This document shows, in pieces, positions 1 to 64,000 of a stretch of DNA of 64,000 nt. Made by a program: the position numbers and the translations under genes. Each line of letters begins with the position of its first letter. The first letter of the stretch is position 1. The notes beneath the pieces are model-generated. The model made no database searches and was not told where the DNA came from. It worked only from the letters and a program-made list of their open reading frames with translations. The stretch covers positions 2,108,001 to 2,172,000 of the forward strand of contig NZ_BAFN01000001.1 in assembly GCF_000949635.1 (NCBI RefSeq), given 5' to 3'. The DNA comes from Candidatus Brocadia sinica JPN1 (GTDB lineage: Bacteria > Planctomycetota > Brocadiia > Brocadiales > Brocadiaceae).

Positions 1-1470
1 ACCATACTTGCAGGAAAAGTCTGGCGTGGCGAAATTATCAATCGTCGCAAAGACGGCGATCTTTACACGGTAAACCAGACTATTACCCCCCTTCTGGATA
101 CTCATGGAAAGGTATGCCACTTTGTTGCCATACATGAGGATATTTCCGATAAAAAGAAGATAGAGGAACGCATTCACTATATGGCTCATTACGATGCATT
201 AACAAATCTGCCTAACCGCAACCTGTTTCTCGATTATCTGGAGCTGGAACTGGCCCATGCACACCGTAATGAACGGATGGTTGCGGTCATGTTCCTCGAT
301 TTGGATCGGTTTAAAATTATTAACGACACGATGGGACATGTCTTTGGTGATAAATTGCTCAAGGCGGTTGCAGAACGCATGAGGGCTTGTATCCGTGAGG
401 GCGATACTGTGTCACGCCTGGGTGGCGACGAATTTACATTTATTATTCCGGATATTGTCCAGCCGCAGGATGTTGTTCTTATTGCACAGAAGATTCTCAA
501 CGCTATGTCCCGTTCCTTTCAGGTCGAAGGTCGCGACATACACGTAACTCCCAGTATAGGCATTGCTTTGTATCCATCAGATGCAGATGACGCAGACAGT
601 TTGATCAAAAAGGCCGATACTGCAATGTACCATGCAAAAGAACAAGGGAAAAATACCTTTAAGTTCTACAGGGAGGACATGAATGTCAGTAATTTTGAAA
701 GGTTAACGCTGGAAAATGACTTGAGAAAGGCTCTGGAAAAGGGAGAATTATTCGTATATTACCAGCCCCTGATAGACCAAGACACGGGACAAATCATCAG
801 TATGGAGGCTCTGGCACGCTGGCAGCATCCGGACATCGGCATGATCTCCCCTGCCAAATTTATTCCCATTGCGGAAGAAACGGGACTGATTGTGCCCATT
901 GGCGAATGGGTACTGATGAAGGCTTGTGACCAAACCAGGGCATGGCATGATGCAGGGTTTCACGCACTCCGCGTCATGGTAAACCTCTCAGCGCGTCAAT
1001 TTAAGCAACAAAATCTCGTGAACACGATCACACAGGTATTACAAAAGACAGGCCTTGACCCACACTATCTTGAACTGGAACTCACGGAGGGAATTGTCAT
1101 GCAAAATGACATAACAATCCTCTCGGCGCTCCGTGAGCTGAAGGCGCTGGGAATACTCCTTTCTATTGATGATTTTGGCACCCAATATTCTTCACTGAGC
1201 TACCTGAAACGATTTCCCATTGATACACTCAAGATTGACCGTTCCTTTGTACACGACATTACCACAAACCCGGATGATGCAGCGATTGTCACCGCCATTA
1301 TTGCCATTGCAGAAAGCCTTAAACTGAAGGTAGTTGCAGAGGGCGTTGAAAATAAAGAACAAGCTGCCTTTTTGCGTAAACTCCGGTGTAACAATATTCA
1401 GGGATATGTTTACAGCCACCCGCTGCCAGCCCGTGCTATTGAACACCTATTGCAAAAGGGCGCAGTTTAG
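1..1470 (+). CDS. PAS-GGDEF-EAL c-di-GMP turnover protein, 5' partial
   Basis: The reading frame is open from base 1, so this is the last 489 residues of a longer protein. Residues 9-55 read as the end of a PAS-PAC sensor domain (RRKDGDLYTVNQT, ending in EDISDKKK). A diguanylate cyclase domain follows with an intact GGDEF motif at 141-145 and an RxxD inhibitory site five residues before it (REGD). A phosphodiesterase domain comes next with EAL at 269-271, ELTEG, DDFGT, LKID and AEGVE motifs. All signature motifs of both catalytic domains look intact, so synthesis, hydrolysis or both are possible. The internal ATG at 181 is probably not the real start because the PAS frame runs through it. It links to the two c-di-GMP riboswitches later in the window, though no direct connection is shown. 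Confidence 0.93.
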   Translation, partial: TILAGKVWRGEIINRRKDGDLYTVNQTITPLLDTHGKVCHFVAIHEDISDKKKIEERIHYMAHYDALTNLPNRNLFLDYLELELAHAHRNERMVAVMFLDLDRFKIINDTMGHVFGDKLLKAVAERMRACIREGDTVSRLGGDEFTFIIPDIVQPQDVVLIAQKILNAMSRSFQVEGRDIHVTPSIGIALYPSDADDADSLIKKADTAMYHAKEQGKNTFKFYREDMNVSNFERLTLENDLRKALEKGELFVYYQPLIDQDTGQIISMEALARWQHPDIGMISPAKFIPIAEETGLIVPIGEWVLMKACDQTRAWHDAGFHALRVMVNLSARQFKQQNLVNTITQVLQKTGLDPHYLELELTEGIVMQNDITILSALRELKALGILLSIDDFGTQYSSLSYLKRFPIDTLKIDRSFVHDITTNPDDAAIVTAIIAIAESLKLKVVAEGVENKEQAAFLRKLRCNNIQGYVYSHPLPARAIEHLLQKGAV

Positions 1471-1501
1471 AATATTAAAAACAGGGAAAACAAGAATATT
1501 T

Positions 1502-1570
1502 GTAACACTTTAGTTCTTTGAAAAATTAACAAGCGATTTTATAGGCCAACCCAGAAGGCGTTTTTACCGT
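1502..1570 (+). repeat. left terminal inverted repeat, copy 1
   Basis: 69 bases beginning GTAACACTTTAGTTC and ending TTTTTACCGT. It is the exact reverse complement of 3846-3914 and is repeated at both ends of copy 2. Confidence 0.95.
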
Positions 1571-1651
1571 AAGAGCGTTAAAACGCAAAAAAACGCTGGC
1601 GTCAGTTTGCCATTTGTGGTATAAAGGGCTTCAGAGAAAAGGAATCTGATT

Positions 1652-2533
1652 ATGAAGCCTATCCTATTCCACTACCGTTCACGAGAACTGCATGCAGACG
1701 ATATAGCCTTTATCAAGGCTCTCACTGAGCGTCATTTTCTCAGAGGGCGAAGTTATATTTCCCGTGAACTCTGCAAGAGCTGGAACTGGATGCAGCCCAA
1801 TGGCAAGTTGAAAGAATACGCAGCACGAGACCTCCTTCTGAGATTGGAAGAGCAGGGATTGGTTTCGCTTCCGCCACGAATACGGCCGAAAAACAATCTC
1901 AAACCCAAGGTCTTTGATCAGATGCCCCTTTTCGTCAAAAGAACACTGGAAGGTGCCATCACCGAGTATGAAACCCCGACGATCCAGGTGGTAAGAGATC
2001 ATCAAGAGAGGTACCTCTGGGGTTATCTCCTTTATCACTACCACTACCTCGGATGTCCCCGGCTTGTTGGCGAACACATCAGGCACATCGTACATATCGG
2101 CAACCAGGTCGTTGCCTGTCTTGGATGGGCAAGTGCCGCATGGAAGGTCAAAGACCGTGATCGTTTCATCGGATGGGATGAGTCTTCCAAACGGACACAC
2201 TTGCATTTGATTGCAAGTAACGTGCGATTTCTCATTCCACCCTGGGTTATGATCAAACACCTTGCATCCAAGGTATTATCCCTCGCCCTCAGGCGTTTGT
2301 CACATGACTGGAAATCCGTCTATGGCCATCCCGTGTATTTGGCTGAAACCTTTGTTGATACCGCACGGTTTCAAGGCACCTGCTACCAGGCAGCCAATTG
2401 GATGCGTGTTGGTAAAACCAAGGGGAGTGCAAAACGGGGCAATCGCTATCAGTATCATGGCCAACCTAAGGAACTCTACCTGTATCCTCTCCACAAAAAT
2501 TTCCGGAGGTTTCTTACTCATGACCAGGGATGA
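1652..2533 (+). CDS. DruA-like DUF4338 protein, element copy 1
   Basis: A 293-residue protein of the DUF4338 family, the family of DruA from Druantia anti-phage systems. The N-terminus has a helix-turn-helix-like part with the family motif RLEEQGLVSLPP. The core has YHYLGCPRLVGEH, ACLGWASAAWK, FIGWD, PPWVMIKHLASK, YLAETFVDTARFQGTCYQAANW and a C-terminal YPLHKNFRR. These match the family consensus as I know it. Here it is the first gene of an IS66-like element, overlaps the transposase start by 14 bases, and no other Druantia gene is present. A transposition-related role is therefore more likely than defence. Its exact biochemical activity is unknown. Confidence 0.85.
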   Translation: MKPILFHYRSRELHADDIAFIKALTERHFLRGRSYISRELCKSWNWMQPNGKLKEYAARDLLLRLEEQGLVSLPPRIRPKNNLKPKVFDQMPLFVKRTLEGAITEYETPTIQVVRDHQERYLWGYLLYHYHYLGCPRLVGEHIRHIVHIGNQVVACLGWASAAWKVKDRDRFIGWDESSKRTHLHLIASNVRFLIPPWVMIKHLASKVLSLALRRLSHDWKSVYGHPVYLAETFVDTARFQGTCYQAANWMRVGKTKGSAKRGNRYQYHGQPKELYLYPLHKNFRRFLTHDQG

Positions 2534-3890
2534 AGCCATAGCTATTTTGGAGATGGACAGAGAGGATGCGATTCAAGCTATCCTGATACTGGCCGAGAAA
2601 GCAGAGAAATATGACCGACTCTGCGATCAACCGAGACCAACTACCCCTCCCGGCATGACACCGCCGTATCTCAAACCCACAAGCAAAAGGAAAAGACGGC
2701 CTTGTGGCAGGAAACACGGACATAAGGGGATTTCCCGGAAACGGCCGGAAAAAATAACTGCCTATCAGACACATACCCTCAAGAGTTGTCCTGATTGCCA
2801 CCAGCCACTGCAAAATCCGGTAAGAACGTATAAGCGATACATCGAAGATATCCCACAGATTGATCCGGTCGTGACTGAACATACGGTTCATGGTTCCTGG
2901 TGTTCTTGTTGTAGAAAGATTGTCCAGCCTACGGTCACAGACGCGTTGCCAAATGCCCGACTCGGATTGCGCCTCGTTGTCTTTACCGCCTGGCTTCATT
3001 ACTTAGTCGGCATAAGTATAAACAATATCGTAAAGATGGTTTCCGTATTTTTCAACTTTCACATAAGCGCCGGTGGTTTAACCCAGGCTTGGAAGTCCCT
3101 TGCAACACTCCTGGAATCACGGTATAACGATATTGGACAAAAAGTCTCCGCAAGTGCCGTTTTACACGCAGATGAAACAGGGTGGCGGTTGAACGGGAAA
3201 ACCCATTGGTTGTGGTGTTTTACCACCAAAACCCTCTGCTACTACCTCATAACACGCAATCGGGGATCGCCTGTCATAAAAAAGTTCTTAGGCAGACTAT
3301 TCAAGGGCATCCTGATTTGTGACTTCTGGGGCGCTTATAACAAGATAAACGCACTGGCAAAGCAGCGGTGTTTCTATCATCTGTTCACGGAACTGGTAAA
3401 AGTCGACACATACAATCGGTCAATTCCATGGAAAGCTTTCCGGAAAAAACTCTCTCGTGTGCTCAAAGACGCATTGCGGTTATCGGAGGAAAAGAACCAT
3501 TTGAGTCCAGAATGCTTTCTTCGGTTGAAAAAGAGATTACATTATCGGCTTGAACAGTTTTTGATAACACCCTATCAGGATAAAGACGCACAAAGACTGA
3601 TCAAACGTCTGAATCGCCATAAAGAGGAACTCTTTACGTTCCTGGAACATGAGGGCGTGAGTCCCTATAATAACCATGCTGAGCAACAGATGCGAAAGCC
3701 GGTATTGACTCGAAAGGTCTCACAACAAAATCGTTCTGCTCAAGGTGCGAATACCCAGGCTATCCTTATGACATTGCTTCGCTCTGCGGAATTACAAGGT
3801 GCTAATCCCGTTGAAAACCTTCTGGCAATTGCCAAAAACGCCCTGACGGTAAAAACGCCTTCTGGGTTGGCCTATAAAATCGCTTGTTAA
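2520..3890 (+). CDS. IS66-family transposase, copy 1
   Basis: A 456-residue IS66-type (TnpC-like) DDE transposase. An N-terminal helical segment (MTRDEAIAILEMDREDA) is followed by a basic linker, a zinc-finger-like stretch (SCPDCHQPL and SWCSCCRK), and the DDE core with HADETGWR, CDFWGAYNK and a C-terminal glutamate in the ..NNHAEQQMRKPV region. I chose the ATG at 2520 because GGAGG lies 10 bases upstream and the protein then starts like other IS66 transposases; the frame remains open back to 2262 but overlaps the DruA gene. The last codons and stop lie within the terminal repeat. Confidence 0.92.
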   Translation: MTRDEAIAILEMDREDAIQAILILAEKAEKYDRLCDQPRPTTPPGMTPPYLKPTSKRKRRPCGRKHGHKGISRKRPEKITAYQTHTLKSCPDCHQPLQNPVRTYKRYIEDIPQIDPVVTEHTVHGSWCSCCRKIVQPTVTDALPNARLGLRLVVFTAWLHYLVGISINNIVKMVSVFFNFHISAGGLTQAWKSLATLLESRYNDIGQKVSASAVLHADETGWRLNGKTHWLWCFTTKTLCYYLITRNRGSPVIKKFLGRLFKGILICDFWGAYNKINALAKQRCFYHLFTELVKVDTYNRSIPWKAFRKKLSRVLKDALRLSEEKNHLSPECFLRLKKRLHYRLEQFLITPYQDKDAQRLIKRLNRHKEELFTFLEHEGVSPYNNHAEQQMRKPVLTRKVSQQNRSAQGANTQAILMTLLRSAELQGANPVENLLAIAKNALTVKTPSGLAYKIAC

Positions 3891-3914
3891 TTTTTCAAAG
3901 AACTAAAGTGTTAC
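3846..3914 (-). repeat. right terminal inverted repeat, copy 1
   Basis: Exact 69-base reverse complement of 1502-1570. It contains the last 15 codons of the transposase (stop at 3888-3890), so terminus and coding sequence evolve together. Confidence 0.95.
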
Positions 3915-4167
3915 GAATATCAAAGAATTTTGTAACTGAATGACATAGTAATCAACTGCCATATAGTTTTTCCTTCCTTTGGTAAATTTAAAATGCATTT
4001 ATCAAAAATGTGCTACGTTGATCTTGAGTGTAACAAATGCTCAACTCAGCACGTGAAATAGTATTGAATTACGTTTTTGAATGACTTATACTCCGTACAC
4101 AAACCAAAAAATATGTAATTTGGTTCTTTCGTTTTAAGCGTAAATAATTATCTGAATGCTATAATTA

Positions 4168-5049
4168 ATGCAAATAACGCCTTATCATGCCAAATATTTT
4201 GCATTCGAACTCACAAAACGCAACTCATCGGATAGTTTGCAAAAACTGGCTTCTTCTCTTTTAGATGCCCAGGTAGATTTAAATCCACATCAGGTTGAGG
4301 CAGCTTTGTTTGCCTTCCATTCCCCGCTTTCTAAGGGCGCTATACTGTCGGATGAGGTCGGGCTGGGAAAAACCATTGAGGCTGGACTGGTTATCTCTCA
4401 AAAGTGGGCTGAAAGAAAACGGAAAATTCTGGTCATCGTACCATCCAATCTGCGCAAACAATGGAATCAGGAATTACTGGATAAATTCTTCCTTTCGTCA
4501 ATTATATTGGAAACATCATCTTTTAATCAGGAAATTAGAAATGGAAACTTAAATCCCTTTAACCAGAACGAAATAGTCATATGTTCATACCATTTTGCAA
4601 GGGCTAAAGACGTTTACATTAAAAATATCAACTGGGATTTGGTGATTATTGATGAAGCCCACCGTTTGAGAAATGTTTATAAGCCATCAAATAAAATTGC
4701 CAATGCCGTCAAAAATGCCGTTGCCAATGTCCTAAAAATTCTCCTTACGGCAACACCTCTCCAAAATTCTCTCTTAGAACTTTATGGTCTCGTGAGTGTC
4801 ATTGATGATTATACCTTTAGCGATGTAAAGAGTTTTAAGAGCCAGTTTTCCAGGTTAGCCAATGAGAACGATTTTTGTAGCCTGAAAGAACGATTGAAGC
4901 CTGTCTGTATAAGAACACTCCGCCGCCAGGTACTGGAATATGTTAAATACACGAATAGAATAGCAATAACACAGGAGTTTATACCATCCCCCGATGAACA
5001 AAAATTGTATGATCTGGTGTCATCCTATTTGCTGGCAAAATCAAGATGA
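4168..5049 (+). pseudogene. SNF2-type helicase, 3'-truncated
   Basis: 293 residues corresponding to the N-terminal part of a superfamily-2 helicase of about 1000 residues that normally accompanies a DNA methyltransferase and a Res protein. Visible motifs are the Walker A region DEVGLGKT, the DEAH box IIDEAH and LLTATPLQN (motif III). The start MQITPYHAKYF looks native. The second RecA lobe is missing: the frame ends at 5049 after a junction at about 5034 where methyltransferase sequence begins in another frame. Coding is lost by deletion, not by point mutation. No convincing ribosome binding site is visible; a TATAAT lies directly before the ATG. Confidence 0.85.
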
Positions 5050-5360
5050 TATGCATTGACCTGCCCTATAATACAGGCAATGATTTTATTTACCCTGATA
5101 ACTATACAGAAAGTCCGGATACATACTTACGCTATACTGGGCAATTAGACAGCGAGGGTAGGCGATACTCTACAAATACCGAAACGGATGGCAGGTTTCA
5201 CTCCAAATGGCTCAGCATGATGTATCCCCGTCTTTTTCTTGCTAGAAACTTGTTGAGAGAAGATGGGGTAATTTTTATTAGCGTTGATGATAATGAGATA
5301 CATAATCTCCGTATATTAATGAATGAGATTTTTGGAGAAGAGAATTTTATTGATACCTAA
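5034..5360 (+). pseudogene. N6-adenine DNA methyltransferase (Mod) internal fragment
   Basis: From GKIK at 5034 the sequence reads as the catalytic core of a type III Mod-like beta-class methyltransferase: motif IV appears as DLPYNTGNDF (canonical DPPY with P to L), followed by FHSKWLSMMYPRL and the family segment DGVIFISVDDNE, then NEIFGEENFID. Both the upstream part (motif I, specificity region) and the downstream part are gone. The left junction fuses it out of frame to the helicase; the right junction coincides with a 45-bp palindrome. It cannot make a working enzyme. Confidence 0.82.
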
Positions 5361-5400
5361 ATCCTGCAAACAAGGCTTAGCCTTGTTTGCAGGATTTAGG
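5356..5400. repeat. perfect 45-bp palindrome
   Basis: Arms 5356-5377 and 5379-5400 are exact reverse complements (22 bp each) around the single base T5378. The left arm starts CCTAAATCCTGC. It lies exactly between the Mod fragment and the Res fragment. No oligo-T follows, so it is not a standard terminator. Confidence 0.95.
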
Positions 5401-5405
5401 AACAA

Positions 5406-6233
5406 GTGTTTCTGGACGAAGATTTTGAAAAGTTCTGGAATAAGATTAAGGCTAAAACTACCTATTCCGTTGAGTATTCCACAGAAACGCTTGTGAGCAA
5501 CGCCGTTGGAGCGATTAGGAAAATGGATAGGATTGAGCCGGTAAAGGTTTCATACGGAGAGGCATCAATAGATATAGAACACAGGGGGATTTGTGTTGCC
5601 GAAACCAGAAGTCAAATAACGAATGTCGAGCATTTGGGCGCGCTGCCGGATATTTTAGCTTATTTGCAAAAGGAAACGGAGCTTACCAGAGCAACAATCG
5701 TAGTGATATTAATAGATTCAGGCAGGATTGAAGAATTTCTTGTTAATCCCCAAAAATTTATGGATGTTGTGGCTGGAATTATTAAAAGGGAATTGCACAA
5801 GCTTATAATAGATGGCATCAAATACGAGAAACTACCGAACGAGGAATACAGTATGATGTTGTTTGAGAATAAAGAGATCATCAGTTATCTGAATAATCGG
5901 CTGGAGGTTAAGCATTCTGTTTATGATGCTATCGTGTATGAATCCGAAATTGAAAGAAAATTTGCAGAGGATTTGGACAGGCGTAAAGATATAAAATTAT
6001 TTGTCAAATTACCGGATTGGTTCAAAGTGGAAACGCCCATTGGCACATATAATCCAGACTGGGCAATTTTGAAACACGATGAAACGGTTTTATATCTTGT
6101 GAGAGAAACAAAAGGTACGAAAGGCTTTGAAAAACTCCGAAATATAGAAGTCGACAAGATTCGTTGCGGGCGGAAACACTTCGAGAAACTCGATGTTAAT
6201 TTTGATGTGGTAGTTTCCGCTAACGAGGTTTAA
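5406..6233 (+). pseudogene. Type III restriction Res subunit, C-terminal fragment
   Basis: 275 residues matching the C-terminal part of type III restriction subunits: a region following the helicase lobes (FWNKIKAKTTYSVEY) and the PD-(D/E)xK nuclease, with YNPDWAI and LYLVRETKGT supplying the catalytic D and ExK. The nuclease motif itself is intact but the helicase lobes are missing, so the protein is a remnant. The nominal GTG start at 5406 abuts the palindrome and is unlikely to be a real start. With the helicase and Mod pieces it indicates one ancestral restriction-modification locus collapsed by two deletions. Confidence 0.83.
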
Positions 6234-6297
6234 TCCTGCTTCACATTAACTAGACATCAATTAGTGCATGGCTAAAGAATTAGACGCAGAGGATTTT

Positions 6298-6545
6298 CTA
6301 TTCTACCAACGCTTTTGTTAAAGCAACTGGTCCAAAAAAGTTTGTTTCCATAATTTTTCTATCCACCTTGATAAGGGTGTCTTTTGTTAACGAACCCTGG
6401 CTGATATCTCCCATTGTTGATCGTTACATCAATTTGCCCAAAATGTCGCAACACGTGTTCCACTTTTTTATGTACTGAATTGTGTCTGTTAGATTCAATG
6501 GTAAAATCAATACGTTTTCTTTGTTATCAGCGCCAGTTACTTGGA
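6298..6545 (-). pseudogene. short-chain dehydrogenase remnant
   Basis: Read on the minus strand, the segment gives ENVLILPLNLTD, then VLRHFGQIDVTINNG and, after a frameshift, SQGSLTKDTLIK and METNFFGPVALTKAL, ending at a stop at 6298-6300. This is the typical order of a classical SDR (the NNAG region followed by the N-FFG region). The N-terminal nucleotide-binding motif and the catalytic Tyr-Lys region are missing. It lies just downstream of the DNA polymerase IV gene. Confidence 0.7.
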
Positions 6546-6558
6546 TTCGTGCCCATAT

Positions 6559-7587
6559 TCATACCTTTTCCAATCCTCCCACCCTCACGCCTACAAGCCT
6601 GACCTTCTTTTTCAATTCAAACCTCTTCAGACAATCAAAGGCAGCCGTTCTTATCTCATTTACGGCATTCGTGGGCTCTGCAAGGGTTTTTGCCCTTGTG
6701 TGGGTTTTAAAATCACTGAATCTCACCTTCACCGTAACGGTTCTGCCCCTGTAGCTAGCCTGTTTAATGTCGTTCGCAACCTCCCTCGTAAGTTCTGCAA
6801 GGGTCCTGGCTATTATCTGCCAATCGTTCGTATCACTCTGAAAGGTAACTTCTCTGCTCGTGGATTTTGGTTCCCAGTGGGTAATAAGAGGACTTTCGTC
6901 TATTCCCCTCGACGCCTCGTAGAGATATCTTCCGTGAGATTCTCCAAATCCCTCGATAAGTCTTCCCCTAGGGAATAAAGCAAGCCCTCCGATGGTTCCG
7001 ATACCCATTTCCTTCAAGTATGCCTCTGTCTTTGGTCCCACGCCCCAAAGTTTTCTCACTGGTAACGGCCATATACGATTTTCTATGTCACCTTCTGCGA
7101 TGATGGTTAGTCCATCCGGCTTTTGCATGTCAGAGGCAATTTTTGCCAGGAGTTTGTTGGGAGCTACTCCTATAGAACAGGTAAGACCTGTCTCCTGTTT
7201 GATCTTTGTTTTGATTTCTTTTGCAATCTCCTCTGCCGTCTTTTCTATCAGGGATATATCAAGAAATACCTCGTCAATCCCCACATCCTCCATTATTGGA
7301 CTGAATTTTCTCAAGATGCCCTTTATCTTTCGGGATACCCTTGAATACTCCTCATAATCTACGGGAAGAAAAACGGCATGAGGACAGAGTTTGTATGCAA
7401 TTCTTAAAGGCATTGCGGAATGTATCCCATATTTTCTGGCTTCATAGGATGCTGTGGAGACTACGCCCCTTTGAGTGGGATCGCCGCTGCCTCCAATTAC
7501 GAGAGGCTTTCCTACCAGTTCCTGATTTCTCTTTTGCTCAACTGCTGCAAAAAAAGCATCCATATCTATATGAAGGATCCGTCTCAT
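6559..7587 (-). CDS. dinB: DNA polymerase IV
   Basis: A 342-residue Y-family translesion polymerase. The N-terminal motif HIDMDAFFAAVEQ and the catalytic segment GIDEVFLDIS carry the metal-binding acidic residues. A helix-hairpin-helix thumb segment (LWGVGPKTEAYLKEMGIGTI) and a little-finger domain follow. Length is close to the family norm; no obvious C-terminal beta-clamp motif is seen. The gene is intact although it lies between two IS copies in an interval that seems to have been inverted. A strong ribosome binding site is not evident, but the start matches the conserved N-terminus. Confidence 0.93.
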   Translation of the reverse strand: MRRILHIDMDAFFAAVEQKRNQELVGKPLVIGGSGDPTQRGVVSTASYEARKYGIHSAMPLRIAYKLCPHAVFLPVDYEEYSRVSRKIKGILRKFSPIMEDVGIDEVFLDISLIEKTAEEIAKEIKTKIKQETGLTCSIGVAPNKLLAKIASDMQKPDGLTIIAEGDIENRIWPLPVRKLWGVGPKTEAYLKEMGIGTIGGLALFPRGRLIEGFGESHGRYLYEASRGIDESPLITHWEPKSTSREVTFQSDTNDWQIIARTLAELTREVANDIKQASYRGRTVTVKVRFSDFKTHTRAKTLAEPTNAVNEIRTAAFDCLKRFELKKKVRLVGVRVGGLEKV

Positions 7588-7746
7588 AAAACCAGGGTTT
7601 CATCTTCTCTCTAACCCTTTGTTGCGCATGGAGAAAAGACATGAATCAGTTGTATTTTGTTTGCCAGAAGAAAGTGACAAATATCGGAAGGGGTATAATG
7701 ATAATTACAAAGGATGTCTCTATCGATAAAGAATACTTGCATTTTC

Positions 7747-7815
7747 GTAACACTTTAGTTCTTTGAAAAATTAACAAGCGATTTTATAGGCCAACCCAGA
7801 AGGCGTTTTTACCGT
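7747..7815 (+). repeat. terminal inverted repeat, copy 2 (transposase end)
   Basis: Identical to 1502-1570; contains the stop codon of the copy 2 transposase at 7771-7773. Confidence 0.94.
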
Positions 7816-9141
7816 CAGGGCGTTTTTGGCAATTGCCAGAAGGTTTTCAACGGGATTAGCACCTTGTAATTCCGCAGAGCGAAGCAATGTCATAAGGATA
7901 GCCTGGGTATTCGCACCTTGAGCAGAACGATTTTGTTGTGAGACCTTTCGAGTCAATACCGGCTTTCGCATCTGTTGCTCAGCATGGTTATTATAGGGAC
8001 TCACGCCCTCATGTTCCAGGAACGTAAAGAGTTCCTCTTTATGGCGATTCAGACGTTTGATCAGTCTTTGTGCGTCTTTATCCTGATAGGGTGTTATCAA
8101 AAACTGTTCAAGCCGATAATGTAATCTCTTTTTCAACCGAAGAAAGCATTCTGGACTCAAATGGTTCTTTTCCTCCGATAACCGCAATGCGTCTTTGAGC
8201 ACACGAGAGAGTTTTTTCCGGAAAGCTTTCCATGGAATTGACCGATTGTATGTGTCGACTTTTACCAGTTCCGTGAACAGATGATAGAAACACCGCTGCT
8301 TTGCCAGTGCGTTTATCTTGTTATAAGCGCCCCAGAAGTCACAAATCAGGATGCCCTTGAATAGTCTGCCTAAGAACTTTTCTATGACAGGCGACCCCCG
8401 ATTGCGTGTTATGAGGTAGTAGCAGAGGGTTTTGGTGGTAAAACACCATAACCAATGGGTTTTCCCGTTCAACCGCCACCCTGTTTCATCTGCGTGTAAA
8501 ACGGCACTTGCGGAGACTTTTTGTCCAATATCGTTATACCGTGATTCCAGGAGTGTTGCAAGGGACTTCCAAGCCTGGGTTAAACCACCGGCGCTTATGT
8601 GAAAGTTGAAAAATACGGAAACCATCTTTACGATATTGTTTATACTTATGCCGACTAAGTAATGAAGCCAGGCGGTAAAGACAACGAGGCGCAATCCGAG
8701 TCGGGCATTTGGCAACGCGTCTGTGACCGTAGGCTGGACAATCTTTCTACAACAAGAACACCAGGAACCATGAACCGTATGTTCAGTCACGACCGGATCA
8801 ATCTGTGGGATATCTTCGATGTATCGCTTATACGTTCTTACCGGATTTTGCAGTGGCTGGTGGCAATCAGGACAACTCTTGAGGGTATGTGTCTGATAGG
8901 CTGTTACTGTTTCCGGCCGTTTCCGGGAAATCCCCTTATGTCCGTGTTTCCTGCCACAAGGCCGTTTTTTCCTTTTGCTTGTGGGTTTGAGATACGGCGG
9001 TGTCATGCCGGGAGGGGTAGTTGGTCTCGGTTGATCGCAGAGTCGGTCATATTTCTCTGCTTTCTCGGCCAGTATCAGGATAGCTTGAATCGCATCCTCT
9101 CTGTCCATCTCCAAAATAGCTATGGCTTCATCCCTGGTCAT
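7771..9141 (-). CDS. IS66-family transposase, copy 2
   Basis: 456 residues, start ATG at 9139-9141 with GGAGG upstream, as in copy 1. The same motifs are present (SCPDCHQPL, HADETGWR, CDFWGAYNK). It differs from copy 1 by a handful of residues, for example KRKKRPC for KRKRRPC and VIEKFLG for VIKKFLG. The frame is intact, so this copy could be active. Confidence 0.92.
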   Translation of the reverse strand: MTRDEAIAILEMDREDAIQAILILAEKAEKYDRLCDQPRPTTPPGMTPPYLKPTSKRKKRPCGRKHGHKGISRKRPETVTAYQTHTLKSCPDCHQPLQNPVRTYKRYIEDIPQIDPVVTEHTVHGSWCSCCRKIVQPTVTDALPNARLGLRLVVFTAWLHYLVGISINNIVKMVSVFFNFHISAGGLTQAWKSLATLLESRYNDIGQKVSASAVLHADETGWRLNGKTHWLWCFTTKTLCYYLITRNRGSPVIEKFLGRLFKGILICDFWGAYNKINALAKQRCFYHLFTELVKVDTYNRSIPWKAFRKKLSRVLKDALRLSEEKNHLSPECFLRLKKRLHYRLEQFLITPYQDKDAQRLIKRLNRHKEELFTFLEHEGVSPYNNHAEQQMRKPVLTRKVSQQNRSAQGANTQAILMTLLRSAELQGANPVENLLAIAKNALTVKTPSGLAYKIAC

Positions 9142-10009
9142 GAGTAAGAAACCTCCGGAAATTTTTGTGGAGAGGATACAGGTAGAGTTCCTTAGGTTGG
9201 CCATGATACTGATAGCGATTGCCCCGTTTTGCACTCCCCTTGGTTTTACCAACACGCATCCAATTGGCTGCCTGGTAGCAGGTGCCTTGAAACCGTGCGG
9301 TATCAACAAAGGTTTCAGCCAAATACACGGGATGGCCATAGACGGATTTCCAGTCATGTGACAAACGCCTGAGGGCGAGGGATAATACCTTGGATGCAAG
9401 GTGTTTGATCATAACCCAGGGTGGAATGAGAAATCGCACGTTACTTGCAATCAAATGCAAGTGTGTCCGTTTGGAAGACTCATCCCATCCGATGAAACGA
9501 TCACGGTCTTTGACCTTCCATGCGGCACTTGCCCATCCAAGACAGGCAACGACCTGGTTGCCGATATGTACGATGTGCCTGATGTGTTCGCCAACAAGCC
9601 GGGGACATCCGAGGTAGTGGTAGTGATGAAGGAGATAACCCCAGAGGTACCTCTCTTGATGGTCTCTTACCACCTGGACCGTCGGGGTTTCATACTCGGT
9701 GATGGCACCTTCCAGTGTTCTTTTGACGAAAAGGGGCATCTGATCAAAGACCTTGGGTTTGAGATTGTTTTTCGGCCGTATTCGTGGCGGAAGCGAAACC
9801 AATCCCTGCTCTTCCAATCTCAGAAGGAGGTCTCGTGCTGCGTATTCTTTCAACTTGCCATTGGGCTGCATCCAGTTCCAACTCTTGCAGAGTTCACGGG
9901 AAATATAACTTCGCCCTCTGAGAAAATGACGCTCAGTGAGAGCCTTGATAAAGGCTATATCGTCTGCATGCAGTTCTCGTGAACGGTAGTGGAATAGGAT
10001 AGGCTTCAT
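9128..10009 (-). CDS. DruA-like DUF4338 protein, element copy 2
   Basis: 293 residues, almost identical to the copy 1 protein, with V for I in TPTVQVV and H for Y in LLHHYHYLG. It overlaps the transposase start by 14 bases. The reading frame has been kept in both copies, which suggests it is needed by the element rather than being a passenger. Confidence 0.85.
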   Translation of the reverse strand: MKPILFHYRSRELHADDIAFIKALTERHFLRGRSYISRELCKSWNWMQPNGKLKEYAARDLLLRLEEQGLVSLPPRIRPKNNLKPKVFDQMPLFVKRTLEGAITEYETPTVQVVRDHQERYLWGYLLHHYHYLGCPRLVGEHIRHIVHIGNQVVACLGWASAAWKVKDRDRFIGWDESSKRTHLHLIASNVRFLIPPWVMIKHLASKVLSLALRRLSHDWKSVYGHPVYLAETFVDTARFQGTCYQAANWMRVGKTKGSAKRGNRYQYHGQPKELYLYPLHKNFRRFLTHDQG

Positions 10010-10090
10010 AATCAGATTCCTTTTCTCTGAAGCCCTTTATACCATAAATGGCAAACTGACGTCAGCGTTTTTTTGCGTTTTAACGCTCTT

Positions 10091-10159
10091 ACGGTAAAAA
10101 CGCCTTCTGGGTTGGCCTATAAAATCGCTTGTTAATTTTTCAAAGAACTAAAGTGTTAC
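10091..10159 (-). repeat. terminal inverted repeat, copy 2 (DruA end)
   Basis: Exact reverse complement of 7747-7815. The adjoining 8-mer TGATATTC is the reverse complement of the 8-mer that follows copy 1. Confidence 0.94.
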
Positions 10160-10360
10160 TGATATTCTAATTTGTAGAAGATGAAAGAATGTTGTAACAG
10201 GACAGGGAAAAAAGTTAGCCGAAGAAATAAGCGTTAAACCAGCCAGTACGCAATTAGATATCGATAAAGAATAAACTCCGATTTCCTTAACCTTCCTTTT
10301 GAGAATCTCATTACCATTGAGTAAGTAAACACAAGTATTTGTATCAAGAAGATATTTCAA
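10160..10360 (-). pseudogene. VapC-type PIN toxin remnant
   Basis: The TTG start at 10358-10360 overlaps the preceding stop (TTGA). The first 38 residues are a typical VapC N-terminus (MKYLLDTNTCVYLLNGNE, first PIN aspartate present, then YSLSIS). After about residue 40 the frame no longer resembles PIN, and it runs into the IS copy 2 terminus. Both an early frameshift and the IS insertion have destroyed it. Confidence 0.7.
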
Positions 10361-10785
10361 AATACATGCTCCATTTTTGTAGATGATTTTCTACTCGAAT
10401 AGATAACCTTTATTTGCTCCTCAACGCTTCTATCGTCTTCCCATGCTCCACATACAGAAAGGAATTCTTCTGTTGCAGATTTTTCTTTGAGTTCTGGTTG
10501 AACAAACTCTTTTTTGAGAATATTTATATCCAGCGGCGCAATGTCGAAGTTTTCGTATTCCTCTATCTTCTTCACGGTTTCTTCAAAGGACAAAGCAATC
10601 TTGCCCCGTTTCGATATATACATAATTTCGGCAAGAACTACAGCAGGGACAACTACGGTGCCTTCTTTGATTGTCCCTTCAAAGACTTTAATGGCTTTCT
10701 TGCTCAAACGAGCGTCTTCGGTAAAATACCATACCAACGAATGGATATCGGTTATAAAATCCATATGTACCTCAACGAGATTCAT
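10357..10785 (-). pseudogene. PIN toxin / VapB antitoxin deletion chimera
   Basis: 142 residues made of two unrelated halves. Residues 8-90 are a PIN-domain N-terminus (DIHSLVWYFTEDARLS, then VVPAVVLAEIMYISKRGK). From about residue 92 the sequence becomes the C-terminal half of a VapB-type antitoxin (FLSVCGAWEDDRS, IYSSR), which in intact loci directly precedes a VapC beginning MKYLLDTN, as happens here. The likely history is two adjacent TA modules fused by a deletion that removed the end of the first toxin and the start of the second antitoxin. The frame stayed open by chance. Confidence 0.68.
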
Positions 10786-10988
10786 AAAGAAATAGCCTCA
10801 AAGAACAATGAGTCTTCGATACTGCTTCCTTTCCAGAGGCCTTTCAAAGAACCGCGCTTTACGGGCTTCTTTGCGCCGGATATAAATTCGGTCGTTATCT
10901 GATGAATAACTTTGTAAAGTTTCGGCATTTGTTCTTCGGGAACTTTTCCTAATTTTTTTATTATCCGCTCCTTATACGTTGAAAGCAT
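10782..10988 (-). CDS. antitoxin of the PIN module
   Basis: A 68-residue protein (MLSTYKERIIKKLGKVPEE, later RGSLKGLWKGSSIEDSLF) of the kind that precedes PIN toxins; the C-terminal RGSLKG-W-G segment is typical of the toxin-binding part. I chose the ATG at 10988 over 11003 because GGAGGAG sits just before it. Its stop overlaps the toxin start by four bases (ATGA), implying translational coupling. The cognate toxin is now the chimera downstream, so this antitoxin may be an orphan. Confidence 0.65.
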   Translation of the reverse strand: MLSTYKERIIKKLGKVPEEQMPKLYKVIHQITTEFISGAKKPVKRGSLKGLWKGSSIEDSLFFEAISL

Positions 10989-11286
10989 AACTCCTCCATT
11001 CAATAATATTCATTTGATTGTATACCTTAGCTACATTTTTTATTATTTTAACAATTTCAATCCTCTGCGTCTAATGCTTTATCCATGTCGTTCGAAAATT
11101 CCAAGTAACCTTGTTCAGTCACAATTTGGTCACAGGGTTAATGATATCAAATACTCCTATTTTGCTAATTTATAAATGATTTATAGTGCAGTAAATATAA
11201 TGTAAACGTAAAAACATATTGATAAATAATATATTTTTGTGTATTATCATTGAAAATATTAATCACTTGACCACAGGAGATACATA

Positions 11287-11565
11287 ATGCCTATTCAATT
11301 AGGGGAATTAAAACTTTACTCACTAAAAGAGTTATCAAAAAGTTTGGGTATCACAACGTTTACCTTAAGAACATATATTCGGCAAGGAAAACTCAGAGCA
11401 AGAAAAATGGGGACTAAATGGCTAGTTACAGAGGATGCCCTAAAAGAATATTTCAAAGAAACCCAAGAGTCAAAAAAAGAAGATCGTATTTCCCTGCACG
11501 GGATAATAAGCAATAGTAAAGTAACCAAAAAAGATATTGAAGAAGCAAAAGGAATATGGAAATAA
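11287..11565 (+). CDS. helix-turn-helix (MerR/excisionase-type) antitoxin
   Basis: 92 residues. The N-terminal half is a winged helix-turn-helix of the excisionase/MerR type (YSLKELSKSLGITTFTLRTY then IRQGKLRARKMGTKWLV). The charged C-terminal half probably binds the toxin. It has a good Shine-Dalgarno (AGGAGATACATA before the ATG) and overlaps the following PIN gene by 10 bases. It probably represses its own promoter in the AT-rich 283 bases upstream, where I see no other gene. Confidence 0.75.
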   Translation: MPIQLGELKLYSLKELSKSLGITTFTLRTYIRQGKLRARKMGTKWLVTEDALKEYFKETQESKKEDRISLHGIISNSKVTKKDIEEAKGIWK

Positions 11566-11942
11566 CTTTGGATACTCACACCTTTATTTGGTATTTGGAT
11601 AAAAGCCTGAATAATAAGTTATCTCAAAAGGCATTAAAAATCATTAAAGAAGCTGAAGATTCATATACCATTTACTTACCAATAATAGTTTTAATAGAAG
11701 TACTTTACTTGATAGAAAAGGGGCGTGTTAATGTATCGTTTCATAAGCTCTTATTAAATTTAGAAAAAAGTATCAATTATGAGATAGTTCCCTTTGACAC
11801 AAAGTTGTTAAAAGTTGCTGAGACCATAAAAGGACTAGAAGTGCACGACAGATTAATACTCGCAACAGCGATATTAACTGGTAGTCCTCTTGTTAGCTAC
11901 GACAGAGAAATACACGCTAAAGGAATTAAAGTTATATGGTGA
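11556..11942 (+). CDS. VapC-family PIN ribonuclease toxin
   Basis: A 128-residue PIN-domain protein with the full acidic set: D in LDTHTFIWYLD, E in LIEVLYLIEKG, D in VHDRLILATA and D in VSYDREI. It is expected to be a Mg-dependent RNase inhibited by the HTH antitoxin encoded upstream. Length and motif spacing are normal, so this module seems intact. Confidence 0.88.
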   Translation: MEITLDTHTFIWYLDKSLNNKLSQKALKIIKEAEDSYTIYLPIIVLIEVLYLIEKGRVNVSFHKLLLNLEKSINYEIVPFDTKLLKVAETIKGLEVHDRLILATAILTGSPLVSYDREIHAKGIKVIW

Positions 11943-12063
11943 AACCAAATAATAAAACAATCAGGAAATTATCTTGTTTCTGTATAAAAATAAAATAGGT
12001 AACATACTATAGCTAATGTTTTTGGATTCGCTAAATTATGCCTGTTTTTATTGACCTCCGTCT

Positions 12064-12312
12064 TTAATTTATAGTATTTTGAAACCTTTTGATATTACAA
12101 ATTACCCTCTGTGAGAAATGCGGGTTAGCCTTCCTTCGGGCTATGAGATCATCCAGGGATACAACCTTACCCTCCCTGATATCCGCTAACCCTTCCTCAA
12201 TCTTTGCCTTTATGGTAGGATCTAACATGATGTAGAGGTCTTCTATCTCATCTTCGATCGTCTTGCGGAGCAGTTCTTCAAACTCTTCGATCGTCAAATC
12301 AGATACTTTCAT
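12064..12312 (-). CDS. small antitoxin-like protein with IS1380-derived tail
   Basis: 82 residues, start ATG at 12312 with AGGAG upstream. The first 62 residues are acidic and helical (EEFEELLRKTIEDEIEDLY, then GLADIREGKVVSLDDLIARR), as in antitoxin-like proteins encoded in TA operons. The last 20 residues (from NPHFSQ) are encoded by an IS1380-type terminus at 12075-12128, so the native C-terminus was replaced by the insertion. I do not assign a family with certainty. Confidence 0.6.
   Translation of the reverse strand: MKVSDLTIEEFEELLRKTIEDEIEDLYIMLDPTIKAKIEEGLADIREGKVVSLDDLIARRKANPHFSQRVICNIKRFQNTIN
12075..12128 (-). repeat. IS1380-type terminus, arm of a 54-bp inverted repeat
   Basis: Exact reverse complement of 15054-15107 over 54 bases, including the terminal segment CCCTCTGTGAGAAATGCGGG. 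The second copy belongs to a recognisable IS1380 transposase remnant, which identifies this as a detached end of the same element type. The two ends point at each other across 2.9 kb. Confidence 0.9.
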
Positions 12313-12323
12313 GATAAAATCTC

Positions 12324-12551
12324 CTATACACTTAGCTTTGACTTTCTCTTTTTGCTGTAGGCTTCGTAATCCTCTCCAGACTCGTTTTCCCTGTCTTCGA
12401 TAGCCTTTATGTCAGCCAGGTCCTCAATCAACTCCTCTAGCCGTTTCAGCTCTTCCATTTCGATTATAGCTGCTACTTTCTGTCCTTCACTATCGGTTAC
12501 AAATTGTTTGACCTTGATAAGGCCTTTCTTTTGTTTTACGGCTGTATGCAT
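12324..12551 (-). CDS. Phd/RelB-like antitoxin
   Basis: 75 residues: a beta-strand N-terminus (KVKQFVTDSEGQKVAAII) followed by an acidic helix (EELKRLEELIEDLADIKAIE) and a basic tail, the usual outline of prevent-host-death/RelB-type antitoxins. The ATG at 12551 has GAGGAG six bases upstream and lies 3 bases after the HicB stop. No cognate toxin follows it; the next gene is another antitoxin-like protein. Confidence 0.65.
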   Translation of the reverse strand: MHTAVKQKKGLIKVKQFVTDSEGQKVAAIIEMEELKRLEELIEDLADIKAIEDRENESGEDYEAYSKKRKSKLSV

Positions 12552-12554
12552 GTT

Positions 12555-12722
12555 TTACTCCTCTTCCCGGTTAGCCGCCAGGACTAATTGTACTGCCTCT
12601 TCAAGGTTACTCCGTGCTTCCTCTAATGTGGCTCCCTGTGTATTGGCGCCCGGTAGTTCTTCTACAAATCCGATGTATCCTTCGGGTACCTTTTGAAAAA
12701 CTGCTGTTAGTTTAATTTGCAT
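12555..12722 (-). CDS. HicB-family antitoxin (55 aa)
   Basis: A short intact frame: MQIKLTAVFQKVPEGYIGF, then ELPGANTQGATLEEARSNL and a closing helix to NREEE. This is the compact HicB fold (E-LPG-...-GATLEEA-NL). GAGG lies eight bases before the ATG. No HicA partner is encoded next to it; it sits between a ParE-type toxin and a Phd-like antitoxin, apparently in one transcript. Confidence 0.8.
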   Translation of the reverse strand: MQIKLTAVFQKVPEGYIGFVEELPGANTQGATLEEARSNLEEAVQLVLAANREEE

Positions 12723-12737
12723 ACTTTATACCTCTTC

Positions 12738-13013
12738 TCATCCTGCAATCTGTGATATGAGTTTATCGTATTCTGCATGTGGACCGATCCAGAACCAGAC
12801 AATTTCATCCCCGTTACGAGCGCCAACAGCGCGATAGTCAATGTTAATCCGAACTGTGTAAATGTGTTTCGTGGAATGGATTTGTTTGAAGCGCAAGCTG
12901 GGATGATAAGGATTCTGGACAAAAAGTTCATATGCCTTCCTTGCCTGTTTCCGAACATCATCCGGCAATTGTTCAAGCGCCTTGCGAAAGCGCTTAGTCG
13001 TGTAAGACTTCAT
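12738..13013 (-). CDS. RelE/ParE-type toxin
   Basis: A 91-residue basic protein with the RelE/ParE outline: RFRKALEQLPDDVRKQARKA, NPYHPSLRFKQI, then YTVRINIDYRAV and the IVWFWIGPHAEYDKL end. The family poisons translation or gyrase; which applies is not visible here. Its ATG overlaps the antitoxin stop by four bases (13010-13013), so the two are translationally coupled. Confidence 0.85.
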   Translation of the reverse strand: MKSYTTKRFRKALEQLPDDVRKQARKAYELFVQNPYHPSLRFKQIHSTKHIYTVRINIDYRAVGARNGDEIVWFWIGPHAEYDKLISQIAG

Positions 13014-13228
13014 ACACTCTCTGGATCAAGCACCCGGGTTTTACCTTCGCGATGTTCTGCAAGCGCTTCATCTGCTAACTTTGCAAGCTTATCCTGTGAG
13101 TCAGCAAATGCCTTTTCCCAGCGTTGTTCAGAGGCAAGTTCTTCAAGAATCCAACTGGCAAAGGTATTTTGCCCTTCTTCCGGAAGTTTTGCCACTTCTT
13201 CAAATGCCTTTTCTAAAAGTCTTGTCAT
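13010..13228 (-). CDS. antitoxin of the ParE-type pair
   Basis: 72 residues, mostly helical and acidic (LLEKAFEEVAKLPEEGQNTF, later LADEALAEHREGK). The ATG follows AAGGAG by 7 bases. The position directly upstream of, and overlapping, a RelE/ParE toxin identifies it as the cognate antitoxin. It appears to head a run of five small genes down to 12064. Confidence 0.8.
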   Translation of the reverse strand: MTRLLEKAFEEVAKLPEEGQNTFASWILEELASEQRWEKAFADSQDKLAKLADEALAEHREGKTRVLDPESV

Positions 13229-13468
13229 TGTTCATACTCCTTTGGGTTTACTCAGTTTATTTCTGGCGGACAATGCCCGCCCTATAGACTGGGAGGTGAC
13301 CGAAGCGGAGCGCGCTACGGGCCGTATATGGCGTTTTTGAGCGGGCGCCCCCGGCGTCATATACGTTCCCAGGGCAATGGAAAATAAGAGCTCTCAGCCT
13401 CCGTACAGGCTGCAGCGCCCGACAATTGGTTATTGGTGTCCGGCCCAACCAATGCCTGCATACACATT
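13229..13468. other. GC-rich intergenic segment of unknown origin
   Basis: About 240 bases between two minus-strand regulators, visibly richer in GC than its neighbours (runs such as GCGGAGCGCGCTACGGGCC). It holds a short inverted pair GTATATG/CATATAC around 13324 and 13361. I see no convincing gene in it. Confidence 0.4.
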
Positions 13469-13639
13469 TTACTTTTTTGTGATTTCTTTTTTGGGAGTGC
13501 CCAAGGCTTTTTCTATCAGTTGCCTTACGGCCTCAGCCCTGGATTGAATCCGATTTTTAAAACGATAATCGTCAATCCAATCCAACATCTCCGTTGGAAT
13601 TTGAATATTTATAAAAGTTTTATCTGTTTTTTCTGGCAT
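13469..13639 (-). CDS. ribbon-helix-helix DNA-binding protein
   Basis: 56 residues with a CopG/Arc-type outline: a beta strand (KTFINIQIPTEML) followed by two helices (DWIDDYRFKN, SRAEAVRQLIEKAL). The ATG at 13639 is preferred over 13660 because AAGGAG precedes it by six bases. It is divergent from the antirepressor gene, and the intergenic region holds palindromes with TTGTATT half-sites, the expected target of a dimeric RHH repressor. No toxin gene is attached. Confidence 0.8.
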   Translation of the reverse strand: MPEKTDKTFINIQIPTEMLDWIDDYRFKNRIQSRAEAVRQLIEKALGTPKKEITKK

Positions 13640-13672
13640 CGTATCTCCTTTGGATTTCATTATATTTATACA

Positions 13673-13744
13673 TTTTGTATTGTCAATACAAAAAATTATC
13701 TTGACAAATAATATTAATTGTATTATTTGTATTGATAATACAAT
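13673..13744. promoter_or_regulatory. operator array between RHH and antirepressor genes
   Basis: Palindrome 1: arms 13673-13682 and 13684-13693 (10 bp, perfect, TTTTGTATTG core). Palindrome 2: arms 13717-13725 and 13736-13744 (9 bp, perfect), with an extra TTGTATT half-site between them. A TTGACA at 13701-13706 suggests the antirepressor promoter lies between or under these sites. Repression of both divergent genes by the RHH protein is inferred. Confidence 0.65.
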
Positions 13745-13780
13745 TCGACTTTCATTTATTTTAATATGGAGGTAAAAGCT

Positions 13781-14428
13781 ATGGAAAGTTTAGTGGAGTT
13801 TAAAGAAGTACGGGAAATGTCAGACAGTCAAAGGGCGCTTAAGCCGGTGGATGTGGGATTTGAGGAGTTTAATGGACAGCCTGTAAGGATTGCTATTGTG
13901 GTTATATGTGGTAAGAAAGTTCCGATTGTAGCATTATCGGATATCGCTCAATACATAGGACATCAAAAAGATAGCCTTTGGAAGCTGATTAATGGCGATA
14001 CGCTCTTAAAAGAGTGGTCAGTTATTTCCGTTATGGAAATGACTGACGGCAAAAACTATGAAGTTATGGCCTTAACCCTCGATGGTTTTATCGGTTTGAT
14101 GGTGAAAATCAATCCAAAAAGGGTAAAAAATGTCGAAAGGCAGGAGAGAATCCTGGCATTTCAGAGGTGGGCTATACCCACGCTCAGGAAGATTATGTTC
14201 CAGGAGAGGTATCACCTGGATTCGGACAGGATCCCACTTACTGCACAGGAGATGAACGCTATCTTTGAGATGATCAAGTATTATGAGAAGACTAAAAGCG
14301 CCAACACTTGCCAGCTCCTTAAGAAGACGTTGCAGAAGGTGTACCCGGATATTGTTATCTCTGATAGTGAGGCAATGGAAAAGGTGATCACTCAGCTTGG
14401 GCTGCCATTTAAAAATGAGGTGAAATAG
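13781..14428 (+). CDS. phage antirepressor-like protein
   Basis: 215 residues from the ATG at 13781; GGAGG at 13768-13772 gives the right spacing, so the in-frame ATG at 13766 is unlikely. The N-terminal part (NGQPVRIAIVVICGKKVPIV, then LSDIAQYIGHQKDSLWKLI) resembles the P22-type antirepressor N-terminal domain. A recombinase gene follows after 2 bases. The context is that of a prophage or integrative element control region. Confidence 0.7.
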   Translation: MESLVEFKEVREMSDSQRALKPVDVGFEEFNGQPVRIAIVVICGKKVPIVALSDIAQYIGHQKDSLWKLINGDTLLKEWSVISVMEMTDGKNYEVMALTLDGFIGLMVKINPKRVKNVERQERILAFQRWAIPTLRKIMFQERYHLDSDRIPLTAQEMNAIFEMIKYYEKTKSANTCQLLKKTLQKVYPDIVISDSEAMEKVITQLGLPFKNEVK

Positions 14429-14430
14429 CC

Positions 14431-15037
14431 ATGAAGACAAAAAGGGTGTCAGAGTTTTTGACGGAGGATGAAATTAGCGCGATCCTCCGGGTACCGGACA
14501 GGAGGACGTTACAAGGCAAGCGGGACTATGCCCTTTTGCTCCTGATGTTCTCCACGGGACTGAGAAAGGCTGAGGTGTGCAGTCTCAGGGTGGAACACAT
14601 TACCACGTACCGGAATCAACCGGTGGTTGACGTAATGGGCAAGGGGGAGAAACACCGGCGCGTTGCCTTGAATAGGGATGTGTTAGAGGCCGTCCTGGAT
14701 TATCAGAAGACGCTCCTCCCCCTTACCCCCTCCGGAGGGGGGCAATATTTGTTTTATACCTTGGGGGAGCATGGGAATTGTACGATACGTCCGCTTACGC
14801 ATAAGGCGGTGGATTGTCTCCTACGGCGGGCGAAGAAGGATGCCTTAATCACCAAGCGGATTACCCCACATACCACCAGGCATACCTTTGCGACTACGCT
14901 CTTGGACAGGGGGGGTTGACCTGAAGACGGTGCAGGAGCTTTTGGGGCATAGCCACATACGAACGACAGAAAGATATCTGCATACATCCGATGAAAAGAA
15001 GATGGACGCCATTACACGGCTGCAGTTTGCAATTTGA
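14431..15037 (+). pseudogene. short tyrosine recombinase, frameshifted
   Basis: XerD-like catalytic domain without the usual N-terminal SAM-like domain. The first frame (14431-14919) carries the first catalytic arginine (STGLRKAEVC) and HTTRHTFA, then stops. A one-base shift in the run of seven G at 14909-14915 restores the rest: DLKTVQELLGHSHIRTTERY with the second histidine and the nucleophilic tyrosine, ending at 15037. Thus every catalytic residue exists but in two frames. A genuine mutation, a sequencing slip or slippage at G7 are all possible. A C- and G-rich palindromic tract at 14718-14744 encodes LPLTPSGGG. Confidence 0.82.
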
Positions 15038-15053
15038 TGCAGGTTGGACGTAC

Positions 15054-15430
15054 CTAACCCGCATTTCTCACAGAGGGTAATTTGTAATATCAAAAGGTTT
15101 CAAAATATATATCCTCTGTGATAATAATTCTTCTACTGTATGCTCTATTGCGTCCTGATCCCGATAATCGGTAAAACACTTTGAAAACTCTTTCATGAAA
15201 CCTCTTGCCTGTTCTAATTCTCTCAGTAACAGGCCTCCGGCGTCGGTTGTTATTTGCCCTCCATTAAATTGCGATATTACCTTCCTTCCGCTTAACCCTT
15301 GATACTCTATTGCATCTTTACACCCTGTTTTCACCTTCAACCCTCCTCTTGCTATGTATAATCTGTTCTTTACAAACATCTTATACCATAAATATCGAGG
15401 GTTGTCTAACATATCGGTGAGAAATCCGGG
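15054..15430 (-). mobile_element. internally deleted IS1380-type element
   Basis: One end is the 54-bp terminus shared with 12075-12128. The other is near 15430, where the similar sequence GTGAGAAATCCGGG (15418-15431) resembles GTGAGAAATGCGGG of the first end. Between them lies only the 5' part of the transposase gene. The element is thus a relic that could move only in trans. Confidence 0.75.
15068..15412 (-). pseudogene. IS1380 transposase N-terminal fragment
   Basis: The frame shows the IS1380 signature N-terminus: SGRKVISQFNGGQITTDAGG, LLLRELEQARGF, then CFTDYRDQDAIEHTVEELLSQRIY. About 70 residues later it joins the opposite end of the element and stops; the DDE catalytic core is missing. 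Confidence 0.82.
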
Positions 15431-15643
15431 CTAGGCGGGGAACAATTCTATTTGCCTAAATTGGATGTTTGCTTAGCCAGGGTAAAAAAGCGGAAGATCA
15501 TCGAAGAGTTTAAGGGTGGTAATTACGGAGGGCTTGCCAGGAAATATGGAGTTACCTTGTTTTGGGTACGTGAGATCATCAAAAAACACAGACGTGAAAT
15601 GATAAATAAAAAGCAAACCGTGAGTACTTTAAATGCCGGGTAA
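15431..15643 (+). pseudogene. Mor-type transcription activator, 5'-truncated
   Basis: Starting directly at the IS1380 end, an open frame reads GGEQFYLPK followed by KKRKIIEEFKGGNYGGLARK and YGVTLFWVREIIKKHR. The YxPK strand plus helix-turn-helix is the C-terminal DNA-binding half of Mu Mor/C-type activators. The N-terminal dimerisation part was lost when the IS1380 element inserted or recombined here. Confidence 0.7.
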
Positions 15644-15655
15644 TATAAGTGAATC

Positions 15656-15738
15656 TTTTATTACCCAAGTTAAAAATTTAAAACAGCAAAATCAAGGGTT
15701 TCAAGGTTGACGACCTTATGGCATTTTGGGTAATAAAA
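15656..15738. repeat. 12-bp inverted repeat
   Basis: TTTTATTACCCA at 15656-15667 and its exact complement at 15727-15738, separated by 59 bases. Function unknown; it lies between the Mor remnant and the excisionase-like gene. Confidence 0.6.
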
Positions 15739-15769
15739 AATCATTTTCATAAATCGGTGAGGATATAGA

Positions 15770-16076
15770 TTGAAAACTGAGCTTGAACAAAAAGACATTG
15801 AAGCGATAGCGCTGAGAACGGTTGAGATACTTAAACCTAATCATAGCGGACCTCGTTAACTCAAATCATCCAAAAAGTGATGAATTGATGAATGTCAAAG
15901 AACTTGCTCAGTATCTTAAAGTAAAGGAATCCTGGGTATACGAAAAGAAACTCAAAAAAGAAATTCCATTCCTAAAAGCCGGTAGATTTCTCCTCTTCAA
16001 AAAGAAGGATATTGACCTATGGCTAAAAAATCCTTATGCTCCCAGTCTCAATATTTCTAAACAGTATCAAAGGTGA
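15770..16076 (+). pseudogene. excisionase-like helix-turn-helix gene, frameshifted
   Basis: The first frame (TTG at 15770, stop at 15857) reads LKTELEQKDIEAIALRTVEI, the usual opening of this family. The second frame contains the winged HTH: MNVKELAQYLKVKESWVYEK, then IPFLKAGRFLLFKKKDIDLW, ending at 16076. A single shift near 15845-15860 separates them. A shorter functional HTH could still be made from the ATG at 15888. The gene precedes the integrase by 9 bases, as excisionase genes often do. Confidence 0.7.
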
Positions 16077-16085
16077 AAGGAGGAG

Positions 16086-17241
16086 ATGAAGGTTATGAGA
16101 AGGCATAAAGGATTATACAAGCGTGGGAGAATATGGTGGATGATGTACAGTGATGGACACGGAAGAACAATCCGTGAAAGTGCAGGTACCACTTCGCAGC
16201 GAGAAGCGGAATACATTTTGAATTGCAAGAAAAAAGCAGTACGGGAAGGAAAGCTTCCGGATTTAAAGAAGATCAAGCACTGCAAACTTGTTGAACTTGC
16301 ACAGGATTATTTAAAGTGGTCAGAACGGCAACGAGTACACAAAACCAAGAAATATTGGATACCTCAGCTAATTAAGGCATTTGGCAATTTGAACGTGAGT
16401 GACTTAAACCCAAAGATCATTGAGCAGTGGCAAAGCGAACGCTTAAAGACAAATAAACCTTCTACAGTAAATCGTTTGACTACCTGTTTAAAGCACATGA
16501 TAAATAAGGGAGTTGAATGGGGGAATGGCAACGGAAGAAACTTTGAAATCAGTGAGAAAAGTCAAACAACTTGAAGAAAATAATAAACGGCTCAGGTACT
16601 TGACCATAGAGGAATTACAACGACTTCTGGGTTGTTGCTCTCCACACTTAAAACCCATCGTCCTCGTATCGGTCAATACAGGAATGCGAAAGGGAGAAAT
16701 TCTCAATTTAAAATGGGATCAAGTTGATCTCAGGCATAACTTTATCTTGCTTGATAAAACCAAGAATGGAGAGCGCCGGGAAATACCAATTAACAGTACG
16801 CTCAAAGAACTGTTTGCCAGTATGCCTAGGAGTCTTGAAAGTGAATGTGTTTTTGTAGATAAGAATGGAAAGCCTTACGGAAATATCAAACGTGGTTTCC
16901 ATACGGCATTAAAGAAAGCTGGAATTCGAGATTTCCATTTTCACGATCTGAGACATACCTTTGCCTCGCACTTGGTAATGACCGGAGTTGATTTGCCAAG
17001 TGTTAAAGAGTTATTAGGACACAAGTCTTTAACCATGACACTTAGGTATGCACACTTATCGTCTGGGCATAAGAGAAAGGCAGTTGAGATGCTGGATAGG
17101 GTATTGAGCGGTAGTCAATCAGAAAAAAGAGTTCACAATTTGTTCACATTTTTAAAAGACGACACACAGAACGAAAATCGTAAGTCCTTATGTGACATGG
17201 TGGGCGCTAGTGGATTCGAACCACTGATCCCTTGCGTGTGA
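16086..17241 (+). pseudogene. phage-type integrase, frameshifted, at tRNA-Val
   Basis: Residues 1-140 of the first frame are the arm-binding and core-binding domains (KGLYKRGRIWWMMYSDGHGR, later LNPKIIEQWQSERL). A shift at the G5 run 16519-16523 moves into the second frame with the catalytic domain: NTGMRKGEIL, DLRHTFASHL, LLGHKSLTMTLRYAH, so R, HxxR, H and Y are all present. The C-terminus (GASGFEPLIPCV) is translated from the complement of the tRNA-Val gene, a common hallmark of integrases beside their tRNA attachment site. Confidence 0.88.
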
Positions 17242-17273
17242 AGCAAGTGCTCTAGCCGCTGAGCCAAGCGCCC
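17198..17273 (-). tRNA. tRNA-Val (CAC)
   Basis: On the minus strand a complete cloverleaf: acceptor GGGCGCT/AGCGCCC (17267-17273 with 17202-17208), discriminator A, encoded CCA at 17198-17200, anticodon stem CTTGC/GCAAG with loop TTCACAC, giving anticodon CAC at 17238-17240, and a GTTCGAATC T-loop. The 3' end faces the integrase, so it is the likely attachment site of the element to its left. Confidence 0.95.
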
Positions 17274-17359
17274 AACCTTTTCCATAATTTTATAAAAAAA
17301 TCTTGTTAAATTCCATTGAAAATTATCATGAACCCAGGGAAAGCACTATTGGTGCAAAC

Positions 17360-17635
17360 TTATAGACTATCTTTTGCTCGGTTTCTTCTAAACAAACTGC
17401 GCAATAATAAAATAGCCATGACAAACGAAAGGGTAAACCCATTTGCCAGTGCAATGATTGGATTTTTTAAATGCACCCCATAAACCAGCCACAAACTACA
17501 TCCTACCAGGAGAAGGGTCAACATGACTGGCGAAACGTCACGCAATTCCCTGGTCTTTATGCCACGTATTATTTGTGGTATAAATCCTACCGTTGTACAA
17601 ATTGCGGCAATTGTTCCCATAATAGACCACAGCAT
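17360..17635 (-). CDS. SemiSWEET-type sugar transporter
   Basis: 91 residues with three membrane helices and the PQ-loop signature GFIPQIIRGIKTRELRDVS, followed by a second helix (VMLTLLLVGCSLWLVYG) and a third. SemiSWEETs act as dimers in the inner membrane to carry sugars by facilitated diffusion. The ATG at 17635 is preferred to 17659 because GGGGGAAG precedes it. It stands alone. Confidence 0.85.
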   Translation of the reverse strand: MLWSIMGTIAAICTTVGFIPQIIRGIKTRELRDVSPVMLTLLLVGCSLWLVYGVHLKNPIIALANGFTLSFVMAILLLRSLFRRNRAKDSL

Positions 17636-17897
17636 AATTCTTCCCCCATAGATTTTCATTCAGACCTGGCTAATTTTGTTGGATATAAGGCATTATCATG
17701 ATATAATAATAAACTGTAAATAATTCAATCGCCTTTGGTAACAATCTTGCCTTCGGTGGTTCAGTCGCGAACGATTGAACCAGCCTTGAGCATTCAAAGA
17801 TTTTTTTTCCAAAGGCATCTTCGCAAAAAAAATTATAATACCATATTTTCTTAAAAATTCATTTCTTAATTTAAACTTTATAACGGATAGGTTGTCG

Positions 17898-18389
17898 ATG
17901 GGAGTTTGGGAAATTATTTTATTTACAGTTTCACTCATTATCATGCTCGTGGGGATGGCAGGAATTGTGGCGCCAATAATACCCAGCATACCACTTATCT
18001 GGCTTGGGGCATTTTTCTATGCAATATTCACCCATTTTGAGAAGATCACATGGATGGTGCTCCTGGTATTCGCGCTCCTGACTGTTTTTTCCATCGTATT
18101 TGAAAATCTTGGAAACGTGTATGGCGCTAAGAGATTTGGCGCCACCAAATGGGGACTCGTAGGCTCGGTAGTGGGCACAGGAGCCGGATTTTATATGGGT
18201 GGCCCTATAGGTTTGATATTAGGACCTATCGTCGGCACCATTATCTTTGAAATTGTTGGCGGAAAGGGTTACAAGGGGGCATTAAAGTCTGGACTGGGCA
18301 ATTTTGTGGGCTTCTTGGGAGGCTCGGTAATAAAAACACTCACTGGTCTGGCCATGATTTCTATTTTTATCTGGAAGGTATTTGGATAA
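17898..18389 (+). CDS. DUF456 membrane protein
   Basis: 163 residues, nearly all hydrophobic, with glycine-rich repeats typical of DUF456: LVGMAGIVAPIIPSIPLIWL at the start, KWGLVGSVVGTGAGFYMG and GPIGLILGPIVGTIIFEIVG in the middle. Glycine-zipper-like helices are evident. Function is not known for the family. Confidence 0.85.
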   Translation: MGVWEIILFTVSLIIMLVGMAGIVAPIIPSIPLIWLGAFFYAIFTHFEKITWMVLLVFALLTVFSIVFENLGNVYGAKRFGATKWGLVGSVVGTGAGFYMGGPIGLILGPIVGTIIFEIVGGKGYKGALKSGLGNFVGFLGGSVIKTLTGLAMISIFIWKVFG

Positions 18390-18449
18390 GGGGGGAGTTG
18401 CCCGATACCCCCTTTTCGATAATCTTCCACAGTATTGTTATTTCGAATT

Positions 18450-20051
18450 TCAGGTTTCTGATTCTTCTTCCAGTTTAATATCGTAAACATCGAGGATCGT
18501 GCCCTTGGCCTTCTCCAAATTTCCTAACGATATCTCATAATCAATAATAGCCCTCGACGCCTCAAACTCTGCAAGGGCAAGATTTTCCTGTGCGCGCAAA
18601 ACTTCCAAACTTGTGGTCCTGCCTACGTTAAATTTCTTTTCCTCATTTTCCAATCTTTTTTCAGCCAGCTCTCTGGCCTTTCTTGTGGCATTGACCCTCT
18701 CAATATTTGTCATCACCTGCCGAACAAACTCCCTTACCTCCACAACGATATCCAGTTCCTTTTTTCTGACATTAATCCTCGCCTGTCGTTCATTGAGCTT
18801 GGATTTATTGTATGCACTCCTTGCCGATCTGTTCCCGAGAGGGATCTCTAAAGTAAGGGTAAAAAATTCGCCCTGAAATGCCTCTGAAAACGTAGAGTCA
18901 TTGGCGCCCGATACTTCATCCCCAAGACCCGTATAACGCACACCTCCCGTGAAATCTAATCCCGGATACAATTCATTCTTTCGGCGCTTTGTTTGCATAC
19001 CTGCATTTTCAGTCTCCAGTTGTAGCCCGGTTAATTCCGGACGTCTTTCCATAGCCACTTTGATCGTATCCTTTACTTCAACCTTTATCGGCTCAAAGAA
19101 AGGTTTATCTGTAGGAATAATGGTAGCATCGGAGATAATCTCGTTATCTGCAAGATTCATAATTCTTTTGAGATCATCCTCTCGATCCTTAATTGCATTT
19201 TCTGCAGAAATTACCGTCTCAACCCTTGATGCTACACCAGATTCAGCGTCAATAATCTCAACTGGTGCAAGGGTGCCAACTTCTACCTGTATCTTGTTCT
19301 TCCTCAATAAATCCTCTGCGCGTTCCAGGGATTTTTTTGCCACCTTTAAATTCTCCATTGCCCTTACATAATTCCAATATGCCTCCTGAACTGAATCGGA
19401 CACCTCCAATGCCTTGCTTTTGAATTGAGACAAAGAGATCTTTTTATTATTTCGGGCAATATAGATGGGGCTTCTGTTATAAAACCAACCGCCGCCCTTC
19501 AACAACGGCTGTGTAATCTTTGCCTCGATGTAATTTGTATAGGACGGATTTAAAAGTCGAAAGGGATTTGGATCTACAAATTCCCGGAATATATTGTATT
19601 CTACTGATACGGTAGCACCCGTGGGAATCAAAGACTGAATTACGGCATCGGCAGTCTTTCCCTGATCAACAAAAGGGCTAATTGTAGTTGTTTCCAGACC
19701 ACCAACTAGTCTGCTATTAATAGGTAATTCATCATTTTCGATGTTACCTTCTAATTTCAGTGTAGGATCAAACCTTGCCTTTTCTATCGTGATGTCCTGA
19801 TCACTGAGTTTTGAATTCAACTTTGATAGCTCTATATCAAAATTATTGCGTAAGGCGTAAATAATGCTGTCTTGGAGGCTCAGACTAATAAACTTCAAAT
19901 TCGAGTCCATTTCTATATCTGCCTGTGGTGCTGCGGGAGGTATTTGTACCTTAGATGTATTCTCGCTGCCCAAAGAAATATTCTGGTAGTATAAAAAAGA
20001 GGATAAGGCAACGGAAAAGGTTAAAAAAAATCTTTTATATTTCGTAATCAT
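18450..20051 (-). CDS. TolC-family outer membrane efflux protein
   Basis: 533 residues from the ATG at 20051, which gives a signal sequence (KYKRFFLTFSVALSSFLYYQ); the frame is open back to 20099 without such a peptide at its start. Two OEP repeats follow with long coiled-coil helices (for example SVQEAYWNYVRAMENLKVAK and the ARELAEKRLENEEKKF region) and a GRTTSLEVLRAQENLALAE segment characteristic of TolC proteins. No RND or ABC pump genes are adjacent, so the partner pump is elsewhere. A trimeric outer-membrane channel is expected. Confidence 0.88.
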   Translation of the reverse strand: MITKYKRFFLTFSVALSSFLYYQNISLGSENTSKVQIPPAAPQADIEMDSNLKFISLSLQDSIIYALRNNFDIELSKLNSKLSDQDITIEKARFDPTLKLEGNIENDELPINSRLVGGLETTTISPFVDQGKTADAVIQSLIPTGATVSVEYNIFREFVDPNPFRLLNPSYTNYIEAKITQPLLKGGGWFYNRSPIYIARNNKKISLSQFKSKALEVSDSVQEAYWNYVRAMENLKVAKKSLERAEDLLRKNKIQVEVGTLAPVEIIDAESGVASRVETVISAENAIKDREDDLKRIMNLADNEIISDATIIPTDKPFFEPIKVEVKDTIKVAMERRPELTGLQLETENAGMQTKRRKNELYPGLDFTGGVRYTGLGDEVSGANDSTFSEAFQGEFFTLTLEIPLGNRSARSAYNKSKLNERQARINVRKKELDIVVEVREFVRQVMTNIERVNATRKARELAEKRLENEEKKFNVGRTTSLEVLRAQENLALAEFEASRAIIDYEISLGNLEKAKGTILDVYDIKLEEESET

Positions 20052-20212
20052 CCAGGTAAAAATTCCGTATGGTAAATAGGTAACCAGAGTGCACAACACA
20101 CAGAGAACTGGTTAAAAATTATGGATTTTAACAGTAAATATCTTTTTGATCAGCCTCTTGCTACTGTTTCTGCTGGCAGATATGTCCCCGGGCTAACAAG
20201 TTCGTATCCGGA

Positions 20213-20791
20213 TCAGTATCCTTTGATTAACGCCAAAGCCTCTGCACGGGTAGCAGGGTTGTCACGAAAGATACCACGCACTACAGAGGTTTTTACCCTT
20301 GTGCCCGGCTTTTTAATACCCCGCATCGTCATACAGAGATGTTCGGCCTCAATGATAGCAAGTACTCCTTTGGGGCGTAATGCCTTCATGATTGATTCTG
20401 CAATATCTGTGGTGAGTCTTTCCTGTACCTGCAGACGCTTTGCCTCTATTTCAACAACCCTTGCAAGTTTACTAATCCCGGTCACCCGGTTTCCTTGGGG
20501 AATATAGGCTACATGTGCGACCCCGCTGAAAGGGAGGAGGTGATGCTCGCAGATTGAATAAAAGGGAATATCCTTTAAGAGTACAATTTCATCATACTTT
20601 TCAGATTTTAACACCTTGATTTCCTTGTGCGAATCTTGTCCGATACCCGCAAAAATCTCTTCACACATATCGGCAACCCTTTCCGGGGTTTCTACAAGCC
20701 CTTCACGATTAGGGTCGTCACCGATGCCTTCGAGAAATAAGCGGATGGATTCTATAATCTTTTTTTTGTCTACCAAAATAAAAACTCCCAT
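20213..20791 (-). CDS. folE: GTP cyclohydrolase I
   Basis: 192 residues, full length for type IA enzymes, first step of tetrahydrofolate biosynthesis (GTP to dihydroneopterin triphosphate). Zinc and catalytic residues are visible in [14 protein letters not shown] and in [12 protein letters not shown]; the [15 protein letters not shown] and QVQERLT segments are standard. The true start may be the TTG six codons in (VDKKKIIES), because the GGGAG overlapping the annotated ATG would then serve as ribosome binding site. Confidence 0.95.
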
Positions 20792-21195
20792 ATAGTATTA
20801 CATGTTTCTTTGCATTTCAAAATATGCTAAACATTTTAAAAACCAAAGTCAATGGCAAATAAAATATGTGAGTAATATCCCGGCGTACAAAATCGGGAAA
20901 TAACAAACGTATACCGATTCATTAAGAAAAATACGACCTTGATTTGTCGGACGTATTGGCGTTATAGTGTATTCATACTGATGGTTTCTCTGTTTTTCGT
21001 AGCTGTAAATCACAACTGTAGTGAACGAATTGAATATATATACATGCACAGTCATTGCGGGGGCAATAGCCCGAGGCAATTCCGAATTCCGGGATTACCA
21101 TGCGGAGTTTACACTGTGCAGGCAAATGTGCTCGCAACGACGACTTTCTTCCGGAGTTCACTATGGATCTTTGCATGAAGAAAGGACTTTGCTTT
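20792..21195. other. 404-base region without a recognised gene
   Basis: Divergent upstream region of folE and the lipoprotein gene. Short frames exist but none resembles a protein. I see no structured RNA or repeat. Confidence 0.5.
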
Positions 21196-21588
21196 ATGAT
21201 GCCGAAGAATTTGCTGTATATCGCGTTGCTTGGAATCACGTTGTTCTCGAACTACGGATGTGTTGCTACCCTGCTCGTAGGTGGTGGTGCCGGGGCCGGG
21301 ACGGTCGCTTATTTAAAGGGAGAGCTGAAATCAACAGAAGAAGCATCGATTGGCAGTGTTTGGCAGGCAGCACACAGAGCCATGAAAGATTTGGGATTTA
21401 TCGTGACAAACGAGGAAAAAAACAACCTTTCGGCAAAACTGATTGCGCATGGGTCAGAAGATACAAAGATTGAGATTAACCTCGAAAGCGTATCGGCAAG
21501 ATTGACGAACGTAAAAATCCGTGTCGGAGTATTTGGAAACGAATCGCTCTCCCGGCTTACCTTAGAGAGGATAAAGAAGCATCTCTGA
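21196..21588 (+). CDS. DUF3568-type lipoprotein
   Basis: About 130 residues from ATG ATG at 21196, with AAAGGA upstream. It has a lipoprotein-like leader (KNLLYIALLGITLFSNYGC), a glycine-rich stretch (GGGAGAGTVAYLKGELKS) and a beta-alpha core (VWQAAHRAMKDLGFIV, then DTKIEINLE and VKIRVGVFGNES). This matches the DUF3568 pattern of small predicted outer-membrane lipoproteins. The -3 residue of the lipobox is atypical, so lipidation is likely but not certain. Confidence 0.72.
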   Translation: MMPKNLLYIALLGITLFSNYGCVATLLVGGGAGAGTVAYLKGELKSTEEASIGSVWQAAHRAMKDLGFIVTNEEKNNLSAKLIAHGSEDTKIEINLESVSARLTNVKIRVGVFGNESLSRLTLERIKKHL

Positions 21589-21626
21589 TTTTTTACAATA
21601 AAAAGGGGCGTTTCGATTGCGCATCC

Positions 21627-24239
21627 TTATTCACCCTCTAATCTCTTCTTTAATTCATCAAGCTTGTTAAGTGCTTCGAGGGGTGACATCCTGGATATAT
21701 CGAGTTTCTTAATCTCTTCGGTTACCATGTCCTGTTTTGATGTAAAGAGTTTTAACTGTTTCGGCTGTTTTTTCTCTTGCTCTGTTTTCAGCGGCGCAAA
21801 TTTTGGTTTACCGTTTACATCCAGTGTCGCAGTTTCAAGATTATTGAGAATAATACGTGCCCGCTGGATAACTTCCTTCGGGATTCCTGCAAGACGCGCA
21901 ACGTGTATCCCGTAGCTTTTATCTGTTCCGCCGTCCACAATTTTTCTCAAAAAAACAATCTCGTCTCCCCATTCCCTGACAGCGATATTAAAATTCCTGA
22001 TTCCCGGAAAGAGTAAGGCTAATTCAGTGAGTTCATGATAGTGGGTGGCAAAAAGCGTTCGGGCACGGATATGCTGGTAGATATATTCTGTAATCGCCCA
22101 TGCAATGCTAATGCCGTCAAAGGTGCTCGTGCCTCGTCCAATCTCGTCTAATATAATCAGGCTGCGTTCCGTGGCGTTATTGAGGATATTCGCCGTCTCA
22201 TTCATCTCTACCATAAAAGTGCTTTGTCCCCGTGAAAGTTCGTCCGATGCTCCCACCCGTGTGAAGATCCTGTCTACCGTTCCAATAACCGCTTCTTTTG
22301 CAGGGATAAAACTTCCCATCTGTCCCATAAGCACGAGGAGCGCCACCTGACGGATATACGTACTTTTCCCGGCCATGTTTGGCCCGGTAATTACCATAAT
22401 TTTATCCTGAGCTCCATCTAAATGAATATCATTGGGAACGAAGCTTTCACCCCCAAGCCTTCGATCCAGAACGGGATGACGCCCATCAATTATTTTTAAT
22501 TCCAAATCGTCCGTAATCTCCGGCATGATATATCGATTTTCCGCTGCAAGATTCGCAAGGGTTGCCAACACGTCGAGCACTGCAATTGCCTCGGATGTCC
22601 GTTGGAGCCGCGCCGTGTAGACACTGACCTTTTCACGGATCTGGATAAAGAGATCGTATTCCAAATCCCTTGCACGCTCATCGGCCGTCAGCACCTTTGT
22701 CTCGTAATCCTTGAGTTCTGGTGTAATAAAACGTTCTGCATTCTTGAGGGTCTGCTTTCGGATATAGGACTGCGGAATATTATCCTTGTGGACGTTGGTG
22801 ACCTCGATATAATATCCAAACACCTTGTTATAGCCTACTTTGAGGGAATTAATTCCACTCCGTGCAATTTCTTCTGCCTGAAAATTGGCAATCCAGCTCT
22901 TTCCATTCTTACTCACGTACCTCAATTCATCAAGAGATGCATCATAACCCTCCCTGATAAGCCCCCCTTCTTTAATCGTGGGAGGAGGATCGGGTACGAT
23001 CGAGGCGCCAATCAAGATTCGCACTTCCTCAAGGACGTCTAGTTGTTGTTCTAAGGATGCTAAAATATCCGTGATACAGAATCCTAATTTTTCTTTCAGT
23101 GCAGGTAGTTTTGAAAGAGATTGCTTTAAACCAATAAGATCACGGGCATTGGCACGACCACAACTTACCTTGGTCGAAATTCGTTCAATATCGTAGATAT
23201 TGCCTAAAATATCACGGAGTTCCCGCCTTAATGCTGAATTTTCAAATAATTCCTTCACACCAAGCTGCCGATATTTGATATCGGCAGATACCCGCAGCGG
23301 ACTAATAACCCATTCCCTGAGCAACCGGGCGCCCATCGGTGTCTTTGTCTGGTCTATCACGCCCAGCAACGAGCCCTCCCGATCACGGGTCCTTATTGTC
23401 TGTGCAAGCTCCAGACTCTGCTGCGTGGCCTTATCCATGAGCACCCTGTTATCCAGTCGATATTTTTGAACCCTCATTATATGTTTGAGCGATGTCCTTT
23501 GCGTCTCTTTCAGATACTGGATAACGGCGCCTGCTGCCCCCAGCGCCGGCCCGACATCTTCACAACCAAACCCCTCCAGGGATGTCGTTCCAAAGTGTTC
23601 TACCAGGATCCGGTAAGCAGTGTCTCCTGCAAATTCCCAATCGGGTCTGAAGGTAATCATTACATCACATTCTGCATGAATTCTCTCCATAAAGGAGGTG
23701 TTATTCTTTGCGGTCTCTTCAGGCAACAACAATTCCGATGGGTTCAGTCTTGCAAATTCATCAAAGAGTCTTTCCTTCTGAACATCTTCGACCTCAAACC
23801 GGCCTGTTGATAAATCGACCCACGACAATCCCATCATGTCCTTTGCCTCCAATACCGCCATTAAGTAGTTATTGCTTTTATCCTCGAGCAAGGTATCCTC
23901 GGTAACGGTTCCGGGGGTTATAATCCTGGTGACGCCACGATCAACAATCCCCTTAGCCTCATCAGGGTCCTGCAATTGATCGCAGATAGCGACCTTTTGT
24001 CCTGCCTTGATCAATCTTCGGATATACGATTCGGCAGCATGGTGCGGCACGCCTGCCATAGGCACTGCACTTTCGCCTTTGGAACGAGCGGTAAGGGTAA
24101 TCCCCAATACCTTTGAGGCAAGCTTTGCGTCCTCAAAGAATAATTCATAAAAATCCCCCATACGAAAAAAAAGCAAGGCGTCTTTATGCTGCTTTTTTAT
24201 CTCGTTATATTGACGCATCATGGGTGTTTCGGTAATCAT
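21627..24239 (-). CDS. mutS: DNA mismatch repair protein MutS
   Basis: 870 residues from the ATG at 24239. Domain I carries the mismatch-contacting phenylalanine and glutamate in MGDFYELF. Connector, core and clamp domains follow, then the ATPase with Walker [10 protein letters not shown] (about 619-627), Walker [17 protein letters not shown] and the family segment [11 protein letters not shown]. The chosen start overlaps the stop of the upstream GIY-YIG gene (ATGA at 24236-24239), and an earlier in-frame ATG would add only a non-conserved tail. No mutL is nearby. Confidence 0.96.
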
Positions 24240-24694
24240 ACGAAAAACGGCCTCAGCTGATTTTGCAATGTGCATTTTGATAATTTCATTTTGATCTTAA
24301 GCGCGGATATCTCAGAATCCGGATCATCCGGGAAAAAATACAGATGTGAAGTGCATGGGCAGTCAGATGAACCAAATCCTTTCGCGGGAACTACAGCATT
24401 TTTTATATTTCCGATTTTGTGACTCAGTATGCACTCTTTATCTTTTTCGCCTGCATAGGTATAGACAGAAACGAGCTGCCCGTAACGGAGCAAATAATCA
24501 ATATGCCAGTGTATCTTCTTTTTTTGCCGCAAGTGCCTTTCAATCCGGCGTTCCAGGTTGCTCTGAGCACTCCCGACATAGACGTAAAAACCTGCTGAAA
24601 AATGAAAGGCGCCCAGACACCCGATCTTTATATGGCGCCTTTGAGTCAGTTTAATGATGAGACAATATACACCCGTATTTGAAACAAAATCCAT
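24236..24694 (-). CDS. DUF123 GIY-YIG nuclease-like protein
   Basis: 152 residues of the DUF123 family: GVYCLIIKL (GIY part), [10 protein letters not shown] (YIG part), a conserved arginine in [20 protein letters not shown], and the C-terminal [16 protein letters not shown] with its cysteines. The family is sometimes fused to endonuclease III. Here it is translationally coupled to mutS by a 4-base overlap, suggesting a repair role. Catalytic competence is uncertain. Confidence 0.82.
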
Positions 24695-24874
24695 TCTAAT
24701 TCAAAATTTCTTGGCAAATTAAGATTTTGAAAGTTTCTCATTCCAAACTTCTAGCGGACAGCAGATAACTAAATATTCGTAAAAAACAGTATAAAAGATT
24801 CTTTTATAAATGAAAAGTCTATATTTTTTTACTACCTGCCATAAAGCCAAAACTACCTGAAAAATCGATTATGC

Positions 24875-24903
24875 TTGACAATGGTTCGGTTCTATGTTAC
24901 GAT
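24875..24903 (+). promoter_or_regulatory. sigma-70-like promoter of the GcvH-like/dgcN/dgcA set
   Basis: TTGACA at 24875-24880, a 17-base spacer and TACGAT at 24898-24903, about 45 bases before the ATG at 24948. Confidence 0.6.
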
Positions 24904-24947
24904 TTTCAGGTATTATCAAGTTATAATTTGTTGTGAGGTATTATGTT

Positions 24948-25397
24948 ATGATTCCTGAACATTTGAAATATACGCCAACTCATGAATGGTTTTTCTGCGA
25001 TAATAAATCAATCACCGTTGGCCTTACAAAATTTATTCTTGACGAGCTTGAGGACCTCTTGTTCCTGGACCTCCCAAAGGTAGGAGACGAAATACTGTCC
25101 GGCATCTCTTTTGGAGAAATAGAGTCATTCGAAAAGCTGATTGATATCACATCACCCATGGCTGGCGAGGTTATAGCAGTAAATGAACGCCTTTACGAAA
25201 ATCTAATCACTCTGAACAATGACCCTTACAAACACGGTTGGTTAATAAAGTTCGTAACAACTGAAACTCATATCCTCAATGAATTATTGAATGCTAAGGA
25301 GTATGCAACACACATAAGTAAACTACGGCCCATCGTCACCCCGGTAAAACAGCGAAAACGACATGCCAAAATTACTAAAGGAAAGAGAAGGAAATAG
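24948..25397 (+). CDS. GcvH-like protein lacking the canonical lipoyl lysine
   Basis: 149 residues from the ATG at 24948, with GAGG nine bases upstream. It follows glycine-cleavage H protein along its length (LKYTPTHEWFF, VGLTKFILDELEDLLFLDLP, SPMAGEVIAVNERL, GWLIKF). At the lipoylation loop the usual ESVKA is ESFEK: the modified lysine position holds glutamate and a lysine sits one place later. A strongly basic C-terminal tail of about 20 residues (KQRKRHAKITKGKRRK) is added. No other glycine-cleavage gene is nearby; the next gene starts within 20 bases. A carrier or moonlighting role is inferred. Confidence 0.78.
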   Translation: MIPEHLKYTPTHEWFFCDNKSITVGLTKFILDELEDLLFLDLPKVGDEILSGISFGEIESFEKLIDITSPMAGEVIAVNERLYENLITLNNDPYKHGWLIKFVTTETHILNELLNAKEYATHISKLRPIVTPVKQRKRHAKITKGKRRK

Positions 25398-25414
25398 CCT
25401 CTTTTGTGTATTCT

Positions 25415-26452
25415 ATGACTAACCGCAGACTCGTTATTTTAACCGAAGGAAGACTTGACGTCTTTAGTGCAAAAACTGCCGTCAGCGTTATCCGCTATCG
25501 TAAGGAAGACGTGGTTGCGCTCATAGACCGGGTGAATGCCGGGAAAGATATCGAATCAATTATCGGCATTGGAAAAGGAATTCCTATTGTCAGTACTATT
25601 GCGGAGACATTACATCTGAAACCCACAGCGCTCCTTATCGGCATTGCGCCTCCGGGTGGCATGCTGCCAGCCGAATGGCGTAAGCATATTACGGATGCCT
25701 TAATAAACAAGCTTCACATAATCAGCGGCCTCCATTGTCATCTAGACGACGACCCTGAATTTTGTAAACTGGCACACGACCACCAGCGGGAAATCTGGGA
25801 CGTCCGTAAGCCCCCTGAAGATATTCCTCTTGGCTCGGGAAAGGCAAAAGAGACAAAGACATTACGTATCCTTACGGTGGGCTCGGACTGTAATATAGGC
25901 AAGATGGTGACTTCTATTGAAATCGCAAATGCCGCGAAGAAACGGGGTTTTAACGCCTGCTTTGTCGCCACAGGACAGACTGGAATTATGATCGATGGCA
26001 GTGGAATCGCCGTGGATCATGTCATTTCTGATTTTATCTCCGGTGCGGCAGAGAAACTCGTAATCGACCGCTCTCATTACCATCTCTTAAGCATCGAGGG
26101 ACAGGGCACCATTGTACATCCGGCATATTCAGGCGTTACCCTTGGACTCTTGCATGGCGCCGCCCCGCAGGGTCTTATTCTATGCCATCAGCCAACCCGG
26201 AAGACACTCCGTCATTTCGCTAATTTTCCTATTTTACCACTTCCCTATCTTATTGACCTCTATGAGAAACTGGCACAGCCCGTGCATCCCTGTAAGGTAA
26301 TTGGTATCTCACTCAACTGCTTTGGCATGACTGATCATGACGCCTTACAGGAGATACAAAAGGTAGAGAAAGAAACGAAACTCCCCGCCACAGATCCCAT
26401 TAAGTTTGGCGTGAACAAATTTATCGATGGCATCCGTCCGCTCTTACCATGA
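25415..26452 (+). CDS. dgcN: DUF1611 protein, probable D-glutamate N-acetyltransferase (DgcN-like)
   Basis: About 345 residues of the DUF1611 family. The N-terminal domain has LLIGIAPPGGMLPAEWR; the C-terminal P-loop-like domain has TVGSDCNIGKMVTSIE. Characterised members (DgcN) acetylate D-glutamate. The gene overlaps the following enolase-superfamily gene by four bases (ATGA), the standard DgcN-DgcA pairing. The start is uncertain: GTG at 25406 or ATG at 25415, neither with an ideal ribosome binding site. Substrate is inferred from family and context. Confidence 0.8.
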   Translation: MTNRRLVILTEGRLDVFSAKTAVSVIRYRKEDVVALIDRVNAGKDIESIIGIGKGIPIVSTIAETLHLKPTALLIGIAPPGGMLPAEWRKHITDALINKLHIISGLHCHLDDDPEFCKLAHDHQREIWDVRKPPEDIPLGSGKAKETKTLRILTVGSDCNIGKMVTSIEIANAAKKRGFNACFVATGQTGIMIDGSGIAVDHVISDFISGAAEKLVIDRSHYHLLSIEGQGTIVHPAYSGVTLGLLHGAAPQGLILCHQPTRKTLRHFANFPILPLPYLIDLYEKLAQPVHPCKVIGISLNCFGMTDHDALQEIQKVEKETKLPATDPIKFGVNKFIDGIRPLLP

Positions 26453-27522
26453 ATCTCTCTTATCATCCCTTGGATTTGAAACTGAAGCACATCTTCCAGA
26501 TTGCCAGAGAAACCCGTACTGTTCAAAACAATGTTGTAGCCCTGTTAAAAGACGAAGACGGAATTATCGGATACGGAGAAGCTGCGCCCACCCGCTTTTT
26601 TGGAGAAGATGTAATGAGCGTTATGAGGACACTTGTTCAGTCTCTCGACTTGCTCAAAGACGCCGACCCCTTCCAGATAGAAGACATTACCCTCTATCTC
26701 AAAAACAAATTTCCCCCTGATGCAGCCGCACGCGCGGCAATTGACATTGCCCTTCATGATATGATTGGCAAAAAACTGAAAATACCACTCTATAAGTTTT
26801 TAGGCTTACGTAGGCATGAAGGAAAGGAGACATCATTCACCATCGGAATTGACACCATGGAAAAGATGTGCAAAAAGGTGGAGGAGGCAAAGGATTTTCC
26901 TATACTCAAAATAAAGATGGGGTTTCAGGATGACATTAAGGTATTGAAAGAACTACGCAAAATCACAAAGGCCATTTTCCGAGTTGATGCCAATACAGGC
27001 TGGACACCAGACGAGGCAATACAGAAGCTGAACCTCATGGAAGAGCTTGGAGTTGAACTCGTAGAACAGCCATTTCCGGTCGGCAGCATTGAACCGCTGA
27101 AGAAGGTCAGACGCCACACAAAAATCCCTATCTTTGTTGACGAAGATGTAAAAGATTCAAAAGACATACCTGCATTTTCAGATGCAGCGGACGGGATCAA
27201 TATCAAACTGATGAAATGTGGTGGAATTCGTGAGGCCATCCGGATGATTTACACAGCCCGGGCGCTTAATCTTAAGATAATGATCGGCTGCAATATCGAA
27301 AGTTCGGTATCGATCACAGCGGCTGCCCACCTGATGTCATTGGTTGACTATATCGATCTTGACGGAAATCTGCTTGTTATAAATGACCCTTACATTGGGG
27401 TAATAGTTGATAAGGGAAAACTAACATTACCAGCGGGAAACGGATTAGGAGTAGAGGCACGTGACAGTATACCTTTACCGTCTCTGCAGGGTGGCACGGA
27501 CAAACTTGTTTGTCCGTGTTAA
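26449..27522 (+). CDS. dgcA: enolase-superfamily epimerase/racemase (DgcA-like)
   Basis: 357 residues of the dipeptide-epimerase branch of the enolase superfamily. Visible: the KIKMG pair of lysines, metal ligands in VDANTGW, VEQPF and VDEDV, and INIKLMKCGG on the opposite face. The family includes L-Ala-D/L-Glu epimerases and N-acetyl-D-glutamate racemase; the overlap with a DUF1611 gene favours the latter. The last ten codons (GGTDKLVCPC) are encoded by a dispersed palindromic repeat, so the native C-terminus was altered by its insertion. Confidence 0.85.
   Translation: MNLSYHPLDLKLKHIFQIARETRTVQNNVVALLKDEDGIIGYGEAAPTRFFGEDVMSVMRTLVQSLDLLKDADPFQIEDITLYLKNKFPPDAAARAAIDIALHDMIGKKLKIPLYKFLGLRRHEGKETSFTIGIDTMEKMCKKVEEAKDFPILKIKMGFQDDIKVLKELRKITKAIFRVDANTGWTPDEAIQKLNLMEELGVELVEQPFPVGSIEPLKKVRRHTKIPIFVDEDVKDSKDIPAFSDAADGINIKLMKCGGIREAIRMIYTARALNLKIMIGCNIESSVSITAAAHLMSLVDYIDLDGNLLVINDPYIGVIVDKGKLTLPAGNGLGVEARDSIPLPSLQGGTDKLVCPC
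27495..27518. repeat. dispersed palindrome at the 3' end of dgcA
   Basis: CACGGACAAAC and GTTTGTCCGTG (11-bp perfect arms) around TT. With the preceding GGGTGG it recurs at 39339-39368. Here it supplies the last codons of dgcA. Confidence 0.9.
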
Positions 27523-27553
27523 CTTGCGTTTACAAGGAATTTCAAACCAAGTG

Positions 27554-27631
27554 TTCCTCCCCCTTGATGGGGAGGCCAGGTGGGGGGAAGAGAAGAGTGA
27601 TCACACTCCCCTCCCATCAAAGGGAGGGGAA
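27554..27631. repeat. imperfect GC-rich inverted repeat
   Basis: TTCCTCCCCCTTGATGGGGA at 27554-27573 and a near-complementary copy at 27611-27631, between dgcA and the M20 peptidase gene. It belongs to the C-run/G-run repeats also seen near 33255, 34115 and 59744. Confidence 0.7.
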
Positions 27632-27707
27632 TGTTTAGTTGCCGTAAGGCTTAATTTAAGTCGTTTACTATAGTTGAGAAAGCATAATAAACGCTCTAAA
27701 ATAAACC

Positions 27708-28889
27708 ATGCAAACGAAACCGCTTACACAAGAAATACTGGCCCATGCCAAAGAGGCGCACGACTATGTTATCAGGATGCGGAGAGATTTCCACAAACAT
27801 CCTGAAACAGGTTTTACTGAAATTCGCACCTCCGGTGTTATTGCTGAGGAATTGAAACGACTGGGGCTTCATGTACAAACTGATATTGCAAAAACGGGCG
27901 TTGTTGGTTCCCTGTATGTTGACGGAGCATCGAGTACCGTTGCCTTCCGGGCTGATATGGATGCATTGCCCATACTGGAGGAAAACAACCTTGAATTTAA
28001 ATCTCAAAATGAGGGAATATCCCACGCCTGCGGTCATGATGCCAACATGGCAATGCTCCTGGGAGCCGCACGACTTATGGTGCAGTTGAAGGACAAGCTC
28101 AAACGACAGGTAAAATTTATCTTTCAACCCTGCGAAGAACAACATCCGGGTGGTGCAAAAGTCATGGTAGAACAGGGTGTCTTACACGGCGTAGATGAAA
28201 TCTATGGATTGCATATCGAACCGAATATCCCCTCCGGTACCTTTGGGGTACGGGACGGAGCCACGATGGCGGCAACAGACCGCATTGCCATTACCCTTAT
28301 AGGGAAAGGCGGGCATGCCTCCACCCCCCATCTGTGTGTAGACCCCATCGTTACCGCTGCCGAGGTGATATTGGCAATTCAGACTATAATCTCACGAAAG
28401 GTAAATCCTCTGTCTCCCTGCGTGGTTTCTCTGTGCCAAATTTCGGGCGGCACAACCTTTAACGTCATCCCGGATAAAGTCAAAATCATTGGTACAGTAA
28501 GAACCCTTGCAAAGGAATTAAGATATAAAATGCCAATACTCCTGGAGGAGACCGTTAGGGGAATTACTTCACTGAATAATGCCACATACCAATTCGAATA
28601 TTTCAAGGGTCACCCCCCACTCTACAATCCACGACCACAGGCAGATTTTATACAAAACAAAATTATCGAACTGTTCGGCAGCAAATCAGTCGAGCACATA
28701 GATCCCAAAATGGGCGGAGAGGATTTTTCCTATTACCTGGAAAAAATAAAAGGGGCCTATGTTTTTCTGGGATCAGGAAACCTGGAAAAGGGCGCTAGTC
28801 AACCATTACACAGTTCCCGATTCTTATTGGATGAAGACGTGCTCTCCATGGGGCCAGCCCTGTTTACCTACATTGCCTGCAGCCCATAA
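27708..28889 (+). CDS. M20-family N-acyl-amino-acid amidohydrolase
   Basis: 393 residues with the M20D layout: RRDFHKHPETGF at the start, metal-binding motifs RADMDALPI, SHACGHDANMA and FQPCEEQHPGGA (catalytic glutamates), a lid domain, then MGGEDFSYYLE. These enzymes remove acyl groups from amino acids (hippurate, N-acetyl-diaminopimelate, N-acetyl-glutamate). Lying after dgcN-dgcA it could convert N-acetyl-L-glutamate to glutamate, completing the route; this is inference. Confidence 0.9.
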   Translation: MQTKPLTQEILAHAKEAHDYVIRMRRDFHKHPETGFTEIRTSGVIAEELKRLGLHVQTDIAKTGVVGSLYVDGASSTVAFRADMDALPILEENNLEFKSQNEGISHACGHDANMAMLLGAARLMVQLKDKLKRQVKFIFQPCEEQHPGGAKVMVEQGVLHGVDEIYGLHIEPNIPSGTFGVRDGATMAATDRIAITLIGKGGHASTPHLCVDPIVTAAEVILAIQTIISRKVNPLSPCVVSLCQISGGTTFNVIPDKVKIIGTVRTLAKELRYKMPILLEETVRGITSLNNATYQFEYFKGHPPLYNPRPQADFIQNKIIELFGSKSVEHIDPKMGGEDFSYYLEKIKGAYVFLGSGNLEKGASQPLHSSRFLLDEDVLSMGPALFTYIACSP

Positions 28890-28956
28890 TCTTCCTATTG
28901 ATAGTTTCCAAGTTCTCGTTTGTTCAGCATAATTTACGAAAGATATCTTTTATCAA

Positions 28957-30729
28957 ATGAACCCAATTATCATCCTATCCATTTCCGTTGCTTGCTTCCT
29001 ACTGGCAGGCCGTTTCTATACCCGATTCATATCCAGGAAAATGGGGATCGATTCGAAACGGATTACGCCCGCGGTTGAAATAAACGACGGACGCGACTAC
29101 GTCCCCACAGCAACACCGGTCGTGTTTGCACACCACTTTGCAGCCATTGCCGGCGCCGGCCCCATTATTGGTCCGGTTATGGCCATGATCTATGGATGGG
29201 GACCTGCCTGGCTGTGGATCCTGATTGGCGGAATATTCTTTGGGGCGGTGCATGACTTTTCCGCCCTGTTTGTCAGTGTGAGGGAGGGTGGCAAATCCAT
29301 TGCAGAAGTTGCCAGAAAATCCCTGGGCACTGCCGGATTTATCATGGTTATCTCATTTACCATCGTAATGCTGATTCTTGTTAATGCCACCTTCCTGAAC
29401 ACATCGGCAACTGCCCTGACATCCGTAATCGACAGTGCACAGATTGGACTGAACAAGGATCAAATCTTTTTTCGCTGGGCAGATGACGGGGGAAGCAAGG
29501 TCATCGTTGGGGGAATCGCCTCTATGTCTGTCATCATCATCACCCTCTTTGCCCCACTTATCGGGTATCTTTATATCAAGAGGCATGTTTCTGTTGCAAA
29601 GTGCTCGGCCTTCGCAATCCTCATCTGTGTTGTATCAGTTATCGTAGGTTTTTTTGTGCCGGTTTCTTTGAATCCGTTACTCTGGATGATTCTGATTTCC
29701 CTTTATACTATTGTCGCAGCGGGTGTCCCGGTCTGGTTATTTCTTCAGTCAAGGGATTTTATCAATGTCCACTTGCTTTACATCGGACTGGGGTTGCTTT
29801 TCATCGGTATCTTTGCATCGGGTATCAGAGGCGCTGAGGAGCGCTTTCCCGTCAATAATATCCGGGAAGGTATCTCCCACGTTGGTTTTCTCTGGCCAGG
29901 ACTCTTCATCACGATTGCGTGTGGCGCTATCTCCGGCTTCCATGCCCTCTGTGCCGGCGGAACGACCTCTAAGCAGGTCAAATCAGAAACAGCAGTCCAC
30001 AAGATAGGATATTACGGTATGTTGCTGGAGTCTTTCCTTGCCGTGTGTGTTATCAGTACGGTCATTGTGGGCATTGATATGCACCAATACAAACAGTTAG
30101 TTTTACCGGCAGCGGACTCGAAGTTTCAAAGCAATCCCATATTGGCCTTTGCCTTGGCCTTTGGTCGCACCCTGCATTCCGGATTGGGGTTACCGATATC
30201 TTTTGGTATTCTCTTTGGCATGTTGCTTCTGGAAGGGTTTATCGTCACTTCACTTGATACAGCCGTAAGATTGAATCGTTATCTCTTTGAGGAACTCTGG
30301 CGGGTTATCTTTAAAAATCCCCCAAAGATTTTGAACCACTATTGGGTTAATTCAAGCCTGGCAGCGGGACTGATGTTTGGGCTAGCATACCATAATACGG
30401 TAAACAATATCTGGTCGATATTTGGGACAACCAACCAGCTTCTGGCCGCTTTGACCTTAATCATCGTGTCCTTCTGGCTGCTTTACCAAAAAAGGAGCGT
30501 CTGGTTTACTGCCATTCCAGCCGTATTCATGATCATTACTACCGTGGCCATGCTGGTAATCCTACTCGTCACCCGGTTTATTCCGCAAGGCAATATCACG
30601 CTCATTATAGCAGACCTGGCACTTCTGGGCCTCTCCTCAGGAATAATCACTATTGTGGTCAGGACACTCTATAATTTTAAAACAGGTATTCCTCTGAGCG
30701 TTCCTGTTATAAACGATATTGAAGAGTGA
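28957..30729 (+). CDS. cstA: CstA-family transporter
   Basis: 590 residues, polytopic, with the CstA signatures NDGRDYVPT, HHFAAIAGAGPIIGPV, GAVHDF, GGTTSKQ and NNIWSIFGTTNQLLA. The family imports peptides or pyruvate in carbon-limited cells. It is shorter than the Escherichia coli protein and resembles the compact form. Its position after the amidohydrolase suggests uptake of peptides or muropeptide-derived compounds for the enzymes upstream. Confidence 0.92.
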   Translation: MNPIIILSISVACFLLAGRFYTRFISRKMGIDSKRITPAVEINDGRDYVPTATPVVFAHHFAAIAGAGPIIGPVMAMIYGWGPAWLWILIGGIFFGAVHDFSALFVSVREGGKSIAEVARKSLGTAGFIMVISFTIVMLILVNATFLNTSATALTSVIDSAQIGLNKDQIFFRWADDGGSKVIVGGIASMSVIIITLFAPLIGYLYIKRHVSVAKCSAFAILICVVSVIVGFFVPVSLNPLLWMILISLYTIVAAGVPVWLFLQSRDFINVHLLYIGLGLLFIGIFASGIRGAEERFPVNNIREGISHVGFLWPGLFITIACGAISGFHALCAGGTTSKQVKSETAVHKIGYYGMLLESFLAVCVISTVIVGIDMHQYKQLVLPAADSKFQSNPILAFALAFGRTLHSGLGLPISFGILFGMLLLEGFIVTSLDTAVRLNRYLFEELWRVIFKNPPKILNHYWVNSSLAAGLMFGLAYHNTVNNIWSIFGTTNQLLAALTLIIVSFWLLYQKRSVWFTAIPAVFMIITTVAMLVILLVTRFIPQGNITLIIADLALLGLSSGIITIVVRTLYNFKTGIPLSVPVINDIEE

Positions 30730-30782
30730 ACAAAACCACACAACCTGGGCAAAACGGAACCATGCGATCAATTCTGATATTA

Positions 30783-31763
30783 TTATATCGGATACCCTTT
30801 TAGTCCTTGTGACTGTAGCTCCTTCAATCTTTGCATGCGGTGTTCTTTTCTTTGCTCAGCCTCTGTCCAGCGTTTTTTCCCAATATCCGTAATGGGGGTA
30901 AATGGCACAAGGGGGCTCGGCTTGCCATTTCCATCCACTTTGACACAGGTAGAAAAAGCAGTGCAGGTATGGTGAATAACATTGTTCATCGGATCTTCGG
31001 CAAGGACTTTGACACCAACTTCCATAGAGGACCTGCCAGCGCAATTGAGAGAAGTTGCCAGGGTGAGCACATTACCCACATAAATAGGGTGGTAAAAATC
31101 CAGGGCGTCCAGGGAAGCCGTCACGATCGTCCCTCTGGCAAATTTCATTGCCACGATGGCCATAATCTCATCGAGTATGAGGAGGAGTTTCCCCCCGTAC
31201 ATGAGGTTGCCATAGATAGCGTCTTCCGGGAAAACCAGCCGATAAACCCGAAGACTTAACTGCCCAACATCTTCCAGGCTTGTATCTAATACCCTTTGCT
31301 TTCTTTGAGCTATCCGTGCAAACCTTCTTTCCCGTAGATCCTTAGCATACTGATACATTTTTCTTTCATTATCGTCGGCCGGTTCGATACGCTGTTCTAT
31401 GGGTATTGGCCTGCCCTGAACGTCGCTGGAAACGAAAGACATCCTTGCACGGGTACAGAGTTTTTCTTCTTCGTTAAACGACCTGCAGAATACCACGGCC
31501 TCTACCTCCAGTGAAGTATTTCCGATATATTCGACCATTGTCTTAACGGTAACCACATCACCGATTCTCACGGGCTGGAGAAAGAATAAATCCTCGATAG
31601 AAGCCAGCAGTAAGGGTCTTTTGGTTAGCCGTAAAGCAGCAAGGTTCCCGGCCGTAACGATCCAGTTCATCATCCACCCGCCATACAAAGTGCCTCCAGG
31701 GTTCGCTTGTTGGGGAAAGACATGATGCAGCATTTCTATCATAGTGGAATAAATACTGGGCAT
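30783..31763 (-). CDS. tandem hot-dog acyl-CoA thioesterase
   Basis: 326 residues containing two hot-dog domains, as in BFIT/ACOT-type thioesterases: residues about 1-130 (FPQQANPGGTLYGGWMMNWI) and about 165-285 (FPEDAIYGNLMYGGKLLLIL, MAIVAMKFA). Each has the N/G-G-Y/LYGG core of the fold. Predicted to hydrolyse acyl-CoA. It is convergent to cstA and stands alone. Confidence 0.85.
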   Translation of the reverse strand: MPSIYSTMIEMLHHVFPQQANPGGTLYGGWMMNWIVTAGNLAALRLTKRPLLLASIEDLFFLQPVRIGDVVTVKTMVEYIGNTSLEVEAVVFCRSFNEEEKLCTRARMSFVSSDVQGRPIPIEQRIEPADDNERKMYQYAKDLRERRFARIAQRKQRVLDTSLEDVGQLSLRVYRLVFPEDAIYGNLMYGGKLLLILDEIMAIVAMKFARGTIVTASLDALDFYHPIYVGNVLTLATSLNCAGRSSMEVGVKVLAEDPMNNVIHHTCTAFSTCVKVDGNGKPSPLVPFTPITDIGKKRWTEAEQRKEHRMQRLKELQSQGLKGYPI

Positions 31764-31880
31764 AGAAGGAAATTCCCTGGTTCGAAAATTATAAAATGAT
31801 GGATAATAATTTTTGGTCTACCACGTTTTAGAAAATTAATATAGTTTGAATACAGAATTATTTTTGATGAAATAATGCTT

Positions 31881-34004
31881 CTATGGCTTCCCTTCTGCAG
31901 ATGTCAGTTTATTGATGACCTTCTTCATTTCTTCTGCTTGCCTGTGTTTGGGGTTTAATCGTAATGCTTTCTGGATATGTTCCAGTGCCTTTTTATTGTC
32001 ATGAAAATGGTTCAGATACAAAACACCCAGGCTAATGTGGACATCGGCACTTAATGGATCTAACTGGCAAGCCTCCAAAAGTTTATTATAGGCCTCGTTC
32101 ATTTGCCCTTTTTTATAATAAACTACCGCTATGTTATAATGTGCAAGGACAAAATTCTTTCGAATTTTTACGGCCTTTTCTAATTCAGAGAGTGCCTCGT
32201 CGAGCCTCCCCTGATCAATCAATGCACTCCCCAGGTTGCAGTGTGCATCGGCATAATACGGGGACGTCTTGAGCGCCTCGATATATTCATTGACGGCCTT
32301 ATCCGGCATCCCATTCCTTTTGTAAAGAAGTCCCAGGTTGTTATGCGCCTCCGGGTATTCATTCCTTAAACGGGTCGCTATCTTTAGCTCTTCAATTGCT
32401 TCATTATCAAGACCTTTCAGCGAATATGCGGCGCCGAGGTTGCAATGTGCTTTTGGTTGATTATATCTTACCCGAATAGAATCCCTAAATGCCTGAATGG
32501 CTGCATCGATAAAACCATTATGATGATAATAATAGTACCCCAGGTCGTTATACATCCGAAAACTCCCCGGCGAACGGCGTATAGTTTCTGTGCTGAAGGT
32601 AAATTCATTGAACCATATCCTGTTTCTGCTCATGGTGCCCCATGTAAGTAAAAGGCAGATGATGGTTATTGATGCTATGCAAAATACCCTCCGGTTTAAG
32701 ATATTGCCTGAAACGTTTAAAAGACATTTATTTACAAATGTTTTTTGAGTAAATATCGAGCCCAATAGCAGGATAAATCCTATGCCTGGGATATAAAGAT
32801 ACCTCTCTGCCATAATGTTGATTATGGGGATAATATTCATTACCGGTAAGAGTGTTATGAAAAACCAGAGGATGGAAAAAGTCCAGATCCTTGAAAGAAG
32901 GCATAGTTTTACTGACAGAACAACAACAAGTATTACTACGATAACGCTCACAATAAAAGACGCATCGGCAGGCGAATAGGTAAGAGGAACCACGTAATCT
33001 GCGTTAAGCGGGATTGGAATAAACAAGAGCTTGAAATAATAACCAAGCGCCTTTGTCATCATGATGCCATTTGCAAAAATACTATTCCCGGGAAACTCTG
33101 ATGATTCGCCGGGATTATGGAATAGAGAGAATCGCAGATAGAGGTAAAAGACGCTGACGACAAGATAGCCTGTATACCGTGTTACCAGCCGCATGATAGC
33201 GTTACCCTGTAAAAACCTCTTTTCCTGAAAAGGTTTTTTACCCCCCCTCGTCGTCCCCCTTGCTAAGGGGGGAATCAAAGAGGGGTAATCAATAACACTT
33301 CCTCTATCCCTTGCTAAGGAGGCAAAGAGAGAGGTCTTTTGGTTGAGGTAATGCCACCCTGGAGTATTATGGGTGTTTAACGAGATACCTTTTTGAAGGA
33401 TGAGGTCATAGGCAAGGATCAAGAAGGGAAGGACAATTGCCATCTCCTTCGATAACAGGGCAAAGAGATATGCACACAAAGAAAAGGCATAGCAAATGAT
33501 GAAGTCTCTTCTACCCGCATTCCTGTTGGATTTAAGAAAGAAGAGAAAGGCTGTCAGCAAAAAGGTGGCAGATAAGAGGTCTTCACGATAACTAACGGCA
33601 TTTACGGCCTCTGTAAAAAGCGGGTGTATAGAAAAAATTATGGAGGAAATAAAGGCAGACTGCCGATTATAAAAGAGCCGATATGCCATACAATAGACCA
33701 GGTAAACATTCAGGGTATGGATGATGATATTTGTCAGATGATAGCCCCACGGTTTTAGTTGCCAAAGAGCATACTCAAGAAAATAGGAAAGGGTGACGAT
33801 GGGGCGGTACGTCAGTTCGCCGGAGATGACAAAGTATTTCTGGTTAAAGAATGCAGAGAGATACCTCCATTCCCGGATAAAGTGGTTATTGGTTATCGTA
33901 ACGTAGTCATCGTAGACAAAGGTATTCTCCAGAGAATTCAGGTAAGCCAATGGGGGCAATACCGTGATGAGTGTGAATAATAGTATACGGGTTTTGTTAT
34001 TCAA
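31881..34004 (-). CDS. TMTC-like membrane protein with C-terminal TPRs
   Basis: 707 residues. The N-terminal half is polytopic and resembles TMTC/PMT-type glycosyltransferases (FVYDDYVTITNNHFI with the acidic pair, later NAVSYREDLLSA and MAERYLYIPGIGFILL). From about residue 485 there are six tetratricopeptide repeats (for example PEAHNNLGLLYKRNGMPDKA). Residues about 215-258 are encoded by palindromic repeats (SLIPPLARGTTRGGKKPF) and interrupt the membrane domain in frame. A role in protein or polymer glycosylation is inferred. Confidence 0.8.
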   Translation of the reverse strand: MNNKTRILLFTLITVLPPLAYLNSLENTFVYDDYVTITNNHFIREWRYLSAFFNQKYFVISGELTYRPIVTLSYFLEYALWQLKPWGYHLTNIIIHTLNVYLVYCMAYRLFYNRQSAFISSIIFSIHPLFTEAVNAVSYREDLLSATFLLTAFLFFLKSNRNAGRRDFIICYAFSLCAYLFALLSKEMAIVLPFLILAYDLILQKGISLNTHNTPGWHYLNQKTSLFASLARDRGSVIDYPSLIPPLARGTTRGGKKPFQEKRFLQGNAIMRLVTRYTGYLVVSVFYLYLRFSLFHNPGESSEFPGNSIFANGIMMTKALGYYFKLLFIPIPLNADYVVPLTYSPADASFIVSVIVVILVVVLSVKLCLLSRIWTFSILWFFITLLPVMNIIPIINIMAERYLYIPGIGFILLLGSIFTQKTFVNKCLLNVSGNILNRRVFCIASITIICLLLTWGTMSRNRIWFNEFTFSTETIRRSPGSFRMYNDLGYYYYHHNGFIDAAIQAFRDSIRVRYNQPKAHCNLGAAYSLKGLDNEAIEELKIATRLRNEYPEAHNNLGLLYKRNGMPDKAVNEYIEALKTSPYYADAHCNLGSALIDQGRLDEALSELEKAVKIRKNFVLAHYNIAVVYYKKGQMNEAYNKLLEACQLDPLSADVHISLGVLYLNHFHDNKKALEHIQKALRLNPKHRQAEEMKKVINKLTSAEGKP
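33255..33322. repeat. palindromic repeats inside the TMTC-like gene
   Basis: CCCCCTTGCTAAGGGGG at 33255-33271 and a related TCCCTTGCTAAGGAGG near 33307-33322. Similar repeats lie between genes at 59744 and elsewhere, so these are mobile repeat insertions kept in frame. Confidence 0.75.
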
Positions 34005-34114
34005 CGTCTTCGAATTTTTTATTAAAGTGAATAATTAGCCACAGAGCGCACAGAGAAAAACGGCTGGTATCTTTGAATTAGGCCTTTGGCCATTTTTAAA
34101 TACAAATTTTTACA

Positions 34115-34195
34115 ACAGTGGGGCCCCCCCTCACTCCTGCCAGCGGGGACAGATAATTGTCCCCCTCAGTGAGGAGGATTAAGGTGGATGGCCTT
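34115..34195. repeat. GC-rich repeat in the YfhO/TMTC spacer
   Basis: A C-run/G-run segment (GGGGCCCCCCCTCACTC followed by GTCCCCCTCAGTGAGGAGG) with partly self-complementary parts. It occupies much of the 271-base spacer 34005-34275; nothing else is recognised there. Confidence 0.6.
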
Positions 34196-34275
34196 TGATT
34201 GAAATTCCTTAACATTTTAATTAGGCTGCCTTCGGTAGCGACGTTAAGGCATCTGCATGTTTCTGTCCTTGCAGC

Positions 34276-36816
34276 TCAGTATCTTCTGCGATCAACAGAA
34301 CTATTACAAAACACAGACACTGGAACTAAAATTCCTATACTTATCAGAGTAATAATCATACCAATGGCAAATGATTTAGGCTCGTAGACAAATTTAACTA
34401 TGTGCTCTCCTTTTTCAAGAAAGACTGACCGGAGGATGTAATTGGTCTTTAGCACCTTACTCTTTTTTCCATCAACGTACGCATTCCATCCGGGGTAAAA
34501 CGTATCTCCAAGGACAAGATACCCCTCTTCTAAGAGAGTTGCCCTTATGGTAACGCTATTTGGCGAGTATTCAAGAATTGCAGGATGAGGCTCTTGTGGT
34601 AAATTTTTTGTGTCTGCATTCTTTATTATATTGGTAGACTCTTCCAGAACAATATATTTTACGGGATCAAATTCAGGGCTAGAGAGTTCTTTGAACATAG
34701 CATCTCTCCCCTGCAAGGTTTTAGCGCTATGGACAATGAAGGCGCGCGGTAATGCCTGTGTATTGTCAAAGAGGGCGTATTTTGCGTCACGAAAGACTGG
34801 TTTTATCGTTGGGTGTTCTATCTTCACATGGGCTGGAAGGAGTATATATTTTAAATTAAACATGTTGGTCAGCTTTGAAAGTTGGGCAACTTCCATAACG
34901 ATGCGCGGTTCTTCTACGGGTTTACCATCTGATAGGTTAATGAATTCACTGTATTCTTTAATAACATTGGCGTCATATCCCCCGATATGAGAAATATCAT
35001 GCGCCATACCCTGGTTGAGTTCAAAGTGACCAACTGTCGTGATGCGGAACGGTCCGGTGTCATTTTTTAAGGCATCGAGAAGTTCCTTATTCCAAAAACA
35101 TTGCCGGGCATCAAATGTTACCATATATTGATTCCCGAAGCACCAGAGGTCGCCGAATAGTAAAGCCAAGGTAATGGGGATTAAAATCTGACTTCTTAAC
35201 CTGCCATTCATCCACAAACCAATAACAAGTAGGCTTAATATGCTAAGGATGATAAGTTTTACGGCACCTCTTGTAGCAACGGCAAAGGTTGCATGCAAAA
35301 ATCCAGTATCTTTCAGGTTGGGTAGTGTGGTATACCGATCACCCCACGAACAAATCTTCTGAATAATGCCATGCCATGTTCCATATCCTGCCCTGAACAC
35401 AAAGAAGATTAAGAGAAACAGGCTTATTGCAGCAACCATGGCAATGGTAATATAAAAGAAAGTGGAAATCTTTTTTTTCGTAAAAATGCCCTTTTGCAAA
35501 TATTCTGCCCCAATGCCGGAGAGAACCGAAAGGGAAAAGACAACGATAAATATAAACTTGGAATTACCCCGAAACATGTTAAATCCTGGGACAATGGCAT
35601 ACAGAATTTTAAAGAGCGGGGTAAATTTACCCAGTGCAAGGATCATCGTGATCAATGCCATAATGAGAAAGGTCTTTGTGAATTTGTTTCTAGCATAGAA
35701 TGAGGCAAGTGCACTCAATAGTAAAGGAAGGATGCCAACGTACAACGACATCTCCCAGAGGTAATATCGACCCCAATAAGGGGTTTTGAGTGAATCTCCC
35801 AAAAATTCAGGGATAAATAAAGTGATGAAATTTTCTGGCGCAAAGGAGAACTGGCATACCCATTCATAGGAAATCGTTTGCCGGGCAGAATGTTGAATCA
35901 TCTCAAAGGCCGGCAATAATTGAATGGCAGCGAGTGAAACACCTGCAACGTAGAGAATGCAAATGCCCGCTGTATGATACCCGACATATTTCCAATTCCT
36001 GTGTTCTCTGAACTCCTGGATAATGCGTATAATAAAATAGATTACTACAGCAATGGAGGTATAAAAAAAATATTGGGGATGACCCGCCAATATAGTAAAA
36101 GCAACTGCAACCCCACCCAGAAGTGCATAGAAAAATTTCCTGGTACGTATAAACATCTCCGAAAACAAAAGAATAAGTGGTAGCCATATCATGGTGCACA
36201 GATTGGGGAGGTGCCCCGGATAGACGTGGAATATCTGCGGGGCGCAAAACATAAATATGATGGACGCGATCATACAACTTGATCGGGAAAGCCTGACGCC
36301 TGATTGTAGATTTGGGATTGCAGATTTTAGATTTAAAAATCTAAGGTATAAGTAAGTAAACACTCCTGACAAAAATACATGGAGAATGATGCTATAGTTG
36401 ATAGCTACATGAATAGGGAAGACAAGAAAGATCAGATTCAGCGGATAAAATAGGGCCGATTGCACTCCTCCCACAAAGGGCGTTCCACCATAGATATATG
36501 GATTCCAGAGGGGAACCGTTCCTTTAGCCAGGGTATTGAAACCAAAATATCTCCAGTAAAATAACTGGTGGCGGGTATCGGTATTCTGATCGCTCAGGAC
36601 GTGATAATCTGTGGGAATAACGACATTGTGGAAATATGCCAGGGTAAGGAGGAATAAAGTGAGTATCGCAAACCAATCGTATTGAGACCATGCCTCCCAC
36701 TTGTTTGTAATCAAACCTGAAGCTGAATAATTGCTGTAGTCCTTGTCTCGCATGTGTGACTTCTTAATTTCTTCACTAATTGGATGTTGATTTTTATCAG
36801 AAGTTGCGTTTTTCAC
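34276..36816 (-). CDS. YfhO-family membrane protein
   Basis: 846 residues of the bacterial YfhO family. About a dozen membrane helices are separated by the conserved loop FGFNTLAKGTVPLWNPYIYGG, with GHPQYFFYTS in the middle. A C-terminal soluble domain has LPRAFIVHSAKTL and LVLGDTFYPGWNAYVDGKKS. Family members are glycosyltransferase-like and act on envelope polymers. The gene is upstream of the TMTC-like gene on the same strand. Confidence 0.85.
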   Translation of the reverse strand: MKNATSDKNQHPISEEIKKSHMRDKDYSNYSASGLITNKWEAWSQYDWFAILTLFLLTLAYFHNVVIPTDYHVLSDQNTDTRHQLFYWRYFGFNTLAKGTVPLWNPYIYGGTPFVGGVQSALFYPLNLIFLVFPIHVAINYSIILHVFLSGVFTYLYLRFLNLKSAIPNLQSGVRLSRSSCMIASIIFMFCAPQIFHVYPGHLPNLCTMIWLPLILLFSEMFIRTRKFFYALLGGVAVAFTILAGHPQYFFYTSIAVVIYFIIRIIQEFREHRNWKYVGYHTAGICILYVAGVSLAAIQLLPAFEMIQHSARQTISYEWVCQFSFAPENFITLFIPEFLGDSLKTPYWGRYYLWEMSLYVGILPLLLSALASFYARNKFTKTFLIMALITMILALGKFTPLFKILYAIVPGFNMFRGNSKFIFIVVFSLSVLSGIGAEYLQKGIFTKKKISTFFYITIAMVAAISLFLLIFFVFRAGYGTWHGIIQKICSWGDRYTTLPNLKDTGFLHATFAVATRGAVKLIILSILSLLVIGLWMNGRLRSQILIPITLALLFGDLWCFGNQYMVTFDARQCFWNKELLDALKNDTGPFRITTVGHFELNQGMAHDISHIGGYDANVIKEYSEFINLSDGKPVEEPRIVMEVAQLSKLTNMFNLKYILLPAHVKIEHPTIKPVFRDAKYALFDNTQALPRAFIVHSAKTLQGRDAMFKELSSPEFDPVKYIVLEESTNIIKNADTKNLPQEPHPAILEYSPNSVTIRATLLEEGYLVLGDTFYPGWNAYVDGKKSKVLKTNYILRSVFLEKGEHIVKFVYEPKSFAIGMIITLISIGILVPVSVFCNSSVDRRRY

Positions 36817-36841
36817 TTGCGGATGATTTCGATAACCTTAT

Positions 36842-37144
36842 CTATAATCTCAGTGAGATTTTCTCTTTTACGACTGCCAACTGATATAAGATAATATGAC
36901 TGTCTATAGTAAATATGCGATTGGGTCTTACATTACTCGGCTGCTTTAGGCTTCCCGTCTCAAAGTCCTTATCTTCGAGTAAAAGTGCATAATTGTCTTT
37001 AATGGTTTGGCTGGTAATCTGACAGAGAATTACGTCATCGCCTTCTAATGCTGTAATAACTAAGGCAGGTCGTCTTTTCGCTTGGGTCAAATCAGAGAAG
37101 GGAAAGGAAACAACAACGACATCCCCTTTTATAAATTTTGTCAC
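36842..37144 (-). CDS. MazF/PemK-type toxin
   Basis: 100 residues from GTG at 37144, with GGAGGAGG upstream. Typical opening KGDVVVVSFPFSDLTQAKRR and PALVITAL, then SNVRPNRIFTID. The family cuts mRNA at short motifs. The start overlaps the stop of the small upstream gene (GTGA), the usual coupling with its antitoxin. Confidence 0.85.
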   Translation of the reverse strand: MTKFIKGDVVVVSFPFSDLTQAKRRPALVITALEGDDVILCQITSQTIKDNYALLLEDKDFETGSLKQPSNVRPNRIFTIDSHIILYQLAVVKEKISLRL

Positions 37145-37239
37145 GCCTCGTCCTCCTCCGGTTTTAGCCAATCTTTTTCAAGCGAAGATTCGCTTGCGAT
37201 AGCCGTATCAAGCCTTTCCTTAATTATCTTTGTCTTCAA
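37141..37239 (-). CDS. short antitoxin for the MazF-type toxin, start uncertain
   Basis: The frame ends at 37141-37143 and reads KIIKERLDTAIASESSLEKD then WLKPEEDEA, the acidic C-terminus typical of small antitoxins next to PemK-like toxins. Without an ATG, the best start is the TTG at 37239 (32 residues); no clear ribosome binding site is seen. The N-terminus may be truncated. Confidence 0.5.
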   Translation of the reverse strand: MKTKIIKERLDTAIASESSLEKDWLKPEEDEA

Positions 37240-37322
37240 AACTGGATTATATGTTATGATATTGAGTAAATTCTGTGAAGGGTAGTTTACCCTTTTGGTA
37301 AGCCATTTCAAACAAAAAAACC

Positions 37323-39776
37323 ATGCAAAACAGAATATCCCATATCTTGCTGTTCCTGTGCATTGCAGCGATTGGTTCTTACGCAACCATTGCACAGGTG
37401 ATATCAATTCGTGAATTTCTGAATATCTTTTACGGCAATGAATTGTGCCTTGGTATTGTGTTTGGGGCATGGTTTCTCGGTATTGCAACGGGCGCCATTG
37501 TGGGCGCAAAGGTTGAGTATACCTTGAAACATGCCTTCAGCGTTTTCATAATCACCTTGTTCATTATGTGTCTTGTATTACCCGTACAAATCTTTTCGGT
37601 ACGTGGTGTACGGGGTTTTTTGAGTGTGGGAATAGGCGAGTACATTTCCCTGGTACCCCTGCTTCTTATTTCCATTGGGTTAATCCTCCCTTTCAGTTTT
37701 ATCATCGGTTTTATCTTCCCGTTCTCATCAAAAGTTATACGGGGAGTTACCGGCGACGCATCTGTTGATATTGGCGTGGTTTACATAGTAGAATCCATGG
37801 GAAGCCTCGTCGGAGGACTTGTATTCTCATTTTTCCTAGCCTCCAGATTTCATCCATTTAAAATCATAGCGCTTTTGAATGTTGGTATGTTTGTTCTTTT
37901 AACTTTTTTACCTTTTCGTTCTGGTGTAAAAGAAAATAAGAGGACAGCAAGGGTTTTAGGGTTTGTTCCCATTGGTTTGACATTATTCATGATAATAGTT
38001 TGGTTTTCACCCATCCCTGATAAGGTCGAGGTATTATCCACAAAGATGCGATGGAATACCTTGAACCCCCATATTGAACTGATGACTTCTGCCGACTCAA
38101 AATACCAGCATATCGATATAGGCAGGCAAGCCGAACAATACAGCGTCTATCTCAATGGACAATATGCCGCTGCCTTCCCTAATGAATATGAATACGCCCA
38201 GATCACTCATCTCGTGATGACCCAGCATCCATCCCCAAAAGACGTCCTCCTCGTTGGTAATGGCCTTGGTGGAATCATTTCAGAAATGCTTTTGTATCCC
38301 ATCGAAACACTGGATTATGTGGAACTGGACCAAAACCTCTTGCAAATCGCTGGCAAATATCTATCCCACTCAGACAAACAAGCCCTATCCGATAAGCGGG
38401 TAACGGTATTTCATCAGGATGGCCGTTATTACGTAAAAAACATATCGAAGAAAAAGCGCTACGATATTATCCTGGTGAACACGCCGGATCCCTCAACGGC
38501 CTTTCTCAACCGTTTTTATACCCTTGAATTTTTTCAAGAAATTCAGGCCATCTTAAAATCAGACGGGATTTTGGCCGCCTCAGTTAGTTCTGCAGTAACT
38601 TATATTGGAAAGGAGGTCGGAAGTTATACAGGTTCTCTCTATCGCACCCTGCACGAGGCCTTTCAAAATATACTCGTGACACCCGGTCAGACCAATTTCT
38701 ATTTTGCGTGCAATGCAGAAGGGGGCATTACCCCTGACATAGCAACACTCATGGAGCGGTATAGAAAATTGCAGATAAAATCAGAATATTTTAATGAGTA
38801 TCTCTTTTATACCCTGCTTCAGCCAGAACAGGTTGCATTTATCGAAAGGCAACTGAGTCAGAGAAAGGACCTGCTTGTTAACACAGATGCAAGACCCGTC
38901 ACCTATTTTCTAAACCTCATATTGTGGGATTCCCTTACCGGTGGACGTTTGCACGGGTTATTTCATGGTTTAAAGGACGTGGGTTTAAAATCGTTTCTCA
39001 TCCCCATTGTGATTGCACTGGCAGGGAGGATAATCTACACGATTTTAAGGCAAATCAAACTAGGAACTAACGACACAAAGCAACTCAAAACCAACTGCCT
39101 CATCGCTCTAGCCACAACAGGATTTACCGGTATTGCATTGGAGATTGTGCTGCTTTATGCCTTTCAAAATATTTATGGCTATATCTATGAGAGAATGGGT
39201 GTTATCGTTGCTGTCTTTATGGTTGGACTTGCACTCGGCGGTTATATTGCTAATCGAATTATCCTGAAAATAGAAGGTAGCACACGTCATTTGTCAGCAA
39301 AAGATAATATGCTGATATCTGAAAATTGCCAAATAAAAGGGTGGCACGGACAAACTCGTTTGTCCGTGTCCGAATTCTGGTGGATTAACATCCTGATGAT
39401 ATTTGAGGGGGTTATTGGTTTTTATGCCCTTCTTTTGCCATTTTTAATTCACGCACTGTCTTTTTATTCAGCAGCAGCCGAGGTTGGATTGATTTTTTTT
39501 ATTGGAATTGCAGGGATATTAACGGGTTTAGAGTTCCCACTGGTCAATAAGATATTTATTCAGCAGAATAAGGACATCGCCATATCTGCAGGGGCTACGA
39601 ACGGCGCCGACCATATTGGCGCCTTTTTGGGGGCAATTTTGACGGGGGTAATCTTCTTACCTCTCCTGGGTGTATTTGGAACGTGCCTGATCCTGGCTAC
39701 ACTCAATATAGCAAGCCTCATTCTGATAGCTTTTTCAGTCTTGTGTCGTAAAAGATCAGATATACAGTGCAGATGA
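37323..39776 (+). CDS. membrane-bound spermidine-synthase-like protein
   Basis: 817 residues. An N-terminal membrane domain of several helices is followed by a soluble domain with the aminopropyltransferase fold (EYEYAQITHLVMTQHPSPKD, LLVGNGLGGI, YVELDQNLLQIA, DGRYYVK, YDIILVNTPDP), then a second membrane domain. This three-part architecture is common in environmental bacteria. The loop YVELDQ gives the cofactor acidic residue. The substrate is unknown. Codons at about 39339-39371 come from a dispersed palindrome (GWHGQTRLSVSE) inserted in frame between two helices. Confidence 0.78.
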   Translation: MQNRISHILLFLCIAAIGSYATIAQVISIREFLNIFYGNELCLGIVFGAWFLGIATGAIVGAKVEYTLKHAFSVFIITLFIMCLVLPVQIFSVRGVRGFLSVGIGEYISLVPLLLISIGLILPFSFIIGFIFPFSSKVIRGVTGDASVDIGVVYIVESMGSLVGGLVFSFFLASRFHPFKIIALLNVGMFVLLTFLPFRSGVKENKRTARVLGFVPIGLTLFMIIVWFSPIPDKVEVLSTKMRWNTLNPHIELMTSADSKYQHIDIGRQAEQYSVYLNGQYAAAFPNEYEYAQITHLVMTQHPSPKDVLLVGNGLGGIISEMLLYPIETLDYVELDQNLLQIAGKYLSHSDKQALSDKRVTVFHQDGRYYVKNISKKKRYDIILVNTPDPSTAFLNRFYTLEFFQEIQAILKSDGILAASVSSAVTYIGKEVGSYTGSLYRTLHEAFQNILVTPGQTNFYFACNAEGGITPDIATLMERYRKLQIKSEYFNEYLFYTLLQPEQVAFIERQLSQRKDLLVNTDARPVTYFLNLILWDSLTGGRLHGLFHGLKDVGLKSFLIPIVIALAGRIIYTILRQIKLGTNDTKQLKTNCLIALATTGFTGIALEIVLLYAFQNIYGYIYERMGVIVAVFMVGLALGGYIANRIILKIEGSTRHLSAKDNMLISENCQIKGWHGQTRLSVSEFWWINILMIFEGVIGFYALLLPFLIHALSFYSAAAEVGLIFFIGIAGILTGLEFPLVNKIFIQQNKDIAISAGATNGADHIGAFLGAILTGVIFLPLLGVFGTCLILATLNIASLILIAFSVLCRKRSDIQCR
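39345..39368. repeat. dispersed palindrome within the spermidine-synthase-like gene
   Basis: CACGGACAAAC / GTTTGTCCGTG around TC. Apart from the centre it equals 27495-27518, and the preceding GGGTGG is shared. It is translated in frame. Confidence 0.9.
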
Positions 39777-39873
39777 ATACCCAACTGACATTTCTCTTAC
39801 ACAATCGTTCAGTGGTGCGACAATCGAGACGACACCAAGCACCCTCTTGTATTCTGTAATTCACAATTATCAA

Positions 39874-42800
39874 TCATCTCATCTCTAGATCAAACTGCCC
39901 ATCCTTATATCTAACTCTGACAACGTCATTATTCCTAGTGTTCTTGGTCAGTTCGATACTCTCGATATCGCAGAGTTTAGTAACCACGTCGTCAGGTTGA
40001 GGTGGCAACAGAACATCAGGATTTTCAGGGTCAGCACCATTGACACCCTCGATAATTTCAGGCATGAACGTTTCGTTATCAATTTCATTGCCAGTAACCG
40101 TGTTGAAAAGATAAGCAAAATGGGTATCTGCAGACGTTCCATTGATAGTTCGACCGATGATCACCAGCAACGAGTCATCTCGGCTACACCAGAACTGCTG
40201 CCAAAACATTTGTGTGATAAGTTTGATTTCATTACCAAGGCCATGGGGACCATTGGGCATGGAGAAACCTAAGTTGTAAAGAGATACTGCAGGGTCGTAC
40301 GCGGGGTCATTCCTCCATGGCGGGATAACAATTCCAACCCGGCATCGGGGGGAAATCGCGTAATAGAGTACTGGCGATGGTGATGAGGAAATACTCCCTG
40401 TAGTGATATGAAACGATACAGTAGGAGTATTCCTATCACCGCCAATCGTGGCGGTAATGCTGCCACATGATTGGCTGCTATCGCCATAATGATGTAACGT
40501 CACTCGGTCGAACAAACCATATTTTCGCTTAATAACGAGGGAAGCCGGAACGCTACGTGTAAAATTGGTGTCAGAAGCAATAATATTAAAACCTGTCTCT
40601 CCTAAACTAGCTACACCTTCCTTATTGCGCACAGTAAGCGTGCTGTATCCAGTATTATCTGGTTCTGGGTTTAACTCGACGTCTCGAGGACCGAAATCAT
40701 GGTTGACACCTTTGCCGTCAGGAAGATCTGTTGAGAGGTTTACGTTTAGCTTATTGAGAATATTATGCCCTGTCAACATCAACCTGTAATCGGCTTGCCC
40801 ACCCCATTCGACAGTTTGCTCTGTTGGCTGAACATTGATCTCAAAATGCGGTCGTGCAGTGACAATGAAAGGAAGTCCCGTCGACTGAATAAAGTCACGT
40901 TCCGGAATGACGGCATAGAGTTCCCAGTTGCCAGGTGTTAGATATGCAGTTGCATCTCTTTCGCTAAGACTTACCTGGAAAGTTATTTCAGGATATTGTC
41001 CCGTAGATGTTGTCTGACTAATACGATGAGATTGCTGGTTTCCGTTGTTCACTTTTTGAAGCAACCACTGCACATTATTCTGTGGAACACAGCCACCAAT
41101 TACCCTAAAAGTGTAGGCGTCTTGCTCTTGAATGTTCGGTGTAATGCCACTAGCCCAGCTCAAGGATGGTTGATCGTAGATTTCGTAGCGTATGGGTCCC
41201 TGGAAAATATGGTCTGCCGCTGAAGCTGTCACTTCAACCGGCATGCACGCTGCAGTGGTTCTGAAATCCACTGCAAGACTGGTTTGACCTTCTTGTATTA
41301 TCACAGGAGATTGAACCTGTAGCACTGATGGGATACTTGAGGTGATCTCAACCGGTATGCCCCCCATTGGCGCAGGGCAACTGACCCGGACTGTAAATGT
41401 ACCGCTTGTCCCTCCCCTGAGATCTGTCCCTGTAGGAGACTGTACCAGCCACAATTTTTTGACGCGCTCTACCGTAAGCGAAACTGGTGCAGCGGTACCA
41501 CAGTGAACTTGGTTTGCTTGGCTTACAGCTCCTATCGTGTAGGTCGTAGTATCAGACCGTGTTTCCAGTACGGAACCGGAGGAACCCCCCTTAGCTACCT
41601 GATTACCTTGCTCGTCCCGTATGGTTACCTCAATACTACCGCAAGGTGGAATCGGTGCATCAACAGGCCGGTCTATCAAATGCACGCGCCAGCTGATCTC
41701 GACGGGCGTGCAGGCTTCCGCCCGATGGACTGATGACCGGAAGAAATCGATGACAGGTGGGTAAATAATGCTAACCGCTGCGGCGGGAGATCTATCCATG
41801 AGAATTTCGGCAGGAAGTTCGGGCATAGCAAGGCCGCAGGTATCCGCCAGCCTTCGGCTCGCTTCTGATGGAAGGGAGCCGAGCGCTCTTAGATAGACAG
41901 GGCCTGTATGCGCCTTTGTTGGTGGTATTTGTGGTTTCGGAGGTTTTTTGGAAGGTATGCGGAAACGGATCTCAGTCGGTTGAACAGAGATTGGTGTGAT
42001 GACTTGATCTCCGAAATACAGCAAGACCCCGGTTGGCAGGGTAGGCGGTATTTGGGGCTTGGGAGGTATTGTGATTGGGAAGAAGCGTCCAGGCTGCGGT
42101 CGGGCTACGAGCACTTGATTCGGATCATAATTGCTACAGAGGCAATTTGGCTCGACCGAGGCGATCAGGTCGGTAAATTCGTCGCGGAGCTGAGCGGCCA
42201 GGACTTCCCCGTACAAGCCCAGGCACAGGTCGTTGATCTGCTCGCATGGACTGGGTTCGAATCCATCGTCCGGACCTGGCTCCGGTTCGGGAGGGAATCC
42301 TTTAGGTGGTCCAGGTGGAAGGATGAAAGTTGTAAGTCCATCGTCACCAGGAAAGACACCAAAAGGGCCTTCGAATTCACGAAACGCCCGATCTGCCAAG
42401 TCGTTGTAAAAAGAGATATCCTGCATTCGATCACGGACATAGGCCCGCGCCTGTCTTGTCCATCTTGCATCTTGATTCCGTTCTTTGAAGTCTAGACGAA
42501 AGGCACCTTCGAGAACCTTGGCGGTACGCTGAAGAATAGGACCACAGCCTCTCACAGGTTGCAGTTCTCCCAGTGCATCGATGAGTCCCATTTTACTCAT
42601 ATCCTCGATCCGGCCTAACACCCCCGGAGCACCGCCTGGGCTAGTGAATGGAAAAGCACTTAATACCCGGCGTAGCGATTCTTCAGCGTCTTTGTCTCCA
42701 GCGAGGCTGCGTGCAGAAAATTGACTGATCTCGTTTATTTCCTTGATTACCTTCATGATCGAGAGAGGGACGCGTGCATTTCGAACATCGACACCCTGGA

Positions 42801-43326
42801 GCCTTGCGAGTTTTTCCGCTAAGTGTTGCAAGACCGACTTAGTAATGATGTCACTTGACGTAATAAGGGGTGGTTTCGAAACTTGTCCGCTTGTTGGGTG
42901 CATGATGCGCAGCTTTACGGCTATGGAATCTTCATCTTTATAGGGAGCTATACGAATATTCCCAAGGACTTTTCCTGTGCGGTCAAGAGCTCTTATTTCT
43001 ATATTCCCCGGATGAAAGATCTCTTTTACTTCCGCAGTAAGTTCGAATTTCAGAGTAAATGCGCCAACTTCTTCAGGATAAACTGCCTCAACTATCTCTT
43101 TTTCCGTGCAGCGATCTCTGGCCTCGACGCGGACTTCAGAGTCCATCCAAGGTTCCCATGGTTCCAGAAAACCAATAACGCTTAAAGTTCCACTCATTGA
43201 CAGTTCTTGTTTCACTGGTTCCTGACTCATCCGCGCCATTGCAACCTGAACTGAGAGGCTTAAGGAAACTGCTACAAGAGTTACAAAAATAATTACCACC
43301 GCTACCTTTAATGAAAACCCTTTCAT
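39874..43326 (-). CDS. large secreted Ig-like protein of unknown function
   Basis: 1150 residues with a signal peptide (AVVIIFVTLVAVSLSLSVQ, then VAMA). No enzyme motif is recognised. There are proline-rich linkers (PPGPPKGFPPEPEPGPDDGF, KPPKPQIPP), a TIG-like strand set (VLLYFGDQVITPISVQPTE) and several beta-rich segments with paired cysteines (VRVSCPAPMGGIPVEIT, DSSQSCGSITATIGG), so a multi-domain adhesin or matrix protein is plausible. The start has GAGGAG upstream. A c-di-GMP riboswitch lies 340 bases upstream in the same direction. Confidence 0.65.
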   Translation of the reverse strand: MKGFSLKVAVVIIFVTLVAVSLSLSVQVAMARMSQEPVKQELSMSGTLSVIGFLEPWEPWMDSEVRVEARDRCTEKEIVEAVYPEEVGAFTLKFELTAEVKEIFHPGNIEIRALDRTGKVLGNIRIAPYKDEDSIAVKLRIMHPTSGQVSKPPLITSSDIITKSVLQHLAEKLARLQGVDVRNARVPLSIMKVIKEINEISQFSARSLAGDKDAEESLRRVLSAFPFTSPGGAPGVLGRIEDMSKMGLIDALGELQPVRGCGPILQRTAKVLEGAFRLDFKERNQDARWTRQARAYVRDRMQDISFYNDLADRAFREFEGPFGVFPGDDGLTTFILPPGPPKGFPPEPEPGPDDGFEPSPCEQINDLCLGLYGEVLAAQLRDEFTDLIASVEPNCLCSNYDPNQVLVARPQPGRFFPITIPPKPQIPPTLPTGVLLYFGDQVITPISVQPTEIRFRIPSKKPPKPQIPPTKAHTGPVYLRALGSLPSEASRRLADTCGLAMPELPAEILMDRSPAAAVSIIYPPVIDFFRSSVHRAEACTPVEISWRVHLIDRPVDAPIPPCGSIEVTIRDEQGNQVAKGGSSGSVLETRSDTTTYTIGAVSQANQVHCGTAAPVSLTVERVKKLWLVQSPTGTDLRGGTSGTFTVRVSCPAPMGGIPVEITSSIPSVLQVQSPVIIQEGQTSLAVDFRTTAACMPVEVTASAADHIFQGPIRYEIYDQPSLSWASGITPNIQEQDAYTFRVIGGCVPQNNVQWLLQKVNNGNQQSHRISQTTSTGQYPEITFQVSLSERDATAYLTPGNWELYAVIPERDFIQSTGLPFIVTARPHFEINVQPTEQTVEWGGQADYRLMLTGHNILNKLNVNLSTDLPDGKGVNHDFGPRDVELNPEPDNTGYSTLTVRNKEGVASLGETGFNIIASDTNFTRSVPASLVIKRKYGLFDRVTLHHYGDSSQSCGSITATIGGDRNTPTVSFHITTGSISSSPSPVLYYAISPRCRVGIVIPPWRNDPAYDPAVSLYNLGFSMPNGPHGLGNEIKLITQMFWQQFWCSRDDSLLVIIGRTINGTSADTHFAYLFNTVTGNEIDNETFMPEIIEGVNGADPENPDVLLPPQPDDVVTKLCDIESIELTKNTRNNDVVRVRYKDGQFDLEMR

Positions 43327-43631
43327 AAAGCATCTCCTCGATAAGTTTTATTGATGTGCTGGAAGCTTCTACAAGTCTTCATTTACTACACCCAGTTTGG
43401 CGCTGAATTCTTGCATCTTCGTTTCATATACATCCTTTCATTTAATTCTTGAATTCATCCGGCATGTAATATTTGGTTGTTTGGCCTGACATCATTTCAT
43501 ATCTATAGTAACAGTCGTCTTCTTTTACGGCTATTAGTACATATAATACTCTTACACTGGCATATTATACGCCTAAATGAGCGTATAATGCGGGATATTA
43601 GATCAAAAATAGTTGTTTTTAACTCGTAAAA
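43327..43631 (-). other. 305-base leader between riboswitch terminator and the 1150-aa gene
   Basis: No gene is recognised. It contains a 9-bp inverted repeat ATTATACGC/GCGTATAAT (43564-43572 and 43581-43589) that includes TATAAT on both strands; this could be an operator or part of an additional promoter downstream of the riboswitch. Confidence 0.45.
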
Positions 43632-43685
43632 ACAAAAAAGCCTTACTGCAAAAATGTTCATTGAAACATCTTCGGCAGTAAGGCT
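43632..43685 (-). terminator. riboswitch-controlled intrinsic terminator 1
   Basis: On the minus strand AGCCTTACTGC (43675-43685) pairs perfectly with GCAGTAAGGCT (43639-43649), followed by a T run. The 5' arm contains CCTTAC, which the aptamer needs for its own stem, so terminator and ligand-bound aptamer exclude each other. Confidence 0.88.
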
Positions 43686-43790
43686 GTCTTTACTGTAAAA
43701 TCGTCTTTTGCAATCTGCGTCCGTGTACGTCTAAAAGACCCTTTTACTTTGCGTCCCCAGATCACTCTGGGTTTGCCTTTATCGTGATGT
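43669..43790 (-). ncRNA. c-di-GMP-I (GEMM-I) riboswitch 1
   Basis: Conserved GEMM-I elements in order on the minus strand: GGCAAAC; hairpin CCCAGA-GTGA-TCTGGG with a GNRA loop; GACGCAAAG; a stem GTAAAAGG with CCTTAC; a second helix GTCTTT/AAAGAC; and the 3' TGCCGAAG. It begins only about 29 bases after the stop codon of the upstream ThDP-enzyme gene, so it is probably transcribed as part of that operon. Confidence 0.85.
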
Positions 43791-43818
43791 GTTTTTATTG
43801 ATGGTACTTTTAAATCAT

Positions 43819-45393
43819 TTACATTATCATCATTGCACAAGGTTTTTTGATTTTGCCCTTAACTATATCGTCCCTCTTTATTGACAAAGGGTCTATCTCC
43901 TTTACAGGGCAGTCCATGCCTTCTAATACTAATCTCGTGTCTGCAACATTATTGTTCTTATTTACAGTGTCCACGCATATGATGGTAAACTCTAATCCCA
44001 TTGAGACGGCTGGTTGTAACTCCCTTATATGGTAAAAAAGTGAATTCTTGTCACAAATAAGAACAACGTTATTATCTGGATTACCAATAGCTGCACCTAT
44101 CGCAAAAGGAAGTCCAGCCCCTGGTATGTCCCGGTCATCCATGATAAAAAGATTTTTATAGATGGCCTTTCTAAAAAAACAAGATGCTGCAAGTGATAAC
44201 TCTTTCCCATCGACGATAAAGATGTCATTGCTGGAAGAAATATTTTTCAGTGAAGCAAATATTCCCCTTGCATCTTTAAACTCTTTTGACAATTCTATTG
44301 CTAATAGGTCGCAATTTTTATAGAAATCATCCCTCCAGGCACGGAAAGCGTTTTTATTCGTTTTCGTTTCTCGTTCAAAATAGGAGAAACTACTCCCGGG
44401 ATCTGCATGTACAGGACAAAGGTTAGGAATGCTGTCTGCAAAAGATGACGGATCAATTTCTACCTGGACAATACCCTTTACATGCGAAGAATTTTTTATC
44501 GCAGAAAGAATACGTTCTGAATAAGGGTCGATTCCTGCAATAATCAAAAGATCCGTCTTATTCAACAATTCCATTCCTGATGTTGAATTCATGAATAATG
44601 ACGCATCCCCGGCATAACAATAATCGTCGCCACAAAAAACCCCGGAACTGTGTACGGTAGTGATAACAGGTATTCCCAGTCTGTTTGCAGCCTCTTTCAT
44701 CCCCTGATATCGCCCGGGGCGTCCAAAACCCTGGCCTAAAATAATAATAGGCCTTTCGGACTTTTGAATCGTTTCACAGGCTTCTTTCAGACAAAAGGCA
44801 TCTCCCGCTATGGCACCTCTATACATCGTCCTCTCAGCCGGAGGCATTATACTCTGCCTTTTCTTTTTTGTAAGTACCTTGTATCTGAACAATATATCTA
44901 CAGGGATATCGATATGTACCGGCCCTGGTATACCTTGCCATGCCTCCCTGAACGCCCTGTAAATCATTTGAGGTATTCTCTCCCAGGTGTACACGATGGT
45001 ATTCCATTTAGTGATAGGGAAAAATATTTCATCCTGATTACAACCTTGTAAGTTTTCCTGATGAGGTTTTATTTTCCAGCTTTGAAGCTGTGGGGCAATA
45101 GAGAGAACAGGCAGATAATTGAACCACGCCTTTGACAGCCCTGAAACTTCATATATGACCCCGGCCCCTACCGTTGACATTGCTACGCTTGAGCATCCCG
45201 TAGAAGCAGTATAGCCGGACGCCATGAGAGCTGCGGCAGTTTCACAACGCGGAACGGTTAAATGAATTTCCGGGAATTTTTCAAATGCATCATATACGGT
45301 GCCGATGTGTTCTCCGGATATAGAAAACACATGCTTGATTCCACATTGAACAAGTACGTCTAAAAGCAATGCCCCCCCAGTGATTATTTTCAT
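43819..45393 (-). CDS. ThDP-dependent enzyme homologue with degenerate cofactor motif
   Basis: 524 residues from the ATG at 45393 (GGAGG eight bases upstream; stop of the previous gene 2 bases away). It is an acetolactate-synthase-like three-domain protein: PYR domain with the catalytic glutamate in PRCETAAALMASGY, a central domain with IILGQGFGRPG, and a PP domain. The normally invariant GDG of the PP domain is CDK (LICDKNSLFYHIREL), and the later metal-ligand asparagine (SND in the partner) is replaced (CVD). It may be a non-catalytic partner of the 625-residue protein. Confidence 0.8.
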   Translation of the reverse strand: MKIITGGALLLDVLVQCGIKHVFSISGEHIGTVYDAFEKFPEIHLTVPRCETAAALMASGYTASTGCSSVAMSTVGAGVIYEVSGLSKAWFNYLPVLSIAPQLQSWKIKPHQENLQGCNQDEIFFPITKWNTIVYTWERIPQMIYRAFREAWQGIPGPVHIDIPVDILFRYKVLTKKKRQSIMPPAERTMYRGAIAGDAFCLKEACETIQKSERPIIILGQGFGRPGRYQGMKEAANRLGIPVITTVHSSGVFCGDDYCYAGDASLFMNSTSGMELLNKTDLLIIAGIDPYSERILSAIKNSSHVKGIVQVEIDPSSFADSIPNLCPVHADPGSSFSYFERETKTNKNAFRAWRDDFYKNCDLLAIELSKEFKDARGIFASLKNISSSNDIFIVDGKELSLAASCFFRKAIYKNLFIMDDRDIPGAGLPFAIGAAIGNPDNNVVLICDKNSLFYHIRELQPAVSMGLEFTIICVDTVNKNNNVADTRLVLEGMDCPVKEIDPLSIKRDDIVKGKIKKPCAMMIM

Positions 45394-45395
45394 TT

Positions 45396-47273
45396 TTAAG
45401 ACCTCCACTTGGCCATTATGTTCACCCTCAATAAAGCTTTTCTGATATAGGTAAGATTAAAGAACAGCTTGCTCCATCCTAATTTCATTATCAATAATGA
45501 ACTCTTTAATACCTTAATCGGATTTAAAAGCTTCAGTAAACCATCAAACTCAATAAGAGAGAAACTCGCCAGACAGTCCGGAAAATTGTTTTTGTCAGTT
45601 ATAATATCAACGAGCGCTGCTTTGCCTTCACTTGCCCCTTTTTCGTACGCGGGTAGTATGTCCCCGACCTTATCCACCCGTGTTGCATGCAAACCAAACC
45701 CACGGGCTATTTTTGAGTAATCAATGTCAGGGAGCATAGTGCCAACAAAATTTCCTCCTAACATGAAATACTGCATAGCCCTGATCATATTCCACGCCGA
45801 ATCATTGGAGATTATTATCATAATGGGTAAGTTTAGCCTGCAAATGGTCTCGAGTTCCTGGATATGGTACAGGAATGATCCATCTCCACTTATCAGCATA
45901 ACCCGTTTCCCCGGCGAGGCCAGTTGAACCCCAATGGCGTAAGGTATCCCACAACCAATTGCTGCCATGCCAAACGGATAAAAAGATTGCTGGGGTCCCA
46001 GTGAAGGCGCATGCGTAGCGAAAAAAACTGGCGTGTTACCACCATCCACTACCAGGACCAGATCATCCCTCTTTATGACTTTCCCCAGCTCTTGTATGAT
46101 CTTTCCCTGTTGTATAACCGGCCACTTTTTATTGATAAATTTGTTAAGTCTCTTATATCGGCCCTCTTTCAGATGAGAAAGATACTTTGCCCATGACCTC
46201 CATGCAGGCTTTCCGCTAAAACCTTCGGAGCGCAATTGCTCTGTTAATTGATTAAGAACGGTTTTGACATCTCCCAGTATTGATATCTCGGGAGACACAT
46301 TCAGACCAATCTGAAGCGGATCTATATTGACATGAATAAATTTAATCTTGTCAGACCATAGAGGAGGAAGACCAAATCCGTCTAATCCACAAAAGCTTAC
46401 TCCCAGCGCAAGTACAATGTCGGCCTCTTTTATAGCGACATGAAAGGCTTCACCCGTTGTATAGGCCGGCCCGCCAAGACAGTACTCATGATCTGACGGT
46501 ATCGAGCCGAAACCACCCATTGTTGTAGCAGCAGGGATCTTAAACGCTTCGATAAAACGGATAACCTCTTCATAGGCCTCAGAAACCTTCACTCCTCCCC
46601 CGCAAAAAATGAGAGGTTTTTTTGCATTCTTAATACTCGATGCTGCTTTTTCAATTGCAAGCTTATCCCCAGCCAGCCGTATAGGCCTCGCTTCGTTCGT
46701 AATTGGTGAAGACGATGGTGAGAATACGGTAGTGTCAAAAGAGACGGTTTTCTCTAATAATCCGAAAGGTATGTCAATATGTACCGGACCTCTTTTATGC
46801 CTGGTACTTTCAAACTTTCCCTTCTTTATAGTGTCTGGAATACTCTCGAGTGTATTGATCCGTTTCCTCCAAATGGTAACCTCATGATACACTGCATTTT
46901 GGTCAAATCTGTATCTGTTAAACCCTTTATTGTAATCAACTTCATCATCATTGCAAATTGACAAAGAAAGCAAAGGGGTCTTATCAGCCCAGGAATTTGC
47001 AACTCCATAAATCTGCGATAATGATCTGCCATTGTCATCCGTTAATACAACGGCAAACTTCCCGGAGCGCCTAATATAACCGTCTGCCATTAAGGTCGCT
47101 GCCCCTTCAGTTCTCGCAATAATTACCTGTATACTCGTTTTCTTTTCTAAACATGTTCTGAGAGGGCTAAGTCTGTCTGAAGATGTAGTAAAAACATAAC
47201 TGATTCCATTAGCAACAAGACTTCTCGCGATGAGTTCGTTACCTGAAAGATCTTCCACGTTTAAATCTCCCAT
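45396..47273 (-). CDS. ThDP-dependent enzyme (acetolactate synthase-like)
   Basis: 625 residues with all three ThDP-enzyme domains: glutamate in IIARTEGAATLMADGY, central domain (PLIFCGGGVKVSEAYEEVI), and PP domain with intact cofactor motif LISGDGSFLYHIQELET followed by IISNDSAWNMI. A C-terminal extension of about 60 residues follows. The substrate cannot be told from sequence; decarboxylation or carboligation of a 2-oxo acid is expected. It precedes its degenerate paralogue by two bases and follows the peroxidase gene. Confidence 0.85.
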   Translation of the reverse strand: MGDLNVEDLSGNELIARSLVANGISYVFTTSSDRLSPLRTCLEKKTSIQVIIARTEGAATLMADGYIRRSGKFAVVLTDDNGRSLSQIYGVANSWADKTPLLSLSICNDDEVDYNKGFNRYRFDQNAVYHEVTIWRKRINTLESIPDTIKKGKFESTRHKRGPVHIDIPFGLLEKTVSFDTTVFSPSSSPITNEARPIRLAGDKLAIEKAASSIKNAKKPLIFCGGGVKVSEAYEEVIRFIEAFKIPAATTMGGFGSIPSDHEYCLGGPAYTTGEAFHVAIKEADIVLALGVSFCGLDGFGLPPLWSDKIKFIHVNIDPLQIGLNVSPEISILGDVKTVLNQLTEQLRSEGFSGKPAWRSWAKYLSHLKEGRYKRLNKFINKKWPVIQQGKIIQELGKVIKRDDLVLVVDGGNTPVFFATHAPSLGPQQSFYPFGMAAIGCGIPYAIGVQLASPGKRVMLISGDGSFLYHIQELETICRLNLPIMIIISNDSAWNMIRAMQYFMLGGNFVGTMLPDIDYSKIARGFGLHATRVDKVGDILPAYEKGASEGKAALVDIITDKNNFPDCLASFSLIEFDGLLKLLNPIKVLKSSLLIMKLGWSKLFFNLTYIRKALLRVNIMAKWRS

Positions 47274-47299
47274 AGTTTAAATTACCTATTTATTTCACA

Positions 47300-49723
47300 C
47301 TATTCCTGTAAAAAATCCCCTCTTTTCTGATATTCTAAAGCAAAATCAGATCTTTTCCGATCCCATAAATCAAAGGGATTTTTAACATTACGTAGTGCCG
47401 GCCGAAGCTTTGGAAATTGTCGTTTGATGACATCCACCATATTGGTAGTGTTCACATAGTCAAATCCCCACCGGGTATAAAATTCTGGCCGATAATGTTC
47501 GGTAAAAAACCGATCGCTAAACAACCTTCGGGAAGCGTTTAAAATAAAAACCTGAAACTGAGTTTCACTGATCACGAAGCCGTGTGGCCGTGAGAACTCG
47601 GCGAGGATACCAACCAGAAGATCTACTTTTTCAATGTCGCTGTCATAAACCTTGCGCATTTCTTCCACCAGCCGTTGCTGACGTTTCAGCTCTGCTTGTT
47701 TTGCCTGAAGTTCGTCAGCGGTAAGATTGGGATCTTTACGGAAATCACGCGATCTGTTGTTTTCAATTTCCCACACAAGCTCTTTGTCGATAAAATCAGT
47801 AAAATCCTTCAAAGGTTTCAGTTGCAGTTGCCGGCGAAATTCATTAAAGCGCGGGACCCCACGCTCTCTATCCCGAATAATGTCCATTGCAGCAAGGTCA
47901 ATTTTACCTCCGGGCGCCTGAGGCACCACAAGTTCAGTCATAAAGCAGGGAAAATTTTCGAGGGTGAGCTGCCCACAGCCGGTAAGGCCAAAAGATAATG
48001 CGATACTATCGATCCCGATTCCCCGCATAAAACGTTTCGAACCTTCCCGAACAGTATCGACAATGGCGATTTGGTTCTGAACGGTTTTTATACCAGGCAC
48101 TTTACTTTCTAATTCTCTGCCGCTAAATTGTCGCACTTGACCTTGAGAAAGTACGTCAGCATCATAAATTGCTAAAAAATCTGGTATGGTGGGATGGAGC
48201 CGATAGACAGAAGTAAATTCCTCCGTTAAGGTAAATGGTACCCCGAAGTGTTCCGCCCTTGGCATCCCCATGACGCCGGTGCCAGTAACCGCAAGGCTGA
48301 CTAACTCATCTTTGCGAAAATCCTGTAGCGTAGCGGTAAAGTCATTGATAGCTTTTTTAGAGCCTTCCCTGGCTATGCGCATGATTTCCTCTTTAAATGG
48401 GGAATCCCCTTGGGTACTGCCCAACAAGCCTTGCCAATTGGTATGCATAGCCATGTCCCCCAGCCGATTGTAAAGAAGTTGGGGCGTCCATTCGATGGTA
48501 TGAATTTTGGCTAGTAATGCAGAGATGATTAGCCTGGCGGTATCATAGAGTTCCTCATCACTCCATGCTGCTGCCCCACTCGGGGGGGTAGCGTTTTGCC
48601 GCAATTGATCAACGATATAGTTATGCTCTTTAGAAAACATGACGTGCATCAAACTAAGGCCCACCCACCAGTTATCTGCAAAAGCTGATATTTCCTGGTC
48701 AAGGAAGCCTTTAGGGGGATGAAGTCCAACTTCGCTGTAAGAGGGGAGCACCCCAGTGTCCGACACTTTTAATTTGGCTTTGTCTTTGGGATCGAGCACC
48801 CTTTGCTGCGTTTCCTGGTCCCAGCCGTAAAGTTGCGAGGCATCCCACCAGAAGGTCACCGTATTTTTCCATGTTTCCACGGGAATATTTTTTAAACCAG
48901 CCAAACCTTTTTGATCGTCGTGGAGAGTTCGCGCCACCTCCCAACCACCCCCTTGCCCAACTTTTGCTAAGCTTTGCAATTTACTTTCAGAAATGGAAAA
49001 GGTGTTGCTATTGTCGTTCCATCCATCACGGGTATGAGAAAACCAATCATGAGTCATAAATTGAATCCAGGCAGAGGCCCAAAGATTAAAAAATGGCGCT
49101 GCGTGATGGTTAAAGGGGTCTTTTCTCACTAAAAGGCGTTCACTGATAACGCGGGGATTAGGGTCGCCCGCATCCTGTGAGGAAGTCACTTTGCGATGGA
49201 AATCAATGACAGATCTATTAGCGGTCTCAATGGTTACATTCCGCCCAAACCGCTGCCCTACGGCGCCCATCAATGGGTTATCAAAATCGTTGCAGCGGCC
49301 ATCGAGCGTTCGTGCGCGGTAGACTGGATTTTTCAGGCTCCTTTCCCCACAAGACGAACCATCCTGCATTGCCTTCCAGACAACCCGCCGTTCGTCTCCT
49401 GTCTGCCGGCCCCGATCACCCCATGCACCATTGGTATCGTGCATATTATTGGCTACAAGATTTATGCGGAACTTTTCTAACTCGCCTAATGCGGCAGCAA
49501 TACCAACAGCTTGAGTTAATTGGCGTGAGGCGATATCATAACGGGTTCCCGTAAACCATTGCCAAAGTACCCAGGGGCGGTCCTGATTGCGTTTCACTCT
49601 GGGATTCAACCTGGCTGCAATATCTTCTATCACAGATCTTTCTTCACTTATCTCGGTCTCCGGTTTTTTGCATCCAATAAAAACAGATAAAAACATACAT
49701 GAGATTAATAATATGCGGGTCAT
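47300..49723 (-). CDS. animal-type haem peroxidase lipoprotein
   Basis: 807 residues from the ATG at 49723 (GGAG at correct spacing; the frame is open to 49756). The leader ILLISCMFLSVFIGC ends in a lipobox, so a membrane-anchored, exported protein is predicted. The peroxidase domain shows the family signatures RTLDGRCNDFDNPLMG, the distal histidine in FMTHDWFSH, and the proximal histidine in MFSKEHNYIV. The C-terminal part (DKELVWEIENNRSRDFR) is longer than the core. These enzymes use hydrogen peroxide to oxidise halides or phenols. The adjacent GMC oxidase could supply the peroxide. Confidence 0.85.
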   Translation of the reverse strand: MTRILLISCMFLSVFIGCKKPETEISEERSVIEDIAARLNPRVKRNQDRPWVLWQWFTGTRYDIASRQLTQAVGIAAALGELEKFRINLVANNMHDTNGAWGDRGRQTGDERRVVWKAMQDGSSCGERSLKNPVYRARTLDGRCNDFDNPLMGAVGQRFGRNVTIETANRSVIDFHRKVTSSQDAGDPNPRVISERLLVRKDPFNHHAAPFFNLWASAWIQFMTHDWFSHTRDGWNDNSNTFSISESKLQSLAKVGQGGGWEVARTLHDDQKGLAGLKNIPVETWKNTVTFWWDASQLYGWDQETQQRVLDPKDKAKLKVSDTGVLPSYSEVGLHPPKGFLDQEISAFADNWWVGLSLMHVMFSKEHNYIVDQLRQNATPPSGAAAWSDEELYDTARLIISALLAKIHTIEWTPQLLYNRLGDMAMHTNWQGLLGSTQGDSPFKEEIMRIAREGSKKAINDFTATLQDFRKDELVSLAVTGTGVMGMPRAEHFGVPFTLTEEFTSVYRLHPTIPDFLAIYDADVLSQGQVRQFSGRELESKVPGIKTVQNQIAIVDTVREGSKRFMRGIGIDSIALSFGLTGCGQLTLENFPCFMTELVVPQAPGGKIDLAAMDIIRDRERGVPRFNEFRRQLQLKPLKDFTDFIDKELVWEIENNRSRDFRKDPNLTADELQAKQAELKRQQRLVEEMRKVYDSDIEKVDLLVGILAEFSRPHGFVISETQFQVFILNASRRLFSDRFFTEHYRPEFYTRWGFDYVNTTNMVDVIKRQFPKLRPALRNVKNPFDLWDRKRSDFALEYQKRGDFLQE

Positions 49724-49874
49724 AGTATTCTCCACTGTAAAAGATTTACAATACAATGAATGATTTTTAAGGAGAAGTTATTTCAGATAATCTGCTGTAT
49801 GTGGGGGCCTCCCTTCCCTGATCATTGTCTCTTTTAAAACTATCACTCCGTGTGCACGAAAGCAGGAGTATCTC

Positions 49875-52241
49875 TCATCCATGAGTTTGTTGGCTGGGTA
49901 AGAGATTTTTCATATATGTTTCATATAATTCGCCAAAGAAAAAAGAGGTAAATTTGTTTTTAGCACTGAATGCAGTCTTGACATTAGATCCATTACGAAC
50001 CCGAATCGTGGCTAACTGTCGGGTAATATCATGTAAATGTATACGAACAATACCTTGTCCTAATACCGGGTCTCGAGTTGTATTCCCTTTGTGAATGGTA
50101 ATGAAAAGGGTTGTATAATCTTTCCATATTTCCCAGATATCAACATCAGGGTCATCCCGCATCTCTTTATAGCCGTCCAGCAAGCAGGGTTGACCATCAT
50201 CGCCGAAGAATTGCAATGAAAAGAGCATGCGTTTTGTATGTATTTGCGGGTCTTTGATGAACAAGTTAAACCGCCCTTGTTCGACCATTTGTTTCATGCT
50301 GCCCATCTTTATATGACCTTCTGCACGAGCATCATGTGCAGGTTCAATCACAAATTTATCGACACTGTCTATATACGCCGTTAGTTTGAAGCCGATATCG
50401 TTCCCTTCCTGTTTCCCAAGCTTTTCAGCTTTATGAAAATCCTCAGGTGTCTTTGCATTTGTCACACTCTTACTGAAATAACCATTCATCTCCGTAGTAA
50501 ATTCGATACCTAGAGGAGGTGAAATAATCACCGGGGGGGGCAGGGCGCCCTCCCTTGGTTTCTTATTTACGGTGGCATCCTGAACAATCAGGTTAGCGAT
50601 TCGTTCGGATAAAGCGGAGATTGTAAAAAACGGATTCACTCCTAACGAGGTGGGAATCATTGAACCATCAGCAACAAAAAGTCCATTATGAACTGCACCA
50701 GATGTATCTTGTGCCAGATCAAAGACCCTCCCGCGATGATCAACAACGCCTGTATCAGCACTTTTGCCCATAGCACAACCTCCCAGCGGATGAACCGTAA
50801 TTATATTCCTGCCAAAGAACGGCGTCCACCTGGGATTCCTGATGTAAGTCCCTCCCAATGCTTTCGTTAGTTGTTTCATTTCATCATCAATCTTTTGAAA
50901 AATTGGTTTGGACGGCGCCGCCGCCCAGTGAATGCGTATCTTCCCCTCAGAGTCAACTGCGATAACGCCATCTGCGCTGTCGTGCCCTATTCCCAGATAT
51001 AACATTGAATGGTTGAGGGCGCCTTTTACATCATAATGTGCAATATCTCTCACCACCCGTGCGGCTTCTGAAGCCTCGTCAATGACACTGAAATCGGTAT
51101 CATGGCCGGCAACTGCACTAATCTTTGGCATGGAGTACCGGGTGAAGTCTACGAAGGCTCTTGGAAAATCACCCTCTTCTATAATGTAACGGTCTTTCAG
51201 TTCCAGTTCTTTCCTGCGATAATCGATAACAGAGAGGATCAAGGGGCCGACTTGAATCTTCGAACGTTTATCTCGGATATTGCCAAAACCGAGCACGTCG
51301 GTTCTCTGGTCACTATTGTAACCAACCCCAAATGAGTCCGCATTCCCGGAAAAATAATGCCCGATCTTATCAGAAACAGCAAGACCCCGATCGCGGGAAT
51401 TCAACAGTATGTGCGTAGAACCCAAAGCGCCGGCAGCTATAATGACGACATTTGCATGGATAAACCTTGATTTTTTGTCCTCTGAATGAGAAGTACAATG
51501 AACAAAATAACCACCACCATCGGCTTTACTAATGTAGTTGACTTCCATTTCCGTTATAATAGATGCGCCCTGACTTTTCGCAAAAGGAAGATAATTCATG
51601 TATAATGTGTTCTTAGCCAGGACGTTACAACCGGTCATGCAGTCGCCACATAAGATGCAAGGTCTTTGATGTACACCAACATGATTGGGTTCATCATTAT
51701 ATTTTTCAAAATTAACTGCCAGATTCAGTTTATAGTATTTACCGGGACGGTCTTTGGCTGATTTTTCATGAGCTTTTATTTTCCCCAAAGATGGACGGTT
51801 GTCTGGATAGACAGCACCCTGTAACATGTCATTCGCCTTTTCAAAATATTTATTGAGTTTACCGTTATCCCGGTCTTCACGAATCTCGTCCGGCCATCTG
51901 CTATTGTTAAAAACATCATCGTCTGGTTTAAAGATGACGTTCGCATTAATTAAAGATGTCCCACCAAGACCACATCCCACGAAAACATCAACATCCTCAG
52001 TTACACGATAGTCATATAACCCTAATGGATTGCTATCTGAACGAAATTGTGCAGTCACTTCAGCCATTTCGTCGGGAAACTCGCCCGGTATCCACTCTTT
52101 CCCTCTTTCGAGAAGACAAACTTCATATCCCGCAGATGCCAGTCTTGCCGCAGTTATTGAGCCACCATAACCTGAACCAATGACTATAATTCCATAACGA
52201 TCTTTCAGTTCTGTTATTGAATTAGATAACTTTGCGTTCAT
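49875..52241 (-). CDS. GMC oxidoreductase (cholesterol oxidase-like)
   Basis: 788 residues. FAD-binding N-terminus IIVIGSGYGGSITAARLASA, second site VGCGLGGTSLINANV, a cysteine-rich segment CILCGDCMTGCNVLAKNTL characteristic of the cholesterol-oxidase-like branch, and the C-terminal histidine motif VHPLGGCAMG with DGSMIPTSLGVNP. After about residue 565 there is an extra domain of about 220 residues with lipid-related beta structure (LFSLQFFGDDGQPCLLDGYK), as in long GMC proteins. No signal peptide is seen. Expected to oxidise an alcohol with O2 to give H2O2. Confidence 0.87.
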   Translation of the reverse strand: MNAKLSNSITELKDRYGIIVIGSGYGGSITAARLASAGYEVCLLERGKEWIPGEFPDEMAEVTAQFRSDSNPLGLYDYRVTEDVDVFVGCGLGGTSLINANVIFKPDDDVFNNSRWPDEIREDRDNGKLNKYFEKANDMLQGAVYPDNRPSLGKIKAHEKSAKDRPGKYYKLNLAVNFEKYNDEPNHVGVHQRPCILCGDCMTGCNVLAKNTLYMNYLPFAKSQGASIITEMEVNYISKADGGGYFVHCTSHSEDKKSRFIHANVVIIAAGALGSTHILLNSRDRGLAVSDKIGHYFSGNADSFGVGYNSDQRTDVLGFGNIRDKRSKIQVGPLILSVIDYRRKELELKDRYIIEEGDFPRAFVDFTRYSMPKISAVAGHDTDFSVIDEASEAARVVRDIAHYDVKGALNHSMLYLGIGHDSADGVIAVDSEGKIRIHWAAAPSKPIFQKIDDEMKQLTKALGGTYIRNPRWTPFFGRNIITVHPLGGCAMGKSADTGVVDHRGRVFDLAQDTSGAVHNGLFVADGSMIPTSLGVNPFFTISALSERIANLIVQDATVNKKPREGALPPPVIISPPLGIEFTTEMNGYFSKSVTNAKTPEDFHKAEKLGKQEGNDIGFKLTAYIDSVDKFVIEPAHDARAEGHIKMGSMKQMVEQGRFNLFIKDPQIHTKRMLFSLQFFGDDGQPCLLDGYKEMRDDPDVDIWEIWKDYTTLFITIHKGNTTRDPVLGQGIVRIHLHDITRQLATIRVRNGSNVKTAFSAKNKFTSFFFGELYETYMKNLLPSQQTHG

Positions 52242-52334
52242 TGTGTTCCTCCCGGTATAAAAGATTAATACTTTTTATCAGTAATTAACAAAGGCAGGAT
52301 ACCATGATAGATTGCCTGGGGCATATCCGCAGCG

Positions 52335-54461
52335 CTAGGGGATATTTGCATGTGAGAATTCAGTAATCTGCCCCCCATTGTTTATAACCACCAGTCTATA
52401 ATATGGCGGTTGATTGCCTAGCCTTCGCACCGCACAGGAGGCAGTCTGTACGATTACAGGACTCTGCCCCCACCATGCATACGGCTTATCATGGTTAAAA
52501 TTTTCGCTGTACCTGTCGTGATATATCCTGATCTTATGATTTTTATCTTTCTCTATTCTAAATTCAATATTCCGGTGGGCGTGTCCTGAAAAAACAATGT
52601 CTATTAACTTGAACTTACGATCCACGTCCTGTTTTACCAGATCACCCTCTCTGTAACCCATACAGAGATAAAAGAACTCGCTCAGATAATAATTAACCGT
52701 TCCGTATGTAAGATTACATTCCTCTTCAGGAACCCACGCTGGTCCTTCCTTTCTTACAATTTCCCGCATGGTATCCATATCAACATCATCGGATGAGTTG
52801 ATTGGAGGGGCATGCAAAAAGATGAAATTTTTGCCATGAGCATCCGGCTTCCTGCTCACAGCTTTCATAACTTTTTCTAACCAGACTATTTGGCTCCAAT
52901 TGTAATAAACCTGTTCTGGGTCAAATGCCTTTGAATCGGGAGCTCCTCCCAGGATATTATCCTTTACACTTATTTTCTTGACATATTTAATCTCTTTCTT
53001 ATCCAAAAGTTGCCCGATGAAAACGTCGGATCCTGTATCCATAACTATAAAGCAATGTTTTCCATAGTGAAAGGCATAGTCAAGGTATGGGTTTATATAT
53101 CTGAAATAATAGTGAAGGGCGCTAGCTTCGGCATGGAGGGGATTATCTATAATGAAGTCAGCTATTTTACGTGTCTGATATTTTATAAATTTATGAATTC
53201 CCCATGTTGCTATTCCTGCAATTCCGGCAATTGCAAAATGAGAGACGTAATTTGCTATTGGATTTATCTTTTCTCCTATGCCTATCAATCCTAAAAGCGG
53301 CAAAATACGTACGAGCCAGGTTCCTACAGCAGTGGCAAGAAACTTTTCTAACTGTATTTTCCATTTATCGGTTTTTTTCAGGACATCAAGGTTCAGTTTA
53401 TTAAAGGTATCGCTTGTTATCTCTTCTGCCAATTTTACCCTCTTATCCTCTGGATATTCAGAGGAATCAAAGGATTTGTATTTATACTGTTTGAGCTCTT
53501 CTTCCGTTAAGCCAAAACTGTCTCTATTGTACTTTGAAAGGTTTGGATCGTAAGGGTGGAGACGCCAATCGTGATTCCCGGTTGATGTAAAAACCGCTAT
53601 TTTTATACCGGGATTGTTCCGCTCCTTTTCCTTTCCTGCGCCGGTAATTATATTAATAAAAGTTTTCCAATTGTTTTCATCTAAATTTATTTCATCCCCC
53701 CAGCCATGAAAGGCAAAATCTACCAAATCTCCTGTAATTACAACAAAATCGAGATTACCCTCCTCAGCCATACTGTTTGCTCTCTGAATAAACTTTCTCA
53801 GGTTACGGTTAAAGTTAATGTATCTTTTTGCGATGTCGTCTCCACATTTCTTCTCATGCTTTACTTTCAGAACTTCATCGAGTATCTCGTCATTTCGTGT
53901 GGCAACATGAAGATCGGTAACCTGAATGAATTTGCAGCCTTCACCAAAGCTTTTAACAAATTGCACAGAATGGTAGTTAACCCTCTCCCACTTTTCTGAT
54001 CGGTCTCTGTATACCAGATCGTAAAGACATGGGGGGCATTTTCCTCCTTTTTGAGGTAAAAGAAGAGTTTCATAATCTTCTGTGCTTTTACAATCGATAC
54101 TGACCATGATTTTCCAATACCGGGTATTCTCCCCCATTACATTGTAATGGAACTCACTAGGAATAATCTCTCTCGTATCGTCTACTGTATTGAAATCCGA
54201 TAGTTGATACCAATGAATAATCTCCTCAGGTTCATCGTTCATAGACAGTGGAATATCTTTTTTATCTCCATCCCCTTTATGAGAGCGTCGTAAATACAAA
54301 GTTCCCATAAAGTCATCCTTCAAGGGCATCTTGTTTTCCCCGTATTGTCCGGCAATTATTAACGGAAACATCTTCTTTTGCCCAAACTCCTCAACTGAAG
54401 CAATCTGTGGGCAACCGAGATTTGGGCTTATTATCAATGGAAAATCATCTCTTCTTGTCAA
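52335..54461 (-). CDS. calcineurin-like metallophosphoesterase
   Basis: 708 residues, TTG start with GAGG upstream. Phosphoesterase motifs in order: QVTDLHVA, GDLVDF, STGNHDWR, FLHAPP and SGHAHRNIEF, so a complete dinuclear metal site is predicted. The N-terminal 150 residues form a separate domain (FMGTLYLRRSHKGDGDKKD), and two hydrophobic segments (about 380-425) interrupt the catalytic domain. Substrate unknown. It is the first gene after the riboswitch. Confidence 0.83.
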   Translation of the reverse strand: MTRRDDFPLIISPNLGCPQIASVEEFGQKKMFPLIIAGQYGENKMPLKDDFMGTLYLRRSHKGDGDKKDIPLSMNDEPEEIIHWYQLSDFNTVDDTREIIPSEFHYNVMGENTRYWKIMVSIDCKSTEDYETLLLPQKGGKCPPCLYDLVYRDRSEKWERVNYHSVQFVKSFGEGCKFIQVTDLHVATRNDEILDEVLKVKHEKKCGDDIAKRYINFNRNLRKFIQRANSMAEEGNLDFVVITGDLVDFAFHGWGDEINLDENNWKTFINIITGAGKEKERNNPGIKIAVFTSTGNHDWRLHPYDPNLSKYNRDSFGLTEEELKQYKYKSFDSSEYPEDKRVKLAEEITSDTFNKLNLDVLKKTDKWKIQLEKFLATAVGTWLVRILPLLGLIGIGEKINPIANYVSHFAIAGIAGIATWGIHKFIKYQTRKIADFIIDNPLHAEASALHYYFRYINPYLDYAFHYGKHCFIVMDTGSDVFIGQLLDKKEIKYVKKISVKDNILGGAPDSKAFDPEQVYYNWSQIVWLEKVMKAVSRKPDAHGKNFIFLHAPPINSSDDVDMDTMREIVRKEGPAWVPEEECNLTYGTVNYYLSEFFYLCMGYREGDLVKQDVDRKFKLIDIVFSGHAHRNIEFRIEKDKNHKIRIYHDRYSENFNHDKPYAWWGQSPVIVQTASCAVRRLGNQPPYYRLVVINNGGQITEFSHANIP

Positions 54462-54487
54462 TTGAACCTCTTTTCCTTATCCTGAAA

Positions 54488-54540
54488 ATAAAAAAGCCTT
54501 ACTGCAAAGATATATTTACAACATCTTCGGCAGTAAGGCT
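54488..54540 (-). terminator. riboswitch-controlled intrinsic terminator 2
   Basis: AGCCTTACTGC (54530-54540) pairs with GCAGTAAGGCT (54495-54505), followed by a T-rich run; the same stem as terminator 1. It ends about 27 bases before the start of the metallophosphoesterase gene. Confidence 0.9.
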
Positions 54541-54640
54541 GTCTTTTTTAGTAAGGTATTTTATGCTACTTCCCTGTATGCTTAAAAGACCCTTTACTTT
54601 GCGTCCTCTGATTGCTCAGAGTTTGCCTTTATCGTATGTT
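54525..54640 (-). ncRNA. c-di-GMP-I (GEMM-I) riboswitch 2
   Basis: On the minus strand: GGCAAAC, hairpin CTCTGA-GCAA-TCAGAG (GNRA loop), GACGCAAAG, GTAAAGG pairing with CCTTAC, helix GTCTTT/AAAGAC and TGCCGAAG. The stem bases differ from riboswitch 1 by compensated changes while the conserved core is identical. The strand shared with the terminator predicts an ON switch: ligand binding frees transcription. Confidence 0.88.
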
Positions 54641-54697
54641 TTTGGTTTATTCCTTCGTGCTGTCAAAAGCTATTGTTTGTTGACAATCTTTCGCATT

Positions 54698-54725
54698 AAA
54701 ATATCAAAGTATCGTTGGATGTCAA
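54698..54725 (-). promoter_or_regulatory. candidate promoter of the riboswitch operon
   Basis: TTGACA at 54720-54725 and TATTTT at 54698-54703 with a 16-base spacer, about 50 bases before the aptamer. Confidence 0.4.
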
Positions 54726-54791
54726 GGAAAAAACTAACAGAGAATTCTAACATTTCCATAGAACAGGCAAAAATAGGAGGGATTATATCAT

Positions 54792-55664
54792 TCACAGAAA
54801 AATTATCTCTGCTACGGTTTTCCCGATATCGGCAGGGCTGTTTACTACAATAACGCCTGCATTTTTAAGCGCTGCAATCTTTGAAATTGCTGTACCTTTG
54901 CCGCCTGAAATAATCGCCCCGGCATGACCCATGCGTTTGCCTGGCGGCGCCGTTCTTCCTGCAATAAAACCAACGACCGGTTTTGCAATCTCTCGTTTTA
55001 TTACCTCTGCGGCTTCTTCCTCTGCGCTTCCGCCAATCTCTCCTATCAATACAATGGCGTGTGTTTCTTCGTCATTTTGAAACAATCTCAATATGTCCAC
55101 AAAATCAGTTCCCAAAATGGGGTCACCTCCAATGCCAAGGCACGTGGATTGTCCTAAACCGCTCTGGGTCAATTGCCAGACGGCTTCGTAGGTGAGAGTT
55201 CCACTGCGTGAAACAACCCCCACCTTGCCTGATTTATGGATATATCCGGGCATAATGCCGATCTTGCATACACCAGGCGTAATAATACCAGGGCAGTTGG
55301 GTCCGATAAGACGCGCCTTCCTGTGAGAAAGATATTTTTTTACCCTGATCATGTCCAGCGCAGGTACGCCCTCGGTAATGCAGACCACCAATTCAATGCC
55401 TGCCTCAGCTGCCTCCATGATGGCATCCGCTGCGAACGGCGCAGGTACATAAATGACAGAAGCATTTGCCCCCGTATTTTTTACCGCATCGACTACACTG
55501 TCAAAGACAGGAACGCCTTGTTGTTTTGTGCCACCCTTGCCGGGAGTGACGCCTGCGACGAGTTTAGTGCCATATTCCAGCATTCGTCCGGCATGAAAAC
55601 TGCCCGCATGCCCGGTTATTCCCTGGCATATTACCTTTGTATCTTTATTTATTAATATACCCAT
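54792..55664 (-). CDS. sucD: succinyl-CoA synthetase, alpha subunit
   Basis: 290 residues. CoA-binding N-terminus ([20 protein letters not shown]), phosphohistidine loop with histidine in [16 protein letters not shown], and [13 protein letters not shown]. Forms the ligase with the beta subunit encoded two bases upstream. It interconverts succinyl-CoA and succinate with nucleotide phosphorylation. Confidence 0.96.
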
Positions 55665-55666
55665 TT

Positions 55667-56839
55667 TTATTTTGTATTCTCTTTTGATGCCTTCACTACC
55701 ATACTTGCGGCTTCTTTCATATCCTTTGCAGAAAGGATACTTAAACCGGAATTGTCGAGTATTTTTCTCGCCATTTCAACGTTAGTCCCTTCCAGCCGGA
55801 CGACCAAAGGGATACGAATGCCTACTTCTTTGATAGCTTGAATGATACCGGACGCGATAATATCACACTTCATGATTCCCCCAAAGATATTAATCAAAAC
55901 AGCCTTCACTTTGGGGTCGGACAAAATAATCTTGAACGCCTGTGTGACCTGTTCCAAAGACGCATCACCACCGACATCTAAAAAGTTGGCAGGTTCTCCG
56001 CCATGGAGTTTGACAATATCCATCGTGGCCATGGCGAGACCTGCACCGTTCACAAGGCATCCAATATTTCCATCAAGGCTTATATAACTCAGCCTGTATT
56101 TCCTGGCTAAAGCCTCAGCAGGAGAGACATCTTGATATGATATGAATTGGTCGAATTCCGGGTGGCGATAAAGGGCATTGTCGTCGATGTCCATCTTTGC
56201 ATCGAGTGCATATACCTCACCATCAGTCGTCACAGCGAATGGATTTATTTCCAGTAATGAACAATCATTTTCTGTAAAGGCGCGAAACAGATTCATGATA
56301 AGGTTATTCAGCTTTGTTGAAAGCGCCCCTGATATGTTTAATTGAGAAGCGATGCGACGCGCCTGGAATGGAGGTATACCAAAGAATATGTCAATTGGTT
56401 CTTTGATGATTTTGGCAGGTGTTCGTTTGGCAACCTCTTCGATTTCTACACCTCCTTCAGCGCTGGCAATCAGCATTGGCTTACAAAGGGAACGGTCAAT
56501 CGTTATAGCGAGGTACAATTCCTTTTTAATCGAAACGGCTTCTTCAACGAGAACATATTTAATTTCTGCGCCGCTTTGGTCAGTTTGCCGTGTTACAAGG
56601 TGGGTACCGAGCATGCCTGTTACGCATGCCTGGGCTTCTTCGGGCGTATTAACAAATTGGATACCTCCGCTTTTTCCTCTGCCGCCGGCAAGGACCTGTG
56701 CCTTTACGACACAACGGTTGCAACCAATTTCCCGGAATATTGTTGATGCATCATTACCTTTTGATATGGCTTTACCGCGAGGAACACAAACACCATATGT
56801 TTTGAGGATATTCTTTGCCTGAAACTCATATAACTTCAA
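55667..56839 (-). CDS. sucC: succinyl-CoA synthetase, beta subunit
   Basis: 390 residues: ATP-grasp domain with [15 protein letters not shown] and [10 protein letters not shown] (metal ligands), then [18 protein letters not shown] and [10 protein letters not shown] of the C-terminal domain. Full length. Starts 5 bases after the citrate-synthase-like gene. Confidence 0.96.
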
Positions 56840-56844
56840 AGATA

Positions 56845-58260
56845 TTATTTTGTTTTAGCAGTTCCGGATTGTTGTAATTTATCTGATTTAATAAAATCCC
56901 GGAGGTGGATACGCACCTGCTCTACCATTTCGTCATCAGAAATAGAGGTAATGCGTCCCTCGATGTATTGCTTATCCACCCATTCCTTTATCTTTAAGAT
57001 ACCCTCGTGGCTTTTAGGAATTTGCTCGTTTCCTTTCAGTTCAAAAAAGATATTAATCCACTGTGCAATTCCAGCCACACCAGATTTGTCAGTTACGGAA
57101 ACACCAATGGGTCTGTTTAAGAGTTTCTTGGTATCAAAAATATTGTATATTTCTTCATTTTTCAGTAGCCCATCCGAATGGATACCTGCACGGGTGACAT
57201 TGAATTCTGAGCCTACAAGGGGTTGAGTCGGAGAGATTGGATGCCCTATTTCATTTCTGTAATAATCTGCAATTTCCGTAATCACTGTGGTATCGATTAG
57301 TTCGTCGTCGCCTCGTAATGCCAGGTATTCGATTACCAGGGCTTCTATCGGTGTGTTCCCTGTACGTTCTCCCAATCCTAACAATGTACCATTAATTCCA
57401 CTGCATCCATAGAGCCATGCGGTAGTAGCATTGCTTACCGCCAGGTAAAAATCATTATGGCCATGCCATTCGATGTATTCGGAAGGGACGCCTGCAAAGT
57501 GGTTGAGTCCGTAAATAATACCAGGTACACTGCGTGGCAAGGCAGCGCCAGGGTAACTGACTCCCATCCCCATGGTATCACAGGCGCGGATCTTCACAGG
57601 AAGTTTGCTTTCTTTAGATAATTTCATTAGCTCCTTGGCAAAGGGTACGACGAAACCGTAAAAGTCAGACCTGGTAATGTCCTCGAAGTGACAGCGGGGA
57701 ATAATACCCTCTTCCAGCGCGGCCCGCACAATGTCCAGATACATATCCATTGCCTGTTTCCTGGTTTTATTTAATTTCAAATAGATATGGTAATCTGATG
57801 ACGAACATAAGATACCAGTTTCTTTGAGCCCCATTTCTTTAACCAATTTGAAGTCATTCTTCACAGCCCTGATCCATCCGGTAACCTCTGGATATTTATA
57901 GCCACGTTCCATACATTTCCTAACCGCTTCCTGATCTTTTGTATTGTATAGGAAAAACTCACACTGGCGAATAAGCCCCTTTTTGCCGCCAAGCTTGTGA
58001 ATCAGGTCGAAAAGATCAACAATCTGTTTAACCGTGTATGGCGGGCGGGATTGTTGTCCATCCCGAAAAGTTGTATCCGTAATCCATATCTCTTCGGGAG
58101 GGTTCATAGGATTGAGACGATAATTGAATGGTATCTTTGGTATTTTGTCATAGGGGAAGACATCCCTAAAGAGATTTGGTTCTGTCGAATCTTGCAATTG
58201 GAAAATGTACTCTTCGGGTTCTAATGTGTTGCGACGTTTATTAAATCGAAGCATCTTCAA
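56845..58260 (-). CDS. probable Re-citrate synthase (isopropylmalate synthase family)
   Basis: 471 residues of the DRE-TIM metallolyase group. Motifs: ITDTTFRDGQQSRPPYTV (catalytic Arg/Asp), RCHFEDITRSDFYGFV, WHGHNDFYLAVSN (metal histidines) and NGTLLGLGERTGN. The distinctive FPYDKIPKIPFNYRLNPM opening and the lack of a C-terminal leucine-regulatory domain point to the Re-citrate synthase subgroup, known from anaerobes and proposed for anammox bacteria. The sucCD neighbours agree with a TCA-cycle role. Confidence 0.78.
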   Translation of the reverse strand: MKMLRFNKRRNTLEPEEYIFQLQDSTEPNLFRDVFPYDKIPKIPFNYRLNPMNPPEEIWITDTTFRDGQQSRPPYTVKQIVDLFDLIHKLGGKKGLIRQCEFFLYNTKDQEAVRKCMERGYKYPEVTGWIRAVKNDFKLVKEMGLKETGILCSSSDYHIYLKLNKTRKQAMDMYLDIVRAALEEGIIPRCHFEDITRSDFYGFVVPFAKELMKLSKESKLPVKIRACDTMGMGVSYPGAALPRSVPGIIYGLNHFAGVPSEYIEWHGHNDFYLAVSNATTAWLYGCSGINGTLLGLGERTGNTPIEALVIEYLALRGDDELIDTTVITEIADYYRNEIGHPISPTQPLVGSEFNVTRAGIHSDGLLKNEEIYNIFDTKKLLNRPIGVSVTDKSGVAGIAQWINIFFELKGNEQIPKSHEGILKIKEWVDKQYIEGRITSISDDEMVEQVRIHLRDFIKSDKLQQSGTAKTK

Positions 58261-58383
58261 TTTCCCCTTATTGAATATTGTAATTTACTAAACAGAAAAA
58301 TCTTATGGCATGATTAAAATTTTATTGTAAATACAATATTTTTACAAGTCAAGCGAAATGCTGGAAAATTGTATTATTATGGA

Positions 58384-58412
58384 TTGACATTGTCTGAGAA
58401 AATTGGAATACT
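58384..58412 (+). promoter_or_regulatory. promoter of the YceI gene
   Basis: TTGACA at 58384-58389, a 17-base spacer and AATACT at 58407-58412, about 64 bases before the ATG. Confidence 0.5.
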
Positions 58413-58475
58413 AGTGAAATTCATTCTCAGCAATGAACATCACATATGATTGTTTGATCCCAAAAGGAGAAAATT

Positions 58476-59033
58476 ATGGCTATTAAAGAAGGTACCTATA
58501 ATCTAACAGCAAGTTCGGGAAAGTTGTCTGTCTATACTTTTAAGGAAGGATTTCTGAGTGCGGTCGCCCACGATCTATTGATTGAGGTAACCAATTTTCG
58601 AGTTGCTCTCAACATTCCAGCCGGAGGCATTAATTCGGCAAGTGTAGATGCAGAAGTTCAGGCAAATTCGTTAAAAGTAGTATGCGCTATGAAAGAGGGC
58701 CAACATCGGTATGATCTGTTAAAAGAAAAAGATAAAACAGATATCGAAGAAGCCACTTTCAAGGATGTGTTACACCCCCATAAATATCCTACTATCAACT
58801 TTCGTTCTACTGGCATTCAGGAAAAGGAAGGCATTTATCACGTAAAAGGGGAACTTACCTTGCACGGCGTTACACGTTCCGTAGAATTTGATGCGCAACC
58901 TACGGAAAAAGGTTTAAAAGGAAAGATTACCCTAGCTCAAAAAGATTTTGGAATAAAACCCTACAAGGCTTTATTGGGCACCCTCAAGGTTAAAAACGAG
59001 ATAGAGGTTGTCTTTGACCTGTTGTTAGGCTAG
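58476..59033 (+). CDS. YceI-family protein
   Basis: 185 residues with the lipocalin-like YceI fold: SVYTFKEGFLSAVAHDLLIE, FKDVLHPHKYPTINFRSTGI and GELTLHGVTRSVEF, DFGIKPYKAL. The family binds isoprenoid-type lipids. AAAGGAG lies before the ATG. No signal peptide is seen, unlike many YceI proteins, so it may be cytoplasmic. Confidence 0.88.
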   Translation: MAIKEGTYNLTASSGKLSVYTFKEGFLSAVAHDLLIEVTNFRVALNIPAGGINSASVDAEVQANSLKVVCAMKEGQHRYDLLKEKDKTDIEEATFKDVLHPHKYPTINFRSTGIQEKEGIYHVKGELTLHGVTRSVEFDAQPTEKGLKGKITLAQKDFGIKPYKALLGTLKVKNEIEVVFDLLLG

Positions 59034-59230
59034 CCACAATCGCCGGCCAATCACAACTCTTTCAGTTCGATCAATTTTTCAAAAATTGACTTTATTTTTG
59101 GAGCAGAAATCTATACAATCCCTGTTTTCGATTCAAAGTTATGTATTCAAATAAAGAGAAACAGCGGCATAAAAGAGGACTGCGTATTTTGTTAACGATT
59201 GTTACCAGAGAAGCAAAAAAGGGGTAAAAT

Positions 59231-59719
59231 GTGGAAAATAGCAGAAGAAAATTTCTAAAGATCGCATCGCACGCACTAGGGGGTACTTTAGCAGCAGGTG
59301 TGGTTGCGCCGCTTGTAGGCCTGGCAGTGCACCCATTAATGAAGGAAACGGTATACGGGACAGAAGATTTTATTGCCATTGGCAAGGTGGACGATTTTCC
59401 CGTCGGGGTACCAAAAAAGGCGACCATCACATCTTCAAAGGTGGATGCGTGGAATATTTTTGATGGGTTGGTTATGGGGTCTGTATGGGTAATCCGAAAG
59501 GATGATAACTCGTTAAACGTATTTTCTGTTAATTGTCCTCACCTTGGTTGTGGCATAAACTGGGGGGAGGATGTAAAACAGTTTCTGTGTCCTTGCCACG
59601 AAGGTGTTTTTGACATAAACGGCAAGAAAGTATCGGGGCCTGCCCCCCGTGACCTTTACAGCTTTGAAACAAAAATCGAAAACAATAACATCCTGATAAA
59701 ATTCGTGAGCTTCACTTAA
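59231..59719 (+). CDS. petC: Rieske iron-sulfur protein of a bc complex
   Basis: 162 residues. An SRRKFLK twin-arginine motif and a hydrophobic anchor (GGTLAAGVVAPLVGLAVHP) are followed by the soluble domain with CPHLGC (102-107) and CPCHEG (120-125), supplying the 2Fe-2S ligands, and GPAPRDLYSF. Start is GTG at 59231. It precedes the cytochrome b gene by 141 bases. It carries electrons from quinol to cytochrome c. Confidence 0.93.
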   Translation: MENSRRKFLKIASHALGGTLAAGVVAPLVGLAVHPLMKETVYGTEDFIAIGKVDDFPVGVPKKATITSSKVDAWNIFDGLVMGSVWVIRKDDNSLNVFSVNCPHLGCGINWGEDVKQFLCPCHEGVFDINGKKVSGPAPRDLYSFETKIENNNILIKFVSFT

Positions 59720-59743
59720 CGCAACACTGCCGTAACCAAATTG

Positions 59744-59788
59744 ACCTCCCCTTGCTCCCCTCCTTCGCAAGGGGGATAAAGGGGAGGT
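59744..59788. repeat. GC-rich palindrome between petC and cytochrome b genes
   Basis: ACCTCCCCTT at 59744-59753 complements AAGGGGAGGT at 59779-59788, with a smaller C-run/G-run pair inside. Same kind as the repeats at 27554 and 33255. Confidence 0.7.
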
Positions 59789-59860
59789 AAAAAACTTCCC
59801 CCAAAAAGAAGTTTTTACACAGTAATATTATATAGCATATTTCTGAGGTGGTTTAAATCT

Positions 59861-61648
59861 ATGGCAAATAAATTGAGTGAATGGATAGAAGATAGAACCG
59901 GATTGAGCAAACTTTTAAAAGCAGCGCTGGATGAGCCTGTCCACGGCGGGGCCAAGTGGTCGTACGTTTTTGGAAGCGGCCTTGTGTTCCTTTTTATTCT
60001 CCAGGCAGTTACCGGAATTATTATGACCAGCTTTTATTCGCCCTCTTCGACATCAGCATGGGGAAGTGTTTACTACATTCAACATAAGACATCCTTTGGT
60101 TGGTTTGTCCGTGGCCTGCATCACTTTGGGTCAAGCGCCATGATAATACTCGCCCTTGTACACATGTTTCAGGTTTTTATCTTCGGCGCATACAAAAAAC
60201 CCCGTGAACTCAACTGGATTTCCGGGGTAATCCTTCTTTTATTTCTGGCAGGTTTCGGGTTAACAGGCTACCTTTTACCCTGGGATCAGAAGGGATACTG
60301 GGCCACGCAGGTTGCCACCAACATCATGGGCACTGTTCCTGTAATCGGGAAATATATTAAAATAATACACCAGGGTGGGGGTGACTACGGGAATTTTACC
60401 ATCACCCGTTTTTACACCCTTCATGTATTTTTATTACCGATTTCACTCGTCTTTTTCCTCTTTATTCATATAGCGCTTTTCCGTAAACATGGTGTAACCC
60501 CGTATTGGAAAATGCGTGAAGAGGTATATAAAAACCGTGTTGACCCCTTCTGGCCAGACCAGATATTTAAAGATGCCGTATTTGCCATAGGAATATATGC
60601 AGCGCTTGCCGGGGTGGTCTTCTGGGCTGGCGGCGCAGAACTTCAGGCGCCGGCCGACCCTGCGTCGAATTATCTTGCCAGGCCCGAATGGTACTTCCTG
60701 TTCCTATTCCAGCTCTTAAAATATTGTCAGGGAAAATTCCTAATTGTGGGTACCGTTATTGTCCCTGCCCTTGCTTTGGCATTCCTTTTTGTGCTGCCAT
60801 TTATCGACAGAAATCCATCACAATATCCATCTAAAAGAGTACCATTTTTTAGCGCTGTATTTTCTGGATTAGCAGGGATTATCGCCTTAACCGCTGTTGC
60901 TATCTATCACGACAGCCACGATGTCCATATTATCCATCAGCGGGAAGATGCCGAAAAACAGGCTGCAAGGGCTGTAAAACTGGCATCAAGGGGTATCCCA
61001 CCTGCGGGCGGAATGGCTATCTTTCTTAATGACCCTGTATACCTGGGAGAAAAGATTTTTAAAGAAAGTTGTATCGGTTGCCACATGGTGAGAGGGGAGG
61101 GAGGAGAAAACGGTCCCGATTTTACCAATTTTGGATCAAGGGAATGGGTGACTGAGTTGCTAAGAAACCCCAAGGACAAAAAGTATTTCAAAGAATCAGG
61201 AGCCATGCCGCCGGTAAAACTGCCTGATGAATCACTCCTGGATATGTCTGAATTTCTGCTCAGCCAGTCAGGCGGTCTGCTCAATCAAAATACCGAAAGG
61301 GTCGAGAGGGGAAAAGAGCTTGTCCTGAAAGGAAATTGTGTTGTCTGCCATCCCTTTGGCAATAAAGAAATGAAAAAGGTAGCGCCAAATTTGACTGAGT
61401 ATTTGTCAGAGACGTGGTTAAGAGAGTTTATCAAGAACCCGGCAGATCCTAAATTTTACGGTACAAGAAATAAGATGCCCGGTTTTGATAAGCTTACCGA
61501 TAGGGAACTGGATGCAGTTATACAATATCTCTTTAGTTTGTCAAAAGATCGGGTGCTTGTTTCCGAGAAGAAAGAAAACGGGAAAAAAGTATATGTGTTT
61601 GGCCTGACAAGTCCAAGGACAATGATTACCTTTAAAGGCAAGTCCTGA
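59861..61648 (+). CDS. cytochrome b fused to a di-haem cytochrome c tail
   Basis: 595 residues. The first part is a cytochrome b6-like core with haem-ligating histidines (GLHHFGSSAMIILALVHMFQ, LHVFLLPISLVFFLFIH); the middle corresponds to subunit IV (PDPASNYLARPEWYFLFLFQ region). After a last helix the C-terminal 210 residues hold two c-type haem motifs, CIGCH (404-408) and CVVCH (493-497), each with its own cytochrome-like domain and distal methionines (GAMPPVKLP, NKMPGF). The electron path from the Rieske protein would thus run within one polypeptide. This architecture is known from anammox bacteria. Confidence 0.92.
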   Translation: MANKLSEWIEDRTGLSKLLKAALDEPVHGGAKWSYVFGSGLVFLFILQAVTGIIMTSFYSPSSTSAWGSVYYIQHKTSFGWFVRGLHHFGSSAMIILALVHMFQVFIFGAYKKPRELNWISGVILLLFLAGFGLTGYLLPWDQKGYWATQVATNIMGTVPVIGKYIKIIHQGGGDYGNFTITRFYTLHVFLLPISLVFFLFIHIALFRKHGVTPYWKMREEVYKNRVDPFWPDQIFKDAVFAIGIYAALAGVVFWAGGAELQAPADPASNYLARPEWYFLFLFQLLKYCQGKFLIVGTVIVPALALAFLFVLPFIDRNPSQYPSKRVPFFSAVFSGLAGIIALTAVAIYHDSHDVHIIHQREDAEKQAARAVKLASRGIPPAGGMAIFLNDPVYLGEKIFKESCIGCHMVRGEGGENGPDFTNFGSREWVTELLRNPKDKKYFKESGAMPPVKLPDESLLDMSEFLLSQSGGLLNQNTERVERGKELVLKGNCVVCHPFGNKEMKKVAPNLTEYLSETWLREFIKNPADPKFYGTRNKMPGFDKLTDRELDAVIQYLFSLSKDRVLVSEKKENGKKVYVFGLTSPRTMITFKGKS

Positions 61649-61840
61649 ACAAGGTAACGTCTTAGAATATTGAATAACACCTCCTCCTTTATCTTCAGAG
61701 GGGGAGGAACAAGGAATTTTAAATTAGACCTTCAGAAACTTTTCAATGTAGAGCGATGAGGCTCTTCGCTCTACAAATTGCTTAAATAAAATGATATATT
61801 TTAGTCCTGAAAGGGCAGTAGGGTACATTATTTCGGTTAC

Positions 61841-62398
61841 TTAAATTTCAGCGAATAATTCAGCAATTGGGAAGGTAAAGCCTTTTAAAACTTCTTCTCC
61901 ATCCAGAAGATCGTTTTTTGTGAGGAGTTTGCGGGGTTGTGGTGAACGGTATACTAAAACGGTTTGTTCTTCGGAATTGACTACCCATGCCAGATTTGTA
62001 TCATTCTCAAAATATTCAACGATCTTACCATGAAGGCTTTCTATAGTATCGGTAGGTGAGAGAATTTCAATTGCAATATCAGGAGATCCTTTAAAAAAGC
62101 CCTTCGGTGGTCGTTTACATCCCTGTAATCTTTCTTTGCGAATAAATGACACATCAGGAGAGCGAAGATTTCCCGACTTCATCCAATAACCTGCACTTGA
62201 ACCACATACGATTCCCAGTTTTCGCTCGGAAACAAATTTTCTCAATGCGGTAAGAAGATGTGCGCCGATCTCTTCATGCTCAATACCAGCCGGACCCATA
62301 ACCAGTTCTCCTTGTATCATCTCGTACTTATATCCCTCTTTTGGTAGAGACATAAGTTCTTTTTCTGTCCAGGTTTTTTTTGTTGTTGTCGTGTCCAT
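61841..62398 (-). CDS. Uma2-family (DUF820) PD-(D/E)xK protein
   Basis: About 185 residues from the ATG at 62398. Family motifs: MIQGELVMGP, HEEIGAHLLTALRKFV, SPDVSFI and PDIAIEILSPTD, followed by KIVEYFE, giving the putative D-ExK nuclease site. Uma2 proteins are frequent in genomes with many repeats; the function is not established. Confidence 0.85.
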   Translation of the reverse strand: MDTTTTKKTWTEKELMSLPKEGYKYEMIQGELVMGPAGIEHEEIGAHLLTALRKFVSERKLGIVCGSSAGYWMKSGNLRSPDVSFIRKERLQGCKRPPKGFFKGSPDIAIEILSPTDTIESLHGKIVEYFENDTNLAWVVNSEEQTVLVYRSPQPRKLLTKNDLLDGEEVLKGFTFPIAELFAEI

Positions 62399-62494
62399 TT
62401 GTTTTGCCCTCTTAAACAAGAGAGACTATAGCTAAATACTCTGTCGCAGTCAACACAATTCATTGAATTGGAAAAATAGGAGATAACTTTCTCC

Positions 62495-62523
62495 TTGACA
62501 TGGTGCATCTGTTTTGTAATCAT
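62495..62523 (+). promoter_or_regulatory. promoter of the tetR gene
   Basis: TTGACA at 62495-62500 with AATCAT 17 bases on at 62518-62523. Confidence 0.4.
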
Positions 62524-62528
62524 ATTAA

Positions 62529-62544
62529 GTGAATATTAATTCAC
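62529..62544. promoter_or_regulatory. candidate TetR operator
   Basis: GTGAAT-ATTA-ATTCAC, a perfect 6-bp inverted repeat between the -10 region and the start codon of the TetR-type gene. Autoregulation is inferred. Confidence 0.45.
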
Positions 62545-62559
62545 ACTGGGAAAAGTCTA

Positions 62560-63159
62560 TTGAGCACCGAAAAATTAGATACAGAAGTCAGGCAGGATCA
62601 AATAGCCCAGGCGGCTTTAAGCCTGGTCGCCAGTCATGGCCTTAAGGGGTTGAGCATGACAAGGGTGGCACGCCGGGTTGGTATAGTTCCATCGGCAATC
62701 TACCGCCACTTCAAAGACAAGGACGCGGTACTGAATGCCGCCATCGGTTACATCCAGAAAGGATTACTTGACAATGTCACTGTTGTCTGCAAAGAGACTT
62801 CTGACCCGCTGGATCGTCTCAGGCGTTTGTTGATGCTTCACGTCAAGCTGATCCGGGAGAATCAGGGTATTCCACGCCTCATCTTTTCCGAAGATGTTTA
62901 TAACGGACACCCCGAGAGAAAGACCAGAGTATACGAGATTGTCAAAGGGTATCTTGATAGGGTGGGTGAAATTGTTCGTCAGGGCCAGCAAGAAGGCCAG
63001 ATTCGCCCTGGCGTAGAACCTGCAACCGTCTCCATGATATTTTTAGGCATGATCCAACCGGCGGCAATCCTCTGGCACATGAGTGACGGCGAATTCGACG
63101 TGACAAAACATACAGAAAAGGCATGGAAGATTTTCTATGAATATCTCATAGTAAAGTAA
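62560..63159 (+). CDS. TetR-family transcriptional regulator
   Basis: 199 residues, TTG start. N-terminal HTH is typical: QIAQAALSLVASHGLKGLSM, RVARRVGIVPSAIYRHFKDK. The C-terminal ligand-binding domain is diverse; ligand unknown. Possible targets are itself (operator at 62529) and genes outside the window. Confidence 0.9.
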   Translation: MSTEKLDTEVRQDQIAQAALSLVASHGLKGLSMTRVARRVGIVPSAIYRHFKDKDAVLNAAIGYIQKGLLDNVTVVCKETSDPLDRLRRLLMLHVKLIRENQGIPRLIFSEDVYNGHPERKTRVYEIVKGYLDRVGEIVRQGQQEGQIRPGVEPATVSMIFLGMIQPAAILWHMSDGEFDVTKHTEKAWKIFYEYLIVK

Positions 63160-63270
63160 ATTTTTTTAACCATTATGTGAATAAACATTCTCTAGTGAGC
63201 AAACCATGCACGTATTAACCCTTTTCAACGAAATATTCTTTGCATCGCTTAAACTGTTACTTTAATCTCT

Positions 63271-64000
63271 ATGGAAAATAATCCTAATCCCCGATCATTT
63301 AAAGACCCAACGTATCGGATTGGTAAACTTGCAACTGCAAACAAGCCGCCGGTCTCAGTCTATCCCCAAACTGTTTTACAAGAGGCAATAACGATTATGC
63401 TTGCAAACGATGTCTCGCAAATAGCAGTAATGGCATCGGAAAGGGATGTAAGAGGAATGGTCAGTTGGAAATCAATTGGGAGCCGGCTCGCTTTGGGATA
63501 CAATTGCAAAATTGTCAACGATTGCATCGACAGGCATTATGAAGTAAGTGCTGATGACTCATTGTTTCAGGCAATCCGGTTAATTGCCAGGCACGGTTAT
63601 GTACTTGTGCGCGATTCGACAAAACGAATCTGCGGTATCGTCACTGTTTATGACCTAAGTCAACAATTTGGCCAATTTGTAGAACCATTTCTTCTCATCG
63701 GTGAAATCGAAAACTACATTCGTCACCTGATCGATGGTAAATTTACCGCTGACGAACTCGCATCGATAAAAGATCCATCGGATACACGGCGGGAAATTAA
63801 TGGCGTACTCGATCTAACATTTGGTGAGTATGTACGGCTATTGGAGAATCCTCGCGGTTGGATAAAGTTGGAACTACAAATTGATCGCAAAATCTTTGTG
63901 AAACACCTTGATGAAGTTCGCCGAATTCGGAACGATGTGATGCATTTCGATCCCAAGGGAATTGCAGAAGATGATTTGAATGTGCTCCGGAGATTTGTTC
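63271..64000 (+). CDS. CBS-domain protein with HEPN-like C-terminus, 3' partial
   Basis: Open from the ATG at 63271 to the window end (243 complete codons). Residues about 25-135 contain two CBS motifs (VYPQTVLQEAITIMLANDVS, ISADDS-like segment VSADDSLFQAIRLIARHGYV). The C-terminal part is helical and ends in RIRNDVMHF (R220 to H225), an RNxxxH motif as in HEPN ribonuclease-like domains. A nucleotide-sensing module coupled to a HEPN domain is suggested; function is not known. Confidence 0.7.
   Translation, partial: MENNPNPRSFKDPTYRIGKLATANKPPVSVYPQTVLQEAITIMLANDVSQIAVMASERDVRGMVSWKSIGSRLALGYNCKIVNDCIDRHYEVSADDSLFQAIRLIARHGYVLVRDSTKRICGIVTVYDLSQQFGQFVEPFLLIGEIENYIRHLIDGKFTADELASIKDPSDTRREINGVLDLTFGEYVRLLENPRGWIKLELQIDRKIFVKHLDEVRRIRNDVMHFDPKGIAEDDLNVLRRFV

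Follow-up and report, generated by a model that had tools for sequence, protein, structure and literature searches.

The window analysed here, 64,000 nt of the Candidatus Brocadia sinica JPN1 genome, contains a conserved cassette (43818..54781) on its minus strand, on which all features described below are located. It comprises a promoter, a riboswitch and five genes, and its limits are the points where DNA identity to two other Brocadia genomes (G003 and G009) stops. In gene order, it encodes a metallophosphoesterase (MPE), a GMC flavoenzyme, a homolog of fatty-acid α-dioxygenases (α-DOX), a ThDP enzyme (TPP1) and a degenerate paralog of the latter (TPP2), with gaps of 93 nt, about 150 nt and 26 nt, followed by a 13-nt overlap. 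An earlier, sequence-only reading had described the region as a c-di-GMP-gated operon of extracytoplasmic redox enzymes that also included a 1150-residue secreted protein; the open reading frames are indeed found at the positions it gave.

A σ70-like promoter (54698..54725; TTGACA-16-TATTTT, with a TG before the −10 element) was found in a consensus scan with 10/12 matches; it is a consensus match only, in a region that is conserved in G009. It is followed by a c-di-GMP-I aptamer (aptamer 1, 54525..54636; Rfam RF03167, 66.6 bits, E 1.5e-13; RF01051, 67.5 bits) and by a terminator (54489..54540; fold of −25.7 kcal/mol, then a U-run); the 3′ strand of the aptamer and the 5′ arm of this terminator overlap. 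A second aptamer (aptamer 2, 43670..43786; 63.4 bits, E 1.2e-12) starts 33 nt past the TPP2 stop codon in the leader of the gene for the 1150-residue protein, and overlaps a second terminator (43634..43685; −26.7 kcal/mol, then a U-run). Both scores exceed the Rfam gathering score for this class, 59 bits. Thus, the riboswitch with an overlapping terminator that had been proposed ahead of the co-directional genes is confirmed by Rfam scores and hairpin folding. In their aptamer fold and score, the conserved GGC core and the placement of the terminator on the aptamer 3′ strand, these elements resemble known c-di-GMP-I (GEMM-I) riboswitches with intrinsic terminators.

The 5′ arm of both terminators, CAGCCUUACUGCCGAAG, is at the same time the 3′ strand of the respective aptamer, and the same holds for the two orthologous leaders that precede the MPE gene in G003 and G009. 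The expression platform and the aptamer are therefore mutually exclusive in the window as well as in these leaders, and the sharing of this strand with the long terminator hairpin points to an ON-switch architecture. Both aptamers carry AAAGGCAAAC, with a G at what we take to be position 20 of the Vc2 numbering. A G20A change lets c-di-GMP-I RNAs bind cGAMP (PMC7288161). By these sequence features, both aptamers belong to the c-di-GMP-I class, and c-di-GMP is their predicted ligand. We found no report in the literature of c-di-GMP-I riboswitches controlling fatty-acid oxygenation.

The first gene encodes the 708-residue MPE (52335..54461, TTG start; PF00149, Metallophos). Its DLH, GDxxD, GNHD and GHxH motif residues are kept across eight homologs; the hydropathy profile contains one hydrophobic stretch (residues 375–396), and the structure model is poor (pLDDT 50.5). 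The second product, of 788 residues (49875..52241; PF00732/PF05199), is a GMC flavoenzyme of the cholesterol-oxidase type. Cholesterol oxidase is its closest match among known structures (1.6e-24), but its score of 197 bits falls far below the NCBIfam equivalog cut-off of 850 for true cholesterol oxidases. It contains a CX2CX2CX3C motif, conserved among homologs, which may hand electrons to acceptors other than O2 and makes a dehydrogenase, rather than an H2O2-producing oxidase, possible. Its C-terminal β-barrel domain is well modeled (pLDDT 82) and gave no significant match in the PDB, only weak matches to other β-barrels.

The third gene (47300..49723; the reading frame opens at 49756, and residue numbers below refer to the 812-residue frame from 49738) had been read as an exported haem peroxidase, and its product does belong to the Pfam family An_peroxidase. 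Within this family, however, it sits on the α-dioxygenase branch: its best structural matches are plant α-DOXs (4kvj, 7.1e-81; 4hhr, 3e-79), compared with 5e-11 for lactoperoxidase and, in profile comparisons, 3.8e-7 at best for prostaglandin synthase. The rice residues H157, H311, T316, Y379, H382 and R559, whose roles are established (PMC8720084), correspond to H230, H413, T418, Y512, H515 and R738. Among these, the distal H230, the proximal H515 and Y512, which lies three residues before H515, are invariant in seven aligned DOXs, and the residues that position the carboxylate and Cα (H413, R738 and T418) are kept as well. Among plasmid-encoded proteins, the best match is that of Calothrix PCC 6303 (34.6% identity, 1e-102); an α-DOX of Calothrix parietina has been demonstrated to be active (PMC8720084). 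Given this homology and the complete active site, the haem enzyme looks like an oxygen-using fatty-acid α-dioxygenase of the plant type, and we reject an H2O2-using animal-type haem peroxidase, since the nearest relatives with structures are α-dioxygenases. Of the earlier description, the export signal stands: the protein bears a lipobox and appears to be exported and membrane-anchored. It shares the catalytic domain with its Tyr radical, haem-ligation and carboxylate residues with rice and Arabidopsis α-DOX and the cyanobacterial CalDOX, LepDOX and CsDOX, but differs from them in an N-terminal extension of about 140 residues with the lipoprotein signal, in its operon setting with a riboswitch, a GMC enzyme and paired ThDP genes, and in its host, an anammox planctomycete from a phylum outside the five bacterial phyla listed for this family (PMC8720084).

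TPP1 (45396..47273; 625 residues; PF02776/PF00205/PF02775) has an intact GDG...N cofactor motif and catalytic Glu, with GDG and ND kept in five orthologs, and a basic C-terminal tail. Its nearest families are the carboligating glyoxylate carboligases, acetolactate synthases and benzaldehyde lyases. TPP2 (43819..45408; 529 residues), assigned by alignment, has no GDG motif; in all five orthologs, it features CDKN, TDKN, CDTD or SDKD instead, along with a truncated C-terminus. The dN/dS of TPP2 is 0.15–0.20. The protein is probably a non-catalytic partner of TPP1. The gene list of the sequence-only reading is thus borne out by Pfam for the metallophosphoesterase, the GMC enzyme and both ThDP homologs, and has to be amended for the peroxidase. 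Its term 'extracytoplasmic' cannot be extended to all enzymes: among the six gene products of that reading, export signals are present only in α-DOX and the 1150-residue protein, and none was found in MPE, GMC, TPP1 or TPP2.

In G003 and G009, the five genes recur in identical order together with the riboswitch and promoter region, at different loci. The same gene order can thus be found downstream of a GEMM-I RNA in other genomes, and, together with the tight spacing, this supports the view that the five genes form one operon. A copy in a second anammox genus (G018) extends from GMC to TPP2 and has neither MPE nor riboswitch. The flanking DNA differs in every genome; for instance, sucD and a few bases 3′ of it are found at a separate place in G009. 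By this comparison, the cassette is a mobile unit that moves as a whole, from the promoter and the aptamer with its overlapping terminator to the last of the five genes. The dN/dS values of all five genes (0.07–0.23) indicate purifying selection. As α-DOX is present in only four of the 75 genomes of the class and absent from the other 71, we reject a universal anammox role such as ladderane synthesis; we likewise reject a role in anti-phage defence, as no PADLOC model gave a match. A scan of named genomes with DOX peptide patterns returned one Brocadia contig only, the patterns probably being too specific. The TPP1–TPP2 pair (in G036) and MPE–GMC also occur apart from α-DOX, which implies that these modules have roles beyond an α-oxidation pathway.

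We also compared the neighborhoods of α-DOX genes in plasmid records and Planctomycetota genomes. On three Rhizobium plasmids and in Phyllobacterium (patatin, ThDP enzyme, DOX), a ThDP enzyme is encoded immediately upstream of α-DOX, and the DOX of these plasmids has a fused catalase-like domain. A Streptomyces plasmid combines a ThDP decarboxylase, an FAD-linked oxidase, a P450, an α/β hydrolase and DOX. As in Brocadia, α-DOX has a ThDP enzyme and a lipase or other hydrolase as neighbors in these clusters, but the GMC enzyme is absent or replaced by other redox genes. In Calothrix, GMC and patatin genes lie near DOX. The recurrent ThDP neighbor supports a role in fatty-acid α-oxidation.

We therefore propose, as a fairly likely reading based on gene content and homology, that this locus represents a mobile operon, activated by c-di-GMP, for O2-dependent fatty-acid α-oxidation, and that the cassette probably runs a pathway so far undescribed in bacteria. 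At high levels of c-di-GMP, a biofilm signal, the aptamer would keep the 5′ arm of the terminator, allowing read-through by RNA polymerase. A lipid-directed hydrolase, MPE here and patatin or α/β hydrolases elsewhere, may deliver the fatty acid, into which the membrane-anchored α-DOX would insert O2 at Cα. The resulting (R)-2-hydroperoxy acid would lose CO2 to yield the Cn-1 aldehyde or be converted to the 2-hydroxy acid; the GMC enzyme may then oxidize the hydroxy or alcohol intermediate, and TPP1, probably with the non-catalytic TPP2, could decarboxylate, cleave or ligate the 2-oxo acid or aldehyde. Several observations weaken this reading. The host is an obligate anaerobe, while α-DOX needs O2. 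With α-DOX apparently exported and the GMC and ThDP enzymes bearing no export signals, the pathway would require its intermediates to pass into or through the membrane. Moreover, the G018 copy has no MPE and no riboswitch, the ThDP neighbors of α-DOX in other phyla share no more than about 25% identity with TPP1, and the alignment with the Calothrix GMC is confined to a short N-terminal segment. In bacteria, the Nostoc punctiforme linoleate 10S-dioxygenase, described by Brash in 2014, reportedly works with a catalase-related hydroperoxide lyase. It too is a haem dioxygenase of the cyclooxygenase/peroxidase superfamily with a partner that acts on the hydroperoxide, but its regiochemistry differs and its partner is catalase-related, in place of GMC and ThDP enzymes.

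The sequence-only reading had instead suggested that the GMC enzyme could make H2O2 for the haem enzyme, which would then work as a peroxidase outside the cytoplasm. Cholesterol oxidases do match the GMC enzyme, and a GMC–MPE cluster in G039 adjoins a catalase-like gene. However, the haem enzyme has the full α-DOX active site, its α-DOX matches are ~70 orders of magnitude better than that to lactoperoxidase, the GMC enzyme has no export signal and its cysteine motif may route electrons away from O2, so that we reject this relay as the main model and consider it very improbable. A weak form survives: α-DOX needs H2O2 as a radical initiator, and many α-DOXs have some peroxidase activity (PMC9305512). 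Protection at the oxic edge of a biofilm, where the operon would use up O2 or mend oxidized membrane lipids, seems equally far-fetched. Anammox bacteria encounter O2 and reduce it slowly, and the α-DOX is apparently membrane-anchored, but the enzyme forms hydroperoxides instead of removing them, and the accessible part of the published inventory of anammox O2 defences names other enzymes (PMC10156729).

A less remote, if still rather unlikely, alternative is that TPP1/TPP2 uses the α-DOX aldehyde in a ligation that yields an oxylipin for signaling or defence, either an acyloin or a hydroxyketone, with no catabolic shortening. This would suit the carboligating relatives of TPP1 and a patchy, mobile cassette, as is typical of accessory functions. 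Yet transporter and tailoring genes are absent, an identity of about 25% cannot fix the ThDP subfamily, and the ThDP partner in Streptomyces is annotated as a benzoylformate decarboxylase. More tentatively than for the α-oxidation operon itself, we see some possibility that, in an obligately anaerobic anammox host, c-di-GMP turns on a mobile, O2-consuming oxylipin pathway of α-DOX, GMC and an asymmetric ThDP pair, thereby linking the state of the biofilm to O2-dependent lipid signaling or remodeling; the combination of α-DOX and ThDP enzyme would then define a bacterial α-oxidation pathway present in several phyla.

If the α-oxidation reading is true, plant-type α-oxidation of fatty acids occurs in bacteria as gene clusters in which the partners are ThDP and flavin enzymes, and an 'anaerobe' holds it under second-messenger control. 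The corrected annotation also illustrates that 'peroxidase' labels can conceal oxygenases in genome records.

The 1150-residue protein (39874..43326), which has an N-terminal hydrophobic segment, had been counted in the same unit. We reject it as an operon member: it is an orphan, with no real homolog in any of the 58 relatives searched and no Pfam or NCBIfam family, and its gene carries its own riboswitch, for which G003 and G009 have no aptamer at the matching position. We infer that this gene lies outside the cassette and belongs to a wider c-di-GMP regulon of the genome, in which 55 c-di-GMP-I RNAs score above the cut-off. The locus makes testable both the role of c-di-GMP in anammox biofilms and the reason for the dozens of riboswitches in Brocadia.

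The cassette comprises a promoter, a c-di-GMP-I riboswitch and five minus-strand genes for a metallophosphoesterase (MPE), a GMC flavoenzyme, a fatty-acid α-dioxygenase homolog (α-DOX), a ThDP enzyme (TPP1) and its degenerate paralog (TPP2). Its best reading, taken from sequence, is that of a c-di-GMP-switched fatty-acid α-oxidation unit. The sequence-only reading had proposed an operon in which a GMC oxidase could supply H2O2 to a haem peroxidase. This operon is real and unusual, and the gene identities are upheld by Pfam families, but the role of the central enzyme as a peroxidase is not borne out: this member of the An_peroxidase family is related to α-dioxygenases rather than to peroxidases. 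Its top matches in the PDB are fatty-acid α-dioxygenases (7e-81), behind which lactoperoxidase trails by 70 orders of magnitude, and it retains the catalytic Tyr, the proximal His, the distal His and the carboxylate residues. The N-terminus appears to be of the lipobox type and is kept in four orthologs. Among plasmid genes, the closest match comes from Calothrix PCC 6303 and is annotated as ‘peroxidase family protein’. An α-DOX of Calothrix parietina has been characterized (PMC8720084), and we suspect that it is the product of this gene.

In plant-type α-oxidation, the first steps of which have been described (PMC8720084), a free acid would be converted to a 2-hydroperoxide, then to a 2-hydroxy or 2-oxo acid and finally to a shortened aldehyde. 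The predicted chemistry of the cassette fits this scheme, with the GMC protein and the ThDP enzyme presumably contributing steps of their own. TPP1 retains the ThDP motif and the catalytic Glu, while the GDG and the C-terminal part are missing from TPP2 in all five orthologs. TPP2 is nevertheless under purifying selection (dN/dS 0.15–0.20), as would be expected if it served TPP1 as a structural partner. The GMC protein belongs to the cholesterol-oxidase type and carries a CX2CX2CX3C motif. Its C-terminal domain (residues 560–788, encoded on the minus strand at 49878–50564) is a mobile β-barrel with no significant match in the PDB; other GMC proteins from planctomycetes, as well as DUF362 proteins, carry it at their N-terminus. 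A literature search of incomplete coverage returned no description of the cassette in anammox bacteria, nor of any α-DOX–ThDP cluster.

The two riboswitches proposed from the sequence are real, as judged by their Rfam matches, and the top-scoring model for them is RF03167, the GGC variant. In both, the final ~17 nt of the aptamer, the 3′ strand of P3/P1, double as the 5′ arm of a terminator hairpin (−25.7 and −26.7 kcal/mol), with a U-run after each; this design is shared by the orthologous leaders of two relatives, G003 and G009. Since ligand binding would thus break the terminator, we infer that both are ON switches. The aptamer core, AAAGGCAAAC, carries a G at what we take to be position 20 in the Vc2 numbering. 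In c-di-GMP-I riboswitches, a G20A change at this site would allow cGAMP (PMC7288161), and the presence of G makes c-di-GMP the likely ligand. The second switch belongs to the gene for the secreted 1150-residue protein downstream of TPP2; apart from a single weak local match, 58 relatives yielded no counterpart of this protein. The 4.08-Mb genome of the window, which lies on its contig C1, harbors 55 c-di-GMP-I riboswitches above the cut-off, a very large number for a single riboswitch class, and ten other Brocadia genomes have 19–45 each. A c-di-GMP-I riboswitch of this genome, at G000:C1:1909802-1909917, lies upstream of an ORF whose product looks like a sheath protein of the phage-tail or contractile-injection type (MATLSYPGVYVEEVPSG...).

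The host of the cassette belongs to the anammox genus Brocadia, and a near-identical copy is found on a contig of a Candidatus Brocadia sp. from the same genus. In G009, DNA identity of 91–92% extends over 43818–54785, from the base after the TPP2 stop (43818) to within a few bases of sucD, which in that genome is located elsewhere, without the cassette. G003 has all five genes and the riboswitch, and G018, from another anammox genus, has GMC through TPP2, with MPE and the riboswitch absent. The flanks of the cassette are unlike one another in all four of these genomes, including that of the window, and these are also the only genomes of the class, 4 out of 75, in which α-DOX occurs. Given this limited distribution, the cassette either spreads horizontally or is frequently lost. 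As the TPP1–TPP2 pair occurs on its own in one genome (G036) and the MPE–GMC pair in three (G021, G039 and G053), it looks as though two older modules had been joined with α-DOX. On contig C126 of G039, MPE and GMC adjoin a 792-residue catalase-like protein and an old-yellow-enzyme homolog, possibly another lipid-oxidation cluster.

The cassette sits within a larger insertion or rearrangement, since sucD and a gene for a 342-residue protein (6559–7587), which are adjacent in three relatives (G001, G003 and G007), are here 47 kb apart, with the stretch 7587–54792 of the window between them. Two ORF pairs (293 and 542 residues) occur in the window in mirror order on opposite strands, at 1652–3890 (plus) and 7771–10009 (minus), and are perhaps two inverted copies of a single mobile element.

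Similar neighborhoods are found in unrelated bacteria. A ThDP enzyme adjoins α-DOX in Phyllobacterium and on three Rhizobium plasmids, the loci checked having patatin, ThDP and DOX genes together. A Streptomyces plasmid cluster encodes a ThDP decarboxylase, an FAD-linked oxidase, a P450, a hydrolase and DOX, and downstream of the Calothrix α-DOX come GMC and patatin genes. For three independent co-occurrences of α-DOX and ThDP genes, a rough Poisson estimate with assumed ThDP gene numbers gives a chance probability of ~1e-5. This value is only indicative, as it allows neither for the cases having been noticed post hoc nor for the DOX matches from the Rhizobium phaseoli group and Qingshengfaniella, which have no annotated ThDP neighbor. 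The α-DOX proteins of Phyllobacterium and the Rhizobium plasmids carry a catalase-like domain at their N-terminus, a fusion that recalls catalase-related hydroperoxide-processing enzymes.
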